Virus record (IMG/VR): IMGVR_UViG_3300014827_000003
Span: 1 to 52,692 of that record
Direction: 5' to 3' (one strand)
Source: a virus
Length of the DNA stretch: 52,692 nt
Shown: piece by piece, positions 1 through 52,692 of the stretch
Numbering within the stretch: position 1 is the first letter of the stretch
Layout: every line of letters begins with the position of its first letter
Translations under genes and position numbers: made by a program
Notes under the pieces: model-generated
The model's input: the letters and a program-made list of their open reading frames with translations, nothing else
What the model was told of the DNA's origin: nothing
Databases searched by the model: none

Positions 1-77
1 CTAATCATCTAATCATCTAATCATCTAATCATCTAATCATCTAATCATCTAATCATCTAATCATCTAATCATCTAAT
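1..77. repeat. Left terminal tandem repeat (CTAATCAT)n
   Basis: Nine perfect copies of the 8-bp unit CTAATCAT (1-72) are followed by a partial CTAAT. The same unit in the same orientation forms the last 76 bases of the window. The arrays are direct, not inverted, so they do not look like mirror-image telomeres. They could be direct terminal repeats, or one array split by the assembler. Confidence 0.95.
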
Positions 78-140
78 ACGCTTATATCAGTGCCCTATTC
101 ACTAGGTATCTATAAAGGAATACTGATATGAGCGTATTAG
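73..140. repeat. Inverted repeat abutting the terminal array
   Basis: CTAATACGCTTATATCAGT (73-91) pairs with ACTGATATGAGCGTATTAG (122-140): 19-base arms with one mismatch and a 30-base loop. The left arm begins with the last partial repeat unit. A second pairing overlaps it: ACTAGGTA with TCTA inside the loop matches TAGATAGTACCTAGT just downstream. It could be a terminase recognition or end-processing site, but there is no functional proof. Confidence 0.8.
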
Positions 141-400
141 ATAGTACCTAGTTCCTACCCTACTACATGCATCTAATGAATATACTGGATAACTAGATGA
201 TAATAAGGGCATTATAGGCATTTAAAGAGCACATTATGGCCATGCTATATGGTGTAACACACTGATATGAGTGGTGTATAGTTATACCCAATAACTAATA
301 CTAAATAATATTAATATTGGCATCTGTTATGCAATGGCATACACTGTGCCATGCCTATGATTACAATGGTTTAGGTAGGCATGATAAGTTATTAAGGGTA

Positions 401-454
401 GGTAGGGGGGATTCCGAGAGGTTATGCTAACCCCCTTCTACCGTCGCGGAATCG
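401..454 (+). ncRNA. Two-hairpin element with complementary loops
   Basis: Hairpin 1 pairs GGTAGGGGG (401-409) with CCCCC-TT-CTACC (431-442). Its loop contains ATTCCG (411-416). Hairpin 2 is GTCG (443-446), loop CGGAAT (447-452), CGAC (452-455, edge shared). The loop of hairpin 2 is the exact complement of ATTCCG, so the loops could kiss or form a pseudoknot. It could be a structured RNA or a packaging element. No known RNA family is recognised. Confidence 0.4.
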
Positions 455-477
455 ACTTTGTGCGCAAGAAGAAGAAT

Positions 478-506
478 AGGGGTGAAGCCCCTAAGCTATT
501 GTTTTT
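478..506 (+). terminator. Hairpin with weak T-run
   Basis: AGGGG (478-482), loop TGAAG, CCCCT (488-492), then AAGCTATTGTTTTTG. It could be a rightward terminator for a short transcript from the left end, or part of the structured element just upstream. Confidence 0.35.
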
Positions 507-507
507 G

Positions 508-537
508 TTGACTTGAATCTTGTGGCTGTGTTAAAAT
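508..537 (+). promoter_or_regulatory. Promoter-like -35/-10 pair, rightward
   Basis: TTGACT (508-513) and TAAAAT (532-537) are separated by 18 bases. No rightward gene follows, since the next genes run leftward. It would make a non-coding or antisense transcript if used. Confidence 0.3.
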
Positions 538-643
538 GCCTGTTTTTCTTTGAAATACGGCTATTTATGCCCTATTTAAGTTGGGGAAAGTTGGGATTAG
601 TTTGCTAGGAAAGACATAGATACAGCCCTAACTTCATCTAATT

Positions 644-853
644 TCACAAATCCCTCTCATAGAAACAACTACCAGTTTGATACCTATCAGTACACCTTTG
701 GACCTGGTCCTCTAGCATATAACTTGCCGGATTAGTGTCTATCTGTTTGGACACGCATTTGTATACCATTTGATCTGCAGTTAGGCAGATATTTGACGGA
801 TCTCTCTTCCCATAGGAGGCCAGAGTAAATAGTATTAGTAAGTATTTTGGCAT
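644..853 (-). CDS. Small Cys-containing protein, possibly exported
   Basis: This 69-residue protein starts with a hydrophobic run (PKYLLILFTLAS) that could be a signal or anchor, followed by a polar part with four cysteines (in ICLTADQ, YKCVSK, QRCTD and GSCFY). That suggests a disulphide-bonded exported peptide. It is the last gene of the leftward operon and overlaps the end of the gene before it by 19 bases. I do not recognise the family. Confidence 0.55.
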   Translation of the reverse strand: MPKYLLILFTLASYGKRDPSNICLTADQMVYKCVSKQIDTNPASYMLEDQVQRCTDRYQTGSCFYERDL

Positions 854-1062
854 TGTTCACCACTCTCACACTTTTTACAATTATTTCTATTACTTATGCA
901 GGATATATAGCTTTCTAGGGCAACTCTATCGTTAAATAATTCGGAAGTAATCAGACTGAATACATTAATTCCTTCGCCACAACTGAGGCAAGTATAGTGG
1001 ACCTGTAGCGGCCTATTGCCATAATCAGGATCGCCTATTTTATAAAACAGTACTTTGCTCAT
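835..1062 (-). CDS. Small putative zinc-ribbon protein
   Basis: 75 residues with CLSC near residues 25-28 and CKKCESGEQC near the C-terminus, a spacing that could hold one zinc. GGGAG lies about nine bases before the ATG. It belongs to the leftward operon, three bases after the 32-residue membrane gene. Function unknown. Small zinc-ribbon proteins are common among early phage genes that interfere with host machinery, but nothing here proves that. Confidence 0.65.
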   Translation of the reverse strand: MSKVLFYKIGDPDYGNRPLQVHYTCLSCGEGINVFSLITSELFNDRVALESYISCISNRNNCKKCESGEQCQNTY

Positions 1063-1064
1063 TC

Positions 1065-1163
1065 TTAAATAGCTCCCAAGCTTTTAAGCACGATAATGAT
1101 TACCAGGAATATTCCCAAAGCTGCGTTCAAAGGTAAAAGGACTGAGTTGATTTTAGCGATCAT
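1065..1163 (-). CDS. 32-residue membrane peptide
   Basis: A very short gene with a strong Shine-Dalgarno (AGGAG, seven bases before ATG). The peptide begins MIAKINSVLLPLNAALGIF and continues with a hydrophobic stretch (LVIIIVL) ending in KSLGAI, so one transmembrane helix covers most of it. It fills the gap between the two neighbouring leftward genes almost exactly. The tight packing and the good ribosome site are the main support. Function unknown. Confidence 0.6.
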   Translation of the reverse strand: MIAKINSVLLPLNAALGIFLVIIIVLKSLGAI

Positions 1164-1193
1164 TTATTTGCTCCTAAGCTTGTTAGTTATAGC

Positions 1194-1409
1194 TCAGTGT
1201 AGCATATCCCCTCTTCTCTCAATACTAATTTCTTCCACCTCTGTAATATTTTCATCCTCTACCGTTTTAAGTACCTTATATCTAGCTCCGCTTTGCACAT
1301 GCTTAACTAATCTAAAACGGGCCATTTCTCCTGCCTCTTCGGGGCTATTTGCCCTATTGCTTATTGATATATCCGTAGGCCCTGAGAAATAAGTGCAATA
1401 GGCCCTCAC
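1194..1409 (-). CDS. Small hypothetical protein
   Basis: 71 residues from a GTG that overlaps the previous stop as GTGA. The middle and end (EEAGEMARFRLVKHVQSGAR onward) look like a compact basic-then-acidic fold. An internal ATG (MARFRL) is preceded by AGGAG only two bases away, so a shorter 43-residue product is also possible. No recognised family. Confidence 0.5.
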   Translation of the reverse strand: MRAYCTYFSGPTDISISNRANSPEEAGEMARFRLVKHVQSGARYKVLKTVEDENITEVEEISIERRGDMLH

Positions 1410-1705
1410 TTGGCATAGTCGAAGAACTCCAATGCTCCTCGATTCCTAGTAATCTTAGGCATCTCAGTGAAGATGTCCTTCTCCAAGTGGGCGTATATAA
1501 TAACTGCCCCACTACGAGTTTTCTTATACATCTTCCTTTTATCTCCGTTCTGATTATCAACTACTAGGACATCATTCTCCATAAGCTTGGCACCTAAATC
1601 GGTAGCAAGATGCTCTAAGGTTTCAAAGCTGTAGTTAATATTCACACCCTTAAGGTAATAAGCTCGGCACTTTACCGATACTTCTCTTTTCATTTCATTA
1701 CTCAT
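1406..1705 (-). CDS. Hypothetical protein
   Basis: 99 residues starting MSNEMKREVSV. This start is chosen because its ATG overlaps the upstream TGA as ATGA and has GGAGAG just before it. A longer frame begins at 1729. The sequence is mixed alpha/beta without recognisable motifs. It is translationally coupled to the gene before it in the leftward operon. Confidence 0.65.
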   Translation of the reverse strand: MSNEMKREVSVKCRAYYLKGVNINYSFETLEHLATDLGAKLMENDVLVVDNQNGDKRKMYKKTRSGAVIIYAHLEKDIFTEMPKITRNRGALEFFDYAK

Positions 1706-1983
1706 AAACTCTCCATTATTGATAAACATCTTTCGACTACTTCTAATTTTCTTTCTGCAAGTCTAGTGCCCAGCGAAACTTGCTTAGGTATTGTGATCTC
1801 TGTGAGCTCCATTTTCGGCCTAGGAGTATTTGATAGATCTGTCCTATCCCTAACCTCCCTTGCCTCGGCAATGGTTCCTACAATCCGAGCATTGGCCTTA
1901 CCATTTACCTTATATTGAACCCTAAATTTAGTGTGATCGGCATTCGCTGAGATCCTTCTTTCGATTGTGGAAAACCCTTTCAT
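1702..1983 (-). CDS. Small basic, possibly DNA-binding protein
   Basis: 93 residues with AAGGAG five bases before the ATG. The first half (FSTIERRISANADHTKFRVQ, then YKVNGKANARIVGTIAEAR) resembles the three-stranded arm-type or AP2-like DNA-binding fold seen at the N-terminus of some phage integrases and endonucleases. No catalytic domain follows. A small regulator or nucleoid protein is possible. The family assignment is by eye only. Confidence 0.6.
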   Translation of the reverse strand: MKGFSTIERRISANADHTKFRVQYKVNGKANARIVGTIAEAREVRDRTDLSNTPRPKMELTEITIPKQVSLGTRLAERKLEVVERCLSIMESL

Positions 1984-2007
1984 AAATACTCCTTGTTAAA
2001 AAATCAT

Positions 2008-2478
2008 TTATATTGTCGCATTAAATCCATACCACTCTTTAAAAACCACTAAGAAAGCCTTATGTGCTTCTATCTCTGTGAAGTATGTCCCAAGCCCATA
2101 ACACACACCATGAATAGCTATATTCGAAGTAAACTTACTCGTACGCTTTTCAAAGCTCACTCCTTTCAAATACTTACCATAATTAGATCTATTTAATGTA
2201 TTCATCTTACGGGTAGTCCACCTACAGTTCTCTTTACTGTATCCAAGACTATTATCAATTCGATCTATCTGTGCCCCAATAAAAGGTATGTCACCCATAT
2301 CTGAATAAAAGTTTTCGAACTTCTCCCAATCTTCAGATACTGTTACTCCTCGCATCCCATATCTCTTAGATTTTTTATTTTGACATCTCTTCTTCATGTT
2401 GTTCCAACACATATAAATTTTAGTACCATACATACCGTGAGAGTACCTAAAGTGTTCTTTTCCTGGCTTAAAAACCAT
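2008..2478 (-). CDS. HNH homing endonuclease with AP2 domain
   Basis: The frame runs from 2547. I prefer the ATG at 2478 (MVFKPGKEHFRY), which has AAAGG eight bases upstream. The pattern HGMYGTKIYMCWNNMKKRC, YGMRGVTVSEDWEKFENFY, QIDRID and GYSKENCRWTTRKMN is the usual phage HNH arrangement (DRIDN, ENCRW). A C-terminal block KGVSFEKRTSKF...YFTEIEAHKAF is an AP2 DNA-binding domain. Such genes are freestanding mobile endonucleases that nick or cut DNA. It is the first gene of the leftward operon. Confidence 0.85.
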   Translation of the reverse strand: MVFKPGKEHFRYSHGMYGTKIYMCWNNMKKRCQNKKSKRYGMRGVTVSEDWEKFENFYSDMGDIPFIGAQIDRIDNSLGYSKENCRWTTRKMNTLNRSNYGKYLKGVSFEKRTSKFTSNIAIHGVCYGLGTYFTEIEAHKAFLVVFKEWYGFNATI

Positions 2479-2620
2479 TCTCAAAACCTTTAATAAATAC
2501 CTCCTATAGTTAAATACGTTATCTTTAGACCTATGCAAGACATACACCCAATAAGAAAAAAAGCAACTCAGATGTAAGATTTACACGGTGCGTATTTACT
2601 ATTTGTAGCAATAAAGTAAA

Positions 2621-2642
2621 ATGAGAAGTATGAACTTCTCAT
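2621..2642. promoter_or_regulatory. Palindrome, candidate operator
   Basis: ATGAGAAGT, four bases (ATGA), then ACTTCTCAT: a perfect 9-bp inverted repeat, 79 bases upstream of the leftward open frame. It is the right size for a dimeric repressor site, or could form a small hairpin. Confidence 0.45.
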
Positions 2643-2664
2643 CACATAACTAGTTGAAATCACA

Positions 2665-2771
2665 TAGCCCTAAATCTGCTAAAATTCACTGTATCGACTT
2701 AGTTACCTTTAAAAATTTAATAAAAAGAAATTTAAAGGTAACTAAGTCGATACATTAGTTTTTTAGGGCTA
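2665..2771. repeat. Large nested inverted repeat
   Basis: Perfect 24-base arms (2690-2713 and 2731-2754, left arm starting TGTATCGACTTAGTTACC) surround a 17-base AT-rich loop. Outer arms TAGCCCTAAA (2665-2674) and TTTAGGGCTA (2762-2771) extend the symmetry. There is no T-run, so an ordinary terminator is unlikely. Candidate roles are a replication-origin hairpin, a resolution site or a bidirectional transcription barrier. Confidence 0.85.
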
Positions 2772-2979
2772 AAATGACGCATATTGAATTTAAGGCAAAA
2801 TAGCCTAAAATGAATGATTACAATAAGTTACAGTTTTTTTCAGGTATATATTTATACTTGTAACTCATTTTTTAAAATCGTTTTCTTTTTTTTGTTGTTT
2901 TTAAAGCTAATGAAGTGTGACGGAAGCAGCGTGTTATTTCTAGGTCAGGGAGAGTTCGTAGAGATTTGAGAAGGTTTTT

Positions 2980-3040
2980 GTTACGGTGCGAAAGTAAGAA
3001 AGAAGTTATGAGACTATCGAAAAAACCAGGACACCGTAAC
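2980..3040. repeat. Inverted repeat upstream of the early promoter
   Basis: GTTACGGTG (2980-2988) and CACCGTAAC (3032-3040) are perfect 9-bp inverted arms 43 bases apart. They may be paired binding sites or the base of an RNA stem. Confidence 0.5.
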
Positions 3041-3076
3041 TCAAACTTGAAATAACTATATTCTTCTTTTTTTAAA

Positions 3077-3105
3077 TTGACAATACCCTTACCCAAAATT
3101 ATCTT
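3077..3105 (+). promoter_or_regulatory. Rightward early promoter
   Basis: A perfect -35 box TTGACA (3077-3082), a 17-base spacer and TATCTT (3100-3105), 39 bases before the first rightward gene. This is the best sigma70-type promoter in the window and probably starts the early operon. Confidence 0.7.
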
Positions 3106-3143
3106 AGTTGTACATGAGACTACAGATTAACTAGGAGCAAGAA

Positions 3144-3476
3144 ATGGCAAGACCTAAGAAGGATTATTCATCCTATACTGATTCCCAAATAGCTACATTC
3201 ATCCCTTTATATAACCTGCTCTATTCGGATATTAAAATATTTCTAATAGACCCCCTAACTAAAAAATTGGTATCTAACTGCCCAATATATAAATATTTAG
3301 AAGTAGTGGGCATTAGTCGGTATAAGTTGAAGGAAAGATTAATAGCTAATGAACACTTTGTATTCCCCCACTTCGATATAAATTCTGAAAAAACTCTGGA
3401 AATAAAGGAACATAGCTCATTAGGGATTAAAGTCCTCCACCTCAACCTATGTCCAAAGAAGGTAGTAAATGCTTAA
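3144..3476 (+). CDS. Hypothetical early protein
   Basis: 110 residues, AGGAG seven bases before the ATG. The N-terminus is basic (MARPKKDYSSY), and the stretch KYLEVVGISRYKLKERLI could be a helix-turn-helix, suggesting a DNA-binding role next to the promoter and candidate origin. It is the first gene after the early promoter and overlaps the helicase start by eight bases. No family recognised. Confidence 0.65.
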   Translation: MARPKKDYSSYTDSQIATFIPLYNLLYSDIKIFLIDPLTKKLVSNCPIYKYLEVVGISRYKLKERLIANEHFVFPHFDINSEKTLEIKEHSSLGIKVLHLNLCPKKVVNA

Positions 3477-5088
3477 TGATACGCAAAAAGAACTTATCCT
3501 GAAACTAGCTAAAAAGAACGGATACCAGAAATGGGCGAATGGTAAATTTGTAACCTCTAGTGGTTCTACCTCTCTTGCTGGAAGATTCCTGCAAAATATA
3601 AATTTCCCTGAAGCCTTGTGGTCCCATTCCACAGAGTTAGAGAGCGTTCTTAAAAGTTTTGACTCATATTCTACAGAGATAGTTTCTTTTTTGAGAAATG
3701 CTGAGAAGGTTGAAGCTACTCCTCTCCCAACTATTGATACCTATGTTCCTGGGGATTCTGATAATATTGCCAACTTAGTTCCTTTAATTAACATCGAGCG
3801 TAGAAAGGGAGATCCCCTAATCCTTTTGTACAATCCTGAGAACCATAAAGTTCTCCCAAAAATGGATATTCAATACTACCTAACTAAGGTAAATAGAAAA
3901 GAGTTAGAGATAGTTGGAGATTCTGAAATCCTGTCCGTGGTTACAGTATTTGACCCTTTTTCCATTGAACCATTTATTTATAAAATGCACGATGGGCTTA
4001 ACCGTAAAATAGCCCACCTGAATCTATATACTCCCCCTAGATGGCAGAGAACTCCAGTTGCAGCTAAGTATGGGGGGTTTATTAAAACTCTTATAGAACA
4101 CCTATTTCCGATTGAATTGGAGAGAGAGGCCGTATTGGATTGGCTCCACTATGCTCTTACTCGTAGAAATGGGACAATTCTCTGCCTAGCAGGGCCTAGA
4201 GGAACAGGGAAATCACTACTTATGTCTATCATCTCCTACTTAGTAGGATTGGAATATTCTGAGATAGGAAATAAAGAACTCTTGGCCAAGAACTTTAACT
4301 CAGCATTTAAAAATAAAAGATTAGTCGTATTTGAAGAGGTAGAGGTTTCAGATTCTACTTCTCTAAATAAATTAAAAGCTCTGGCCAATTCCCGAATAAC
4401 GCTCGAAGAGAAGGGAAAAGATTCTGAGACAATAGACAACTACACTTCAATGGCAATTTTATTAAATGATGTCTCTCAATTAAAAATAGCTCCACAGGAT
4501 AGAAGATTCAGTGCTCCTAAAGTGGCCGAGCACGATTTAAGAAAAACTATTCCTGAAATAGAGATCCAAAATTTTTCGGATAATTTAGAGGGAGAGGAAG
4601 TATTCCAAGAAGTTGCTGAGTTCGGACAGTTCTTAATTGCTAGAAAACCTGTCAATTCCAATATGTATGCCATTAAGGGAGATTACTACTATTTCCTTTG
4701 CTCGCTGGCCCTATCTGAGTGGAAGAATTTTATAATTCGGTACATCTCAAATTGGGGGAGGTATGATGTGCCTCTCAAAATAAGTAAGATGTCTGCGGAC
4801 TTTAAAGTAAGTCATCCTCCAGTAGACGGGGGAAAGGGCCTAAGATTTCCCGATAAGTCCGAAACCTTTGATGAGTTTCTTAAAGACTACAAACATCGGG
4901 GTGAATACTATATTGGGGAAGTGGTTAAGAGTTATGAGTCTGGTAGGGAAGTATTCTCAATAACTCCCAACTCAGATTTCCTAGACTACATTGAAAAACA
5001 AAGGGTAGTACCAGGAAAAGTTAAAGCAGATAGAACAAAAACAGCTCGTCAATTAATGGATGAAGCTGATGCAATAGGAGCACTATAA
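3469..5088 (+). CDS. SF3 (D5-like) replicative helicase
   Basis: 539 residues with a superfamily 3 ATPase core: Walker A GPRGTGKS (residues 242-249), Walker B KRLVVFEEVE, motif C around YTSMAILLNDVSQL and a likely arginine finger in PQDRRF. SF3 helicases unwind DNA at phage and plasmid origins. The N-terminal 200 residues show no clear archaeo-eukaryotic primase motif, so priming may come from elsewhere. The start has GAAGG six bases upstream. It is followed by a TAATG overlap. The neighbouring large inverted repeat could be its origin, by inference. Confidence 0.85.
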   Translation: MLNDTQKELILKLAKKNGYQKWANGKFVTSSGSTSLAGRFLQNINFPEALWSHSTELESVLKSFDSYSTEIVSFLRNAEKVEATPLPTIDTYVPGDSDNIANLVPLINIERRKGDPLILLYNPENHKVLPKMDIQYYLTKVNRKELEIVGDSEILSVVTVFDPFSIEPFIYKMHDGLNRKIAHLNLYTPPRWQRTPVAAKYGGFIKTLIEHLFPIELEREAVLDWLHYALTRRNGTILCLAGPRGTGKSLLMSIISYLVGLEYSEIGNKELLAKNFNSAFKNKRLVVFEEVEVSDSTSLNKLKALANSRITLEEKGKDSETIDNYTSMAILLNDVSQLKIAPQDRRFSAPKVAEHDLRKTIPEIEIQNFSDNLEGEEVFQEVAEFGQFLIARKPVNSNMYAIKGDYYYFLCSLALSEWKNFIIRYISNWGRYDVPLKISKMSADFKVSHPPVDGGKGLRFPDKSETFDEFLKDYKHRGEYYIGEVVKSYESGREVFSITPNSDFLDYIEKQRVVPGKVKADRTKTARQLMDEADAIGAL

Positions 5089-5327
5089 TGGAAAGATTAA
5101 GTCCTGTTATTTTTGGAGATGGCATTATTGAGGCAGTTTTTGAGTACGAAAATGTCCTGTGGTTTGAAGACATGGATACAAATATAGTTGTTCACCTGTT
5201 TGGAGGTGGACCATTTATTTTACTAAACCATAAAGAAGATAGACAAAAATTTAGAGAGGGATACAAAAACGCCATGATGATTAAGTACTTCCCAGAAGAA
5301 GTTATTAAAGGGGAGGATTCTCTGTGA
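5088..5327 (+). CDS. Hypothetical protein
   Basis: 79 residues, acidic, no recognised motif. AGGAG precedes the ATG by seven bases. Its start overlaps the helicase stop (TAATG) and its stop overlaps the terminase small-subunit GTG (GTGA), so it is translationally locked between the two. Confidence 0.6.
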   Translation: MERLSPVIFGDGIIEAVFEYENVLWFEDMDTNIVVHLFGGGPFILLNHKEDRQKFREGYKNAMMIKYFPEEVIKGEDSL

Positions 5328-5680
5328 TAGAAAAATTTCCAAGCCCTAAACCTTTGAATGGAGCCTATACCAAGTATTGGGAAATGTTTATTGCTGATAT
5401 ATCAGATAGGGAAAATCTAAAACTTTCTCACTTGACTCAATTAAAGATTCTCTGTTCGTTATGTGTAGAGTACGATGAGCTAGAAGAGATTATAGAGTTA
5501 GAGGGTAGGACGTTTACTTCAGAGGGGAGAAACGGACGGCAAGTTAAGGCCCGCCCAGAGTTGGCCCTACTCAAAAGTTGTATTGCTGAGATAAGAAGCT
5601 ACTCAAAAATGTTGGACTTAGTTTTAGTTAAAGATAAAAAACTTTCAAATGTGGAAGAAGAAAAAAACGAATTTGATTAA
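5324..5680 (+). CDS. terS: Terminase small subunit, P27 family
   Basis: 118 residues from a GTG with GGGGAGG seven bases upstream. The pattern fits the P27 family: a tryptophan-containing N-terminal helix, LKILCSLCVEYDELEEIIEL, GRTFTSEGRNGRQVKARPEL, then a helix with IRSYSKMLDLV. The protein recognises phage DNA for packaging and feeds it to TerL. TerL lies 1.2 kb downstream rather than adjacent, separated by two small genes and a methyltransferase. Confidence 0.8.
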   Translation: MIEKFPSPKPLNGAYTKYWEMFIADISDRENLKLSHLTQLKILCSLCVEYDELEEIIELEGRTFTSEGRNGRQVKARPELALLKSCIAEIRSYSKMLDLVLVKDKKLSNVEEEKNEFD

Positions 5681-5689
5681 GGGGGATTT

Positions 5690-5932
5690 ATGTCAGATAG
5701 AGTATTTTCAATTGTTATAATGGTAGTTCTATTAACAATAACTATTATAGATTTAATTGCGTATAAAAGAGTTGTTAAAAGATTAGAGTTTGCAGAACAG
5801 GACATAATAGAAATGGATGAAGCTCTCTGTGAAGATTTCTGGGGTATGGAAGACCTACGCGTAAAAGTACTAGAACTCGAGTGCAACTTAGATATAGGTA
5901 AGGCAGTTAAAAATGCAAAATCGAAAAAGTAA
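5690..5932 (+). CDS. Small membrane protein with coiled coil
   Basis: 80 residues. The N-terminus (VFSIVIMVVLLTITIIDLIA) is one transmembrane helix, followed by an acidic heptad-rich helix. Shine-Dalgarno GGGGG is five bases before the ATG. It resembles inner-membrane spanins in shape, but is far from the lysis genes. Its end overlaps the next start by 20 bases. Function unknown. Confidence 0.65.
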   Translation: MSDRVFSIVIMVVLLTITIIDLIAYKRVVKRLEFAEQDIIEMDEALCEDFWGMEDLRVKVLELECNLDIGKAVKNAKSKK

Positions 5933-6131
5933 GCAAGAAGAGCTGAAAACTTTTCTTAACTCCCAAATACCTAAAGCTAAATCTATGCAAGGGCAGAGAA
6001 GGTTTAAGATGATGTATCTTAATAGAATAGCTGATGCTCTAGGGGTTAATTCTTATGAGGTAGTACTGTCAGACCTTACGGATCAGCAGTGTGACCTTGT
6101 TAGAAGAGAGGTTTTAGCTTGGAAAAGATGA
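5913..6131 (+). CDS. Hypothetical basic protein
   Basis: 72 residues, helical, rich in Lys and Arg at the N-terminus (MQNRKSKQEELK). The middle (FKMMYLNRIADALGVNSYEV) could be a helix-turn-helix. Its stop overlaps the methyltransferase ATG as ATGA. No family recognised. Confidence 0.6.
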   Translation: MQNRKSKQEELKTFLNSQIPKAKSMQGQRRFKMMYLNRIADALGVNSYEVVLSDLTDQQCDLVRREVLAWKR

Positions 6132-6913
6132 ATACTCCTAGGAAATTAAAAGTCCTAGATCTATTTAGTGGAATAGGTGGCTTCTCTTTAGGACTTGAAA
6201 GAACGGGCGGCTTTGAAACAATCGCTTTTTGCGAAATCGATGAAAACTGTAGAGAGGTTTTGTACAAACACTGGCCCGAAATAACAGCGTTCCACGATAT
6301 ACGATATGTTAAAAACGTAGAAGAGATGTATGACATAGACGTAATTTGTGGGGGCTACCCCTGCTCAGGTCATTCGGTAGCTGGTAAAAAAGAAGGATTG
6401 AAAAATGAAGCAAGTAACTTGTGGTATGAATATCTCCGACTTATCGGAGAAATTAAACCAAGATATGTCATCATTGAGAACTCACACAATCTTAGAAGTA
6501 CAGGATTGGCAGGAGTTATCCAAGATCTCTGCGAGAAGGGCCTTAATTGTGAATGGCAGATTTTTTCTGGTTACGGAATTGGTTCCCCACATCAACGGGA
6601 AAGAATTTACATCGTGGCATGGAGAAACGACATACCCTACCCCGACCCGTTTCGATCATGGCCGACCTATTCTAAAAAAGAGGAAACCAAATCCGAGTGG
6701 TGGGCAAAAAGACGGTTTGAGAGAAACCCTTTGTACGGACAAATCCCAACGCTTGAATCCAAAACTGTTAGAACTGATGATGGGTCTTCCAATAGACTAC
6801 ACATTAGTGGAATTGAGGAAAGAATTAAACAGTTGGGAAATTCTTTAGTGGTAGATATTGTATATGAAATCGGAAAAGGAATTTTAGCTAGTGAGGCACA
6901 GCAATGGCTTTAG
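6128..6913 (+). CDS. C5 cytosine DNA methyltransferase
   Basis: 261 residues from ATG 6128 (ATGA overlap); a TTG at 6119 with GAGAGG upstream is an alternative start. C5-MTase motifs appear in order: I LDLFSGIGG (10-18), IV GGYPCSGH with catalytic Cys79, VI IENSHN, VIII QRERIYIVA, and IX/X RTDDGSSNRLH with RIKQLGNSLVV. ENS and PCS replace the common ENV and PCQ, and the target-recognition region is short. It likely methylates cytosine in phage DNA to evade restriction. The +1 frame of the 3' part also encodes a methyltransferase-like end (6639-6848). Confidence 0.9.
   Translation: MNTPRKLKVLDLFSGIGGFSLGLERTGGFETIAFCEIDENCREVLYKHWPEITAFHDIRYVKNVEEMYDIDVICGGYPCSGHSVAGKKEGLKNEASNLWYEYLRLIGEIKPRYVIIENSHNLRSTGLAGVIQDLCEKGLNCEWQIFSGYGIGSPHQRERIYIVAWRNDIPYPDPFRSWPTYSKKEETKSEWWAKRRFERNPLYGQIPTLESKTVRTDDGSSNRLHISGIEERIKQLGNSLVVDIVYEIGKGILASEAQQWL
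6639..6848 (+). other. Overlapping +1 frame resembling an alternative MTase C-terminus
   Basis: In the frame one base ahead of the methyltransferase, an ORF open from 6405 to 6848 reads YPTPTRFDHGRP and then RLNPKLLELMMGLPIDYT. These match the C-terminal signature of another group of phage C5-MTases (PTP..D, then LNP.FVE.LMG.P..WT). The normal frame of the same DNA encodes the other standard ending (DDG...NRL...LGNS). Both look conserved, so this may be more than a shadow. Confidence 0.4.
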
Positions 6914-8607
6914 AAAACCCCTTCGATATTGTAGACGAAGTAAATTTATTTGAAGCCTATAACTATGCTCAAGAGATTGTTTCTGGTGAGAAAATTGCCT
7001 GTAAATATATTATTGGAGCTTGTAACAGATTTTTAAAAGATATTGAACTAACTAAAGACCCAACTTCAAAATATGTTTTCGATTCTGAGTATGCTGAAAG
7101 ATATTTAAGACTAGTGCAGAAGTTCGAACACTACATCGGTACTTGGGAAACCCCCACTATTAAATATGAGTCTTGGCAAAAGTGGGCATGGACCTTTGCC
7201 CTTGGATTTAAACATAGAAAAGATTTAAGAATTCCCAGATATAGAACAATCCACATAGAGGTCCCCAGGGGATGCGCCAAGTCAACAATGGCATCTCAAT
7301 GTGCTTTATATTTTCTCGGCCTTGAAAAGAATAGAGCAGGGGAAAAAATTGCTTGCTTTGCAACAAAATCCTCTCAATCGAGAATCATTCTAGACGGTTC
7401 AAGATCAATGGCCCGTAAATCAGAACAATATTTAAAAGCCTCTGGAGTAGAGGTATTGGCCCATAAACTTGTAGACAAAAATACAGACTCAGAAATGATC
7501 TCAATGTCATCTGAATCTAAATCAATGGATGGTTTGAACTTAAGAGTAGCTTTCTTAGATGAGCTACATGCTATGAGTAGAGCTCTATTTGACGTAATCG
7601 TATCAGGGCAAAAGAAAAGAAATGACTCATTAACAATATGCTGTACTACAGCAGGATTTAATACAGATGGGGTCGGCCACAGCCAATCACAATATGCCAA
7701 GAAAGTTGCACTAGGGGAAGTTGAAGATGAGACTTTCTGTGCGATTGTTTATACGATTGATGATGGTGATGATTTATTTGAAGAAAGTACTTGGAGAAAA
7801 GCAAACCCTAATTACGGGGTTTCCGTAGATCCAATTGCATTTGAAGCTACTGCAATTAAGGCTCGTGAAGTTCCTTCTGACCTTGCAAACTTTAAAGTTA
7901 AATCGCTGAATGTCTGGATCTCCGAGGGAAGTGCATATTTCGATGTGGCTAAATGGGATGAGTGTGCTGACCTGACTTTAAACATTGATAACTTCAAACA
8001 GAAATATTGTTACTCAGCAATCGACTTGGCTTCAAAGGTGGATTTAACTTCCTTTGGATTTTTATTCAGAGAGAATAGACATTACTATTTCTTCGATAAA
8101 TCTTTCATCCCCGAAAAAACCCTACAAGAATCTAAAAATGCATTGTTTGATAATTGTGTCGGGGACGGGTACTTATTTAAGACTCCTGGGGAAGCAATAA
8201 ATTACCCCATTCTTGAAAAAGAATTTGAAACCGAAATAAAAAAATTGAGGAATCATTCAACTCACTTTGATCCTTGGAACGCTGTGTCCTTCTCTCAAAG
8301 CATGGAAAAGAAAAATATAAATATGGTGGAATTTAGAATGAACGTGGCCAACTTCTCAGAGGCCATGAAAACACTTGATGCGCTAATCAGAGAAAAAAGA
8401 ATATCACATAATGGATCTCCCTTACTACGATTCTGCATTGGAAATGTGATTGCAAAACCTGATGCGGCTGGTAACGTCTATCCTCGCAAAAGCCATGAGA
8501 GTTTGAAGATCGATCCTATCATTTGTTTGCTTATGTGTTTGGCAGGGTGGATTCAAGAGAAGGAGGAAGAGAGCAGATATGCGGACCACGGAATTCGTTA
8601 TATTTAG
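6904..8607 (+). CDS. terL: Terminase large subunit
   Basis: 567 residues. The ATPase shows a deviant Walker A PRGCAKST (121-128), Walker B AFLDELHA (Asp219, Glu220) and a coupling motif around CTTAGFN. The nuclease half has SAIDLASKVDLTSFGF and a later Asp in THFDPWN. This matches the Terminase_1/HK97 type that pairs with P27 small subunits. It pumps and cuts DNA at the portal. The ATG overlaps the methyltransferase end by 10 bases. The last 77 bases are overlapped antisense by the homing endonuclease gene. Confidence 0.95.
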   Translation: MALENPFDIVDEVNLFEAYNYAQEIVSGEKIACKYIIGACNRFLKDIELTKDPTSKYVFDSEYAERYLRLVQKFEHYIGTWETPTIKYESWQKWAWTFALGFKHRKDLRIPRYRTIHIEVPRGCAKSTMASQCALYFLGLEKNRAGEKIACFATKSSQSRIILDGSRSMARKSEQYLKASGVEVLAHKLVDKNTDSEMISMSSESKSMDGLNLRVAFLDELHAMSRALFDVIVSGQKKRNDSLTICCTTAGFNTDGVGHSQSQYAKKVALGEVEDETFCAIVYTIDDGDDLFEESTWRKANPNYGVSVDPIAFEATAIKAREVPSDLANFKVKSLNVWISEGSAYFDVAKWDECADLTLNIDNFKQKYCYSAIDLASKVDLTSFGFLFRENRHYYFFDKSFIPEKTLQESKNALFDNCVGDGYLFKTPGEAINYPILEKEFETEIKKLRNHSTHFDPWNAVSFSQSMEKKNINMVEFRMNVANFSEAMKTLDALIREKRISHNGSPLLRFCIGNVIAKPDAAGNVYPRKSHESLKIDPIICLLMCLAGWIQEKEEESRYADHGIRYI

Positions 8608-10309
8608 GAAGCTTTAAAGTAACTGTTCCTGAATTCCAAATTTGGTGTATTTTATTAATCCTACAATTTTCTTTCTCGGATGCTCCAGGATTAAATTTAC
8701 CTCCTAAAATTTTAGCTAGTTCTTTCCTCCTAAATTTAAACTTAGATACTCTTTTATCCTTATACACATAGTGAAGTGTGCGGTTTTCAGTGACATACTG
8801 AAACCCGTTTTTGTAGTATGCTCCACCCTCAAATTTATCTAGATCAACATAACTCACTAAATCTTCCAATGGATTTGATCTCCTCCAATTAGTCAGTAGT
8901 TTTGAAAATCCTCCAACAACTGAGGTATCTATTTTATTTGCCATTCTCTGAAGTTCCCACCCGGAATACCCCTTCTTAAATGCCATTAGGCAAACTAGTT
9001 CTCCATCGTAGTTTAACCCAAGATAAGTTGAAGCAGAGCCACCACTTCCCAGAAGGTGATTTTCATCTAGAAATATTGTCGCTTTGTCAGAACTTACCTC
9101 TATTAGTAAACACTTTCTCGCGTATATTTTAGTGATATCCTTATTTAGAACATTCCTTAAATAGGCTTTGACTACTTCCTTGTTATTTTTAAACTCATCT
9201 TCCCAAATTTGAATTACTCTTATTCCCTCTCTATTGAAAGCCCTTCTTTTATTCGTGTGGTAATTAGAATCCTTAGTCCTAGATGAGTGGAAATGCAGTC
9301 CGTTATACTCAATTGCCAAATTAATTTCAGGGAGGAAAATATCTGCTTCAAGATTACTTAGTAATAGTCCTGTCCAGTTCCTTAAAATTACCCCTCTGTA
9401 AATCTCTCCAATATAACTGGCTAAGACCTCTTCTCCCTTAGAGAAGTTTACAGCACATTTTGGACAACCCATAACGCAGCCATGCGCATGGTCCTTCCAA
9501 TTCTGTAGAAAACTCCCGTGAGATGGGCAGACAATATTCAAATTTTCACAATATCTAGTATCCCAATCAACTAAGGAGTAATCATATTTACTACTGTATT
9601 TCTTATTACAATAGTCCAACCACTCGCCAAATTTTAAACTTAGCCTAACAGAAGTTTCATCTCCCTTACATTTAGGACACCCTACATTTTTTGTTACTTG
9701 GTCGTAGTACAAACTAGCAAATTCCCCATGTGTGCCACACACACCAGTTATTTTGGAGTGTGAGTCTTTATATTCTTTTCCCAGATATGGGAAATCGTAT
9801 CTGTCCCCGTAAATTTCCAGTAAGGTTTTAGAAACTTTGTCAATAGAGTTTCTTCTTAAATCTGCCCCATAGTCTCTGGAACATTTAAAGCAAGCCCTAT
9901 TTTCAGATCGGGTGAAAAATTGCCTAACAGTTTTAGAGAATACTCCGTGAGTAGGGCAACTTAAATTAAGTGTCAGATTATAGTTAATAGGGCCGACACA
10001 TTCTGAAACAATACTAACACCTAATTTATAAGCTCTGACCAGAACTCTATCCCAGGTAATTCCCTTGCTGGAAATTATCGCAGAAGTAGTTCTCTCCCTA
10101 CCACATTTAGGACACCCCCTTTTTGTCGAAACATGAGAACTAGGGGTTTGGGAAAAATCTCCATGGATTTTACACCCTATAATAATATTATAGTCATTCC
10201 TGATATACTCCGATTTAGAGTAGTCATAAAGATCCCCGTGAACTTCAACGGCTCTTTGCAACATAGTGGCGGTATCCACCACTCGAATCTTATTTTTCAA
10301 ATTATCCAT
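8531..10309 (-). CDS. Hef-like homing endonuclease (zinc modules + EDxHD nuclease)
   Basis: 592 residues on the opposite strand to the packaging genes. About four repeated DUF723-like modules (VHGDLYDYSKSEYI..., then CxxHG and CPKC, ending near residues 75, 145, 212 and 288) probably bind DNA with zinc. A nuclease follows: EADIFLPEINLAIEYNGLHF (about 318-338), GIRVIQIWEDEF (about 360-371). This is the architecture of T-even Hef-type enzymes that spread by cutting phage DNA. An extended -10 box sits just upstream. It lies exactly between terL and the protease, and its own stop is inside terL. Confidence 0.88.
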   Translation of the reverse strand: MDNLKNKIRVVDTATMLQRAVEVHGDLYDYSKSEYIRNDYNIIIGCKIHGDFSQTPSSHVSTKRGCPKCGRERTTSAIISSKGITWDRVLVRAYKLGVSIVSECVGPINYNLTLNLSCPTHGVFSKTVRQFFTRSENRACFKCSRDYGADLRRNSIDKVSKTLLEIYGDRYDFPYLGKEYKDSHSKITGVCGTHGEFASLYYDQVTKNVGCPKCKGDETSVRLSLKFGEWLDYCNKKYSSKYDYSLVDWDTRYCENLNIVCPSHGSFLQNWKDHAHGCVMGCPKCAVNFSKGEEVLASYIGEIYRGVILRNWTGLLLSNLEADIFLPEINLAIEYNGLHFHSSRTKDSNYHTNKRRAFNREGIRVIQIWEDEFKNNKEVVKAYLRNVLNKDITKIYARKCLLIEVSSDKATIFLDENHLLGSGGSASTYLGLNYDGELVCLMAFKKGYSGWELQRMANKIDTSVVGGFSKLLTNWRRSNPLEDLVSYVDLDKFEGGAYYKNGFQYVTENRTLHYVYKDKRVSKFKFRRKELAKILGGKFNPGASEKENCRINKIHQIWNSGTVTLKLPKYNEFRGPHICSLPPSLESTLPNT

Positions 10310-10319
10310 ATCTTTACAT

Positions 10320-10328
10320 ATTATACCA
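10320..10328 (-). promoter_or_regulatory. Extended -10 promoter of the homing endonuclease
   Basis: On the minus strand the sequence reads TGGTATAAT, a perfect TATAAT (10320-10325) with the TG extension, only 10 bases from the endonuclease ATG. The -35 region is poor, as is usual for extended -10 promoters. The transcript would be nearly leaderless. Confidence 0.5.
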
Positions 10329-10360
10329 AATACTCTTTAATTACTATAGGAGGCCTAGAT

Positions 10361-11092
10361 ATGGGTCAATTAATTGATTTAAAAAGTGTTAAAAAATCTC
10401 TCACAATAAACAACAAAGTAAACAATGTTGCCGAAATTCTTCTTTACGATGATATTGGCGAATCTATGTGGGGTGGAGTTTCTGCAAAAGCATTTAAAGA
10501 TGCCCTAAACCAGATCCCTGCCAATACTAAAGAAATACAACTCCGAGTTAATAGCCCAGGAGGAAATGTTTTTGATGGAATGACCATGTATGAGCTATTG
10601 AAATCGGAAAAATCTAAGGGGAGAAAAGTAGTAGCCTATGTAGATGGGCTAGCAGCTTCAATAGCTTCTATCATTATATTAGCAGCAGATGAAATCATCG
10701 TTGGAGATGGATCTATGGTTATGATCCATAGACCTCTTGTAGGTGTTTACGGAAATTCTGCAGAACTAGAAAGAATGATTAATGTTCTAGATAAGATCGA
10801 AGAACAAATGATAACTTTGTATGCTAAGAAAACTGGATTAAGTAGAGCAGAAATTTCTAATATGCTAGCTGCTGAAACTTGGATGACTTCTACTGAAGCT
10901 ATCGACATGAAATTTGCAGACAGTAATTTTAAAAATTGTGACACTCTCCACATTGCAGCTTCAATGATTGAGAGATCTACACACTTTAATAAAAAACCTC
11001 AAATGAAAAATGCAGATGTACTTGTCAAAAACAAATTATCTGAGTTTAATAATAAAGCGAAAGAATACTTAAAAAGTAAAAATATAAAATAG
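10361..11092 (+). CDS. Prohead protease, ClpP (S14) type
   Basis: 243 residues. The ATG at 10361 is chosen because AGGAGG lies seven bases upstream; a longer frame extends back over the endonuclease gene and is not credible. ClpP hallmarks are VNSPGGNVFDGMTMY, the catalytic serine in DGLAASIAS (Ser100) and the histidine in MVMIHRP (His123). In this head type it cleaves the scaffold domain from the capsid protein before packaging. It precedes the capsid gene directly. Confidence 0.92.
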   Translation: MGQLIDLKSVKKSLTINNKVNNVAEILLYDDIGESMWGGVSAKAFKDALNQIPANTKEIQLRVNSPGGNVFDGMTMYELLKSEKSKGRKVVAYVDGLAASIASIIILAADEIIVGDGSMVMIHRPLVGVYGNSAELERMINVLDKIEEQMITLYAKKTGLSRAEISNMLAAETWMTSTEAIDMKFADSNFKNCDTLHIAASMIERSTHFNKKPQMKNADVLVKNKLSEFNNKAKEYLKSKNIK

Positions 11093-11097
11093 GGAAT

Positions 11098-11116
11098 TAA
11101 CTCGCATACCGCGCAG
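11098..11116 (+). repeat. Short intergenic repeat TAACTCGC...GCGCAG, copy 1
   Basis: TAACTCGCATACCGCGCAG follows the protease gene. A near copy, TAACTCGCTAAAGCGCAG, follows the portal gene at 14680-14697. Both form a small CGC/GCG stem straight after a stop codon. They may be RNA-processing or weak stop signals. Confidence 0.4.
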
Positions 11117-11159
11117 CTAGACCTCTAGTTATTTAACAACCAAACGATAGGAGATACTA

Positions 11160-12419
11160 ATGAATTTGGCACAAATGAAAGAACGTCTAGCAGTAGTTCT
11201 AGCAAAGCTAGAAGAACTGAATGCAGTTGAAAATTTCAACGATGAAATTGTAAACGAAATCAATGACTTCAGCTCAGAATTTGAAGGATTGAAATCTAAA
11301 ATCGAAGCTAAAGAAAAAATGGAAGTAGTACTAGCTGCTAGTACAATTCCAGCTCGTAAAGTTGCTCCAGAAGCAGTTACTAGAGCAGAAGTTCTTCCAG
11401 CAAGAACAGATAAAAACGGTGGATTTAAATCTTTCGGAGAATTTCTTGGATCAGTAAAAAATGCTGCTAACGGAAAATTCGATAAGAGATTTGACAACAC
11501 AATGTTTGAACGCAATGGGGAAGATGGAGGATTTTTAATTCCTGAAGAAATGTTAGGAGAAGTATCTAAAAAACTTCAAGCAGATGAATCTCTTCTTTCT
11601 AAAACTAAACAATTTCAAGTTGCAGGAAACTCTCTTTCAATTCCTACTGATGAAACATCTCCTTGGTCTGGTGGTGTATCTTGTCTATGGGCATCTGAAG
11701 GCGGTCAATATACGGCTTCAAAAAATAAATTTGGGGTTGCATCTTTAAAACTTCATAAACTTACAGCTTTAGTAACTATCTCAGACGAGCTTCTTGAAGA
11801 TAGCACAGCCCTAGAATCATACATCAAAACTATGGCCCCAGAAGCAATCATGCACAAAGTAAACTCTGCCATCTTAACTGGTGACGGTGTAGGTAAACCA
11901 AAAGGTTTATTGAATGCTGGGTTTAAAATCGCAGCTCCTAAAGAAGGCGGCCAAGTTGCAGCTACTATCGTAGCTCGTAACGTAATTAAAATGTACTCTT
12001 CTGTAATTCCTTCAGCTCGCGCTGGAGCAGCTTGGTACATCAACGCTGGTTGTGAAGAACAATTAAGAATGATGAAAGATGATCTTGGAAACTTTATCTA
12101 CCTTTCTCCAGGTTCTCAAATGAACCAATCTCCTTACGGTGTCCTTTTAGGATTGCCAGTAATCCCTTTAATTGGTTCTATGCCAGCTTTAGGAGATGAA
12201 GGGGATATAATCCTTGCAAACCTTGGATATTACTACACAATCGTTAAAGCTGGTGGAATGAAACAAGCAGTTTCTTCTCACTTGTACTTTGATAGAGATC
12301 TTCAAGCTTATAAATTCAGCTTACGTTTAGACGGTCAATGTCCGTTCAAAACTCCAGTTGTAACTGAGTTTGGAAATCACTCTATGTCAGCTATCGTTAC
12401 TCTTGCTGATAGACACTAA
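11160..12419 (+). CDS. Major capsid protein, HK97 fold
   Basis: 419 residues. Residues 1 to about 60 are a charged coiled coil (scaffolding delta domain), followed by a linker and the mature protein starting around FKSFGEFLGSVKNAANGKFD. The fold signatures GGFLIPEEMLGEV and AILTGDGVGKPKGLLNAG are typical of the HK97 capsid family. The protease upstream should remove the coiled coil. ATAGGAG precedes the ATG. A strong terminator follows. The gene is rich in the A/T-ending codons common in highly expressed genes here. Confidence 0.95.
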   Translation: MNLAQMKERLAVVLAKLEELNAVENFNDEIVNEINDFSSEFEGLKSKIEAKEKMEVVLAASTIPARKVAPEAVTRAEVLPARTDKNGGFKSFGEFLGSVKNAANGKFDKRFDNTMFERNGEDGGFLIPEEMLGEVSKKLQADESLLSKTKQFQVAGNSLSIPTDETSPWSGGVSCLWASEGGQYTASKNKFGVASLKLHKLTALVTISDELLEDSTALESYIKTMAPEAIMHKVNSAILTGDGVGKPKGLLNAGFKIAAPKEGGQVAATIVARNVIKMYSSVIPSARAGAAWYINAGCEEQLRMMKDDLGNFIYLSPGSQMNQSPYGVLLGLPVIPLIGSMPALGDEGDIILANLGYYYTIVKAGGMKQAVSSHLYFDRDLQAYKFSLRLDGQCPFKTPVVTEFGNHSMSAIVTLADRH

Positions 12420-12427
12420 TTATTAAT

Positions 12428-12454
12428 GGCCCTCTTAATTGAGGGCCTCTTTCT
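12428..12454 (+). terminator. Terminator after the capsid gene
   Basis: GGCCCTC (12428-12434), loop TTAATT, GAGGGCC (12441-12447), then TCTTTCT. It may thin transcription after the capsid gene or protect the 3' end. Confidence 0.75.
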
Positions 12455-12483
12455 AAAATGAACTTAACTTAATTGGAGAATAT

Positions 12484-12975
12484 ATGGATAACAATTTTTT
12501 ATTAGAAGAAAACAATGCCAAGGTAGCGTTTGGTCCTGTAGACATGAACGCAGCAGCTATTACTGGTGCTAGAATTAAAATGGACGAAGCTAAAAGATGC
12601 TCAGTTGTAATCAACATGGGAACATCTGCTCTTCCGGCGGTAGTCCAATTCACACTTAAACAACATAATGCTGCAGCAGCAGGGACTTCTAAAGTTCTAG
12701 CAGTAGCTAATAAGTATTATGTTAAGTCTGGAGCAGCTATAGCTTTTACTCAAGTAGATCCAGGTGACGTTGCAGCTTCTCTTTATGACCTTTCTACGAC
12801 TTTTACTGCTGATGACGGTTTAGTTGTATTCGAAGTTCTAGATAGCGACCTAGACGTAAACAATGGATTTGCATGGTTCTCAGTTGATGTTGCTATCTCT
12901 ACAGCAGCTAAATTGGCCGGAGCTGTTTACATCTCTGATGCAATCCACCAACCAGCTTACTCTAACGATATTTAA
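12484..12975 (+). CDS. Putative head decoration protein
   Basis: 163 residues, Ala-, Val- and Asp-rich, predicted all-beta, with GGAG before the ATG. It lies between the capsid gene and the neck genes and is bracketed by two terminators, as expected for an abundant structural protein. Capsid decoration proteins often have this size and composition. The function is inferred from position only. Confidence 0.7.
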   Translation: MDNNFLLEENNAKVAFGPVDMNAAAITGARIKMDEAKRCSVVINMGTSALPAVVQFTLKQHNAAAAGTSKVLAVANKYYVKSGAAIAFTQVDPGDVAASLYDLSTTFTADDGLVVFEVLDSDLDVNNGFAWFSVDVAISTAAKLAGAVYISDAIHQPAYSNDI

Positions 12976-13009
12976 TTAGTAGTCATACTAGATAATAATA
13001 GTTAAATTA

Positions 13010-13036
13010 GGGGATAAAGAAATTTATCCCCTTTTT
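13010..13036 (+). terminator. Strong terminator with GAAA tetraloop
   Basis: GGGGATAAA (13010-13018), loop GAAA, TTTATCCCC (13023-13031) and five T. It is followed within 20 bases by the next Shine-Dalgarno, so readthrough must supply the later neck genes. Confidence 0.85.
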
Positions 13037-13049
13037 GTATGGAGGTACT

Positions 13050-13379
13050 ATGAAATTAAAATTTAATAGCAATGTTACTGTAAAAGGAACTGTCTCTTTC
13101 GAAGAAGGTAAAATTTACGAAATAGATAACTCTCTTGGCTCTGCTTCAATGTGGATTAAAAGGGGAGTTGCTGATGAATTTTCTGAGGAAGAAGAAGTTG
13201 TAATCAAACAAGTACAAGAAGAAGTTGTAATCAAACAAGTACAAGAAGAAGAAGAAGAAGAAGTGATTGTCGATGAGTCTCTAGATGTTCTAGATGTTCT
13301 AGGTGGATCAGAAGAAGTTGCCATTGTAGAAGTTAAAGAAGAAAATATGAAAGGTAAAAAGCTTAAGAAAGGAAACTAA
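13050..13379 (+). CDS. Small head-region protein with acidic repeats
   Basis: 109 residues from MKLKFNSNVTV, chosen for the GGAGG four bases upstream. The first half (KVKF-like strands, GKIYEID, WIKRGVADEF) resembles the small proteins encoded after many phage capsid genes. The middle is very acidic and has a 9-residue duplication of EEVVIKQVQ. The tail is basic. Function unknown, perhaps head completion. Confidence 0.65.
   Translation: MKLKFNSNVTVKGTVSFEEGKIYEIDNSLGSASMWIKRGVADEFSEEEEVVIKQVQEEVVIKQVQEEEEEEVIVDESLDVLDVLGGSEEVAIVEVKEENMKGKKLKKGN
13191..13244 (+). repeat. 27-bp tandem duplication inside the acidic gene
   Basis: Two adjacent perfect 27-base copies (13191-13217 and 13218-13244) encode the repeated EEVVIKQVQ segment, followed by a run of GAA codons. 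This looks like recent slippage that keeps the frame. Confidence 0.9.
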
Positions 13380-13382
13380 TAA

Positions 13383-14681
13383 ATGAACTTTCTATCATTC
13401 TTCAATAGAGTAAAAGAAAAATTTATAACCCCCATTAGACGCTCTATCGGAATGTCGGGGGGAAGTGTAGTCAGTGACGATACAGCAATGCAAGCATCAG
13501 CTTTCTATCGTGGGGTTGTCTATATTTCAACCCAAATTGCTAAACTTCCTTGGGAAGTTAAAGACGCGGATAATAATATTATTGATAATGATATTTCGTA
13601 CCTATTGAATGGAGCTCCGAATGAGGAGATGACTTCTTTTGGATTGAAATTATTTCTTATCCAAACCGCGATTGTTCGTGGAAATGGTTATGCAGAAATT
13701 GTTAGGGATATGAGTGGCCGTCCAAGAGAATTATGGCCCATAAACCCATTAAAAGTTTTCCCAACTAGGGATGCTGATGGGAAACTTTGGTATCACATTG
13801 TTAGTGGTGGAGAGGATAGTGCTGATACTATGCTCCGACCGAGAGATCTTTTTATCGTTAGAAATTTTCACACTAAAGACGGTTTTCAAGGGCAGGGAGT
13901 TGTTGGATATGCAATGGATACTCTTGGTATTTCTCTTGGTGCGGATAAGTTTGCAAATGCTTTGTTTGCTAATGGTGGGATGCCTAGTGGTGTTCTTCAG
14001 TATCCTGGTAGATTGGACGATGAAGCTTTCAAGAGATTAAAAGAATCTTGGAGCAATAGTAACGGTGGAAGAAAAACAGGTCAGACAGCTATTCTAGAAG
14101 ACGGTGTCACATATAGCCCCATTTCACATGCACCCGATGTTCTTCAATTCCTTGAATCAAGAAAATTTAATGTTGCTGAGATTGCCAGATTCTTAGGTGT
14201 ACCACCTACCAAACTTTTTGATTCACATGCTGCTAAATATAACAACATCGAGCATTCAAATCTAGAAGTTGCCACGGATACTCTAGATTCTTGGTGTCGT
14301 AATTTAGAATCTGAAGCTGATATAAAATTACTTAATGGAAACTATAAAGGGTATAAAACTAAATTAGATTTATACGCTATCTTTCGTGGGGATATGGCAA
14401 CTAGGGCAACATACTTTAATACCATGATGCAATCTGGGGCAATCACTCCGAATCAAATTAGACTCCAAGAAGGGTTGGCCCCGTATGTCGGTGGCGACAG
14501 GTATTATATTGCATCAAACAATTTCACGCCGGAAGATAGGCAAGATGAAATCATTGATGCTCGTTTAGTTCCTAAACAAGTAGCTGCTCCAGTCACACCA
14601 AAACAAGATCCGGCAAAAGCTGAATCAGAAATAGAGATTGCAGCTAAAAAAAGATTATTAGAGATCCTAAAAAAAGACTAA
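13383..14681 (+). CDS. Portal protein, HK97 family
   Basis: 432 residues. Family landmarks are AFYRGVVYISTQIAKLPWEV at residues 37-56, the helical crown, EIARFLGVPPTKLFDS and the C-terminal GAITPNQIRLQEGLAP. It forms the dodecameric DNA channel at the head vertex. In most HK97-type genomes it sits between terL and the protease. Here it comes after the capsid, decoration and acidic genes, so the order is rearranged. The last 30 residues are a charged helix. Confidence 0.93.
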   Translation: MNFLSFFNRVKEKFITPIRRSIGMSGGSVVSDDTAMQASAFYRGVVYISTQIAKLPWEVKDADNNIIDNDISYLLNGAPNEEMTSFGLKLFLIQTAIVRGNGYAEIVRDMSGRPRELWPINPLKVFPTRDADGKLWYHIVSGGEDSADTMLRPRDLFIVRNFHTKDGFQGQGVVGYAMDTLGISLGADKFANALFANGGMPSGVLQYPGRLDDEAFKRLKESWSNSNGGRKTGQTAILEDGVTYSPISHAPDVLQFLESRKFNVAEIARFLGVPPTKLFDSHAAKYNNIEHSNLEVATDTLDSWCRNLESEADIKLLNGNYKGYKTKLDLYAIFRGDMATRATYFNTMMQSGAITPNQIRLQEGLAPYVGGDRYYIASNNFTPEDRQDEIIDARLVPKQVAAPVTPKQDPAKAESEIEIAAKKRLLEILKKD

Positions 14682-14697
14682 CTCGCTAAAGCGCAGT
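14680..14697 (+). repeat. Short intergenic repeat TAACTCGC...GCGCAG, copy 2
   Basis: TAACTCGCTAAAGCGCAG follows the portal stop and matches the copy at 11098. The CGCT/AGCG stem ends just before the collagen-like gene. Confidence 0.4.
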
Positions 14698-14699
14698 AG

Positions 14700-16124
14700 G
14701 TGGAAAATTTGGATAATGTTACCCTCTTAGCTTTGGTAGACGCTTTAGTCGAAGACGCTATTAAAAAAATTGATATGCCTGAAGTTCTTACTGGTCCAAG
14801 GGGGATCAAAGGTAAAGACGGTAATGATTTCAATCTAGAAGATCACGCAGAAGAAATATCCAATCTTATAATTTCACACATACCTAAAACATTTGAACTA
14901 TCCGAAGATCAGAAAGCAGAGTTAGTCGGACCTCGTGGACGAGATGGTAAAAATGGTGAAGATGGTAAAGATTACGATTTAGAAGTTTTAAAAGAAGCAG
15001 TAACAAATACAATATTAGAAATACGAGACACCTTAAAATTAAAATTTAATGATTTACTGGAAGAGGATATTGAATCCTTGAGAGGTCCCCGAGGGCTAAA
15101 AGGTAAAGATGGAAATGATTTTATCTTTGAAGATAATTCAGAGGCCATAACTAAAATAATCTCTAATACGATAGACCAAAATAAGGATCACTATAAATTA
15201 AAATTTTGTGACCTAACAGAGGAAGAAACTGAGGGCCTACGAGGACCTAGAGGTCAAAGAGGAAAAGCTGGTAGAGACTTCTCACTAGACGACTCAAAAC
15301 CCTTTATTGAAGAATCCCTAAAAGAAATATTTCAAGCTAATTCTGAAGACCTTAAATTAAAATTTATTAATCTCACAGATGTAGAGAAAGACAGTTTAAA
15401 GCTAAAATTTGATGACCTAACCTTTGATAACAAGTTGGAATTAAAGGGGGCAAGAGGTCAAAAAGGAAAGCAGGGAACTCAGGGAGAAAGCATAGTTGGC
15501 CCTCGTGGCCCTATCGGTCCAGTTGGTCTGCGAGGAATGCAGGGACTCCCCGGAAAAGACACAATTGCTTTTGATGGAAAAGATGGAGCAAACGGGAAAG
15601 ATGCTCCAATAGTTGAAGATGTAAAATTACTAGATAATAAAGATTATATCGCTCTAGAGTTTAACTATAGCGATGGAAGTTCTGTTAAAACTAACGAGAT
15701 AAAACTTCCATTAAAGTCTGCTACTAATATATATAATTCATCTTTTGCTTCACCTCAGTCTGCTGCAAATGTGCTGCTTTCCGGGGTAGTGTGTGACCCT
15801 TCAGTGTATGTAGGGTCTGCAGTATATATTGATAATAGTGGAACAGCCTTTAATGCAATAGCTACATCTATGGCAACTTCAAATGTTATAGGGATAGTGG
15901 AAAGTAAGCAGGGGTCTGGGCTTTGTACAATAAGGTTTTTAGGGGTATCTGGAAATATTTATTCGGGGTTAGACACTACCCAAGAATATTTTTTAAGTGA
16001 TACAGTACCAGGAGCAATAACAACGGCCATAATAAGTTCTGGGAATATCATATTAAAGTTAGGTCAACCTTTTAGCAGTTCCTCTTTCCTTGTACTTAAG
16101 GGAACAAGGATATTAAAAGTATGA
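14700..16124 (+). CDS. Collagen-like head/neck fibre
   Basis: 474 residues. Short Gly-X-Y blocks (GPRGIKGKDGND, GPRGRDGKNGEDGKD, GPRGLKGKDGND, GPRGQRGKAGRD, GARGQKGKQGTQG and a longer GPRGPIGPVGLRGMQGLPGKD) alternate with 30-40-residue helical modules containing LKLKFxDLTEE. The C-terminal 130 residues are a beta-rich head domain. It probably forms trimeric triple-helical whiskers on the capsid or neck. The frame starts at GTG 14700; TTG 14709 with AGGTGG upstream is an alternative. It is followed by an ATGA overlap. Confidence 0.8.
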   Translation: MENLDNVTLLALVDALVEDAIKKIDMPEVLTGPRGIKGKDGNDFNLEDHAEEISNLIISHIPKTFELSEDQKAELVGPRGRDGKNGEDGKDYDLEVLKEAVTNTILEIRDTLKLKFNDLLEEDIESLRGPRGLKGKDGNDFIFEDNSEAITKIISNTIDQNKDHYKLKFCDLTEEETEGLRGPRGQRGKAGRDFSLDDSKPFIEESLKEIFQANSEDLKLKFINLTDVEKDSLKLKFDDLTFDNKLELKGARGQKGKQGTQGESIVGPRGPIGPVGLRGMQGLPGKDTIAFDGKDGANGKDAPIVEDVKLLDNKDYIALEFNYSDGSSVKTNEIKLPLKSATNIYNSSFASPQSAANVLLSGVVCDPSVYVGSAVYIDNSGTAFNAIATSMATSNVIGIVESKQGSGLCTIRFLGVSGNIYSGLDTTQEYFLSDTVPGAITTAIISSGNIILKLGQPFSSSSFLVLKGTRILKV

Positions 16125-16570
16125 CAATCATAAGAAAACCTCTAGTACTAATTGGCAATGATATAAAAGAACTTCCAGTTGACGATAGCCTAGATATATC
16201 GGCCTCCTCACTAAGAATTATTAGAATAGCTACTGAAGGCATTGTATCTGGGGAATTAGTTAAATCCGATTCCCCTACAAATGTTAGCCTTGCCAATAAT
16301 GACCTATTATCGAGGGATGCAGTTGTTCTTGGAGTTGCTGTAAATAGTGCATTGGCAGGAGAGCAAGTAGTCATATTACTGATGGGAGTTCTTTCAAATA
16401 CTGCCTACTCAATCGTCACTTTAAATACTTTGTTATTTTTAGATGTTGCAGGAGGAATAACTGATGTACGGCCAGTGGCCCCAGCAGCAAAATACTTAAC
16501 CTCTGTGGGGAAATCCCTCGGGGGAAATTCTATATTCATTCAAATATCTGACCCAAGAAAATTATCATAG
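16121..16570 (+). CDS. Fibre-associated beta-domain protein
   Basis: 149 residues, starting in an ATGA overlap with the collagen-like gene. It reads like the C-terminal beta domain of that protein (IATEGIVSGELVKSDSPTNV, VLGVAVNSALAGEQVVILLM, SVGKSLGGNSIFIQIS), the kind of domain found on phage head fibres. The overlap suggests a tip or partner of the fibre. The function is inferred. Confidence 0.6.
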   Translation: MTIIRKPLVLIGNDIKELPVDDSLDISASSLRIIRIATEGIVSGELVKSDSPTNVSLANNDLLSRDAVVLGVAVNSALAGEQVVILLMGVLSNTAYSIVTLNTLLFLDVAGGITDVRPVAPAAKYLTSVGKSLGGNSIFIQISDPRKLS

Positions 16571-16579
16571 GAAAGCATA

Positions 16580-16924
16580 ATGGCAACTACAACTAGAAAG
16601 AAGAAAAAAGCAGTAGAAGAGAAAATTTTAAGCCCAGATGAGCATAGAGCAGTAGAGAAAATGCCACTAGTAATTGAAAATGCTAAATTGCTTATGGCAT
16701 TAGAAGAACAAGCTTTGAAAAATATGTTGTTAGAGCTACGACTGCTAGAGCAAAAGATAGAGAAACAGAAAATAATTGTCTCAGAACGTCACTCAAGATA
16801 CAATTCTGAGAAGGAAAGATATGGCCTAGTTATTGGCGATATTATGAAAAGCCACAAATTAGACAGTGAGAAATTTAGTTATAATAATGATACAAGATTG
16901 TTAGGAATAGACGATAAAAAATAA
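16580..16924 (+). CDS. Coiled-coil hypothetical protein
   Basis: 114 residues: a basic N-terminus (TTRKKKKAVEEK), a long heptad helix (LLMALEEQALKNMLLELRLL onward) and a polar tail. AGGAAA precedes the ATG. It lies between the fibre genes and the neck adaptor and has the same orientation. No family recognised; possibly structural. Confidence 0.6.
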   Translation: MATTTRKKKKAVEEKILSPDEHRAVEKMPLVIENAKLLMALEEQALKNMLLELRLLEQKIEKQKIIVSERHSRYNSEKERYGLVIGDIMKSHKLDSEKFSYNNDTRLLGIDDKK

Positions 16925-16933
16925 GGATATGGT

Positions 16934-17605
16934 ATGCTAGTAACACTATCAGATATGAAATTGTATTTAGGAATAACGGACACAACTAAGGATACTTTCC
17001 TAAACCAACAAATAGCTTTAATCTCGGATACGATTGAAGCTTACTGCTCCAGAAAATTTGCTTCAACTCAATATATTCAAACCTTCTACCGAGAAGAATT
17101 AGAGGATTTGGGATTAACAGTGAATGAGGTAGTGTGCTACCACTTTCCACTTATCTCCGTAGATAATATTATTACTAAACAACTAGACACCGATGTAGGA
17201 GAAGCTGTAACAGATTATAGAATTCACAAACCTTCTGCAAAAATAATTAAGAAAAGATTTCTAACCTCATATACTCTTCCTTTATTTTATTATGGGAATA
17301 ACATCTTAGAAGTAACCTATACAGCAGGATACGCAACCATCCCTGCGACAGTAACTCAAGTTGTTTATGATCTTGTTAAAGAGCGATTTAATAAAATGAC
17401 AAACGGTATTGATTTAAATTTTGGATCAGATGTTCAAAGCATTGCTATCCCAGGAGTAATCAATATTCAATATGATTTTAAATTGCAAAATAATAAGAGA
17501 GATTCTGCTTTTGGAGTTATCTTAGGGAATAGTGCAAACGTGCTAGATTTCTATAGAAGTGAGAGAGCAGTAGTAGGAAGCTTACGATTAGCTTATGTAG
17601 AATAA
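16934..17605 (+). CDS. Head-tail adaptor, gp6-like
   Basis: 223 residues. The N-terminus LVTLSDMKLYLGITDTTKD, followed by LISDTIEAYCSRKF, is typical of HK97 gp6-like adaptors, and FPLISVDNI and ILEVTYTAGYATIP are standard later segments. It forms the ring under the portal. AAGGA is six bases upstream of the ATG. Confidence 0.85.
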   Translation: MLVTLSDMKLYLGITDTTKDTFLNQQIALISDTIEAYCSRKFASTQYIQTFYREELEDLGLTVNEVVCYHFPLISVDNIITKQLDTDVGEAVTDYRIHKPSAKIIKKRFLTSYTLPLFYYGNNILEVTYTAGYATIPATVTQVVYDLVKERFNKMTNGIDLNFGSDVQSIAIPGVINIQYDFKLQNNKRDSAFGVILGNSANVLDFYRSERAVVGSLRLAYVE

Positions 17606-17615
17606 GGATAATTTT

Positions 17616-18248
17616 ATGGTAGATAGTTTGGCCAATGCTTTTAATTTAGTTACAAAATTACATTCTCGGTCAGCTACCATTGAACGCCCTGGTTCCTCGG
17701 AGCTAGTCAATGGAGTAGTTCCATCAATATCAGCTAGCTTGACTTCAAATATCTCGGAAGGACTAGTATATATCGAGGGGGTCAGAATAGTTATCCCGAT
17801 TACCTCCAATACCTATACTTTAAGTAAAGACACATATTTGGATATTACACCAATTGGAATTTTAACTTTTATAGAAGTTGCTAATGGTACTGCTGCTCCA
17901 GCAATCACAGCATTAAATATTAGGATAGCTAAAATAGTTACTGATGCAACATCAATAACAAGTGTAGTGATGCTTAGAACACCTAAAGCTATCTACAAAA
18001 TAAATCCTGTAAATATTAGAATCACTCCTGGGAATTATTCTAGAAATCTCGGAGCTCCTGAAGAAATAATAATAACTGGAAGAGAGTTTGTTATCTCTAA
18101 GAAGAACTTAGATGAGGTCTATTTTCCATCTTTAAAGAGAGGGGATAGAATAAAGGACTCAGAACTAGGGTATATAATTCTGTCAGACATAAATGAGATG
18201 TATGGATTCGGTGGAAGCATTATCGGATACCGAGTGAGATCTAGCTGA
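17616..18248 (+). CDS. Head-tail stopper with an inserted beta domain
   Basis: 210 residues. The two ends fit a head-closure or stopper protein: N-terminal FNLVTKLHSRSATIERPGSS and C-terminal ITGREFVISKKNLDEVYFPS with LKRGDRIKDSELGYIILSDI. Between them, about residues 40-130 (GLVYIEGVRIVIPI, SKDTYLDITPIG, IRIAKIVTDATSITSVVML) form a separate beta module like those on phage fibres. I read it as an insertion. The next ATG overlaps the stop. Confidence 0.7.
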   Translation: MVDSLANAFNLVTKLHSRSATIERPGSSELVNGVVPSISASLTSNISEGLVYIEGVRIVIPITSNTYTLSKDTYLDITPIGILTFIEVANGTAAPAITALNIRIAKIVTDATSITSVVMLRTPKAIYKINPVNIRITPGNYSRNLGAPEEIIITGREFVISKKNLDEVYFPSLKRGDRIKDSELGYIILSDINEMYGFGGSIIGYRVRSS

Positions 18249-19081
18249 TGGGGAATGCAAGTGTAACTTTTGAAGTTTATGATGGTGGGAAACTTAGACA
18301 AGATTGGACTATTGAAGCTGACTTAACTAACGAACTCACGTTAAAAGATTTAAGAAACACCTTAAAGTTAATGATAATTGAAACGGCCAATGCTACCTTC
18401 GAAGAAGAACTAGCACTAGGGTTTGATAAAGGTGCAACAGTATTTGTAGATAAAAACCCTAGAAAACTTTTAGCCGATGTAGACCCTTTCGGAAGAGTTG
18501 ATATAGTAGCTCGTCAAAATATGTCTGAAATTTTAATGTACATCTACAATAAAATTATAGAAAAATCTCCAGTTAAAACTGGAAAATATATAAGTGAAAA
18601 TGTCGTGTTCGTAAACAACATACAAGTTGCGGATAATCCAGCTCAGTTAAAATCCTACCTGGAGGGTTTAGACTTTCTCAGTAAGGATAAAATACGATTT
18701 GTGAACTTGGCACCGTATGCTAGAAAATTAGAAAGGTACGCTGTGACCAAAGATAAAAAAGCCGTACCTAAAATTAATAAAAAGAAAGATAGAAGCTATT
18801 TAGGATCTGACTCCTTATTACCAAATGGTGTTTATGCTTTAACCTCTAGGCTGGCCATATCTCAATACGGGAAGAATGCCTTTATACAGTTCTCCTTTAT
18901 TGATGGAGAACAAATAAGCGGAGTAGCTACTTCGGCCAAAGGGGCAGCAATCAATAGATATAAAAACGGTAAAGGTAGTGGTAGAAAGAGTAGTGACAGA
19001 ACTGGAAAATCTTATTTCTATCCTAGCATTACGGTAAGCGTAATTGGGTCAGCAATCTTAACTCAAGGGGATCTTCAATGA
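18248..19081 (+). CDS. Neck/tail completion protein, HK97 gp10-like
   Basis: 277 residues. The motif IIEKSPVKTGKYISENVVF is the SPVxTGxL(R)xS signature of the HK97 gp10 group. The protein is longer than the usual 110-150 residues, with an extra N-terminal domain of about 90 residues and a Gly/Ser/Lys-rich stretch near residue 245. It is coupled to both neighbours by overlaps. Confidence 0.75.
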   Translation: MGNASVTFEVYDGGKLRQDWTIEADLTNELTLKDLRNTLKLMIIETANATFEEELALGFDKGATVFVDKNPRKLLADVDPFGRVDIVARQNMSEILMYIYNKIIEKSPVKTGKYISENVVFVNNIQVADNPAQLKSYLEGLDFLSKDKIRFVNLAPYARKLERYAVTKDKKAVPKINKKKDRSYLGSDSLLPNGVYALTSRLAISQYGKNAFIQFSFIDGEQISGVATSAKGAAINRYKNGKGSGRKSSDRTGKSYFYPSITVSVIGSAILTQGDLQ

Positions 19082-19530
19082 GTAGTCAATATGTGAGAGA
19101 TTCCATTATAGCCTTTATTGGCACTGAAATCCCTGGAGAAAAGTTAGTGGATTTCACGGCCGAGTTTGAAGAGCTATCCGACTTTCTGGAATACAATAAC
19201 ATTGGGCCTGGAGATAATTGGATTGCGGTCCAGTTTGTCGGGTCAGAAGAGATCCCCGTAGATGTTCGTGGAACAAATACAAAAGGAACTTACCGAGAAA
19301 TTGGCTTGGTGCATATCCACGTTGTATCGGTTGCCAGATTGGGTGGACACAATGATATACTAACTAGGGCAGAGGCCATTAGAGATAAATTTAGAGGTCA
19401 GAGAATTGACACTATTTTAATCGAAAGTGTTTCTCCTCCCAATTTTGGGACAGGAATAGCATTAAACTTTTCAGGTGGATATACTGCTGCTACATTTAAT
19501 ATCGGGTTTCAAAGAGATCTTAATTTATAA
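19078..19530 (+). CDS. Tail terminator protein
   Basis: 150 residues in an ATGA overlap with the gp10-like gene. The order adaptor, stopper, gp10-like, terminator, tube is the standard siphovirus neck. The sequence (WIAVQFVGSEEIPVDVRG, HIHVVSVARLGGHNDILTRA, IRDKFRG) fits the gpU/DUF4128-like terminator fold that caps the tail tube. Confidence 0.75.
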   Translation: MSSQYVRDSIIAFIGTEIPGEKLVDFTAEFEELSDFLEYNNIGPGDNWIAVQFVGSEEIPVDVRGTNTKGTYREIGLVHIHVVSVARLGGHNDILTRAEAIRDKFRGQRIDTILIESVSPPNFGTGIALNFSGGYTAATFNIGFQRDLNL

Positions 19531-19542
19531 GGGGAAAACATA

Positions 19543-21018
19543 ATGAGTTCATCTAACCTCGTCCAAGTATCATTCGTAGAAGAAGTAATAGTAGGTGTAA
19601 CACCCTCACTACAAGCTTTTTTAGTTGTTCAAGATTTAACATATACTGCAGATGCAATTGGTGAAGGTGGAAACGCAATCTCGATTACATACACAACTGG
19701 TGGAGTTGCAGGATCAGAAGTAGTAACAGTTGTAGGAAGTGCAATTTCAGTACAAATAGCTTCAGGTATCTCTACTGCAACTCAAGTTAAAGCAGCAGTA
19801 GACTTATCAGTAGCAGCTTCAGCTTTAATATCAGTAGCAATCTCAGGAGTAGGTACAACAGCTCAAGTTTCAGCTTCTCTATTAGAACTACAGAGTGGGA
19901 TTGGTGATTTAACTCAAGCTAGATTTACTAACGAAAGTTTATCTGCTACACCAGGAACAACTGAATCAAAACAACTAAGAACAGATCGTATGTCAAGTGG
20001 ACAAGTTGTTACTGGTTTGACAGTGGAAGGCTCGCTTAATTTTGAATTAGCTAAAGAAGATGCAGTAGATAAATTGATGGCAGGAGCAATGTTAAATGCA
20101 TGGGACGTTCTCGCTCCAGTTACAGTTAATTTAACAATCACAGCAGCTTCAAAACATATCACAAGAGCAACTGGTGATTGGTCCGCAGCTTTAGTTATCG
20201 GAGATATTATAACTCTTTCTGGATTCTCAAATGCTGCAAACAATACTCAAGTGCAAATTGTAGAATTTATTTCTCCTACAGTTATTAGAGTTGTAGCTAA
20301 TGGAATTATAGTAGATGAAGCTGCTACAGCAAACATTTATACTCGCGCAGACAAATTAACAATCGGATCACATATTAAATCTTTTTCAATGGAAAAAGTA
20401 TTTACTGACTTAACAACTAAAGCTCTTATCTATAAGGGACAAGTTGTAAATGCAATGGATTTAAAAGTTGCTTATGGTTCAATTATCGAAGGAACTTTCG
20501 GATTTACTGGAACTAAATACGAATCAGTAAGTGCAGCAGTAGATTTTATTTCATACCAAAAAACTGTCATTCCAGCAGCTACAACTAACTCAATGAACGG
20601 TTCAATTGATATGCCTTTCATCAACTCAGATGTTCTTGGAACACTTGATGAAGTTTCATTTTGTATCCAATCAGTAAGTTTGGCTTTGGCAAACAACTAC
20701 CAAGCTCAAACCTGTATTGGAGAAGCTGCTCCTAAAGCCCACACTCCGGGACAAGCTGCAATCTCAATTGATATGAGTACATATCTTTCAGATGTAAACT
20801 GGAGCATCATTGGTAAAAAATTAACTCAAGCCCCTTTTGCTCTTGGGTTCATGGTTAAGAATATCGATGGATGGTACGGATTTTATCTTCCTGCCCTGCA
20901 AGTGTCTTTCCCTGACCCTTCAACTGGTGGCGCGAATCAACAAATTTCACTAGCAATGAAAGGAGTCGCTAAGGTCGGAGCTAGCGGAGAGTCTGCTTTA
21001 GTAATTTACAGAAGCTAA
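19543..21018 (+). CDS. Major tail tube protein with extra domain
   Basis: 491 residues. The tube core begins SSNLVQVSFVEEV and resumes at RFTNESLSATPGTTESKQLR, TDRMSSGQVVTG and NFELAKEDAVDKLM, a familiar tail tube signature. Between them, about residues 23-125 (GEGGNAISITYTTGGVAGSE and onward) are an inserted beta-sandwich module common in phage structural proteins, probably exposed on the tail. AAGGGG precedes the ATG. A strong terminator follows at 21101. Confidence 0.85.
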   Translation: MSSSNLVQVSFVEEVIVGVTPSLQAFLVVQDLTYTADAIGEGGNAISITYTTGGVAGSEVVTVVGSAISVQIASGISTATQVKAAVDLSVAASALISVAISGVGTTAQVSASLLELQSGIGDLTQARFTNESLSATPGTTESKQLRTDRMSSGQVVTGLTVEGSLNFELAKEDAVDKLMAGAMLNAWDVLAPVTVNLTITAASKHITRATGDWSAALVIGDIITLSGFSNAANNTQVQIVEFISPTVIRVVANGIIVDEAATANIYTRADKLTIGSHIKSFSMEKVFTDLTTKALIYKGQVVNAMDLKVAYGSIIEGTFGFTGTKYESVSAAVDFISYQKTVIPAATTNSMNGSIDMPFINSDVLGTLDEVSFCIQSVSLALANNYQAQTCIGEAAPKAHTPGQAAISIDMSTYLSDVNWSIIGKKLTQAPFALGFMVKNIDGWYGFYLPALQVSFPDPSTGGANQQISLAMKGVAKVGASGESALVIYRS

Positions 21019-21100
21019 TTAACAAGTGAGAATATTGCTAGGCTTCCTTTTTCGCTATAGCAATTATCACTTACCAGTGATTTCCCTAAAAAAGCCTATT

Positions 21101-21130
21101 GGCCCTAAAGAAATTTAGGGCCTTTCTTTT
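21101..21130 (+). terminator. Strong terminator after the tail tube gene
   Basis: GGCCCTAAA (21101-21109), loop GAAA, TTTAGGGCC (21114-21122), then TTTCTTTT. The preceding 21025-21075 also holds an imperfect inverted repeat (AGTGAGAATATTGCTA with TAGCAATTATCACT). Confidence 0.88.
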
Positions 21131-21131
21131 C

Positions 21132-21160
21132 TTGACTATCCATACCTAGCAACTAAAAAT
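21132..21160 (+). promoter_or_regulatory. Possible promoter for the tail operon
   Basis: TTGACT (21132-21137) and AAAAAT (21155-21160), spaced by 17 bases, lie between the terminator and the tail chaperone gene. The -10 is weak. It would restart transcription after the terminator. Confidence 0.3.
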
Positions 21161-21200
21161 AGATCATTGAAATAAAAAATGGTCTTTACGGAGTTGTAAA

Positions 21201-21596
21201 ATGAAAACAAATTTAGATTCTCTCTACAAAACTGATACTAAATTAGAGTCAGAAGGTATCTGGTTAAATCTATCTAGCAATGTAGGTTTCCTTGTTAAAA
21301 GATTCGGGGGATCAAATAGCCCTAAAGTTAAAGCAGCTATGGCCAGACTCTATAAACCATTCGCAAGAATGATCGAAAATGACACAATGCCGGAAGCAGA
21401 ACAGAAAAGAATTATGATTAGAATTTTTGTTGAGGCCTCAGTTATCGATTGGAAAGGAATTGAGATTGATGGAAAACTAACTCCTTATTCTTCGGATATT
21501 GCAGTTAAGTTTTTCGAGAATCTTCCAGAAGTATTTGACACAATTATGAAATACGCTTCTGACTATGCTAATTTCAAGGAAGATGTGGGAAACTAA
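21201..21596 (+). CDS. Tail assembly chaperone (gpG-like)
   Basis: 131 residues. The position between the tube and the tape measure and the pattern MARLYKPFARMIENDT, WKGIEIDGKLTPYSS and NLPEVFDTIMKYASDY fit the gpG-type chaperone that coats the tape measure during tail assembly. A slippery heptamer sits at its last codons, so part of the product should be extended in the -1 frame through the next gene. Confidence 0.8.
   Translation: MKTNLDSLYKTDTKLESEGIWLNLSSNVGFLVKRFGGSNSPKVKAAMARLYKPFARMIENDTMPEAEQKRIMIRIFVEASVIDWKGIEIDGKLTPYSSDIAVKFFENLPEVFDTIMKYASDYANFKEDVGN
21587..21593 (+). promoter_or_regulatory. Programmed -1 frameshift site GGGAAAC
   Basis: G GGA AAC in the zero frame is immediately followed by the TAA stop and obeys the X XXY YYZ rule. 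After a -1 slip the frame reads CTA ATG GCC and continues through the downstream gene to 21940, giving a fusion of about 246 residues. Lambda uses GGGAAAG at the same place between G and T. Confidence 0.75.
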
Positions 21597-21940
21597 TGGC
21601 CCGATGGGTTGAATGGGTAAATGAGTGGGGAGATAAAATAAATAGTGGCTGGTATGATAAGCTGCTCTCCCAAGGAAAGATTAAGCCCAAGGATATTCAA
21701 CCCAACGTAGAGCCTTTTGCGTTCTATAGGGATGCTTTTATAGAGCTATCTACTTGTCGCAACGGGGAAGGGCCAATACCTTTTACATCTCTTCTGGAAT
21801 ACTTTAATATTTACAAAGAAGATGAGGATGACTTTGAAGATTTTCTTCATATTATCCGAGCAATGGACAGTAAGCTATTGGATCACTTAAATGCCAAAAA
21901 GACTGCTGTAACTACTCAAGGGAATACTAATGGGTCTTAG
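21596..21940 (+). CDS. Tail assembly chaperone extension (gpT-like)
   Basis: 114 residues in the -1 frame relative to the gene before it, beginning in a TAATG overlap. The sequence (WVEWVNEWGDKINSGWYDKL, PFAFYRDAFIELSTC) fits a gpT-like domain that binds tail tube subunits. By analogy with lambda it acts mainly as the C-terminal part of the frameshift fusion; independent initiation cannot be excluded. Its end overlaps the tape measure start. Confidence 0.7.
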   Translation: MARWVEWVNEWGDKINSGWYDKLLSQGKIKPKDIQPNVEPFAFYRDAFIELSTCRNGEGPIPFTSLLEYFNIYKEDEDDFEDFLHIIRAMDSKLLDHLNAKKTAVTTQGNTNGS

Positions 21941-24248
21941 AAGCCAAACTAGAGTTATTACAGTTAAAGTCCAGACCGATGGTGAAACTCAATTAAAAAA
22001 TGTTAATGAGAATTTAAAAACTCTGAACAAGACAGTTAAAGACTCTTCAATTTCTTTCGAAAGTTTGAAGAATAAGTTCTTATCTTTAGCAGCTACCCTA
22101 GGACTAGGGTTTGGGGCCAAGAGTCTAATGGAAATGGCAGACTCTATGTCCCTGTTAAGAGATAGAACTGCGTCTATGACAGGATCAGCAGAAATAGCGT
22201 CGGTAGTTATAGATAGAATAAGTGAAGCGGCCAATAGAACTAAAACTTCTATTAAAGATTTTGCCCTGACTTTTGAAAAATTGACTATCGCTACAAGCAA
22301 TCAGAAATTAACTTCTTCTGAAGTAGTGAAGATTACGGAGTTATTGACACAAACTTTTAAAATATCCGGGGCGAGTGCACAGCAACAAACTACCAGTATG
22401 AACTTGTTAAATAGGGCATTTGAGACGGGCACAGTAAGGGGGAGAGATTTAAGATCCCTAATGGTAAATAACGAATACCTATTTAGGTTAATTGCCGACA
22501 GCATGGGTAAAGCTGGAGTCAGCAATGAGCAATTACTTCTAAAAGGAATACCTGTATCCGATATGTTGCGAATAATGAGTTCCAATATGGGAGACATAAA
22601 TCGCCATGCCAATGACCTCCAACAAACTTTTGGCCAGACGCTAACTATAGCGATGAATAAATTGACGGTAGAAGCTGGGAAGTTAAATGACGAATTTAAA
22701 CTAAGCAGTAAATTTGCTGATTTCATGTCGTATATTTTTGAGCATGGAAGTGACATAGCTAAAGCTATTGGAGCTATTGCTGCCGGGATTGTAGTTTACA
22801 AATATGCCTTGATGGGAGTTGAGGGAGTTTTAGCACTAATTAATATAGAACTAGCAGGACTTCCTTTATTATTGGGGTTGTTAGTTACAGGGGGAGTTGC
22901 CCTTGCAACTAATTTTGATAATTTTGCTACAAAAATATCTAATTCCCTTATAGGTCTAAAAACGTACTTCAATGAAGCATACCTAGGGTTTAGTAATTTA
23001 AGATTATCCGTAGCTAATTTCTTTGGGGTAGGAGTAGGCGGAATTGAGAAAGATATTAAAAGTGCCCGAGAGCAACTAGCAAAATTAAAAAATGAAGCAG
23101 ATGTTAGCAAACTAGCAGCAGAGGAAGCGAGGGGGAAATTTTCTACTCCTTTAACTGCTGGAACTCCTGCCTTAGACCCCAGCCACTACATTACACCTAA
23201 GCCTGACTACAATCCCTTAAAAGATATTAAGGACACCAAAGCTGAGATTGGTTTATTGGATGAGGCTTTTAACTTAGGGTATTTAACTGTAGAGACATAT
23301 AATAAATCATTAGAGAATTTAACAGAACACTATTTATCAGTGGAACAAAGTATTGGAAAAATATCATTTGCTAAACTGACTGAAGAAATGGAAAAGCTAA
23401 ACAGGTCTAATGTCGGAAGATTATTTGAAACAGGAAAACTAACTCTAAATGAATATAATGTGGCCCTCAAACAATTAGACTTAGCTGACATAACCCGAAA
23501 ATTTAATGAGGGTAAAGTTTCTGTTCTTGCATACAACCAAGCTCTTCTAAAACTCTCCGACCATTTCGAAGGAAGATCAGCAGCTTTTGTTGGGATTGAT
23601 AACTATATAGAGTCATCTGGAACGCTTGCACAAAACGTAGCTAAAAATATTACACTCGTATTCAATACATTAGAAAATACTTTTACTGATTTCATCAAAA
23701 CAGGAACATTTGAATTTAAGAAATTTGCCCAAGCAGTACTAGATGATTTAACTAGAATCATAGTAAGAGCTGCCATCATTCAACCACTGGCCAAAGGGAT
23801 TTTGGGGGGATTAAATTTCGGTGGGAGTAGTCCTACAGCAAATGGGTCTGCTGACTTAGCAGGAGGAAGCTCTGCTAATTTAGCAGCTAACGGTTTTGCT
23901 CCCTATGGTTCAGGAGTTTCAATGTTTGCAAATGGGGGAGTAGTAAGTTCTCCCACGATGTTTAAGTACGGTGCTGGACTGAATGGAGTGATGGGAGAAG
24001 CTGGACCAGAAGCAATTCTTCCTTTAACCCGTGGATCTAATGGGAAGCTTGGAGTAAGTGGTGGTGGGACTACAGTCAATATTATAAATAATTCTGGATC
24101 TGAAATTACTCAAACTCAATCTACTGGAGCTGATGGATCTAAAGTTATTGATATTCTAATTGCCAATAAAACTAAAGATCTTTTTGCTAGTGGTGGAATG
24201 GATAAAACAATGAAACTGGCATACGGTTTAAATCGTAAAGGCGTATAG
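21930..24248 (+). CDS. Tail tape measure protein
   Basis: 772 residues. An N-terminal tape measure domain (LAATLGLGFGAKSLMEMADS, SMTGSAEIASVVIDRISEAA, GTVRGRDLRSLMVNNEYLFR) is followed by hydrophobic segments near residues 275-325 (IAAGIVVYKYAL, LPLLLGLLVTGGVA), helical spacers, and a C-terminal FANGGVVSSPTMFKYG with GVMGEAGPEAILPL, typical of tape measures. It sets tail length and reaches into the host membrane at DNA entry. The residue count predicts a medium-length tail. Confidence 0.92.
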   Translation: MGLRSQTRVITVKVQTDGETQLKNVNENLKTLNKTVKDSSISFESLKNKFLSLAATLGLGFGAKSLMEMADSMSLLRDRTASMTGSAEIASVVIDRISEAANRTKTSIKDFALTFEKLTIATSNQKLTSSEVVKITELLTQTFKISGASAQQQTTSMNLLNRAFETGTVRGRDLRSLMVNNEYLFRLIADSMGKAGVSNEQLLLKGIPVSDMLRIMSSNMGDINRHANDLQQTFGQTLTIAMNKLTVEAGKLNDEFKLSSKFADFMSYIFEHGSDIAKAIGAIAAGIVVYKYALMGVEGVLALINIELAGLPLLLGLLVTGGVALATNFDNFATKISNSLIGLKTYFNEAYLGFSNLRLSVANFFGVGVGGIEKDIKSAREQLAKLKNEADVSKLAAEEARGKFSTPLTAGTPALDPSHYITPKPDYNPLKDIKDTKAEIGLLDEAFNLGYLTVETYNKSLENLTEHYLSVEQSIGKISFAKLTEEMEKLNRSNVGRLFETGKLTLNEYNVALKQLDLADITRKFNEGKVSVLAYNQALLKLSDHFEGRSAAFVGIDNYIESSGTLAQNVAKNITLVFNTLENTFTDFIKTGTFEFKKFAQAVLDDLTRIIVRAAIIQPLAKGILGGLNFGGSSPTANGSADLAGGSSANLAANGFAPYGSGVSMFANGGVVSSPTMFKYGAGLNGVMGEAGPEAILPLTRGSNGKLGVSGGGTTVNIINNSGSEITQTQSTGADGSKVIDILIANKTKDLFASGGMDKTMKLAYGLNRKGV

Positions 24249-24250
24249 TT

Positions 24251-24601
24251 ATGGCAGCAACATGGCCCTCAACCTTAGAACAAAAATTAAATGAAAGTGG
24301 ATTCACTATTGGGTTCCCTGTTTCATATATCGAATCTGAAACTGAAATAGGGCCGAAGAAACGGAGACGAAGAACTACCCAAACGTATGAACAACTATCA
24401 TGCTCAATCATTATAGAAAAGTCACTTTATGACACTTTCAAAACATTTTATGATGTGACATTGAGTGGGGGTGTTCTGCCATTCGAGTTTAATCATCCTA
24501 TCTCTGGAGTATTAACTCAATATAGAATGGGAGCTCCATCTTTTACACCTATGGGTGGAACTTATTTTAACCTAAGCATGACTTGGGAGGCTCAACCATA
24601 A
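24251..24601 (+). CDS. Minor tail protein (distal tail region)
   Basis: 116 residues beginning ATWPSTLEQKLNESGFTIGF, with a basic RRRRT patch and LSGGVLPFEFNHPISGVLTQ. This is the conserved small tail protein that often follows the tape measure in lambda- and N15-like tails, in the gpM/distal-tail position. It is likely part of the tip hub. Confidence 0.7.
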   Translation: MAATWPSTLEQKLNESGFTIGFPVSYIESETEIGPKKRRRRTTQTYEQLSCSIIIEKSLYDTFKTFYDVTLSGGVLPFEFNHPISGVLTQYRMGAPSFTPMGGTYFNLSMTWEAQP

Positions 24602-25071
24602 GTAACGCACTATCTCCTGAATTATTAACTCAACTCTATGGACAAGAAAGTGATGACCCATTCCTAATGTTGGTCACACTCTCTCACCCAAATTTTGTCT
24701 CTACTCAGTATTTAGTAAATAATACTGCCAATATTGTTTCTAATTTAATTACCTATACAGCTTTCCCGATGAAAATAACTCTTCCAGTAGATGACGGAGA
24801 AACTATTCGGCAAGTTAAAATTGATTTCGATAACGTGGGAAGAGATTTAATATATGAAATAAGGTCTATCACAACCCCAATTTCAGCAAAAATAGATATG
24901 ATCCTAGCCTCCAACCCGGATCAAGTTCAAGTAACCTTGGATGGCCTGAGCATTAGGAATATTAGTTATGATAAAAGTAAAATATCTGCTGCCCTAGTCC
25001 TAGACGACTTCCTCAATACTTCGATGACATCAGAACAGTATAGCCCAAGCGCATACCCGGGAATTTTCTAG
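24583..25071 (+). CDS. DUF1833-type minor tail protein
   Basis: Residues such as ISNALSPELLTQLYGQESDD, FLMLVTLSHPNF and YLVNNTANIVSN match DUF1833, a tip protein family next to NlpC/P60 genes. The frame runs from TTG 24583, but that codon lies just before the GGGAGG that looks like its ribosome site. An ATA at 24598, seven bases after GGGAGG and overlapping the previous stop (ATAA), fits the spacing better. No ATG or GTG is available near the start. Confidence 0.75.
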   Translation: MGGSTISNALSPELLTQLYGQESDDPFLMLVTLSHPNFVSTQYLVNNTANIVSNLITYTAFPMKITLPVDDGETIRQVKIDFDNVGRDLIYEIRSITTPISAKIDMILASNPDQVQVTLDGLSIRNISYDKSKISAALVLDDFLNTSMTSEQYSPSAYPGIF

Positions 25072-25427
25072 TGTACTCCTCCCTAATAGGAGTTCCTTAT
25101 TTGGAACTTGACTGCTGGGGAATCGCCCGAGAGTTCTACAGATTGCAATTTAACACAGAGCTTAAAAGATATTACGATGAGATCCCTCAAAATCGTGCAA
25201 TTGCAGAAAATTTAATTTACACTAACAAAGGTGATTTTAAAAAAATTGAAAGCCCTGAATTCGGGGATATTATTTTAATAAAACTCTTTGGAGTAGAATC
25301 ACACATAGCTATTTATTTGGGTGGTGGAAAGATACTCCACACTTCTAAGAATCATGGATGCCATATCGATTCTCTTAAAAAATGGGAGAAGGTGGTGGTA
25401 GCTTTTTACAGAGTTATGAATGATTAA
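25071..25427 (+). CDS. NlpC/P60 tail-tip peptidase
   Basis: 118 residues from a GTG overlapping the previous TAG. Catalytic Cys15 lies in ELDCWGIAREF, His78 in VESHIAIYLGGGKILH, and His90 may be the third residue. NlpC/P60 domains in the lambda gpK position cut peptidoglycan cross-links during DNA entry or take part in tip maturation. Its end overlaps the tip gene start. Confidence 0.85.
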   Translation: MYSSLIGVPYLELDCWGIAREFYRLQFNTELKRYYDEIPQNRAIAENLIYTNKGDFKKIESPEFGDIILIKLFGVESHIAIYLGGGKILHTSKNHGCHIDSLKKWEKVVVAFYRVMND

Positions 25428-28400
25428 AATAAAATTAAACGCAATAGCTAGTAAAGAAAATACCGTAAAATTTATTCCTGATGAGACTCTGGATAAATTA
25501 ATAAATAGATCCCTACTAGATTATGGATTAAATCCTGCTGATGAAAAGATCCTTCAATATTTCTGTGCTTTCTTAGACGGAAAAGAGATCCCCAGAGAAT
25601 TTTGGGAATATTGCTCCGTAGAAGAAAGTGCAGAAATATTGATTGCTCCTGTATTAAAGGGAGGAGATTTTGGGCAGATATTTGGGCAGATATTAGTTTT
25701 AGCTGCGGTAGTAACTGCTGCGTACCTCACAGCAGGTATGAGTAATTGGGCAATTGCAGGTATTGTGGGAGCTACCTCTATTGGAGCTACTCTACTCGTC
25801 CATGCCTTAATACCTCCACCTATCCCCGGAGGTTTAGGAGGATTCAGTTCTTCTGGAAATAGCTACGCTGACTCTCAGATGAACAGCATTGCTGGCCAAT
25901 CTAATTCAGTTAAAAAATTTGGAAATGTTCCTAAAGTTTACGGAACATATAAAACTTATCCCAACGTAGCAGCAGCCCCCTACACTGAATTAGAAACTGA
26001 TGTATCCACGGGGCAATTAGTCCAGTATTTCTATGCAGTTTATGATTTTGGTTTCGGCCCTGCAGTTATTAGCGATATAAAATTAGGCGATACTTCAATT
26101 AATAGTTTCACTGATTGGCAAATAAACTTAGTAGATTTCAATAAACCGGCAATCAGCGAAGGTTATTGGGATGATGCCACATCTAATTCTCTTAAATACT
26201 ATAAGGGAGAAGTGTCAGTTGATTCGACTGCTGCTGCAATTAATTTAAATAAAAATGATGCTGGGACTTCCCCAGATGACTATCAAGTAACTAGATCTGC
26301 TGCTGCCAATCCGAGTAGCTATACTCAAGAAATTTCACTAGATTTCGTTTGTCCAAAAGGTCTTTATTGTTTAGGGACTAATGGAGATAGATCTAGCAGG
26401 ACGATAGAATTAGAAATCTATTTTTCTAAGGTCGGAGCAAATGATTGGAAAGCCTATAATGACCCCCTATACGTTTCATCTTTTCTCTCCGCTGGTGGAA
26501 CTGATGCTGAATTTAAGTCCTCAAAGCTAACTCCGGCCCCAGGTATAATTGGAGATGCTTACTCAGTTTTGATCCATAGATATGTATATGTAGCATACGT
26601 TTGGATTAGCGCAACTAAACAATATGCTCTAACCCACTATTTCAATGTAGTCTACGCTGCTGGAACTTCACAAATAATTGTAGCGACTTCAGAAATAAAT
26701 GTTGGGGACATTCTTGGCCAAGGGACAGAAAATTTTGGGACTGTAACAAGCTTAACTGCTCTTGCAAGCAGGACAGGATTCTCTTTAGCAACTATCGATG
26801 TACCGCTATCTAGAGATATTGTAGTAGCTCAAGTGTCTTATTATGATAGGAGTGGACTCACTGACACCACCCCTCCTTGGCAAGGATCTCTTGGAGCTCC
26901 AATTGTTAAGCAAAATTTATCTTATGGTAAAGTAGCAATAACAGCTAATAGTCAAAGCCAAATATTTGCTACCTTTAAATTTAAACCTCGTGAGATTGCA
27001 GCGTATGAAGTGCGAGTTACGAGGATAACATCTCACTCGATATATACGTTTCAAGTGGGGGATGAGTTATCCCTATACGAAATTGTAACTAGATTTGATG
27101 CAGCTCCGATTGTTACAACTAATCGCCATTTATTTTTAGAGATAAAAATAAAAGCAACTAACCAATTAAATGGGACAATCCAAAATTTATCCGCAGTATG
27201 CTCCTCAGTTTTAGACACCTATGATACTGGAACATCTTCATGGGTTAAAAAAGTTACAGATAATCCTGCATGGGTTTTTGTAGATTTAATGACAGGCGAA
27301 ATTAATAAGAGAAAAATTTCTAAAGATAGATTGGATCTAACCTCTATCCTTGAGTGGGAAGCTTTTTGTAATGAGATTCCGGTACCCCCTCCCTCAACTA
27401 CCTACACAATGAAGAGGTTTGGGACCAATTTTATTTTAGACTATTCTACTACCCTCCAAGGGGTAATTGGAACTGTGGCCAATGCTGCTCAGGCCAGTTT
27501 AAATATGGTGGATGGGAAGTATGGAGTTCTAATTGATAAAAAAAGAACTATTCCAGTACAAATATTTACTCCCAGAAATTCTAGTGGATTCTCTTCAACT
27601 CGAAACTATTCTGATCCCCCTGATGCTATAAAAGTAGTTTTTGCTGACCCAAATTTAAACTGGCAGCAATCCGAAAGAGTAGTTTACAGTGACGGGTTTA
27701 ATGCAGTTAATTCTGTTAAGTTTGACAGTCTCCCATCTTTTGCTTGCACTAACCACGAACAAGCTTGGAGATTTGGCCGATACATGATGGCCCAAAATAG
27801 ATTGAGACAAGAACAAATTTCTATTACGGTTGATTTTGAGTACTTAGTTTGTACCCGTGGGGATTATGTTCAAATTACTCAGGACGTAATGTTAGTCGGA
27901 GGGCAACCAGCAAGAGTAAAAACAGTAGTTGGAACAACTATTACAATAGATGATGGGGTCACAACAACTATTGGTCCTAGCTACGGATATGTCTCTAGAG
28001 GCCCTTCAGGAATAATTACTAATACTCTAACTGTTATCGATTCCACTACTTTTATTTTGGCCGGAGCTATCCCAGGGGTTGGAGATCTAATTGTTATCGG
28101 AGAAGTTGGTTCAATTGTTTTAGATTGTATCGTAAAAGCAATTTCTCCTTCTGATGCTTTGACGGCCCAATTACTGCTGGTAGAAAAAGCTGACGCAGTT
28201 TATGATGCAGAATCTACTATGGATAATCCTGCATACTCGCCACAATTAACCACTTCATTGGGGGATAGTACTACTCCTCCTGGGGAAGTTAGAAGTTTAG
28301 AAATAGCTAGCAATAGTTGGAAGTTCAATGGGTCAGGATATGACTATTATATAGGACTTGATTGGGGAGTTCCGACTACAGGTGGAGCTTATGAGGCATT

Positions 28401-29682
28401 CGAAGTTTATGTCGATGATGGCTCAGGTTACAATCTCTATGATGTAACTAGAAATTCAGACGATATTGTAAATATTCTAATTACAGAATTAGGTCTTGTA
28501 CATAATTTTAAAGTTCTTGCCGTAAGTGCAAACGGTTCAAAACTAGATTTAGGGTCAGTGGGATTTGTCTCTGCAACTCCAGTTGCTAAAACAACTAGAC
28601 CTGGAGATGTATTAGATCTTTACATAAATATTACCAATGAAGTTCTTCAATTAAATTGGATAGCCCCTACTGATATTGATATTAAAGAATACTTAATTCG
28701 CTATTCTCCTGTTCCCACAGGTACTTGGAACTCATCAATCCCTTTGATGAAAACTGGAAATTCTAATACAACTACAGCTACCCAAGCTCGAACTGGAACA
28801 TATTTAATTAAGGCAATTGATTGGAATGGAAATGAATCAGGTAATGCCGCTGAGGCCATTACCTCTATCCCCAATCTTTTTAATTTAAATATAGTCGAAA
28901 CTACCTCCGACTTTCCGAGTCTTTTAGGGGTTGGGGATCAGGTTCAAGTTCTTGCTGGAAGTTTAATAATCCAAAATAAAGTTGTTGGAGGGGTAAGCAC
29001 AAATGAGTATTACTCAGAAGCATTTTATTATTACAATAATTTTTTAGATTTAGGGGATATTTATTCGGTTAGATTACAATCCCTAATACAGGCTGAAGGA
29101 TATACGCTTGATGATTTAATGAGTAATTGGACTTCTCTTGACAATGTTATATCCCTATCCAATTCTAAATTCTCTGAGTGGGACGTTGAGACACAAGTTA
29201 GAGCTACTAACACCTTAAACGTAATGAGTGAATGGCCCTCCCTAAATGTAATTGACCCTATTAGCGTGGGGAACCAGGATAACTTTACTCCTTGGAGAGT
29301 ATTTACTATGGGAGATTTCACTGGAAGGATTTTTCAATTCCGACTCCGCTTAATTAGTAATAAGGCCAGTGTTTCTCCACGAGTTTTTGATGGGGTAATA
29401 AAATCTGACATGCCGGATCGTACCGATATTTACAATAATCTATCAAGTTCTGCCACTATTCCGTATGTAGTTACATACTCCACCCCGTTTAAAGGGCCTG
29501 GAACAACACCGAATGTGCAAATAACTCAGGATGCGGCTCAAGCTGGGGATAGATTCGTACTAAGTAATAAGACTCTTTCCAGTTTCGAAATTGTTTTCTA
29601 TGATGGTACAAGTGCTCAGGTAGTAAGACAATTTGACTGCGCAGTGAAAGGGTTTGGTCATAAGAGTGCAAATTCTATATAG
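25420..29682 (+). CDS. Tail tip / host-specificity protein, gpJ-like
   Basis: 1420 residues. The N-terminal 130 residues contain a gpI-like part with two hydrophobic stretches (IFGQILVLAAVVTAAYLTAG, WAIAGIVGATSIGATLLVHA). FGNVPKVYGTYKTYPNVAAA opens the gpJ hub, and fibronectin-III-like modules lie around residues 950-1150 (TPPGEVRSLEIASNSWKFNG, RPGDVLDLYINITNEVLQLN). The C-terminal 250 residues probably face the receptor. A fusion of gpI and gpJ in one chain is likely. It binds the host surface at the tail tip. Confidence 0.88.
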   Translation: MIKIKLNAIASKENTVKFIPDETLDKLINRSLLDYGLNPADEKILQYFCAFLDGKEIPREFWEYCSVEESAEILIAPVLKGGDFGQIFGQILVLAAVVTAAYLTAGMSNWAIAGIVGATSIGATLLVHALIPPPIPGGLGGFSSSGNSYADSQMNSIAGQSNSVKKFGNVPKVYGTYKTYPNVAAAPYTELETDVSTGQLVQYFYAVYDFGFGPAVISDIKLGDTSINSFTDWQINLVDFNKPAISEGYWDDATSNSLKYYKGEVSVDSTAAAINLNKNDAGTSPDDYQVTRSAAANPSSYTQEISLDFVCPKGLYCLGTNGDRSSRTIELEIYFSKVGANDWKAYNDPLYVSSFLSAGGTDAEFKSSKLTPAPGIIGDAYSVLIHRYVYVAYVWISATKQYALTHYFNVVYAAGTSQIIVATSEINVGDILGQGTENFGTVTSLTALASRTGFSLATIDVPLSRDIVVAQVSYYDRSGLTDTTPPWQGSLGAPIVKQNLSYGKVAITANSQSQIFATFKFKPREIAAYEVRVTRITSHSIYTFQVGDELSLYEIVTRFDAAPIVTTNRHLFLEIKIKATNQLNGTIQNLSAVCSSVLDTYDTGTSSWVKKVTDNPAWVFVDLMTGEINKRKISKDRLDLTSILEWEAFCNEIPVPPPSTTYTMKRFGTNFILDYSTTLQGVIGTVANAAQASLNMVDGKYGVLIDKKRTIPVQIFTPRNSSGFSSTRNYSDPPDAIKVVFADPNLNWQQSERVVYSDGFNAVNSVKFDSLPSFACTNHEQAWRFGRYMMAQNRLRQEQISITVDFEYLVCTRGDYVQITQDVMLVGGQPARVKTVVGTTITIDDGVTTTIGPSYGYVSRGPSGIITNTLTVIDSTTFILAGAIPGVGDLIVIGEVGSIVLDCIVKAISPSDALTAQLLLVEKADAVYDAESTMDNPAYSPQLTTSLGDSTTPPGEVRSLEIASNSWKFNGSGYDYYIGLDWGVPTTGGAYEAFEVYVDDGSGYNLYDVTRNSDDIVNILITELGLVHNFKVLAVSANGSKLDLGSVGFVSATPVAKTTRPGDVLDLYINITNEVLQLNWIAPTDIDIKEYLIRYSPVPTGTWNSSIPLMKTGNSNTTTATQARTGTYLIKAIDWNGNESGNAAEAITSIPNLFNLNIVETTSDFPSLLGVGDQVQVLAGSLIIQNKVVGGVSTNEYYSEAFYYYNNFLDLGDIYSVRLQSLIQAEGYTLDDLMSNWTSLDNVISLSNSKFSEWDVETQVRATNTLNVMSEWPSLNVIDPISVGNQDNFTPWRVFTMGDFTGRIFQFRLRLISNKASVSPRVFDGVIKSDMPDRTDIYNNLSSSATIPYVVTYSTPFKGPGTTPNVQITQDAAQAGDRFVLSNKTLSSFEIVFYDGTSAQVVRQFDCAVKGFGHKSANSI

Positions 29683-29704
29683 CAATTAACAAGGATTTAA
29701 AATA

Positions 29705-30943
29705 ATGGCCCAATCAATCTTTACATCAATCTCCCCTTCAACTACCTCGGGAGACCAGTTGGCAACTATCCTAAATAACTTTAAGGATGCATATGTCACA
29801 GGTAATAGTGGAACTTCTCGTCCTTCTGCCCTACAAGCTGGGGGAGTTTGGGTAGATGTAACTAATAATCCTACAAGCTGGGCACTAAAACTATATAACG
29901 GATCAGTAGATATTTCTCTGTTTGTTATTAATTTAGTTTCGGGGATTGCTTCAATAACTTCTACAGATTCAATTTTTGAAATTGATAAATCAAGCAACGA
30001 TGCAGTTGGGGCCATTCTAAAATTCTTCAAGAAAAGACCTATAGGAAATCAAACTTTAGCTTCAGATGTGATTGGCGAAATCGATTTTTATGGTAACAGA
30101 GATACAGATGTAGCAACGGTCCAAGCAAGAATAACTGCTACATCTTCTAATAACGTAACGGCTTCTCAGCAAGGAGCTTATTTAATTTTTGAAGGAACAA
30201 GTTTAAATGCTTCTTCCGTAGCTGAATGGATGAGATTAGTTGATGCTAAGTTAGGTATTGGGATTTCAACCCCAGAAGAAACTCTGCATGTAAGAGGAAC
30301 TGGAGTAAAGGTAGGAAAGTTTAGTGATGACGCTATTGGATCTAAATTATCCTTCAGAAAATCTCGTGTAACTGGAGTGGGCCAAGTTCAAAGTGCTGAT
30401 GTAGTTGCAAGTCAAACATATAATTCTACTGATGATAGTGGACTAGAAATTGAAGTTGCCAGAATAGAAGTTATTGCGAGTGAACTTCACACTTCTACTG
30501 CTCAGGGAAGTACTGTAAAAATAAAAAGTAAAAAGTCTGGAACTACAACTTTAGTAGATTCAATTGTTATAGACGATTCTGGGGTAGCTATTCCAGAATT
30601 AAAAGCCGGAAGTGGCGGTGGGATGAGATTCACAGCAGTCCAAGATATAACTGCCAGTGGAACTATTGCAGTTGGGATAGCTCCTCAACAGGCTTTAAAT
30701 GTTCAAGGAAGTGCTGGTCCTCAAGATTCTAACACAGTCCCATTTGCAACTAATCCCCCTGATGGAACAATAATCACATTAATTGGTAGGGATGATGCAA
30801 AAATTCTAACAATTTTTCACAATGATGTCACTAACGGGTGTGTACTAAAAGGTGATTGCTACTTAGGTAAGGATGATGTTCTAATGCTTATAAGAAATGC
30901 AACAACACAAAGATATAATGAACTTACTAGGAGCGTACATTAA
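29705..30943 (+). CDS. Tail fibre protein
   Basis: 412 residues, Ser/Thr/Ala-rich and beta-prone. KLGIGISTPEETLHVRG and IAVGIAPQQALNVQGSAG match the (GIGTTxPxxxLxV) repeats of phage fibres, and RPSALQAGGVWVDVTN resembles the particle-binding head of tail fibres. AAGGA lies nine bases before the ATG. Its stop overlaps the next ATG (TAATG), so the two fibres are coupled. Confidence 0.75.
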   Translation: MAQSIFTSISPSTTSGDQLATILNNFKDAYVTGNSGTSRPSALQAGGVWVDVTNNPTSWALKLYNGSVDISLFVINLVSGIASITSTDSIFEIDKSSNDAVGAILKFFKKRPIGNQTLASDVIGEIDFYGNRDTDVATVQARITATSSNNVTASQQGAYLIFEGTSLNASSVAEWMRLVDAKLGIGISTPEETLHVRGTGVKVGKFSDDAIGSKLSFRKSRVTGVGQVQSADVVASQTYNSTDDSGLEIEVARIEVIASELHTSTAQGSTVKIKSKKSGTTTLVDSIVIDDSGVAIPELKAGSGGGMRFTAVQDITASGTIAVGIAPQQALNVQGSAGPQDSNTVPFATNPPDGTIITLIGRDDAKILTIFHNDVTNGCVLKGDCYLGKDDVLMLIRNATTQRYNELTRSVH

Positions 30944-33201
30944 TGAAAACCTTACTACTAGCTAGTATATTACTCTTTCTTCCAATGCAATCAGCACTGG
31001 CCGTTACGGAAAATACTGGAAGACTCGATAATATAACAACAAATAATCCTGCAAAAATAACTGTAGATGTTCTAAAGAATTTAAATATTAATACTACTGG
31101 TGGATTGTATTTACCTAATGGAACTACAGCTCAAAGAATTTCTCCTTCAAAGGATGGGTTTTTAAGATACAACTCTACAACTGGCACAGCAGAACTTTAT
31201 GCTAATTCAGCTTGGGGCGCAGTTGGTGGGGGGCTTTCGGCTTGGGTTACAGCTAAGGCCTATTCAGTGGGCGATATAGTTATTCAATCTAATTTAATAT
31301 ACAAATGTTTAATTGCACACACATCGGGAACTTTTGCAACTGACTTAGGTGCAAGCGATTGGGTTGAAGTATCGGCTCCAGGAAATCTAACAGGGGACAT
31401 GGTATCTACTGGACTATCAACTTCCTACAGTGCGATTGTCCCAACTACTAAAGGTGGAACTGGTTTAAGTACTGTGGGCACTGAAACTAAAGTTTTAAAA
31501 GTAGTCTCGGGCGTTCCTGCTTATGGCGAAGAAGATAGATCAAATCTTTTAGTCAATCCAAACTTTGAAGATACCGCCTTAACGGGATGGGCATGCACGA
31601 CAGGAACATGCACAAGCACGACAACATCAGGAGAGTTCACAGAGGGATTAGCGGCTTATAAGATCACTTCAGGCGCACCGACCGCTATTAACGCCTCTCA
31701 GTCCGTAAGCACTTTATCAGGATCAACTACTCAATATGTAGTAGGTGTAAACTATAAAGTCGATTCGACAATGACCGACTTTCAAATTTGTACCTTGATT
31801 GCAGGAGCAGAAAAGACTTGTGTGCCTTCGGCTAATTTAATTATTGATAATGCTTATCATAGTATCGAGATTCCAGAAGTAATTACTCCAGGTTCTACTG
31901 TAGGAATTAAAGTAAAAACTACTGCGACCTATAACGGAAAGATTGCTTATTTGGATAAGGCTTATATCAAACAAGGCTTAGGAACTCAGAATTTGGCTTT
32001 GGATTACGACTATACTGCTCAGGTTTCAGTAACGGGAGTTATTTCAGCACTAAACAAGCCGGGATGGTTAACGGGTAACTGTGTCGTTTCCCTTACTGCT
32101 CAATATGATTGCCCAATAGCTAGTGGGCTTATTACTACTCAAATGAACTGTCAAGTAACTGCCCAAGGTTCTATCTTTGATGATAGATCGGCATATTATG
32201 ATTATACCAATTCAACCTCGACGAATGTTCGATATAGAACAGCAAACACAGCAAATGCAACAGCAACCGCTTATGCAATGAGCTTAAAGTGCAGCAAGAC
32301 CGGCAACGACTACCTCGCTTCAAGTGCTGCGGTTTATAGTCAGGCGAGTGCGGAAAGTCCCGTTATCCTAACATCTGCCTCAAGCATGACAGTTGGACTA
32401 AGCACCGACACACTAGTCCCCCTTGCGACTATTTCAAGTAATACTAATAATTATTCACTTGTCTCGAATGGTGTCACGATAAGAAAGTCAGGGAAATATC
32501 TTGTAAGGCTCTCGGGTAACTTTTCGGCAAACACTGATGTAGTGACGATGAAATTAGATGTTAACGGAGCAAAAACCTCCGGTGTTGCTCACGCACTAGA
32601 TGCCAATACTGCTGGCTCATGGTCGTATTTCGAAGACAACCTAATCATAGATTTAAGCGCTAACGATGTTCTTAAATTCTACGCATCACAAACGGTAGCA
32701 ACTAGAACTGCGTCTGACTTGAAAATGTATATCCAAGATATTTCTCCATATAGGAGTATCGTTGGATCATTCGCAGGATATTCCCCTATTACAAGTCAAG
32801 TGGGAGCACGAGCATACGCTTCTGCTGCTGTTATATCGGGAACACTTGCTACAGTCGTATGGACTACTGAAAGCTATGATGCAAACAGTGCGCTTGCTTC
32901 AGGAGTATTCACTTGCCCTGTAGCTGGGAAGTATCAAGTAAATACTAGAGTGGAGGTTGCTGGAACGATTGCACTAAACACTCAACTAGACCTACAAGCA
33001 CAAAAAAATGGTACGGTATTCGCTGAAGATTTAAAATATGCAGGTGGAGTAATGACTGATCAAACTGCACAACTGTCAGATGTGATTGATTGTGTTGTTG
33101 GTGATACCGTCAGGGTACAAGTATCCAGTGGTGCCACTACGCCCTCAATTGTGTCTAGTAATTCTAAAAACTTTTTCTCTATACAATGGGTGGCACCATA
33201 A
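30943..33201 (+). CDS. Secreted-type fibre with Sec signal and C1q-like domains
   Basis: 752 residues. MKTLLLASILLFLPMQSALA is a classic Sec signal peptide with an ALA cleavage site after residue 20, unusual for a fibre. Next come a fibre-like region (GGLYLPNGTTAQRISPS, TKGGTGLSTVGTETKVLKVV), a carbohydrate-binding-like module (LLVNPNFEDTALTGWACTTG) and one or two C1q/TNF-like jelly rolls at the C-terminus (VPLATISSNTNNYSLVSNGV; RAYASAAVISGTLATVVW to FFSIQWVAP). From about 31560 base use shifts to more G/C-ending codons, suggesting acquisition. It may bind sugars. Confidence 0.75.
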   Translation: MKTLLLASILLFLPMQSALAVTENTGRLDNITTNNPAKITVDVLKNLNINTTGGLYLPNGTTAQRISPSKDGFLRYNSTTGTAELYANSAWGAVGGGLSAWVTAKAYSVGDIVIQSNLIYKCLIAHTSGTFATDLGASDWVEVSAPGNLTGDMVSTGLSTSYSAIVPTTKGGTGLSTVGTETKVLKVVSGVPAYGEEDRSNLLVNPNFEDTALTGWACTTGTCTSTTTSGEFTEGLAAYKITSGAPTAINASQSVSTLSGSTTQYVVGVNYKVDSTMTDFQICTLIAGAEKTCVPSANLIIDNAYHSIEIPEVITPGSTVGIKVKTTATYNGKIAYLDKAYIKQGLGTQNLALDYDYTAQVSVTGVISALNKPGWLTGNCVVSLTAQYDCPIASGLITTQMNCQVTAQGSIFDDRSAYYDYTNSTSTNVRYRTANTANATATAYAMSLKCSKTGNDYLASSAAVYSQASAESPVILTSASSMTVGLSTDTLVPLATISSNTNNYSLVSNGVTIRKSGKYLVRLSGNFSANTDVVTMKLDVNGAKTSGVAHALDANTAGSWSYFEDNLIIDLSANDVLKFYASQTVATRTASDLKMYIQDISPYRSIVGSFAGYSPITSQVGARAYASAAVISGTLATVVWTTESYDANSALASGVFTCPVAGKYQVNTRVEVAGTIALNTQLDLQAQKNGTVFAEDLKYAGGVMTDQTAQLSDVIDCVVGDTVRVQVSSGATTPSIVSSNSKNFFSIQWVAP

Positions 33202-33202
33202 T

Positions 33203-33355
33203 ATGAAATATTTATTACTACTTTTACTCCTTGTTTACTTAATCCTTATGTTTTTTGGTTATTTTTTACTGACGATCGGTGGCGAAGGCAAAGAGCTAAA
33301 ATTCAAAGAAGTTTTATTCTCACCATATTATCTTTTAAGAGGGTTTTTGGGATGA
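33203..33355 (+). CDS. 50-residue membrane protein of the lysis region
   Basis: MKYLLLLLLLVYLILMFFGY with a continuing FLLTIG is one strong transmembrane helix; a 25-residue amphipathic tail follows. It begins one base after the fibre stop and ends in an ATGA overlap with the lipoprotein gene. A small holin-like protein or inner-membrane spanin partner is possible. Confidence 0.65.
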   Translation: MKYLLLLLLLVYLILMFFGYFLLTIGGEGKELKFKEVLFSPYYLLRGFLG

Positions 33356-33483
33356 AAAAACTAATACTAATTATCATAACTATTTTTATATCCTCCTGCT
33401 CCACTTTTCAATGTGAAAAAGATGCAGACGGAAATTGCAAAGCGGTTGATCAAACTGGATTACTGGATCATGGGGGGAATTGA
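33352..33483 (+). CDS. Small lipoprotein, o-spanin candidate
   Basis: 43 residues: signal KKLILIIITIFISSC with lipobox ISSC (Cys16), then a short charged tail with two more cysteines. It lies between a single-span membrane protein and the lysozyme, in ATGA overlap with the former. Outer-membrane spanins have this size and place, though they are usually proline-rich and this one is not. It supports a Gram-negative host. Confidence 0.65.
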   Translation: MKKLILIIITIFISSCSTFQCEKDADGNCKAVDQTGLLDHGGN

Positions 33484-33485
33484 TT

Positions 33486-33968
33486 ATGAGACTCCTTAAC
33501 GAAGCCGGAATGAGTATTCTTAAATACTCCGAAGGATACACCGCTAAACCAGAAAACGATTGTTTGGGAATACCTACCGTCGGAATCGGCACAATAGTAT
33601 ATCCTAATGGAGTACACGTCCAATTAGGTGACCCCGAGATAACTTTAGAAAAAGCATTGGAATATCTCAATTATGAATTGAGAGAAAAATCAGCAACGGT
33701 AGAAGATTGGCTTAATTCAAACCATGTCGAATTATCAGATAACCAATTTTCTGCGTTGCTGTGTTTTGCATATAATTGTGGAACTGGCCCTATTACTCAC
33801 CCTAGTTCTCTAAATAGGGCAATACTAAAAAAAGATGGCCCTGCTATTAGAAAAGCTTTTATGCTGTATGTTAAGGGGACTAAGAAAATATTAGGGATTC
33901 CTTACAAGGTGACTTTAAAAGGACTTGTAATTAGGAGGGGTAAAGAGGCTTCTCTTTATTTTTCATAA
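33486..33968 (+). CDS. Endolysin, T4/P22-type lysozyme (GH24)
   Basis: 160 residues. The catalytic triad spacing of T4 lysozyme (E-x8-D-x5-T) is met exactly by Glu16, Asp25 and Thr31 in KYSEGYTAKPENDCLGIPT, followed by VGIGT. Later, LSDNQFSALLCFAYNCGTGP and RRGKEASLY match the family. It cleaves the glycan backbone of peptidoglycan. There is no signal peptide, so a holin is needed for release. ATG 33486 follows a GGGGGG run; a TTG at 33480 is less likely. Confidence 0.92.
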   Translation: MRLLNEAGMSILKYSEGYTAKPENDCLGIPTVGIGTIVYPNGVHVQLGDPEITLEKALEYLNYELREKSATVEDWLNSNHVELSDNQFSALLCFAYNCGTGPITHPSSLNRAILKKDGPAIRKAFMLYVKGTKKILGIPYKVTLKGLVIRRGKEASLYFS

Positions 33969-34020
33969 CTAAAATTATAGAATTTAATAGCGTATTTCTC
34001 TCTATTTTTTAAGGAACCTA

Positions 34021-34206
34021 ATGGAAAACAAAAATTTTAGTTTTAAGAAAATCGGGGCAGAGGCTATTTTAATTGGGATGCTTATTCCTTGGATTGCGTG
34101 GGCTTCAATATCCATTACAGACAATAAAGCTAGGTCCGAAAGAGTGATTACAGTAGAGGCTAAAGTAGATTATATCTACCACTACCTAATCGAGAAGAAT
34201 AAATGA
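34021..34206 (+). CDS. Small membrane protein, holin candidate
   Basis: 61 residues with one transmembrane helix (AEAILIGMLIPWIAWASISI) and a short polar end. AAGGA is six bases before the ATG. Directly after the lysozyme, it is a fair holin candidate, but there are other membrane candidates nearby (33203, 34203, 34658). Its stop overlaps the next ATG. Confidence 0.6.
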   Translation: MENKNFSFKKIGAEAILIGMLIPWIAWASISITDNKARSERVITVEAKVDYIYHYLIEKNK

Positions 34207-34349
34207 GGGAATTTATAATTGCACACCTATTACATATCGGTTCTATGCTTGCATATTCGTTTTTAGAGTATAAAATTGGTAAATCAAAAAACATAGAATC
34301 AAACTCTTTGGTAGAATTGATTCTCAAAAACGTATGGAGAGGAAAATGA
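34203..34349 (+). CDS. Small conserved-type membrane-associated protein
   Basis: 48 residues (MREFIIAHLLHIGSMLAYSF, then LEYKIGKSKNIESNSLVELI). The pattern hydrophobic helix, E-Y-x-I-G-K-(S/T)-K, S-L-x-E-L-I recurs in small phage proteins next to lysis genes. Overlaps by ATGA at both ends put it in one translational unit with its neighbours. Function unknown. Confidence 0.6.
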   Translation: MREFIIAHLLHIGSMLAYSFLEYKIGKSKNIESNSLVELILKNVWRGK

Positions 34350-34573
34350 AAGCAGAATTAGTAAAATTATTAGTAGAGTCTATTGACCTAGAAAAACTAG
34401 TTATTGGTTTGATCGAAGGTGTGGGTGAGCAAGCTCTTAAAGATGTAGTAGCTAAATCTGTTACTCCTCTAGATGATGCTGCCGTAGCTATGATTCTTCC
34501 AGCTCTTAATCCTGCAATTGAATCTTTAATTAAAGCTAAAGTTGCAGAACTTAAAGCTTCTCTCGTAGCTTAA
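34346..34573 (+). CDS. Hypothetical helical protein
   Basis: 75 residues from MKAELVKLL (an ATG 12 bases earlier is also in frame). It is entirely helical and Ala/Leu/Lys-rich with no clear transmembrane span. ATGA overlap with the gene before it, and a terminator after it. It may be an amphipathic membrane-active protein, but I do not recognise it. Confidence 0.6.
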   Translation: MKAELVKLLVESIDLEKLVIGLIEGVGEQALKDVVAKSVTPLDDAAVAMILPALNPAIESLIKAKVAELKASLVA

Positions 34574-34618
34574 ATCCCCTAGGGGTAGCACAATAAGTAA
34601 GTTAGCACTAATTTACTA

Positions 34619-34646
34619 GGGCGGTTAAATACCGCCCATTTTTTAT
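34619..34646 (+). terminator. Terminator inside the lysis region
   Basis: GGGCGGT (34619-34625), loop TAAAT, ACCGCCC (34631-34637), then ATTTTTTATT. The palindrome CCCCTAGGGG lies at 34576-34585 just upstream. Confidence 0.88.
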
Positions 34647-34657
34647 TAGATTAAACT

Positions 34658-35026
34658 ATGACTACATATCAAGCTCCAGTTACATTAAATGACTACACTC
34701 AGGCCGCAGCTAACGTGCTTATAAGGGCGTTAAGAGATGACTTCATAACTTATGTCGTTGCCTTTCTTCCAATTGGCGTAGCGGGCCTCTTAACACCCTT
34801 GATAGCATTAGTGGCAGGGTTCATATTCGATTGGGTGGGAAAGCAAGCTGCATTCATGGCATTTTGTAAATACACAGATTTTCGTGTGGCCCATCAAAGT
34901 TCCGTATTAGGAATCGCAATTTATAATGAGATTCAAGCTAAGAGGGAGGGAAATCTAGATGCAATCCTACAGGCCGAAAAAGATGCTGACATTGCTTTTG
35001 ATAATTTTGTTACCTTGTTTAAGTAA
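34658..35026 (+). CDS. Membrane protein, second holin candidate
   Basis: 122 residues. A hydrophobic hairpin at about residues 30-58 (YVVAFLPIGVAGLLTPLIAL, VAGFIFDW) could span the membrane twice; the rest is soluble and helical. No strong Shine-Dalgarno precedes the ATG. The start of the lipoprotein gene is embedded in its last 44 bases, which ties it to lysis. Holin or i-spanin function is inferred. Confidence 0.6.
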   Translation: MTTYQAPVTLNDYTQAAANVLIRALRDDFITYVVAFLPIGVAGLLTPLIALVAGFIFDWVGKQAAFMAFCKYTDFRVAHQSSVLGIAIYNEIQAKREGNLDAILQAEKDADIAFDNFVTLFK

Positions 35027-35297
35027 CTGTACCCTAACTCCCCCCAATGTACCTGTATGCAGGGAAAAGGATATAGATAAGGGGAGATGCACTTATATCG
35101 TTTCAGGTAAATCTTTCGATGTAGACGAAACTCATTTGTTCGAAGGAAAAACTTGGTATGAGCAACGTACATATTTTATTCTAGTCCCAATTTCTTCATG
35201 GGCAGAATTAAAGTCTTACATTGTAAAAATGTGTGAAAAATATAAAAACTGTCAGACTACTGACACTACTGTAAAGTCCATCGATGGGATGCTGTAA
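34983..35297 (+). CDS. Second lipoprotein, embedded start (Rz1-like position)
   Basis: 104 residues. MLTLLLIILLPCLSNC is a lipoprotein signal with lipobox LSNC (Cys16), followed by a Pro-containing TLTPPNVPVC and a 75-residue domain with more cysteines. The ATG lies in another frame inside the end of the previous gene, the layout typical of o-spanin genes. It is longer than typical o-spanins. A frame extending to 34959 would bury the signal, so I use 34983. Confidence 0.7.
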   Translation: MLTLLLIILLPCLSNCTLTPPNVPVCREKDIDKGRCTYIVSGKSFDVDETHLFEGKTWYEQRTYFILVPISSWAELKSYIVKMCEKYKNCQTTDTTVKSIDGML

Positions 35298-35366
35298 CTT
35301 TACTTATTAGCTAACAAATATCACTCTTAAGTAGACTAAAAACTTAAAACCAAGGATGGTCTGAGA

Positions 35367-36176
35367 GTGAGTACAGTTACCCATAAGTTAAATCTCCCCG
35401 GTCAAGCCCAAAATTGGTTCTGGTTCTCTGACCTTCACGAAAAATCATTAAACAAACCTACCTACAACATTCTAATAGCCCATGCCCTTTCTCTACCAGA
35501 GAAAGACCGTAATCTAATTCTTGGGGGGGATTTTTTTGATCTTGCCCATATGATGCCTAAAGGAGCTTTATTCCAAAGTTGGGCCAAGAGATCTGATGGT
35601 GCTGATCTGTATTTCCTCCCCCTATTCGAAGCAGAGACAAAGTGGGGAAACGAAATACTAGATGAGCTCCAGACTGTCTTTAGAAATATTATTTTTATGC
35701 ACGGAAACCATGATGGACCAAGGGCTAATGTCTATCGTGAAATATACTGTCCTGCTGGATATAAAGATCATTTCCATGTTGGCAAGGCACTAAACCTAGA
35801 AAAAAGAAATATTGGGGAAGTTCAGTATAATGATTGGCTGGATTTTGGACCAGACTTAACTATGACTCACGGTATGGCCCACGGAGCTTCTGCTTCTAAA
35901 AGACACTATATGCTCGGTAGGGGTAAAAGTGTTATCCATGGACACTTACACCATTTCGATATTACAGCTTTTCCTGTTAGAGGAAACACTCAGTACGTTT
36001 ACTCTATGGGCTGTGGGGCAGATTTAAATCCAAACTATATTAAGAATACTGATAATAATTGGGCCAATGGTTATGGGAATTTTATTATGATGCCTGATGG
36101 AACTCACTATGTTTATCAGAATGAAGTTAAAAATGGAATATTAGTCCTACAAGACACAAGGATAATAAAAGGATGA
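35367..36176 (+). CDS. Calcineurin-like metallophosphoesterase
   Basis: 269 residues from GTG. All metal-binding motifs are present: DLH (SDLHE, Asp22, His24), GGD, GNHD, a His in MTHG and GHLH. It should hydrolyse a phosphodiester or phosphomonoester; phage relatives are often proposed DNA phosphatases or nucleases. The ribosome site is weak. It overlaps the metallopeptidase gene as ATGA. Confidence 0.85.
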   Translation: MSTVTHKLNLPGQAQNWFWFSDLHEKSLNKPTYNILIAHALSLPEKDRNLILGGDFFDLAHMMPKGALFQSWAKRSDGADLYFLPLFEAETKWGNEILDELQTVFRNIIFMHGNHDGPRANVYREIYCPAGYKDHFHVGKALNLEKRNIGEVQYNDWLDFGPDLTMTHGMAHGASASKRHYMLGRGKSVIHGHLHHFDITAFPVRGNTQYVYSMGCGADLNPNYIKNTDNNWANGYGNFIMMPDGTHYVYQNEVKNGILVLQDTRIIKG

Positions 36177-36460
36177 AACTATACGACAAAGTAGTTATTT
36201 TCGGAGAAGAAATAAATATCTCTTACTCAGACAAAGTTCCAGATGACCATGATGCAAATTGTTTAGAGGATAATATTTGGATTCATCCAAAGTGTAAAAA
36301 AGAGGAACTAGCTAGGGTTTTCATTCACGAATTTTTGCACCTAGTCTGTGGAAGAGTTTCGATTTCTCAGGGAGTCTCCAGGGATGCTGAAGAAATGATT
36401 GTAGATACAATGGCCAAGGCACTCACGGAAAATTTCCATTTTAGGTTTAAGAATAAGTGA
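36173..36460 (+). CDS. Small zinc metallopeptidase-like protein
   Basis: 95 residues. HEFLH (His52, Glu53, His56) in VFIHEFLHLVCGRVS is a zincin motif, and Glu or Asp in SRDAEEMIVDTMA could give the third ligand. Small phage proteins of this kind are SprT/ImmA-like minimal zincins. It is coupled by overlaps to the phosphoesterase before and the exported protein after. Substrate unknown. Confidence 0.75.
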   Translation: MKLYDKVVIFGEEINISYSDKVPDDHDANCLEDNIWIHPKCKKEELARVFIHEFLHLVCGRVSISQGVSRDAEEMIVDTMAKALTENFHFRFKNK

Positions 36461-36651
36461 AATGGGGATTGCTATTTGTAGCATTACTCCTAGCTGGAAT
36501 AGTTAAATGTACAGAAGTTTTTATCTGTTCTTGGCACGAAGATAATACTTATTCCTGCGATAAAATTTCTGAAGAAGAGAAACCAAAAATTGAACCACTA
36601 ACGATCTCCGTATTTGGAGAAACAGATGAAATCGAAGATCTTGATTATTGA
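36457..36651 (+). CDS. Small exported protein
   Basis: 64 residues from GTG in a GTGA overlap. KWGLLFVALLLAGIVKC is a signal-like N-terminus that ends at a cysteine, but the residues before it (GIVKC) are not a good lipobox. The rest is acidic with two more cysteines (VFICSWHEDNTYSCDK). Function unknown. Confidence 0.55.
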   Translation: MKWGLLFVALLLAGIVKCTEVFICSWHEDNTYSCDKISEEEKPKIEPLTISVFGETDEIEDLDY

Positions 36652-36811
36652 TAGAGAGATAGGAATTTTCAATTGTTGTTTTGAAAAAGAAATTGAAGAT
36701 CCAGTTCCATATATAAAAGTTTGCAGAGAGAGAAAATTAATAGAGTTGAGTTTATTTATAGAAAGTCTAAAGGATCTTGAAGAAGATTTTTCCGCTCAAA
36801 GAGAAGAGTAG
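36626..36811 (+). CDS. Small hypothetical protein
   Basis: 61 residues from MKSKILIIDREIGIF, with GGAGA five bases upstream of the ATG; it overlaps the previous gene by 26 bases. No motif recognised. Its last 56 bases are overlapped antisense by the leftward HNH gene. Confidence 0.5.
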   Translation: MKSKILIIDREIGIFNCCFEKEIEDPVPYIKVCRERKLIELSLFIESLKDLEEDFSAQREE

Positions 36812-37145
36812 AGTTCCCAATATTAGTTTTTCGTAGGTGACACTCTATACAAAGTCTCTGGAGATTTTCAGGCCCACAAAACATTCTCTTAATATACTCA
36901 TCCCAATTCCCCTTAAAAGGTCCGATGGCCTCCCGGTGATCGATTTCGAGGAGTTTATCCTTCAGTGGGAAATACTTGTCGCACTCTTCACAATTATTTT
37001 CCCATATAGTTTTATCCTTACCATTGAGCATTTTACCGATAACTTTTTTTCTCCTATTTTTATTCATGCAATCTGTACGACCTTTCCAGGTAATCGTTGC
37101 AGATCTTAATGCACTTATTAAATATTTAATTGTCTCTTTGTCCAT
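36756..37145 (-). CDS. HNH endonuclease (leftward)
   Basis: 129 residues from the ATG at 37145 (MDKETIKYLISALRSATITW). The RTDCMNKNRR segment, a CEECDKYF zinc knuckle, the HNH core LEIDHREAIGPF and LQRLCIECHLRK are typical of a phage HNH family. It is likely a mobile endonuclease that inserted against the direction of its neighbours, before the polymerase gene. No clear ribosome site or promoter is visible. Confidence 0.85.
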   Translation of the reverse strand: MDKETIKYLISALRSATITWKGRTDCMNKNRRKKVIGKMLNGKDKTIWENNCEECDKYFPLKDKLLEIDHREAIGPFKGNWDEYIKRMFCGPENLQRLCIECHLRKTNIGNSTLLFERKNLLQDPLDFL

Positions 37146-37302
37146 AGCAATAATTGTCAAACACAAAAAAGATTTTAGCAACAACGCATTTCAGTAAATG
37201 TTTAATTTTAAAACAAAGTTAAATAAATTGTAAAAAATGTTTGTCATAGTAAAAACAAATTGCTCAAATAATCCCACAACAAACTTATCCCTTAGGGGAA
37301 TT

Positions 37303-37346
37303 TGACACCTCGTTTAGTTTTACTCTTTTGTCTATCTGAGGTGTCA
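37303..37346 (+). promoter_or_regulatory. Inverted repeat in the polymerase leader
   Basis: TGACACCTC (37303-37311) and GAGGTGTCA (37338-37346) are perfect 9-bp arms around a 26-base loop, ending just before the polymerase Shine-Dalgarno (AGGA). TCTTTTAGG follows. It could be a terminator or attenuator, or an operator. A weak TTGTCA/TCAAAT pair lies upstream at 37241-37269. Confidence 0.55.
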
Positions 37347-37361
37347 TCTTTTAGGAACTAA

Positions 37362-39401
37362 ATGCTATATATCGATTTCGAATACAATAGAACTACGCAC
37401 GAATTTGTTAATCTTGTATGCTGCTCGGCCTATGACGATGTAACAAATGAAACAAAAGAATGGTGGCTGTGCAACGATACAAAGGCACAAGCTAATCTCA
37501 AAGCATATCTGTTAGGTAACAAGGATACCGCCCTTTTTTCCTGGGCAGCAATAGCAGAAGCTCGCTCCTTTATTTCGTTGGGAATTAATCCAGTAGACTT
37601 TAAATGGATAGACGGATTTTTAGAATACCGTTGCCTGACAAATCACAATGATGAATTAGGTTATGGGGAGCAGCTAATAGATGGCGTAGTTAAAATGACT
37701 AAACGGCCTCCAGCTAAGTGGAAAAGAACGGAAGAAGATAAAAATAGTGGATTTAAACCTAAACATAATTTAGCAGAAGCTACCTTTAAATTAACTGGAA
37801 ATATTAGAGATACAAAACATAAAGATGAGATGAGGGATTTAATTATCTCAGATCCAGAAGAATTTACAGAAGAAGAAAAAAATAAAATTCAAAAATACTG
37901 TACTGAGGACGTTAAATTTCTACCTGAAATTTATGACTCTATCCTTGAACACTATAAATCCTTAATCGTAGATTTAAACTATGCTGAGTTAAAGGAAGAA
38001 ATGTTTTTAAGGGGAAAATATGCTGCCCTAACAGCTAAAATGGAAAGTTGGGGATACCCAATAGATTATAATAAAACTAAAAATTTCTCTACGTCCGTAG
38101 GTCCATTACTCGATGAGTGTCAACGAGAGATAAATCAGTTATTTCCTGGGATAAAGCCTTTTAAGTATTCTCGCAAAGATCGAAGATTTGCAATGGATAC
38201 TAAAGCAATCAAGGCATGGTTACATGCTAATGTCGATACTAAGCGATGGCTTAAAACTGATGGTGGGGTCAAGAAGATTCCTGATTTATCTCTTTCTTTA
38301 GATGCTTGGACAGGCATATTCAATTTTAAGCATGACTACCCGAAAGATAATTTCGGAGCTCAGATGGTTAGGTATTTTAAATTAAAACAAAATCTAAATG
38401 GATTCGTACCTAGTCCTGATCCAGATAAAAGAACATTTTGGAGTGCTGTAGGCCCTGACCAAAGGGTTAGAGCTTATTTCAATATTTACGGATCTCAGAG
38501 TTCTCGCTCTCAACCAGGATCAACTAGCTTCCTATTTTTGAAACCAGCTTGGATGAGATCTCTATGTTCTCCTATAAAAGGAAAAGCAATTGGAGCAATC
38601 GATTATGGATCTGAAGAGTTTTTAATTTGTGCCTTGGTAAGTAAGTGCCAAGCAATGATTGACTCGTATTTATCAGGTGATGTGTACTTATACTTCTCAA
38701 AACTGGCTGGTGCCGTTCCTTGGGACGGCACTAGAGCGCAATACGCTAAAGAGAGAAACATCTTCAAACAAGTAGTTTTATCAATTTCCTTCCAACAGAC
38801 CGCTAAAGGATTAAGCACTAAATTAACAGAAGAGATGGGCGAAGAATTTACTGAAGCTCAAGCACAAGATTTAATTAATACCTTTTATAATGTTTACCCC
38901 GAGTTCGCTATCTTCCAAGAAGAAACAAAGAATAATTACTTAGCAGAGAGGATAGTTAAAATTCCGTGCGGTTGGTACATGTTTGGAGATAATGATAATT
39001 TCCGTAGTTCTAATAATGTTGTTTTCCAAGGTTTCGGGGGTTCGATAATGAGAAAGGCCGTTGAGTTTGCTGATGAAATGGGGTTGAAAGTAATCTTAAC
39101 ATTGCATGATGCTCTCTACATAGAATTTGATTCAAATGATACTACTGCCCTAGCTACACTTAAAGTAGCAATGAGAAAAGCGTTCGAGTTTTATTTCGAG
39201 GGGGAAATGCGCGAAGCTGCTTCTAAAATAAAAATGGACGTATTCGCTTGGAGTCCTGATTATAGAAAAGATACTACTATGCTTTTATCGGATGGGGAAG
39301 AAATAGACACTACTGACATCTATCGTGACGAAAGAGCTTTAAAGGAATACGAACAATTTTCTAAATATTTTAATGCTCGTCCAGAAGAGGATTATTTATG
39401 A
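37362..39401 (+). CDS. polA: DNA polymerase, family A with 3'-5' exonuclease
   Basis: 679 residues. Exonuclease motif I DFE (Asp5, Glu7) lies at the very start, and motif III YCTEDVKFLP later. Polymerase motif A is AIDYGSEEF (Asp414), motif B RNIFKQVVLSISFQQ (Arg465, Lys469), motif C LTLHDALYIEF (His582, Asp583). The site equal to E. coli Pol I Phe762 is Leu473, and Tyr766 is Phe477. It is the phage replicative polymerase of the T7-like single-subunit type. No 5' nuclease domain. Stop overlaps the next ATG. Confidence 0.93.
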   Translation: MLYIDFEYNRTTHEFVNLVCCSAYDDVTNETKEWWLCNDTKAQANLKAYLLGNKDTALFSWAAIAEARSFISLGINPVDFKWIDGFLEYRCLTNHNDELGYGEQLIDGVVKMTKRPPAKWKRTEEDKNSGFKPKHNLAEATFKLTGNIRDTKHKDEMRDLIISDPEEFTEEEKNKIQKYCTEDVKFLPEIYDSILEHYKSLIVDLNYAELKEEMFLRGKYAALTAKMESWGYPIDYNKTKNFSTSVGPLLDECQREINQLFPGIKPFKYSRKDRRFAMDTKAIKAWLHANVDTKRWLKTDGGVKKIPDLSLSLDAWTGIFNFKHDYPKDNFGAQMVRYFKLKQNLNGFVPSPDPDKRTFWSAVGPDQRVRAYFNIYGSQSSRSQPGSTSFLFLKPAWMRSLCSPIKGKAIGAIDYGSEEFLICALVSKCQAMIDSYLSGDVYLYFSKLAGAVPWDGTRAQYAKERNIFKQVVLSISFQQTAKGLSTKLTEEMGEEFTEAQAQDLINTFYNVYPEFAIFQEETKNNYLAERIVKIPCGWYMFGDNDNFRSSNNVVFQGFGGSIMRKAVEFADEMGLKVILTLHDALYIEFDSNDTTALATLKVAMRKAFEFYFEGEMREAASKIKMDVFAWSPDYRKDTTMLLSDGEEIDTTDIYRDERALKEYEQFSKYFNARPEEDYL

Positions 39402-39682
39402 AAGAAGTTCAAGAAAAACTTTTTAAATTTTATATGAATTATGAAGATGCAATTCATGACACAAATCGCACGTTCCATATTGTAGAAGTTGAAGGCGGAA
39501 TTCCTCCTCAAGAAGATATAAAAGTTGTAGACATTGTTTCGAACACAATTATATATTCTGAGGAACAATATTATAAAGTTCAAGATCTGCTCGATGCAGT
39601 TTTTAAATTTAAGAAAGTGAAAAGAGAAACTTTATTCGGAACAATTTTCGAAGATGTTTATATCTTTAATAATTATGAGTAA
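39398..39682 (+). CDS. Hypothetical protein
   Basis: 94 residues in an ATGA overlap with the polymerase gene. Acidic, mixed alpha/beta; no motif recognised. The position suggests a replication accessory role, but nothing more can be said. Confidence 0.6.
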   Translation: MKEVQEKLFKFYMNYEDAIHDTNRTFHIVEVEGGIPPQEDIKVVDIVSNTIIYSEEQYYKVQDLLDAVFKFKKVKRETLFGTIFEDVYIFNNYE

Positions 39683-39725
39683 ACGGTCGCTCTCATTCCG
39701 AGGGCACATAATAAAGGAGTTTCCA

Positions 39726-40121
39726 ATGGAAGCACAAAAAAGAAAATTCACTGTAACAAAAACAATTTCTGCTCAACAGAGCTACCGAAAACTTTCAGAG
39801 TATTCTGAGGGTGACACTGTAGTAGGTAAGTATGTTGGGACTCACGTTTGCCAGTACGACAAACAAAATCCAAAAATTCAAGTACTAGAAGCTATCTTCA
39901 AAGATGGTACTGGCCCAGCATTAGCAGGGAAAATTCTAGTAGTTAATCATTGTGGAGCTTTAGGTAAAGCAATGGAAGAAGTAGAAGTTGGAGAGTACGT
40001 TCAACTTGAATATACTGGAACTGTTCCTTTAACTAAGGGTAAATTCGCTGGTAAAGATTGCTATACTTTCGATGTGCAAGTAGTTACTCTAGACGAAGGT
40101 GATGCAAGTGATAGCCTCTAG
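39726..40121 (+). CDS. Putative OB-fold ssDNA-binding protein
   Basis: 131 residues from ATG 39726 with AAGGAG six bases upstream. The segments YSEGDTVVGKYVGTHVCQY, KILVVNHCGALGKAMEEVEV and YVQLEYTGTVPLTKGKFAG resemble a five-stranded OB barrel of a phage family that sits between polymerase and exonuclease. The C-terminus is acidic (DEGDASDSL), as in many SSBs. The role is inferred from fold pattern and place. Confidence 0.65.
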   Translation: MEAQKRKFTVTKTISAQQSYRKLSEYSEGDTVVGKYVGTHVCQYDKQNPKIQVLEAIFKDGTGPALAGKILVVNHCGALGKAMEEVEVGEYVQLEYTGTVPLTKGKFAGKDCYTFDVQVVTLDEGDASDSL

Positions 40122-41040
40122 AGGATTAATCTTCGATATGAGTAGTGATGAGTATCATGGGATGGGTGGAACTTATTCATCCTCCCAACTCAAAACCATG
40201 CTCGAAGATCCTGAAATATTCTATAAAAAATATATTACCAAGGAAATTCCTAAAGAAAGTAACAGTGCATTCGACATTGGTACATACTTCCATACAGCTA
40301 TCCTTGAACCGCATAATCTAGATAATGAGTGTGCGGTGTTCACTGGAGCTAAGAGAATTGGAGTTGCTTGGGAAGCTTTTAAAGTAGCTCATGCTGGAAA
40401 GGCAATCATAACTAATAGTGAGTATGACAAGGCCCAAGTACTAGTCAAAGCTATTAAAGCCTCTCCAATTGCTATGAAGTACCTAGAAGGTAGTAAGGCG
40501 GAGGTATCTACTTTCGTAGATATTTTTGTCCTCGATAAGAAGGTGTACACTTCAATTAAAGGAAGTATTCATATTCTATCCGCTATCGGTTGGGAGGGTA
40601 GTATCAGTATGTCTCTTGAACTATTACAAGAATTTGCAGTTAAACTAACACTGAAGGTTCGTGCTGATAGTATAAGAGTGGGGGAGGGGATTATCTCTGA
40701 CCTTAAGAGCACAGGAGGAAACTGCAAAAATAAACATGATATAGAAGCTAAAGTTGCCTCGTATGAGTATGACTTATCGGCTTCACTGTATCTGGATATT
40801 TTTACTGCTGCCACTGGTGAGCTTTACCATACCTTCGCTTGGTTATTCGCAAGCAAAGACATGGGTAATTCTAAAACTTGGCTTGCTAGCGAGAGACAAA
40901 AAATCGTTGGAAGGTATAAGTGGCGAAATGCTGTAGTCCTTTTAGCTAAATACATTAGCGAAGATTGGATTTTCAGTGATGAAATAGGAATAGCAGATCC
41001 AACGTATTATAATGCAATTTTATTAAATGAGGAGTTTTAA
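40108..41040 (+). CDS. PD-(D/E)XK exonuclease, RecE/exoVIII-like
   Basis: About 310 residues; GTG 40108 has GAAGG eight bases upstream (GTG 40099 and ATG 40102 also in frame). The opening GLIFDMSSDEYHGMGGTYSS is typical of the DUF3799 group. IGTYFHTAILEP, KVRADSIRVGEGIISDLKST and the ASLYLDIF helix form the nuclease core. An extra stretch around KKVYTSIKGSIHILSAIGWE interrupts the usual spacing. It probably resects DNA ends for recombination with the ssDNA-binding neighbour. Confidence 0.8.
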   Translation: MIASRGLIFDMSSDEYHGMGGTYSSSQLKTMLEDPEIFYKKYITKEIPKESNSAFDIGTYFHTAILEPHNLDNECAVFTGAKRIGVAWEAFKVAHAGKAIITNSEYDKAQVLVKAIKASPIAMKYLEGSKAEVSTFVDIFVLDKKVYTSIKGSIHILSAIGWEGSISMSLELLQEFAVKLTLKVRADSIRVGEGIISDLKSTGGNCKNKHDIEAKVASYEYDLSASLYLDIFTAATGELYHTFAWLFASKDMGNSKTWLASERQKIVGRYKWRNAVVLLAKYISEDWIFSDEIGIADPTYYNAILLNEEF

Positions 41041-41523
41041 ATGTTTGAAGTAAAAGTAGAGTTAAGTAGATTAGGGCCTAAACAATTTGAGCAAGATAAG
41101 ATAACTGTCACAACAAAATTAGATAATATCGGTGAGATTTCTCCTGCCATCCAAGCGATGAAAGAAGCGATACTTGGAGAATCTGATGTTGTTGTAACAG
41201 TGAAAGAAGTAGCAGTTAAAGAAACTATAACTAAATCTAAGCCTCCTGAAGATATTAAAGAGGAAGCAGTAGTCAAAGAAGAAAAAGTTAAAAAAGCTAA
41301 AGTAAAGGTTTCTCAGAAAGCTACGGCTTATGACAGATTGCTTGATACCCATAAAAAACTTTTAGCTGGTTTTCTAGATACCAATTTTATTGGTTGGAAA
41401 GCTCCTGCAACTTTAGTTAAAGCTGGTGCTGCTTCTGCTGCATTAGTAGGAGCAGATTTCTTAGATGGAGAGGGAGAAATTCTTCAATCATTTAAGGATG
41501 CATTCTTAGCGTACCTCAGATGA
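41041..41523 (+). CDS. Hypothetical protein with charged linker
   Basis: 160 residues. A N-terminal alpha/beta domain, then a Lys/Glu/Val-rich linker (about 55-95) and a C-terminal helical domain (AYDRLLDTHKKLLAGFLDTN). GAGGAG precedes the ATG. ATGA overlap with the next gene. It lies between exonuclease and helicase. Not recognised. Confidence 0.6.
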   Translation: MFEVKVELSRLGPKQFEQDKITVTTKLDNIGEISPAIQAMKEAILGESDVVVTVKEVAVKETITKSKPPEDIKEEAVVKEEKVKKAKVKVSQKATAYDRLLDTHKKLLAGFLDTNFIGWKAPATLVKAGAASAALVGADFLDGEGEILQSFKDAFLAYLR

Positions 41524-41750
41524 TAGGTATGGTAGTTAAAATCGGAGAGTACTATTCTGGGAATGGTGAGGTAGTTAGAGTTACTGATTTAATCCTTATG
41601 AAATCTCCAGTTACCAATGTATTCTTAGATGGGGTTGTCTACATAACTGCGACAGGTTTGGGCCACGCTAGGTATGCTAGAACTCTATTAGATTTTGTAG
41701 AAAACTATAAACAACTTGAGATATTTGCAGATGAGTCAGTACACTCTTAA
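41520..41750 (+). CDS. Hypothetical protein
   Basis: 76 residues, beta-rich (VVKIGEYYSGNGEVVRVTDL), in ATGA overlap with the gene before it and overlapping the helicase start by 20 bases. Small SH3-like folds of this kind are common in phage replication operons. No function assigned. Confidence 0.55.
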   Translation: MIGMVVKIGEYYSGNGEVVRVTDLILMKSPVTNVFLDGVVYITATGLGHARYARTLLDFVENYKQLEIFADESVHS

Positions 41751-42993
41751 GGACTATCAAGAAACAACGGTCGCATTTGGGATTAAAAACTCTTATGCGA
41801 TCTTTGCTCTTAAAATGGGGCAAGGAAAATCTTTCTGTGCCCTTACAGTAGCTAAAAGAACTAAATCAAAAACGCTGATCATATGCCCCTCTTATCTTAA
41901 ACTTAAGTGGCAAGCAGAAATAAATAAATTCTATCCTGGAACTGTTTCGTCGATATTTAATAATGATAAGGAATTCTATTTTCCTTGGGACAGTGAGTTC
42001 GTAATAATAAGTTCTTCCTTCATCGAGAAAGCAGAAAAACTTTTTGAGTGGGCAGATTTGGTTGTTGCTGATGAAAGTCATATATACAAAACCATGTCTA
42101 GCCGTAGATGTGAGGCACTACATAAACATGTATTCGAGAACTCGATTAAACGCTTACTCCTTTTAACTGGAACTCCAATTCAAAATAGGGTTTATGAATT
42201 CTATTCTCTTATAGCACTTTGCCAATACAACCCCAGCTTAGAGGAGTCAGCGTTTCTCAAGGCCTATCCAAGCTATGTCGATTTTGCTAATAGATTTTCT
42301 AATCTTAGAGAGTTTTCAATCAATACTAAACGCGGTTCAAAAATTGTTCAACAGTGGGAAGGGTATAAAAATGAGGGGGAGTTAAAAGGATGGTTGAAAG
42401 ATATTTACATTCGTTTTGACTTGGAGGAAATGCCCTTTAAAGAGATATTTATTCCCGTTGATTACTCGGATGACCCAGAGTTACTGGAAGCATTCGAGAC
42501 TTTTTCAGCAGATGGGGAAAATAAATCTGTCATGAGTACAGTTAAGGCCAAAGCTGCTCTGGCCAAGGCCCCCTTTACCGTAGAGTATGTTAAAAATCTA
42601 TTGGAGCAAGATTCCCAGGTTGTAGTCTATAGCGACCATCCTGAAACAGCTAAATTTATTGCAGATAAGATTGGACTTTGCACTTCAATTGATGGGACAA
42701 CGGCCATGCATCTTAGACAGGCCCAAGCAGATAAATTCCAATCTGGAGCTCAGAAAATTATTGTTGCTACAATTGGCTCCTTCTCTACTGGAATTGATTT
42801 ATTCTCCTCGTATAACATGGTTTTTTCTGACCCTAATTGGGTTCCTGGTAACATGGACCAAGCGAAGGCAAGGATCTCTAGACTTGGCCAGACTAAAGAA
42901 TGTATTTTCCACTACATAATTGGATCGATTCAAGATGAAATAATACTAGATAGATTAGATAAAAAAAGAGAGACTATAAGAGCAATTATATAA
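41731..42993 (+). CDS. SNF2-type SF2 DNA helicase
   Basis: 420 residues from ATG 41731. Helicase motifs: YQETTVAFGIKN (Q-like), I MGQGKS, Ia CPSYLKLKWQAEI, II VADESH (DESH), III LTGTPIQN, IV-like VVYSDHPETAKF, V ATIGSFSTGIDLF and VI DQAKARISRLGQ. Phage enzymes of this SNF2/RapA-like group act as replication or repair translocases. Its place after the exonuclease suits replication. The ribosome site is weak. Confidence 0.9.
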   Translation: MSQYTLKDYQETTVAFGIKNSYAIFALKMGQGKSFCALTVAKRTKSKTLIICPSYLKLKWQAEINKFYPGTVSSIFNNDKEFYFPWDSEFVIISSSFIEKAEKLFEWADLVVADESHIYKTMSSRRCEALHKHVFENSIKRLLLLTGTPIQNRVYEFYSLIALCQYNPSLEESAFLKAYPSYVDFANRFSNLREFSINTKRGSKIVQQWEGYKNEGELKGWLKDIYIRFDLEEMPFKEIFIPVDYSDDPELLEAFETFSADGENKSVMSTVKAKAALAKAPFTVEYVKNLLEQDSQVVVYSDHPETAKFIADKIGLCTSIDGTTAMHLRQAQADKFQSGAQKIIVATIGSFSTGIDLFSSYNMVFSDPNWVPGNMDQAKARISRLGQTKECIFHYIIGSIQDEIILDRLDKKRETIRAII

Positions 42994-43005
42994 TTAGGAG
43001 TAGGT

Positions 43006-43197
43006 ATGGAAAACAAGGATAAAATCGAAGAGATCGCAGCAATCATAAAAATGTGTGAAGATCGCCTAGAAGAATTGGAAGTATCTATTAGAAGCACTAA
43101 CAATTCTGGCAAGAAAAGCCTTATGCAAGAAACCTATGTCCTTAATAAATCCTTCGTTAGGCATTACAAACAAATTCTTCAACGGGTATCAAGATGA
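43006..43197 (+). CDS. Small coiled-coil protein
   Basis: 63 residues, helical, Lys/Glu-rich (IEEIAAIIKMCEDRLEELEV). TTAGGAG precedes the ATG. Overlaps the next gene as ATGA. Unknown function. Confidence 0.55.
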   Translation: MENKDKIEEIAAIIKMCEDRLEELEVSIRSTNNSGKKSLMQETYVLNKSFVRHYKQILQRVSR

Positions 43198-43367
43198 AAA
43201 ATTTGATATTTGCTATTATCCTTCAAGTCATAGCTATATCTATTATACCTATCGCTACTTATTTAGAGGTAGCAGATAGCGATCTACCCTCCTTGGCCGT
43301 TTTAATTGTTAGTGCAATGGCCTTTCATCAGGTTTATAAATTCTGTGAAAAAAGCAAAACTCTTTAA
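43194..43367 (+). CDS. Two-span membrane protein
   Basis: 57 residues. Two hydrophobic helices (NLIFAIILQVIAISIIPIAT and SLAVLIVSAMAFHQVY) flank an acidic loop. ATGA overlap with the coiled-coil gene; its end overlaps the HNH gene. Holin-like shape, but away from the lysozyme. Unknown function. Confidence 0.55.
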   Translation: MKNLIFAIILQVIAISIIPIATYLEVADSDLPSLAVLIVSAMAFHQVYKFCEKSKTL

Positions 43368-43713
43368 ATCTAATACAGGTGGAACGGGTAAGAAATTTGC
43401 TAAAAAGCGAATGTATGAAACCGTTGAATGGGTTGAATTCAGGAATAGATTTATCCAAGCAAATTCTAAGTGTTATGCGTGCGGTTGTCGTGCTGTCATT
43501 GTGGATCATATTGTCTCAGCAAAAGGTGATGAAGGACTGTTCTGGAATGAGCTTAATTATATTCCATTATGTAAGCCCGATCACGATTACATAAGCGGTA
43601 AGTTTGATAGATACATACCCCCTAGAACTGAAGCCAAGCTTATATGGATTAACAACAAAAGATTGGAAACGGGGACCGCAATAAAGGTTCAAGTAGTTAG
43701 CCTAAAAAAATAA
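43345..43713 (+). CDS. HNH endonuclease
   Basis: 122 residues from GTG 43345, inside the end of the membrane gene. The core is CYACGCRAVIVDHIVSAKGD with ELNYIPLCKPDHDYISGKFD, an HNH fold with a zinc knuckle. Basic N-terminus. Either a mobile endonuclease or a packaging-type HNH; the distance from terL argues against the latter. Confidence 0.8.
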   Translation: MKKAKLFKSNTGGTGKKFAKKRMYETVEWVEFRNRFIQANSKCYACGCRAVIVDHIVSAKGDEGLFWNELNYIPLCKPDHDYISGKFDRYIPPRTEAKLIWINNKRLETGTAIKVQVVSLKK

Positions 43714-43770
43714 TTGAAAAATTTATATCGGTGTATTGTTGAATCCATATAAGCTTGGTAGAACTTATAT

Positions 43771-43881
43771 ATGAATAAAACAATTTTTGAACAATTAGAG
43801 GCGATCTATTTTGAGTTTCCCGATGATGATGGGGATTATGAAATAGAAACCGAGGATGAGGAAGATGAAGAAGAACAATAA
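43771..43881 (+). CDS. Tiny very acidic protein
   Basis: 36 residues; 16 are Asp or Glu, including DDDGDYEIETEDEEDEEE. It overlaps the next gene by 17 bases. There is no good ribosome site. Strongly acidic small phage proteins can mimic DNA, but this one is very short. Coding status uncertain. Confidence 0.4.
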   Translation: MNKTIFEQLEAIYFEFPDDDGDYEIETEDEEDEEEQ

Positions 43882-44068
43882 GTATGGACACGAAACACTT
43901 TGGCTGGATCTAGCTTATCTACAAAAAGAGTTTAAGCCTGATGACTCCTTCTCTAAACGACATAAGGATAAACTTAAACTGCTTTATTGGCTTATTGGAA
44001 GCTGTCTATTGATATATACGGCCGAGACAGTGGCAGTTGAACTAGCAATGAAATTAGGAGTTAAGTAA
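43865..44068 (+). CDS. Small protein with one membrane helix
   Basis: 67 residues from MKKNNKYGHETLW, chosen because GAGGAAG lies directly upstream. A basic N-terminal half is followed by LLYWLIGSCLLIYTAETVAV, a probable transmembrane helix. Unknown function. It starts the accessory gene cluster. Confidence 0.5.
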   Translation: MKKNNKYGHETLWLDLAYLQKEFKPDDSFSKRHKDKLKLLYWLIGSCLLIYTAETVAVELAMKLGVK

Positions 44069-44098
44069 TTAGTGGCAATCAAGCCAAAGGAGAATTAT

Positions 44099-44404
44099 AT
44101 GAGTTCAAGTGAAATCATAAAAACAGAGAGCGACTTTAGAGAGTACTTAAAGAGTAAGAATTTTCATGTAAACGAAAAGCACGACAATGAGAATGGTATA
44201 GATATAGTAGCAATAAAAAACGGTCAATATTTCTTAATAGAAGTCAAGAAAACAACCCCATCAAAAGACGGATATAGGGTAAGATTAGACCAAAATACGA
44301 TGTGTGACTTTACGATAGTAATTGGGAGTAATGGATTATTTTATCCAAAAGAAACTCAAGGTAGGCCATATCAAAAGGTTGTAGATTTCATGGATTCAAT
44401 ATAG
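44099..44404 (+). CDS. PD-(D/E)XK nuclease-like protein
   Basis: 101 residues from ATG 44099 (AGGAG six bases upstream). ENGIDIVAIKNGQYFLIEVK gives the D...ExK signature of restriction-type and Holliday-resolvase nucleases. It is minimal in size. It could resolve branched replication DNA or degrade host DNA; the exact class is not clear. Confidence 0.7.
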   Translation: MSSSEIIKTESDFREYLKSKNFHVNEKHDNENGIDIVAIKNGQYFLIEVKKTTPSKDGYRVRLDQNTMCDFTIVIGSNGLFYPKETQGRPYQKVVDFMDSI

Positions 44405-44434
44405 CTATCTGGGTCTAATTAGTGGGGAATTAAA

Positions 44435-44638
44435 ATGATAAAAGTAGGCGACATATATTTATTGGAAAATACAAAGAATACATCTTACTTTGAAATTGTT
44501 CTTACTTGGGGCTTTGAAACAAGCAAGGTAAAGGTAGTATCGTGGGAAGACGCTTACCTTAAGGGGACTTTAACATTAAGCCGTCACTGGTTCACGGGTC
44601 TTGAATCTTTTAGGGCAACCAAAATAGGGGAATTATGA
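44435..44638 (+). CDS. Small beta-rich hypothetical protein
   Basis: 67 residues (IKVGDIYLLENTKNTSYFEI, TWGFETSKVKVVSWE), SH3-like in pattern. GGGG precedes the ATG. It overlaps the next gene as ATGA. Not recognised. Confidence 0.55.
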   Translation: MIKVGDIYLLENTKNTSYFEIVLTWGFETSKVKVVSWEDAYLKGTLTLSRHWFTGLESFRATKIGEL

Positions 44639-44865
44639 TGAGTGAGCAGGATAAGTTAAAAGAAGAGGCTTGGTGGATTGCATACAATGATTGCAAGTTA
44701 AGTCATATTGCACACATTCAGGACTATTTTAAAGCTGGCTACGAAGCCGCACCAAAAGGCATTGATAAGGAAAAGCTGATTGAGTTTTGTAAAAGCAGAA
44801 CTTACGCTAGTGCCTTGTTAGATATGATTAATAATGGTGATTTTGATATGAAGGGGGATTTATGA
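44635..44865 (+). CDS. Accessory protein with MSEQDKLKE head
   Basis: 76 residues; either of two adjacent ATGs can start it. The first residues MSEQDKLKEEA are shared, down to the DNA, with the gene at 45468, while the rest differs (WWIAYNDCKLSHIAHIQDYF). It ends close to the next ribosome site. Function unknown. Confidence 0.55.
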   Translation: MMSEQDKLKEEAWWIAYNDCKLSHIAHIQDYFKAGYEAAPKGIDKEKLIEFCKSRTYASALLDMINNGDFDMKGDL

Positions 44866-45017
44866 GACCGTATAAAGTACTAGGACATTTTACAATAGAA
44901 ATTATGTGGATCGGGTTACTTAAAAGGAATACGACCACCTTTACATTTCCCAAATATACGGTAGGAAAAGTAATAAATATTTTTGGACTACTAATTTTGA
45001 TTTCCACAAGGACATAA
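44862..45017 (+). CDS. Small hydrophobic protein
   Basis: 51 residues (MRPYKVLGHFTIEIMWIGLL ... VINIFGLLILISTRT). GGGGG lies five bases before the ATG, which overlaps the previous stop as ATGA. The C-terminal run is a probable membrane segment. The next gene starts two bases after. Confidence 0.5.
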   Translation: MRPYKVLGHFTIEIMWIGLLKRNTTTFTFPKYTVGKVINIFGLLILISTRT

Positions 45018-45018
45018 A

Positions 45019-45468
45019 ATGACATCAGAAAATCTAGCGAAGTGGAGAGAGGAGTGTAGGATATTTGAAAACAGTCCACGCTCTGAAAACATTAACGGTC
45101 AAAGTTTTTATCTCGAAGCTTGCGAAAAGCGACAGGTGGAGATTGACGAGTTGAAAGCGAGAGCGGTTGTTCATGGTAAGACAATGTTTCACGAACTAAC
45201 CTTGTTTGATATTTCAGTCAAGGATTATCAAAAGCAAATCCAAAAACTCAAAGAACAGAAAGAATATATCATGGGGATGTATGATAGCGTGTTTAATGAA
45301 AATTTTAAGCTAAAAGAGCAGTTAAAGATTGAGAGGGAGTTAGTTGACGAAGCCTATCCCGAAATGCTGCCTTTGAAATATAAAGCAGTTCAAGAAAAAA
45401 GAGAGCCATATAAATATATTGATTGGCAAGAAAGAGTTAAATTAACCCAACAACAAAGGAGTGAGTGA
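45019..45468 (+). CDS. Coiled-coil accessory protein
   Basis: 149 residues, mostly helical with heptads (YQKQIQKLKEQKEYIMGMYD, FKLKEQLKIERELVDE). The C-terminus LTQQQRSE is encoded by the repeated 27-bp junction. A related KLKEQLKREQDCVDK and a LTQQNRSE end occur in the HNH gene at 46708. AAGGA precedes the ATG. Unknown function. Confidence 0.6.
   Translation: MTSENLAKWREECRIFENSPRSENINGQSFYLEACEKRQVEIDELKARAVVHGKTMFHELTLFDISVKDYQKQIQKLKEQKEYIMGMYDSVFNENFKLKEQLKIERELVDEAYPEMLPLKYKAVQEKREPYKYIDWQERVKLTQQQRSE
45441..45467 (+). repeat. Cassette junction repeat, copy 1
   Basis: 27 bases, ATTAACCCAACAA then CAAAGGAGTGAGTG, carrying the Shine-Dalgarno for the next gene. Identical to copy 4 at 48126 and near-identical to copies at 47262 and 47879. 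Here it also encodes the C-terminus of the gene before. Confidence 0.9.
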
Positions 45469-45689
45469 TGAGTGAGCAGGATAAGTTAAAAGAGGATAAG
45501 GAAGTGGCGGCAATAATGAAGATAAATGAAGTTCTTAAGGAGATAAAAGACCCTGACGACATATCGAGAATCTTAGAATACTTCACGGCCAGGTATTGTT
45601 TTAGTTATAAAAACGGAAGAGAGTCAACACTTAGAAATATCGAGTTTATGCTTAATAAGTACTGCAAAACAGACATTAGTGAACCTTAA
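45468..45689 (+). CDS. Accessory protein with MSEQDKLKE head
   Basis: 73 residues from ATG 45468, six bases after AAGGAG. The head MSEQDKLKED is shared with 44635, then KEVAAIMKINEVLKEIKDPD and a short helical domain. Probably a fusion of a shared start with a different body. Unknown function. Confidence 0.55.
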   Translation: MSEQDKLKEDKEVAAIMKINEVLKEIKDPDDISRILEYFTARYCFSYKNGRESTLRNIEFMLNKYCKTDISEP

Positions 45690-45704
45690 ATAGTGGAGAT
45701 GGAA

Positions 45705-46202
45705 ATGACAGCTGAAAAATTAAAAGACATATTAGATAATCATAAAAAATGGCTAAGTAATAGCAACGAAGGGGCTAGAGCTAACTTGCGTGGAGCTAAC
45801 TTGTGTGGAGCTGACTTGCGTGGAGCTGACTTGCGTAGAGCTGACTTGCGTGGAGCTAACTTGCGTGGAGCTAACTTGAGGGAAGCTAACTTGTGTGGAG
45901 CTGACTTGAGGGGAGCTAACTTGTGTGGAGCTGACTTGCGTGGAGCTAACTTGAGGGAAGCTAACTTGCATAGAGCTGACTCAGACTTTTCGGTATTTAG
46001 AGGACTATCCGGAATGAAATGGTTTGTTTTGTTAAAAAATGATTCAGTAAAAATAGGATGCCAAGAACATTTATACAAAACATGGAAAGAATTTTCAGAT
46101 GATAAGATTTCTAAGATGAGCGAGGGAGCTTTAGGTTTTTACAACATGATTATTCCAGTGCTAGATTATCACTATAAAAATACTGAATGGGAAATTAAAT
46201 AA
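45705..46202 (+). CDS. Pentapeptide-repeat protein, paralogue 1
   Basis: 165 residues. N-terminal [20 protein letters not shown], then about 16 A(N/D)L(R/C)(G/E) pentapeptides forming a right-handed beta helix, then an 80-residue C-terminal domain ([20 protein letters not shown]). Pentapeptide proteins such as Qnr and MfpA mimic DNA and bind gyrase; that is a family analogy only. Paralogues lie at 46214 and 50854. GTG and ATG starts at 45693 and 45699 are also in frame. Confidence 0.75.
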
Positions 46203-46213
46203 TGGAGATAAAA

Positions 46214-46696
46214 ATGAAAGCTGAAAAATTAAAAGACATATTAGATAATCATAAAAAATGGCTAAGTAATAGCAACGAAGGGGCTAGCGCTAACTTGCGT
46301 GGAGCTGACTTGAGGGGAGCTGACTTGAGGGGAGCTAACTTGCGTGGAGCTGACTTGAGTGGAGCTGACTTGAGGGGAGCTAACTTGAGTGGAGCTGACT
46401 TGAGTGGAGCTGACTTGCATGGAGCTGACTTGCGTGGAGCTAACTTGAGTGGAGCTGACTTGTATGGAGCTGAATCCGACTTTTCAATACTTGTAGGAAT
46501 ATCAGGAATGAGATGGTTTGTTTTGTTAAAAAATGATTCAGTAAAAATAGGATGCCAAGAACACACCTATAAATCGTGGAAGGAATTTTCAGATGGTGAG
46601 ATTTCTAAGATGAGCGAGGGAGCTTTGGATTTTTACTATATGATTATTCCAGCGCTAGATTATCACTACGAAAATACTGAATGGGAAATTAAATAA
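46214..46696 (+). CDS. Pentapeptide-repeat protein, paralogue 2
   Basis: 160 residues, same three-part layout as the gene before it. The first 80 bases of both genes are almost identical, and the repeat units (GGAGCTGACTTG) drift in number. The C-terminal domain is about 80-90% similar by eye. GGAGATAAAA just before the ATG also stands before the next gene. A tandem duplication is the simplest origin. Confidence 0.75.
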
Positions 46697-46707
46697 TGGA
46701 GATAAAA

Positions 46708-47289
46708 ATGAGCTTGGGATTAATGGACGATGAAGAGAAAGCAAAACTACATAGCGAATTTGTTCACTATATCGTTGCTAAAAACTTAGAACTTTATGAG
46801 GAGATTAAAAAACTCAAAGAGCAGTTAAAGCGTGAGCAAGATTGTGTGGATAAATTTGTAATATCTAGATTTTGGTCTAAGGTCGATGTTAAGAAAAAGA
46901 ATGAGTGTTGGAATTGGAGGTCTTCAATTTCTAACGGATACGGAAAGTTTTCAATAGATAATTATCCTCATTCAGCCCACGTTATATCCTATAAATATTT
47001 CCATGGTGAATATGACAAAGAACTATGGATTGACCACAAATACATGAATCGGTCGTGTGTAAATCCTGAGCACCTAAGACTTGTTACTCCGAGAATAAAT
47101 GGAATAGAAAATAGCGGCGGTACTTCGGCTGAGAATTTTTTAAAAACTCATTGTAAAAATGGTCATGAATTTACGGCAGAAAATACATATCTAAGGAAAC
47201 ATGGCACTTACACACATAGGATGTGCAAAGCTTGTGCGAAAATATCAAAAAAACTAGCCCGATTAACCCAACAAAACAGGAGTGAGTGA
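46708..47289 (+). CDS. HNH endonuclease with accessory-type N-terminus
   Basis: 193 residues from MSLGLMDDEEK. A coiled-coil head (EEIKKLKEQLKREQDCVDKF) like that of the gene at 45019 is joined to a complete HNH_3 enzyme: RFWSKVDVKKKNECWNWR, DHKYMNRSCVNPEHLRLVT, and a C-terminal zinc motif HCKNGHEFTAENTY with RMCKACAK. The end LTQQNRSE comes from the junction repeat. It appears that a homing endonuclease has been captured in a cassette frame. Confidence 0.82.
   Translation: MSLGLMDDEEKAKLHSEFVHYIVAKNLELYEEIKKLKEQLKREQDCVDKFVISRFWSKVDVKKKNECWNWRSSISNGYGKFSIDNYPHSAHVISYKYFHGEYDKELWIDHKYMNRSCVNPEHLRLVTPRINGIENSGGTSAENFLKTHCKNGHEFTAENTYLRKHGTYTHRMCKACAKISKKLARLTQQNRSE
47262..47288 (+). repeat. 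Cassette junction repeat, copy 2
   Basis: 27 bases, ATTAACCCAACAA then AACAGGAGTGAGTG, identical to copy 3 at 47879. It encodes the end of the HNH gene and provides AGGAG for the methyltransferase-like gene. Confidence 0.9.
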
Positions 47290-47879
47290 TGAAAGTTCTT
47301 GTTGCTTGCGAATATAGTGGAGTTGTAAGAGATGCCTTTAAGCGAAGAGGTCACGATGCCATATCGTGCGATTTTCTCCCGAGTGACTCCCAGGGAGAGC
47401 ATTATCAGGGAGATGTCTTTGATATAATTAACGATGGGTTTGACTTAATGATCGCCCACCCTCCTTGTACTTATTTATGCAATAGCGGTGTTTCTTGGCT
47501 GCATAAAGATCCAACCAGATGGGGGAAAATGTTACAGGGAGCATTGTTTTTTAGAAACTTGTTAGATGCCAACATTCCAAAAATTTGTATAGAAAACCCC
47601 ATTATGCACAAGTATGCGTATGAGAGGGGTAATTTTATGAACTATAATCAAATAATTCAACCTTGGATGTTTGGACACCCAGAATCAAAATCTACTTGCC
47701 TTTGGTTGAAAGGGTTAAGTCCATTAGTAGAAACAAACAACGTAAAAGAAGAATTTCTAGCACTACCTAAAAAAGTAGCTCAAAGACTTCATTACTTACC
47801 ACCATCAAAAGATAGGTGGAAACTAAGATCAACAACGTTTCAAGGAATAGCGGACGCAATGGCAGAACAGTGGGGATAA
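47289..47879 (+). CDS. DNA methyltransferase-like phage protein
   Basis: 196 residues. MKVLVACEYSGVVRDAFKRR is a glycine-poor motif I, DLMIAHPPCTYLCNSG carries a PPC(T/Y) motif IV-like site, and ICIENPIMHKYA follows. This family is common in phages and is related to C5-MTases, but lacks a clear target domain, so activity is uncertain. It starts six bases after AGGAG in the junction repeat. Confidence 0.8.
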   Translation: MKVLVACEYSGVVRDAFKRRGHDAISCDFLPSDSQGEHYQGDVFDIINDGFDLMIAHPPCTYLCNSGVSWLHKDPTRWGKMLQGALFFRNLLDANIPKICIENPIMHKYAYERGNFMNYNQIIQPWMFGHPESKSTCLWLKGLSPLVETNNVKEEFLALPKKVAQRLHYLPPSKDRWKLRSTTFQGIADAMAEQWG

Positions 47880-47905
47880 TTAACCCAACAAAACAGGAGT
47901 GAGTG
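47879..47905 (+). repeat. Cassette junction repeat, copy 3
   Basis: Same 27 bases as copy 2, here lying fully between genes (it begins on the last base of the previous stop). It supplies the ribosome site of the next gene. Confidence 0.9.
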
Positions 47906-48130
47906 ATGAGTAAAATTAAGAAAGGTGATTGCGTAATTAACTACTGTGAAAGCGAAGGGATTATCAATATAGGGTTCGTAATGGATGAGCCAAATGATAC
48001 AGACGAGCATGATTTACAGTTTTTCGACGGAGGGTCAGTAAGTCCAGTTAGCACTAGTGATAGTTACGCTATACCAGAAAAGCTAGGTAGATATTTGGAT
48101 AGTTTAATTCCGTTTATTGACGAAGATTAA
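47906..48130 (+). CDS. Small acidic hypothetical protein
   Basis: 74 residues (MSKIKKGDCVINYCESEGII), beta-rich and acidic towards the end. AGGAG is six bases upstream. Unknown function. Confidence 0.55.
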   Translation: MSKIKKGDCVINYCESEGIINIGFVMDEPNDTDEHDLQFFDGGSVSPVSTSDSYAIPEKLGRYLDSLIPFIDED

Positions 48131-48152
48131 CCCAACAACAAAGGAGTGAGTG
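48126..48152 (+). repeat. Cassette junction repeat, copy 4
   Basis: Same 27 bases as copy 1, followed by one A and an ATG. It includes the stop of the gene before and the ribosome site of the gene after. Confidence 0.9.
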
Positions 48153-48153
48153 A

Positions 48154-48501
48154 ATGTTCTGGATAATATTACCTCTATTTAGTTTTATCCTCGGATGGTT
48201 TTTATCTAAACAGCATGAAGAAGACAGACTATCTTTTAGATTAAAAGAAGCAAGAGTAGGAGGTTTTTTAACAGGGAAAAGACATGGTATTTTTGTTAGC
48301 CATCTTCAAGCAAAGCAAACAATGAAAGAATTAAAAAAGTTTATTGCTGTTAAGTATCCCTATAGATCTAACGAACACGATAGAGAAATAACAAGTGTGA
48401 TATTTAGGCACCCATATGATAAAGCCATTTATGAGATATGCAATTTAACGGAGTACCAGGGAGTCACTAATTTGATACATAAAAGTGACAAGGAGAAATA
48501 A
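48154..48501 (+). CDS. Membrane-anchored hypothetical protein
   Basis: 115 residues. MFWIILPLFSFILGWFLSKQ is an N-terminal anchor, and the rest is a soluble basic domain (LKEARVGGFLTGKRHGIFVS). AAGGAG is eight bases before the ATG. Its stop overlaps the next ATG (TAATG). Unknown function. Confidence 0.6.
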   Translation: MFWIILPLFSFILGWFLSKQHEEDRLSFRLKEARVGGFLTGKRHGIFVSHLQAKQTMKELKKFIAVKYPYRSNEHDREITSVIFRHPYDKAIYEICNLTEYQGVTNLIHKSDKEK

Positions 48502-48686
48502 TGGGAACAGCACACAGGTTCATATACGCTTTATTTATCGCGGAGTCTAACTCGCTGGCTTACGTTGGAAATAATAGATTCCAAAAGGGCGATGATCCTT
48601 ATAAGTTTATCTTTCTTGTACAGTGTGAATATCAAAGCTACTTTGAGGACCTACAGGATGAAATATATAATCACAATCGAAACTGA
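48501..48686 (+). CDS. Hypothetical protein
   Basis: 61 residues (MGTAHRFIYALFIAESNSLA), mixed fold, TAATG-coupled to the gene before. AAGGAG lies upstream. Overlaps the next gene by 29 bases. Unknown function. Confidence 0.5.
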   Translation: MGTAHRFIYALFIAESNSLAYVGNNRFQKGDDPYKFIFLVQCEYQSYFEDLQDEIYNHNRN

Positions 48687-48849
48687 CGATCACGAAGAAA
48701 GATTAGCGATATTGATGGCAATGGAAAATAAGATCAAGCTGGATAATATCTATTCAGAGGTATTTAGAAAGCATATTAAATATGAAGATGACCAAAGTAC
48801 GACATGGGATCTTGTTTGGGAAGAGTTGAGTCAATACCTAGAGGAATAA
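48658..48849 (+). CDS. Small acidic hypothetical protein
   Basis: 63 residues from ATG 48658 (MKYIITIETDDHEERLAILM), with an upstream GAGG. Acidic, one beta strand then helices. It ends the accessory operon; tandem terminators follow at once. Confidence 0.55.
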   Translation: MKYIITIETDDHEERLAILMAMENKIKLDNIYSEVFRKHIKYEDDQSTTWDLVWEELSQYLEE

Positions 48850-48901
48850 GGGAGGGGAGTCCGAATAAATATCCCCCCACTTTTTACCCCTCCCACTTTT
48901 T
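48850..48901 (+). terminator. Alternative or tandem terminators
   Basis: GGGAGGGG (48850-48857) can pair with CCCCTCCC (48887-48894) before ACTTTTTT, and GGGG inside the first arm can instead pair with the CCCCCC run (48873-48878) before ACTTTTT. The two hairpins exclude each other. Confidence 0.7.
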
Positions 48902-48955
48902 TACCAGCATTTCGGAATAAACTTATAGCACACCTTATATGAAATTTTCTCAGAA

Positions 48956-49007
48956 GTTAGTGTAATTATTCCCCTAGAGGTTAGTGTAATTATCCCCTAG
49001 GAGTTAG
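48956..49007 (+). repeat. Short tandem repeat GTTAGTG...CCCCTAG
   Basis: GTTAGTGTAATTATTCCCC with TAG, then GTTAGTGTAATTATCCCCTAG, then a third GTTAGTG. About two and a third copies of a 21-22-bp unit, each with CCCCTAG. A similar combination (CCCCTAGGGG, GTTAGCACTAATTTACTAGG) sits near 34576-34620. Confidence 0.8.
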
Positions 49008-49680
49008 TGCCGAAATACTGGAATAAAAGTCACCCAACCAATTATAAATATTAGAATACCTTGTACAAATATTTGTAACAATTGTTGCCTGTTATTGTGC
49101 AATATTGCCAGAAATTTTATCCAAAAATAGCTGAAAATGTATCCAAAAATATCTATAAAAATCGGTGAAAATGTCAGCTTATTTTGGTGACAATTTTGGC
49201 GGAAATTGTTGCCGAAGAATATCTCCAAAAACTACTATTTTTCTATAGTTCCCAGAAAAAATATTTTCTCCCAGGATTTCCCCAAGGGCCTAATGGTATT
49301 TTTTTACACCACCTATTTTATGGGATTTTTTAGAAGTCATTTTTTCCGCGATTTTTATGATTTTTTGACCTATGTGATTTCCAATACTTAACCTACATAA
49401 CAATAATCACTACTTAGATCTGGACAAATGCGATGCCATGCCAAGTTTTTTTCTGCTATATAATTCAAATACTTGCAGTTCTATGCCCGATAATCTCAAT
49501 TTTTAGAGCTCTTTTTTCACTATATAAGGATACAATTTTCTTAATTACATACTATCACGGCCTTAGATGCATTTCATATTACATTACAGCTATTTAGGTA
49601 GTAATTACATGGTTAGTATTGGTATAAGTAATTGTTTTAATTAGAATTTAGAATATAGTTTGATTCAATGCGAAAATAAA

Positions 49681-49709
49681 TTAATATTTAGTGCAATGCA
49701 TGATATACT
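49681..49709 (+). promoter_or_regulatory. Promoter of the right-hand operon
   Basis: TTAATA (49681-49686), 17 bases, then TATACT (49704-49709) preceded by TG (TGATATACT, extended -10). CAATGC occurs at about 49665 and 49693 around the box. It lies 36 bases before the first gene. Confidence 0.65.
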
Positions 49710-49744
49710 CTCTATATTGAAACAAACTAACAAAGGGTAAAACA

Positions 49745-49906
49745 ATGCAAACGAGACAAGTAGTTATTAAAGTAATTCCATTCAACCAGTTAAAACACGA
49801 TATTGGGCAACTTTCAAGCTTAAAAGAAGCTGATTTTGGGAGTCTTTTTATTAATTTAGGTGTTTTAAGCTTGTTAGTTTGTTCTATTTTAACAGTACTT
49901 AAATAA
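49745..49906 (+). CDS. Small C-terminally anchored protein
   Basis: 53 residues. A polar start (MQTRQVVIKVIPFNQLKHDI) is followed by a C-terminal hydrophobic helix (LFINLGVLSLLVCSILTVLK). AAGGG lies seven bases upstream. First gene of the right operon. Unknown function. Confidence 0.6.
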   Translation: MQTRQVVIKVIPFNQLKHDIGQLSSLKEADFGSLFINLGVLSLLVCSILTVLK

Positions 49907-49928
49907 TTTAAAAAAAGGAGTTACTACA

Positions 49929-50852
49929 ATGAAAAAAGTATTCAATAATTCACAACTTTGTCACATTTGGGCCAACGAATCACAAAGCGAGGGAAGTAAT
50001 CCAGGGAATAGCCTATACTTTGAAGCTACCGAAATTTATAGTTATGGAAGTCATTACCTAGCAGGGAAGATTTTTACCGTAAAAGGGGAAAAATTCGCAA
50101 TCGTGAATAACCACAATTATTCCAATGCTACGGCAAAGCATCTTGCGTGTATTAGATCGGCTTTGCACGGTAAAATGCCCTATTTTTGTTTACCCAATGT
50201 CTCTGACTCAAAAGACCGGGAAAATATCGATTATCTAAATCAAACTGTTTTTAATTGTTTAGACTCAATACTATCTAGCCGTAAACAATCGGGAAAATAT
50301 GATATTGACCGCCTTGAAAGTACCATTAAAAATGCTAACGAGTTTTTTACCCTAGTAAACGAAAAATTGATAGTTATTACAAGTGACTTTTTAGAACTAT
50401 TGAAGGAAGTGAATAGTGATAAGTTGGCCCTTAGAAAAGAGCGTGATGCCCTGAATAATAGCCCTGAAATGATTGCTAAAAAAGAGGCATCAATTAAAGC
50501 TAAAAACGCTTTATTGCAAGCTGAAAAAGCTTTATTGCAAGCTGAAAAGATTAATAAATTTAGATCGTTTGAAGCTAGATCAGTAAATATTAGACCTCAC
50601 CTATTAAGAATTAAAGACGATACAGTGCAAACAAGCTCGGGCGCAGATGTCCCATTGAATGATGCCATTAAATTACTTGAATTGGTACTTAGTGACCAAT
50701 GTAAAAGAGGGGATAAAATAGGTCATTTTTCACTTGATGGTGTTCTATATGATCAAGAAAATCGCGAAAGGGTTATAAAAATAGGCTGTCACGATATTTT
50801 GGTAAGCGAGGCCGTGGCCGTTTTAGGTCATTTAATTAAAAAGGAGATATAA
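49929..50852 (+). CDS. Phage protein of unknown function (YSYGSHY family)
   Basis: 307 residues. The N-terminal 90 residues ([56 protein letters not shown]) match a family seen in many phages and plasmids, with conserved W-A and YSYGxHF but no known role. The middle is a coiled coil with a 21-bp tandem duplication (50508-50549, ALLQAEK twice). The last 30 codons carry the sequence repeated after the next gene. AAGGAG precedes the ATG. Confidence 0.7.
50812..50841 (+). repeat. 30-bp direct repeat, left copy
   Basis: CCGTGGCCGTTTTAGGTCAT followed by TTAATTAAAA, within the end of the gene at 49929. A perfect second copy is at 51298-51327 and a shorter relative at 52105-52130. The two copies bracket the pentapeptide gene. 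Confidence 0.92.
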
Positions 50853-50853
50853 A

Positions 50854-51297
50854 ATGAATTTAAAAGAAATATTAGATAATCATAAAAAATGGATAAGTAA
50901 TAGCGACGAAGGGGCCAGAGCTGACTTGCGTGGAGCTGACTTGAGGGGAGCTGACTTGCGTGGAGCTGACTTGAGGGGAGCTAACTTGTGTGGAGCTGAC
51001 TTGTGTGGAGCTGACTTGTGTGGAGCTGACTTGAGGGGAGCTAACTTGTGTGGAGCTGACTTGCGTGGAGCTGACTCAGACTTTTCGGTATTTAGAGGAC
51101 TATCCGGAATGAAATGGTTTGTTTTATTAAAAAATGATTCAGTAAAAATAGGATGCCAAGAACACACCTATAAATCGTGGAAGGAATTTTCAGATGATGA
51201 GATTTTTAAGATGAGCAATGGAGCGTTAGATTTTTACTACATGATTATTCCAGTTTTGGACTATCACTACAAAAATACTGAATGGGAAATTAAATAA
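50854..51297 (+). CDS. Pentapeptide-repeat protein, paralogue 3
   Basis: 147 residues: [20 protein letters not shown], about 13 pentapeptides ([10 protein letters not shown]), then the same C-terminal domain ([20 protein letters not shown]). It is closer to the paralogues at 45705 and 46214 than to anything near it. The flanking 30-bp direct repeats suggest that it was inserted here. AAGGAG is seven bases upstream. Confidence 0.75.
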
Positions 51298-51327
51298 CCG
51301 TGGCCGTTTTAGGTCATTTAATTAAAA
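51298..51327 (+). repeat. 30-bp direct repeat, right copy
   Basis: Perfect repeat of 50812-50841, now non-coding, one base after the pentapeptide stop. It leads into GGGATATGAAATG, a ribosome-site context like that before 52135. Confidence 0.92.
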
Positions 51328-51337
51328 GGGATATGAA

Positions 51338-51388
51338 ATGAGTGCATTAATAATATTAACCTTAAACAGTTTGGAGTGCTTAAGATGA
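51338..51388 (+). CDS. Very short upstream ORF (leader peptide?)
   Basis: 16 codons (MSALIILTLNSLECLR) with AAGGG upstream and an ATGA overlap with the next gene. The length suggests a leader or the remnant of a gene cut by the insertion to its left. Confidence 0.35.
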   Translation: MSALIILTLNSLECLR

Positions 51389-51636
51389 GTTATATTACAA
51401 AATTTCAAGCCAGTAGTTACTTTGGAGTGTCTGATAAAAATAAAATCATGCGAGAAAATAAGATCGACGTAAAATTCGGTGTTGAAGAAGATTTTAACGG
51501 TGAATGGATTCTTAAAAAATCTACTTCATGCGGTAATTTACCGGATAAAATAAAAGAATATCGAAAAGCTAAAATCGCCTTAGAACTAGCTTATGAATCT
51601 ATTAAGATTAAAAGAGCTGCGTGGGATAACTTATGA
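51385..51636 (+). CDS. Hypothetical protein
   Basis: 83 residues (MSYITKFQASSYFGVSDKNK). The N-terminus resembles a short winged helix or excisionase-like fold, and the rest is helical and basic. GGAG lies eight bases upstream. ATGA overlap with the next gene. Confidence 0.55.
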   Translation: MSYITKFQASSYFGVSDKNKIMRENKIDVKFGVEEDFNGEWILKKSTSCGNLPDKIKEYRKAKIALELAYESIKIKRAAWDNL

Positions 51637-51827
51637 GTGCAAATTATTTAATTAGAGAGTATGACGCCCTTACTAAAATGATTAATGAATTGCCTAAGGG
51701 TTATATAAAAGACGCTTGCAGCCTATTACAAGATGCTTTTTATGAGCAAATAGGCTTTAATAATATTAAAGCTTGTCAGTTAAAAAATGTTATTAAATTT
51801 ATTCTAAATAATGAAGGTATTCAATGA
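51633..51827 (+). CDS. Hypothetical protein
   Basis: 64 residues, helical (MSANYLIREYDALTKMINEL), in ATGA overlaps at both ends. Unknown function. Confidence 0.5.
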   Translation: MSANYLIREYDALTKMINELPKGYIKDACSLLQDAFYEQIGFNNIKACQLKNVIKFILNNEGIQ

Positions 51828-52120
51828 AAAAAGAATTAGAACAACTATGTCAACCTTTAAACGTTGATAAAACCGACGCAGAAATAATTGAAGAGTATGG
51901 GGAGTTAACTCTAGAGTTAGAAGAGAGCAAAGAAGCAATTGAAGAACATATGAATGATTTAGTTAATTACAAGAATGAGTTAGAAGAGATTGAGGAGAAC
52001 ATAGAGGCTTTTAGTGAATGGCTTAAAACGAATATTGAATCTCATTTTAAAACTGAGAGAGATAATACTTTTGATGAAATATTAACAGAATTTAACAAAT
52101 TATTTAGGCCATTTAATTAA
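51824..52120 (+). CDS. Acidic coiled-coil protein
   Basis: 98 residues, strongly acidic with heptads (LTLELEESKEAIEEHMNDLV, NELEEIEENIEAFSEW). ATGA overlap with the gene before. Unknown function; possibly a protein-protein adaptor. Confidence 0.55.
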   Translation: MKKELEQLCQPLNVDKTDAEIIEEYGELTLELEESKEAIEEHMNDLVNYKNELEEIEENIEAFSEWLKTNIESHFKTERDNTFDEILTEFNKLFRPFN

Positions 52121-52134
52121 AAAGGGATATTAAA

Positions 52135-52317
52135 ATGAAAAACCTAGACGAATATAAGAAAAAACCGGGATTAAAAAAGAGAAGCGACAAGGTAACTACT
52201 ATCAACTTAACGCTATCTCAGTGGATATTTTTAAAGGAAAATAACATTGATTTCAGCAAGTTAGTGAGAGCGTATTTACAGCAAATAATGTCCGAAAACA
52301 ACAAAAAAGAGGTGTAA
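52135..52317 (+). CDS. Ribbon-helix-helix DNA-binding protein
   Basis: 60 residues. KKRSDKVTTINLTLSQWIFL, then KENNIDFSKLVRAYLQQIM fits a CopG/Arc-type ribbon-helix-helix: one strand with alternating residues and two helices. It probably represses its own operon or another phage promoter. AAGGG lies seven bases upstream, after a relative of the 30-bp repeat. Confidence 0.7.
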   Translation: MKNLDEYKKKPGLKKRSDKVTTINLTLSQWIFLKENNIDFSKLVRAYLQQIMSENNKKEV

Positions 52318-52318
52318 A

Positions 52319-52474
52319 ATGAGTTTAGTATTTATCGGATTAATTTCATTTTTTGGATCAATCGCAGCAAGTAATATGCAGAAAACTAATGAAGCAACTA
52401 AAAAGCAGAAAATCGAGATTGAGCAACTAAAAAGAGATATCGCAGCCACTAAAAAAGAAGAGGTAAAAAAATGA
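52319..52474 (+). CDS. Small membrane protein with basic tail
   Basis: 51 residues: MSLVFIGLISFFGSIAASNM anchor, then a Lys/Glu-rich helix (KKQKIEIEQLKRDIAATKKE). GAGG precedes the ATG. ATGA overlap with the next small ORF. Confidence 0.55.
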   Translation: MSLVFIGLISFFGSIAASNMQKTNEATKKQKIEIEQLKRDIAATKKEEVKK

Positions 52475-52536
52475 TTGTTAAATATACCTATGTTATAGCT
52501 ACTTTAATAGTAGCCATATTGGATGACAATGAATAA
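52471..52536 (+). CDS. 21-residue hydrophobic peptide
   Basis: MIVKYTYVIATLIVAILDDN ending in E, a single short membrane-like segment. ATGA overlap with the gene before it. The last possible gene before the terminator. Confidence 0.4.
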   Translation: MIVKYTYVIATLIVAILDDNE

Positions 52537-52568
52537 GTAATTAAAACAATAATTTAACACTTAATTAA

Positions 52569-52592
52569 GGCCTCTTTTTAGAGGTCTTTTTT
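52569..52592 (+). terminator. Right-end terminator
   Basis: GGCCTC (52569-52574), loop TTTTTA, GAGGTC (52581-52586, one G-T pair) and six T. It ends the rightward operon just before the terminal array. Confidence 0.8.
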
Positions 52593-52616
52593 GTTGCCTT
52601 ATTCATGTCCTATTCC

Positions 52617-52692
52617 ATCTAATCATCTAATCATCTAATCATCTAATCATCTAATCATCTAATCATCTAATCATCTAATCATCTAATCATCT
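52617..52692. repeat. Right terminal tandem repeat (CTAATCAT)n
   Basis: A partial CAT, nine perfect CTAATCAT units (52619-52690) and a final CT, in the same orientation as the left array. If the last CT is overlapped with the first CT of the window, the two arrays fuse into one in-register array. Confidence 0.95.

Follow-up and report, generated by a model that had tools for sequence, protein, structure and literature searches.

Split and Multispecific Cytosine-5 Methyltransferases

Cytosine-5 DNA methyltransferases (C5-MTases) need the conserved motifs I–X. In the multispecific enzymes of the Bacillus phages SPbeta and phi3T, tandem recognition modules of ~40 aa lie between motifs VIII and IX, and in M.EcoHK31I the gene of the small subunit (beta) is nested within that of the large subunit (alpha), in another reading frame. 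The large subunit of M.EcoHK31I (YGGCCR; Lee, Kam and Shaw, 1995) carries motifs I–VIII and X and the predicted TRD, and the small one motif IX only (PMC3404938); the enzyme has found use as a naturally split MTase (PMC3439449). M.AquI is also a two-subunit C5-MTase, split between motifs VIII and IX, with IX–X set apart (PMC3404938).

The locus described here belongs to a phage and lies in the IMG/VR virus record IMGVR_UViG_3300014827_000003 (positions 1–52,692; the whole 52,692-nt stretch is called the window). Compared by motif layout it resembles M.EcoHK31I, with motifs I–VIII and X on a large polypeptide, motif IX on a small one, and the small polypeptide encoded within the large gene in a different frame. 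Based on this analogy, it most likely functions as a two-subunit C5-MTase. It differs from M.EcoHK31I in being a phage enzyme and in the placement of target recognition, since the TRD of M.EcoHK31I is assigned to alpha, whereas in the family of the window the variable region under target-type constraint appears in beta. Unlike in M.AquI, the genes are fully nested and motif X stays on alpha. The tandem TRDs of SPbeta and phi3T sit in one polypeptide, whereas the modules of this family are in beta, with up to six per protein and one in the window. No description of an overlapping gene in phage cytosine MTases was found in open-access papers; new here are the extent of the nested gene, the selection on both frames and the exchange of modules between MTases.

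Architecture of the Locus

Alpha matched the Pfam profile PF00145 over residues 10–186 only (3.2e-47) and M.HhaI in phmmer (2e-23). It had motifs I–VIII and X, with the catalytic PC at 6359–6364, and P78, C79, E117, R157, and R159 (PC, ENV-type and RxR motifs) were invariant in the alpha alignment. The catalytic-domain profile and these three motifs identify its gene as that of a C5-MTase. The ORF spans 6119–6913, TTG 6119 being a possible alternative start.

Table 1. Predicted features of the methyltransferase locus, in window positions.
Feature	Position	Strand	Remarks
Alpha, putative C5-MTase large subunit	6128..6913	+	261 aa from ATG 6128
AAGGA, Shine-Dalgarno-like site	6393..6397	+	7 nt 5' of the beta start
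Beta, putative nested +1-frame gene	6405..6848	+	147 aa, entirely within alpha
Beta N-terminal part	6405..6632	+	overlaps the catalytic motifs of alpha; possible docking segment
Single PTP module, YPTPTRFDHGRPILKKRKPNPSGGQKDGLRETLCTDKSQ	6633..6749	+	beta frame; proposed target-recognition module
Motif IX, RLNPKLLELMMGLPIDYT	6750..6803	+	beta frame
Motif X, QLGNSLVV	about 6830..6853	+	alpha frame; from alignments

A previous reading made from the sequence only had described two different C5-MTase C-termini in overlapping frames. Sequence and translations bear out that both frames are open and read as described, and that bases 6774–6803 encode LMMGLPIDYT in the +1 frame and T-DDGSSNRLH in frame 0. 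As stated, the +1 frame also has the LNP..LMG.P..WT signature known from phage MTases. The extent of that frame had been understated, as its ORF runs from ATG 6405 to a stop codon at 6846–6848. The end of frame 0 had been taken as the standard one, which holds for motif X but not for motif IX, located in the +1 frame. Alpha thus does not have the full set of motifs I–X on one polypeptide, and a motif census of the family gave the same picture, with X in alpha in 240/261, IX in alpha in 5/261 and IX in beta in 227/261.

The LNP..LMG..WT element is assigned to motif IX by alignment. In the relative L252 it is found in frame 0, immediately ahead of motif X, and its gap-free alignment to M.HhaI 273–315 has a weak score (5 bits) and is colinear with the strong catalytic match. 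In beta it aligns to LTPRECARLMGF of Dcm, and it is the part of the window beta that matches phrog_1008.

Because the contig is metagenome-derived, compensating indel errors in the assembly might be suspected, but a second IMG/VR contig, which may come from the same virus or sample, was 100% identical to the window over 6783 bases, and the same architecture was found in 80 other loci. With this identical contig and the same layout in independent relatives, no sign of sequence error was seen at the locus, and the chance of such an artifact is negligible.

The Nested Gene

The position of the beta start codon was shared with the nearest kin L220, L222, L223, and L224 (ATG; GTG in L224). All four had AAGG 7–9 nt 5' of this start, although its conservation may partly reflect the conserved K-G codons of alpha. 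Beta would be translated from its own start. In a pairwise comparison it was 40% identical to its L222 counterpart over 130 residues (E 2e-25), and a module ..NPSGGQK.. followed by L(N/S)PxFVEWMMGY..WT was common to the window and the same four relatives.

Profile searches placed beta in the family phrog_1008. The window beta matched it at E = 2.7e-4 over 21 residues around motif IX only (4e-4 in a repeat profile match), and the betas of relatives matched at 1e-15 to 1e-36. Pfam and NCBIfam searches with beta returned no family, and the beta alignment, searched as a profile against PDB, gave no match. AF2 gave the window beta alone a pLDDT of 64 and a pTM of 0.26, with confidence only near the motif IX helix. 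In the fused relative P0003, AF2 modelled the catalytic domain, for which M.HhaI was the best match, and the module region (199–332) had a pLDDT <50. Since the models of beta and of the C-terminal part of P0003 were not confident, no fold is claimed for beta.

The lack of a Pfam or NCBIfam family and a fold that resisted modelling would also suit an expressed beta that is a different protein, e.g., an inhibitor or anti-restriction factor. This is very unlikely, given that beta supplies the very motif missing from alpha, that its order with respect to motif X is correct in the fused relatives, and that the same part is covalently within the MTase in L210, L206, and L213.

Distribution among Phages and Prophages

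A tblastn search with the +1 tail of the window hit MTase genes of other phages, again in +1 relative to the MTase frame. Every relative that was opened had a second protein made of an N-terminal part, at least one (W/L/Y)PTPxAxD module and then LNPxWVEWLMGFPxGWT. Matching family ORFs overlapped an MTase ORF exactly in +1 in 215 of 224 cases (218 loci). These loci were mostly found through the +1 motif, and a fairer test came from two sets retrieved with the frame-0 protein only. The +1 stop-free run exceeded the synonymous-permutation null in 36 of the 40 loci of the phiGT1-MTase set (p ≤ 0.05; +2 frame, 2/40) and in 77 of the 81 loci of the set fetched with a profile of window-like MTases (+2 frame, 1/81). 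All 81 window-like loci (80 fetched plus the window, some being near-duplicates) had a +1 match to a beta profile from which the window was left out. A direct search for close relatives of the window protein returned only the identical contig and L008, so that kin had to be compared through a family alignment. None of the kin is close to the window, the best identity being 47–56%.

The nested +1 gene occurs in hundreds of related genes of phages and prophages and is mostly missing from annotations. It is absent from the annotation of phiGT1, R9.1, BKO1-TP3, ABMM1, and ESSI2, and annotated in a few phages, as "Mte8-like protein" in K1 coliphages, as "g55 internal gene" in Paenibacillus phage Shelly or as a second "DNA methyltransferase". 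The nested ORFs of the K1 coliphages and Shelly are the same +1 gene as in the window, and their records give no function or subunit role. The name of phrog_1008, "DNA methyltransferase", suggests an enzyme, whereas its members here are without catalytic motifs and are the overlapping partner. These results correct the reading of phrog_1008 and suggest where target specificity is located. They imply that many of the C5-MTases annotated in phages are only part of an enzyme whose other part the annotation has missed, and that the annotated protein expressed alone, e.g., from a recoded gene, is expected to be inactive.

Selection on Both Reading Frames

The +1 stop-free run of the window was 148 codons long, compared to a mean of 72 in synonymous permutations (0/300 as long). 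Against a beta profile that excludes the window, its +1 translation scored 57.3 bits, versus 28.3 ± 7.1 for the null (0/2000 synonymous permutations). That codon-permuted alpha still averages 28 bits, well above zero, indicates that part of the +1 resemblance, including the GYDAEW/GMMRNG stretch, is a passive effect of the conservation of alpha, but the excess over the null is not passive.

Among 60 disjoint pairs of relatives (68–97% aa identity), with isolated substitutions classed by both frames, omega within the overlap was 0.10 for the +1 frame (+1|N0) and 0.11 for frame 0 (0|N1). In the same pairs, omega of the +1 frame was 1.16 before and 1.38 after the overlap. When the overlap was split at the first PTP (76 disjoint pairs), omega was 0.05 in frame 0 and 0.25 in +1 for the N-terminal half, and 0.33 and 0.09, respectively, for the C-terminal half, so that +1 is the better conserved frame over the PTP modules and LNP..LMG..WT. 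Across both pair sets, omega of the +1 frame was about 0.10 in the overlap and 1.2–1.4 outside it, the outside figure set against the two halves being 1.3–1.4. The ratio of divergence at codon position 3 to that at position 1 was 0.63 in the overlap and 7.8 and 4.3 outside it (pairs at 90–99.5% identity), position 3 diverging more slowly than position 1 solely within the overlap. Monomeric MTases of the Dcm type showed no +1 excess.

The proposal to look for purifying selection in each frame is thus answered in relatives, in which it was present in both frames within the overlap and absent in +1 outside. Selection was measured in kin and not in the lineage of the window, for which dN/dS is impossible because there is no close relative. 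A +1 similarity arising entirely as a by-product of the codon and amino-acid constraints of alpha is extremely improbable: it agrees with the raised null, but not with the observed score, an omega far below 1 only in the overlap, or a C-terminal half in which +1 is the more conserved frame.

The sequence-only reading had explained the +1 end as an alternative C-terminus, joined to the catalytic part of alpha by a programmed +1 frameshift at ATA CCC TAC. Both frames are open at this site, and a group that combines the catalytic part with LNP..LMG..WT in a single frame does exist, as supposed (L210, L206, L213, and L252). Nevertheless, the frameshift is very unlikely. Selection on the +1 frame extends upstream of the slip site (the 0.25 above), beta is equipped with a conserved start codon and a ribosome-binding site of its own, relatives vary in sequence around the PTP site, and the shifted product would lose motif X. 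Neither a conserved slip site nor +1 selection confined to the downstream part was found. An internal start giving a separate protein accounts for all four points, and the +1 frame is read here as a nested gene, beta, inside the alpha gene and not as an alternative C-terminus. The related idea that one motif simply became the other does not hold either, since LMG..WT and DG..NR occupy distinct positions in fused relatives, and L210 has both in one frame.

Rearrangements and Mobile Modules

The two parts were arranged in several ways among relatives. L210, L206, and L213 have both parts on a single polypeptide, the catalytic part being in frame with LNP..LMG..WT. In L252 (2142–3056) and L253, motif IX is in frame 0 directly before X and the PTP modules stay in +1, a layout that we interpret as a natural frameshift-type rearrangement of the locus. 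In L036 (2449–3522), L090 (2486–3595), and L066 (2417–3442), alpha ends after motif VIII and the +1 ORF has the modules, IX and X, which by layout is a natural split of the M.AquI type. Such variety is what one would predict for a single enzyme made of two pieces, alpha and beta.

The C-terminal half of beta held 0–6 modules in the family, with a median of 41 aa by the simple PTP pattern. Modules 70–91% identical were found in MTases whose catalytic domains were <45% identical (36 pairs, 40 loci), implying that the modules move as cassettes. They are probably target-recognition modules; their exchange and the strong +1 constraint suggest that target recognition lies in beta.

Based on these observations, the locus is very probably that of a cytosine-5 DNA methyltransferase made of two polypeptides, whose genes are nested. 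Alpha, read in frame 0, would fold the catalytic domain carrying motifs I–VIII and X. Beta would initiate independently at its ATG and be read in +1 off the same mRNA, providing the small-domain elements absent from alpha, which comprise motif IX and most likely also the target-recognition module; its N-terminal part may serve in docking. The two would associate and methylate one DNA target, probably protecting the phage genome from host restriction; beta translation, subunit assembly, recognition by beta and the protective role are inferred.

More broadly, and with some reserve, we favor the view that this is a very widespread and ancient same-strand overlap of phages and prophages. The specificity half of an MTase would be overprinted on the catalytic gene, the swappable ~41-aa modules being read in +1 and the same bases forming a tolerated linker in frame 0. 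If true, phages change methylation specificity by swapping DNA cassettes kept open in two frames. Long overlaps between genes on one strand are seldom found and difficult to demonstrate, and the clear dual-frame signature of hundreds of cases makes this family a natural test bed for overprinting.

Additional Observations

In L213 (1832–2539), a segment with HNH-like cysteines seems to break alpha immediately upstream of PCQ, which would suit the insertion of a homing endonuclease into the MTase gene. In L051 (2120–2350), a complete alpha/beta pair carries at its downstream end a second PTP module copy and LNPDWVEWLMGYPIGWT. Elsewhere in the window, an HNH/homing endonuclease (8531–10309, minus strand; phrog_559, 2.5e-89) lies between the large terminase (6904–8607) and the head maturation protease (10133–11092), overlapping both, and collagen-like/tail-fiber repeat matches (14700–16124, plus strand) adjoin the portal gene.

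Follow-up and report, generated by a model that had tools for sequence, protein, structure and literature searches.

A 27-bp element repeated at gene joints in the non-structural end of a phage genome

Phages exchange genes precisely at ORF limits while keeping their operons intact, and it is debated whether they do so by selection among random joins or by recombination at conserved joints. The nin regions of lambdoid phages are chains of small genes with overlapping stop and start codons, and their conserved joints are thought to guide recombination; a literature search gave no description of them among the papers listed. PeSL cassettes of T4-type phages are reportedly the subject of work by Arbiol in 2010 and Comeau in 2014. 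These cassettes are short repeated promoter/stem-loop joints, reported to mediate gene shuffling between related phages (PMC4503421). The Start Associated Sequences (SAS) of cluster K mycobacteriophages are 13 bp long with the consensus GGGATAGGAGCCC, occur in 11-19 copies per genome and mostly mark genes separated by more than 50 bp from the preceding one (PMC3203893). Here we describe a repeated joint in a viral DNA stretch of 52,692 nt (the window), where a sequence-only reading had proposed that genes are swapped as cassettes.

Sequence and layout of element X

An element of 27 bp, X, with the sequence ATTAACCCAACAA(CAA/AAC)AGGAGTGAGTG, occurs four times, beginning at 45441, 47262, 47879 and 48126. 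All four copies are on the + strand, as are the ORFs they adjoin, and are confined to the non-structural end (45.4-48.2 kb); the start codons which follow them, at 45468, 47289, 47906 and 48154, lie 0-1 base downstream. Scanning both strands of all 52,692 bases for the pattern ATTAACCCAACAAMAMAGGAGTGAGTG, allowing up to three mismatches, returned exactly these four matches, each with no mismatch, and 100 dinucleotide shuffles returned none, which rules out a chance origin. The mean pairwise identity of the copies is 0.95 over 27 bp; outside X it is 0.21-0.35 in all flanking blocks of at least 12 bp, and 0.53 in the six bases directly 3′ of the element. X contains the segments ATTAACCC and CAACAA. 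Copies 1 and 4 are of the CAA variant and copies 2 and 3 of the AAC variant, as first noticed, and this nested pairing hints at two events, one inside the other; little weight can be placed on it, because there are two variable positions only and it is one of three possible pairings.

X copy 1 (45441-45467) encodes the end LTQQQRSE* of ORF 45019-45468, whose 149-residue product includes a coil-like stretch, KLKEQLKIE, and has no Pfam match, a single weak PHROG match (E 0.014) and no relatives in the viral contigs or the phages collection. A TGATG joint connects this copy, with its AGGAG, to ORF 45468-45689 (73 residues from the ATG at 45468, MSEQDKLKED...), and 45466-45496 is 97% like 44636-44666, where the ORF at 44635 begins (family D14). 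X copy 2 (47262-47288) encodes the end LTQQNRSE* of a coiled-coil/HNH ORF (46708-47289; PF13392, 3e-10; phrog_826, 4.2e-39) with the coil-like stretch KLKEQLKREQDCVDKF and the X tail KLARLTQQNRSE. It also forms the leader of a DNA methyltransferase-like ORF of 196 residues (47289-47879; phrog_757, 3.6e-58; no Pfam or NCBIfam match), which sits between X copies 2 and 3, overlapping by a single base. X copy 3 (47879-47905) is noncoding: it shares its first base with the end of the stop codon TAA of the methylase and is the leader of ORF 47906-48130. X copy 4 (48126-48152), also noncoding, is the leader of ORF 48154-48501, from whose ATG it is separated by one A; it holds the stop codon TAA (48128-48130) of ORF 47906-48130, which enters it in another frame. 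The LTQQ(Q/N)RSE coding end is thus present at copies 1 and 2 and not at the others, as originally read, and with two of the four copies noncoding, coding constraint alone is insufficient to account for X and conservation as coding sequence only is excluded.

X together with the next base has stop codons in all three frames (computed for copy 1, and seen by inspection for copies 2-4). The junction carries the ribosome site AGGAG, as had been claimed, and three copies have a TGATG restart; therefore the upstream ORF is closed in any frame and the next ORF is opened.

Further joints and gene duplication

The window contains a further joint family, Y, which the sequence-only reading did not include. 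Y copies 1 and 2 (50812-50848 and 51298-51334) are 95% identical over 37 nt (family D10), and a weaker, partial copy 3 (52103-52139) is 84% identical to 50822-50858 (family D5); all are on the + strand. Copy 1 encodes the end of ORF 49929-50852 plus a ribosome site, and lies 5′ of pentapeptide-repeat gene 3 (50854-51297, + strand). Copy 2 is noncoding and begins one base after the stop codon of this gene. Copy 3 encodes the end FRPFN of ORF 51824-52120, in a different frame from copy 1, and is the leader of the ORF at 52135. The Y-gene-Y layout around pentapeptide gene 3 repeats the layout of X.

A second junction, GGGAAATTAAATAATGGAGA, had been noted to join the pentapeptide genes within the X array. 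Two copies are present, at 46189 and 46683, and a weaker form at about 45682. Gene 2 (46202-46696) is a tandem duplicate of gene 1 (45705-46202; PF00805, 7.9e-27), leader included, with 77% amino acid identity, both on the + strand; the junction consists of the tail and leader of these duplicates and is the product of ordinary gene duplication.

X could have multiplied in the same way: an ancestral gene ending in LTQQxRSE would have been duplicated, and its bodies would have diverged or been replaced while tails and leaders stayed, with no swapping at X needed. Besides the clear tandem duplication of the neighbouring pentapeptide genes, this is favoured by the genes before X copies 1 and 2, which share both the tail and a 27-nt coil-coding repeat (45307-45333 and 46810-46836, 85%, family D17), and by X copy 3, which keeps the LTQQNRSE frame, in frame with the methylase, past the stop codon ending at 47879. 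However, the methylase and ORF 47906-48130 have no match to the coil gene by self-comparison, identity falls to background immediately 5′ of X, and copy 4 is entered in a different frame. We regard duplication and decay as a somewhat unlikely explanation of the whole array, although part of the X repetition may be old paralogy, given the coil and tail that the ORFs ending in copies 1 and 2 have in common.

Relatives, repeated leaders and RNA folding

Searches of related phages and host DNA, which the sequence-only reading had called for, found X in one relative only: a diverged genome, G002, whose polymerase is 46% identical. Its X at position 7652 of locus L006 has one mismatch in the 23-base pattern, is the sole G002 copy within three mismatches and matches the joint of X copy 2, with the same gene tail and about 40 nt of high identity. 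A weaker form at 9363 is intergenic and contains the stop codon of the preceding gene, and a still weaker one is found at 9124. All three precede an ATG, and the G002 copies are mostly degenerate. The coil/tail gene is common to the two genomes, but its middle part is unrelated between them, and in G002 another ORF follows it. No gene was seen in two orders between the window and this relative, since it is the single X-bearing one and only one of its copies is close. Fixed gene order with the repeats conserved only as coding sequence, the outcome named beforehand as speaking against cassettes, was not what we observed in this sample of one relative.

X was absent from all nine other polymerase-related loci (L147-L155, several of them fragments or near-copies of each other; a tenth, L146, is G002 again). 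The closest of these by polymerase, L155 (57% over 165 residues), tests nothing about X, because it is a fragment which ends short of the array region. In Silvanigrella phage CP017838, two matches with three errors cover the ribosome-site half, and the rest of X is missing. A loose scan of L156-L315 (up to six errors) returned G002 again (L158) and weak matches in L227, L228, L293 and L296. In the viral contigs, AACAAAGGA(N)GTGAGTGATG matched 13 stretches and TTAACCCA(2-3 N)AACAAAGGA matched 46, L006 included in both; by eye the remainder are other phages' leaders or chance, some with TATAAT just upstream. A match in L005, which is not before a start codon, was likewise taken as chance. As to an origin outside phages, the genome contigs held no exact match of the gapped X pattern, and 47286-48500 had no plasmid match.

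The methylase is common in phages, with at least 591 relatives among at least 599 matched stretches. From the 80 loci kept, 14 homologues were inspected; all have other leaders, and none has X among the 40 bases flanking it on each side. When the full 80 were scanned loosely, two weak matches only were returned (L293 and L296). When 26 window ranges of the array end (one of them, 43403-43713, out of frame) were compared by tblastn with 306 fetched loci, only the HNH, methylase and pentapeptide genes had matches.

Gene-start 27-mers repeated with unlike flanks appear to be uncommon: among 306 other loci, 12 contain at least two, and 2 of those 12 have three or more. This rate is rough because the survey leaves out nine copies of the window or its relatives (L001-L004, L007, L008, L146, L157 and L158), disregards starts near locus ends and repeats with flanks that resemble each other too, treats near-identical contigs as separate loci and fails to pick up degenerate families (L006 scores none). 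It replaces a smaller survey, in which 2 of 148 other loci had a pair and none had three or more. Applied to the window, this method picks up the pentapeptide repeats as well.

Other phages, such as those of L174 and L283, have their own repeated leaders, and X might be a regulatory start sequence that, much like SAS, marks co-regulated genes and is kept constant by selection because a translational regulator or an RNA binds to it. The invariable position just before a start codon, on one strand and only in the non-structural end, agrees with this, as does conservation of X bases outside the Shine-Dalgarno core. The small number of copies, clustered within 2.7 kb, and the degeneracy of those in G002 do not. 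Neither does folding: with RNA parameters, the 90-nt regions at the four copies have z-scores of -1.93 to +1.31 against shuffles, three of the four fold no better than shuffles, and copy 3 folds somewhat better (-1.93), partly with bases outside X. There is no fold common to the four copies, and an RNA hairpin was rejected as the function of X. We consider a regulatory role unlikely. A promoter or terminator element was rejected too: a scan limited to the sigma-70-like type found no site common to the four copies, and counts in the array region equal those of shuffles (38 promoters against 35.9; 4 terminators against 4.4).

A dedicated site-specific cassette system acting on X, integron-like or driven by homing of the HNH protein, would produce units of one ORF plus one X such as the methylase and ORF 47906-48130, and the HNH gene within the array does end in X. 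Even so, we think it extremely unlikely: X by itself does not fold stably, the hairpin of imperfect inverted repeats typical of integron attC sites was not seen, with three of the four regions folding no better than shuffles, Y has the same layout with a different sequence, which one site-specific enzyme would not explain, and HNH genes are common in phages.

Proposed origin and comparison with known systems

On balance, the X copies are probably scars of short-homology recombination which also act as gene-start modules, multiplied as genes were inserted or exchanged alongside, with the neighbouring genes left intact. X probably began as the 3′ tail of a coiled-coil gene together with the ribosome site of the next gene, and general recombination by phage or host enzymes, acting between copies, would have multiplied it and placed genes beside it. 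The methylase would have entered, or replaced a gene body, between two AAC copies of X, and pentapeptide gene 3 likewise between two copies of Y; translation from X may be efficient. The sharp edges of X, the frame change, the noncoding copies, the stops in three frames, the Y family and the occurrence of X beside other genes in G002 all argue for recombination scars and lend partial support to the proposed swapping, as do the rarity of repeated gene-start 27-mers, a methylase common in phages whose 14 inspected homologues lack X and a RecE-type (exonuclease VIII-like) nuclease (40099-41040, + strand; DUF3799; phrog_412, 2.1e-40). The latter scores 64.6 of 1269 bits against the NCBIfam exonuclease VIII model, far under the cut-off, and is a possible source of the recombination activity. 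Against this origin stand the single X relative, the part of the repetition that tail duplication explains and the scanned part of the proteome, in which no annealing protein (RecT, Erf or Sak type) was identified; 27 bp of homology is also short for efficient homologous recombination. A more elaborate scheme seems very improbable: phages of this group would assemble accessory arrays from single-ORF cassettes, X and Y would be their lineage-specific joints that close any frame and then restart, crossover would double the joint (X-gene-X, Y-gene-Y), and an endonuclease of the array would cut nearby and so drive gain.

Although the case is limited to a single phage and one relative, both joints are compact and defined by their sequence, and they hold a methylase (X) and a pentapeptide gene (Y) precisely between direct copies. 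This makes them a simple system in which to test whether recombination occurs at joints and how strongly such modules are translated.

Like SAS, X is a short asymmetric repeat with AGGAG directly before the start codons of unrelated genes, mostly in one orientation, in the non-structural half of the genome and in places containing the stop codon of the preceding gene (PMC3203893). All four copies have the position expected of SAS, before start codons in one orientation of the non-structural region. X differs in being 27 bp long, present in four copies and overlapping or abutting the end of the preceding gene, which stops within X, on the first base of X or over the next start rather than at the SAS spacing; by inspection, its copies share only the AGGAG core with GGGATAGGAGCCC. 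PeSL cassettes are also repeated short joints between genes, but consist of an early promoter and a stem-loop, neither of which was seen in X by the sigma-70-like scan and folding. The X array may also resemble the lambdoid nin regions in its chained small genes with overlapping stop and start codons. As in mosaic joints, the same joint stands beside different genes in related genomes, here the window and G002 (L006), its one relative. The array is a local example of known phage mosaicism, in which the sequence and layout of X are new.

Copies of the 27-bp element at gene starts

The 27-bp element (X) occurs at 45441, 47262, 47879 and 48126, on the plus strand in all four cases. The sequence-only reading had described four copies in two variants, and the window scan bore this out: X is variable at two positions, with CAA in copies 1 and 4 and AAC in copies 2 and 3. 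Allowing as many as 3 mismatches brought up no further copy in the window, and 100 shuffles gave none. The copies agree at a mean pairwise identity of 0.95 over X and of 0.25-0.35 in the blocks before it; the value is 0.53 for the six bases that follow X directly and 0.21-0.32 farther on.

Start codons lie at the ends of the first three copies (45468, 47289 and 47906), while copy 4 is followed by one extra A and then ATG at 48154. X contains AGGAG, and three of the copies run on into TGATG, where a stop and a start overlap. X is also coding sequence where it had been predicted to encode the gene end LTQQ(Q/N)RSE, as copies 1 and 2 translate as LTQQQRSE* and LTQQNRSE*. The last base of the stop codon of the methylase (ORF 47289-47879, matching phrog_757) is the first base of copy 3, and the stop of ORF 47906-48130 lies inside copy 4, in another reading frame. 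With the next base (28 bases in all), X has a stop in all three frames (computed for copy 1, by inspection for the others), which is notable but not rare because 2.5% of the window's 30-base stretches (1,301 of 52,662) have three-frame stops.

Smaller repeats, which we regard as marks of further mosaicism, are a 31-nt start common to the ORFs at 44635 and 45468 (97%) and a coil stretch common to the genes before copies 1 and 2 (85% over 27 nt).

X in a distant relative and in other loci

Scanning viral contigs for the gapped form of X returned two records, L005 and L006; the L005 match was taken as chance, since it is not before a start. L006 is a stretch of G002, a 39,616-base phage record that is a true but distant relative of the window phage (polymerase 46% and SNF2 helicase 33% identical). 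At L006:7652, the sole G002 site with at most 3 mismatches to the 23-base pattern, X forms the end of a 90-aa ORF (KLARLTQQNRSE). Judging from alignment, three more forms appear akin to X: a decayed one close to 7872 and two weaker ones, of which the one at 9363 is intergenic and contains the stop of the preceding gene, and the one at 9124 encodes the gene end LTKGSE.

In its coil (45% over 49 aa) and its last ~40 nt, the ORF at L006:7408-7680 matches the HNH ORF of the window (46708-47289), but its coil and tail enclose only a short unrelated middle in place of the HNH domain. The domain may have entered a small coiled-coil gene, or dropped out of one. X in L006 is followed by a small ORF (<50 codons) and no methylase. 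As both the middle of the HNH ORF and the downstream ORF differ, the joint is shared and the flanking content is not. The search for X in related phages that the sequence-only reading had proposed found it in this one relative, beside differing content.

Comparison of the window with L006 (9,993 of G002's 39,616 bases) at E 0.01 gave no further convincing array-gene match; the remaining hits were antisense frames, plus a match of 45 residues (E 0.004) that pairs ORF 49929-50852 with the helicase frame. At L006:8293-8623, 6-base-type repeats are open in two frames simultaneously (GSGSGYGDG and DLDLDMEMD types).

X was found in none of nine other polymerase-related loci, nor in the Silvanigrella phage CP017838, nor, as an exact gapped pattern, in the genome_contigs collection. 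In the CP017838 locus (L145), several places carry an AT-rich leader of the type AAATTAAATAACGGAGA, which resembles the window's pentapeptide leader; the polymerase (30% identical) gives no more than a hint of a host link for the window phage. Methylase patterns returned at least 599 stretches of viral contigs (591 relatives among the 599 listed), of which 80 were kept. X was absent from the methylase ORF borders (40 bases either side) in all 14 loci inspected from these 80, which include at least two pairs of near-identical contigs, and all 80, when scanned loosely, yielded just two weak matches, L293 and L296.

A second joint and the pentapeptide genes

The second repeated joint, Y (CCGTGGCCGTTTTAGGTCATTTAATTAAAAAGGAGAT), consists of the coding end of ORF 49929-50852 and a ribosome site. 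Another copy (95%, 37 nt) is noncoding and follows directly on the stop codon of pentapeptide gene 3 (50854-51297), and a weaker copy at 52103 is also a coding end, but in a different frame. The layout is that of X around the methylase, in which a tail with its leader precedes an ORF and a copy of both stands between this ORF and the next. A scan of the other 311 sources (at most 7 mismatches in 29 bases) gave no Y. The second junction of the sequence-only reading is a repeat distinct from Y, namely the tail and leader of the duplicated pentapeptide genes.

The three pentapeptide-repeat genes are 77-80% identical, with similar C-terminal parts and differing repeat numbers; two are in tandem (45705-46202 and 46202-46696) and the third is 4.2 kb off.

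Origin of the joints and comparison with known systems

At least two starts with a common leader (≥23 of 27 bases) and unlike flanks were present in 12 of 306 other fetched loci, and three or more in two of the 12 (L174 and L283); this survey of 3.15 Mb counts redundant contigs, some of the 12 are near-copies, and some starts are perhaps not real. By these counts repeated joints are uncommon yet recurring, each phage having a joint sequence of its own. By eye, one L174 repeat seemingly also takes in the coding tail ahead of the leader. Ten starts of this phage contig, which was fetched via its SNF2 helicase, fall into four groups at 2400-6600, with leaders like TATTTTAGAAAGGGAAAGAAG; two are preceded by a repeated tail (DEPIKE if in frame), a separate case of a repeated joint.

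We infer recombination, and X and Y are most likely its short-homology scars: gene gain and exchange by this route would leave them behind, X would shut any incoming frame and then restart translation, and the scars would be kept for doing no harm and being of use. There are two rival readings: that a gene tail was duplicated and decayed, which probably explains part of the pattern, and that X is a regulatory start sequence. For lambdoid phages, PMC3945230 and PMC2327257 report mosaics that arise from relaxed homologous recombination. The window, a 52,692-base virus record in its own right, encodes a tailed phage with terminase, capsid, tail, family A DNA polymerase and SNF2-type helicase genes and a RecE-like nuclease, for which no annealing partner was found among the proteins scanned, from part of the genome. 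The two ends (about 1-77 and 52615-52692) are one and the same tandem array, built of an 8-base unit (CATCTAAT); the genome may be complete, either circular or permuted, with the record opened inside this array.

We do not assign X to any of the three systems compared with it. One is the joints of the lambdoid nin region, which may be comparable to X. The nearest one described, the SAS of cluster K mycobacteriophages (PMC3203893), agrees with X in position and orientation and differs in sequence, length, copy number and spacing. The PeSL cassettes of T4-type phages have a promoter and a stem-loop, neither of which our scans found in X, and a proposed role like that of X.
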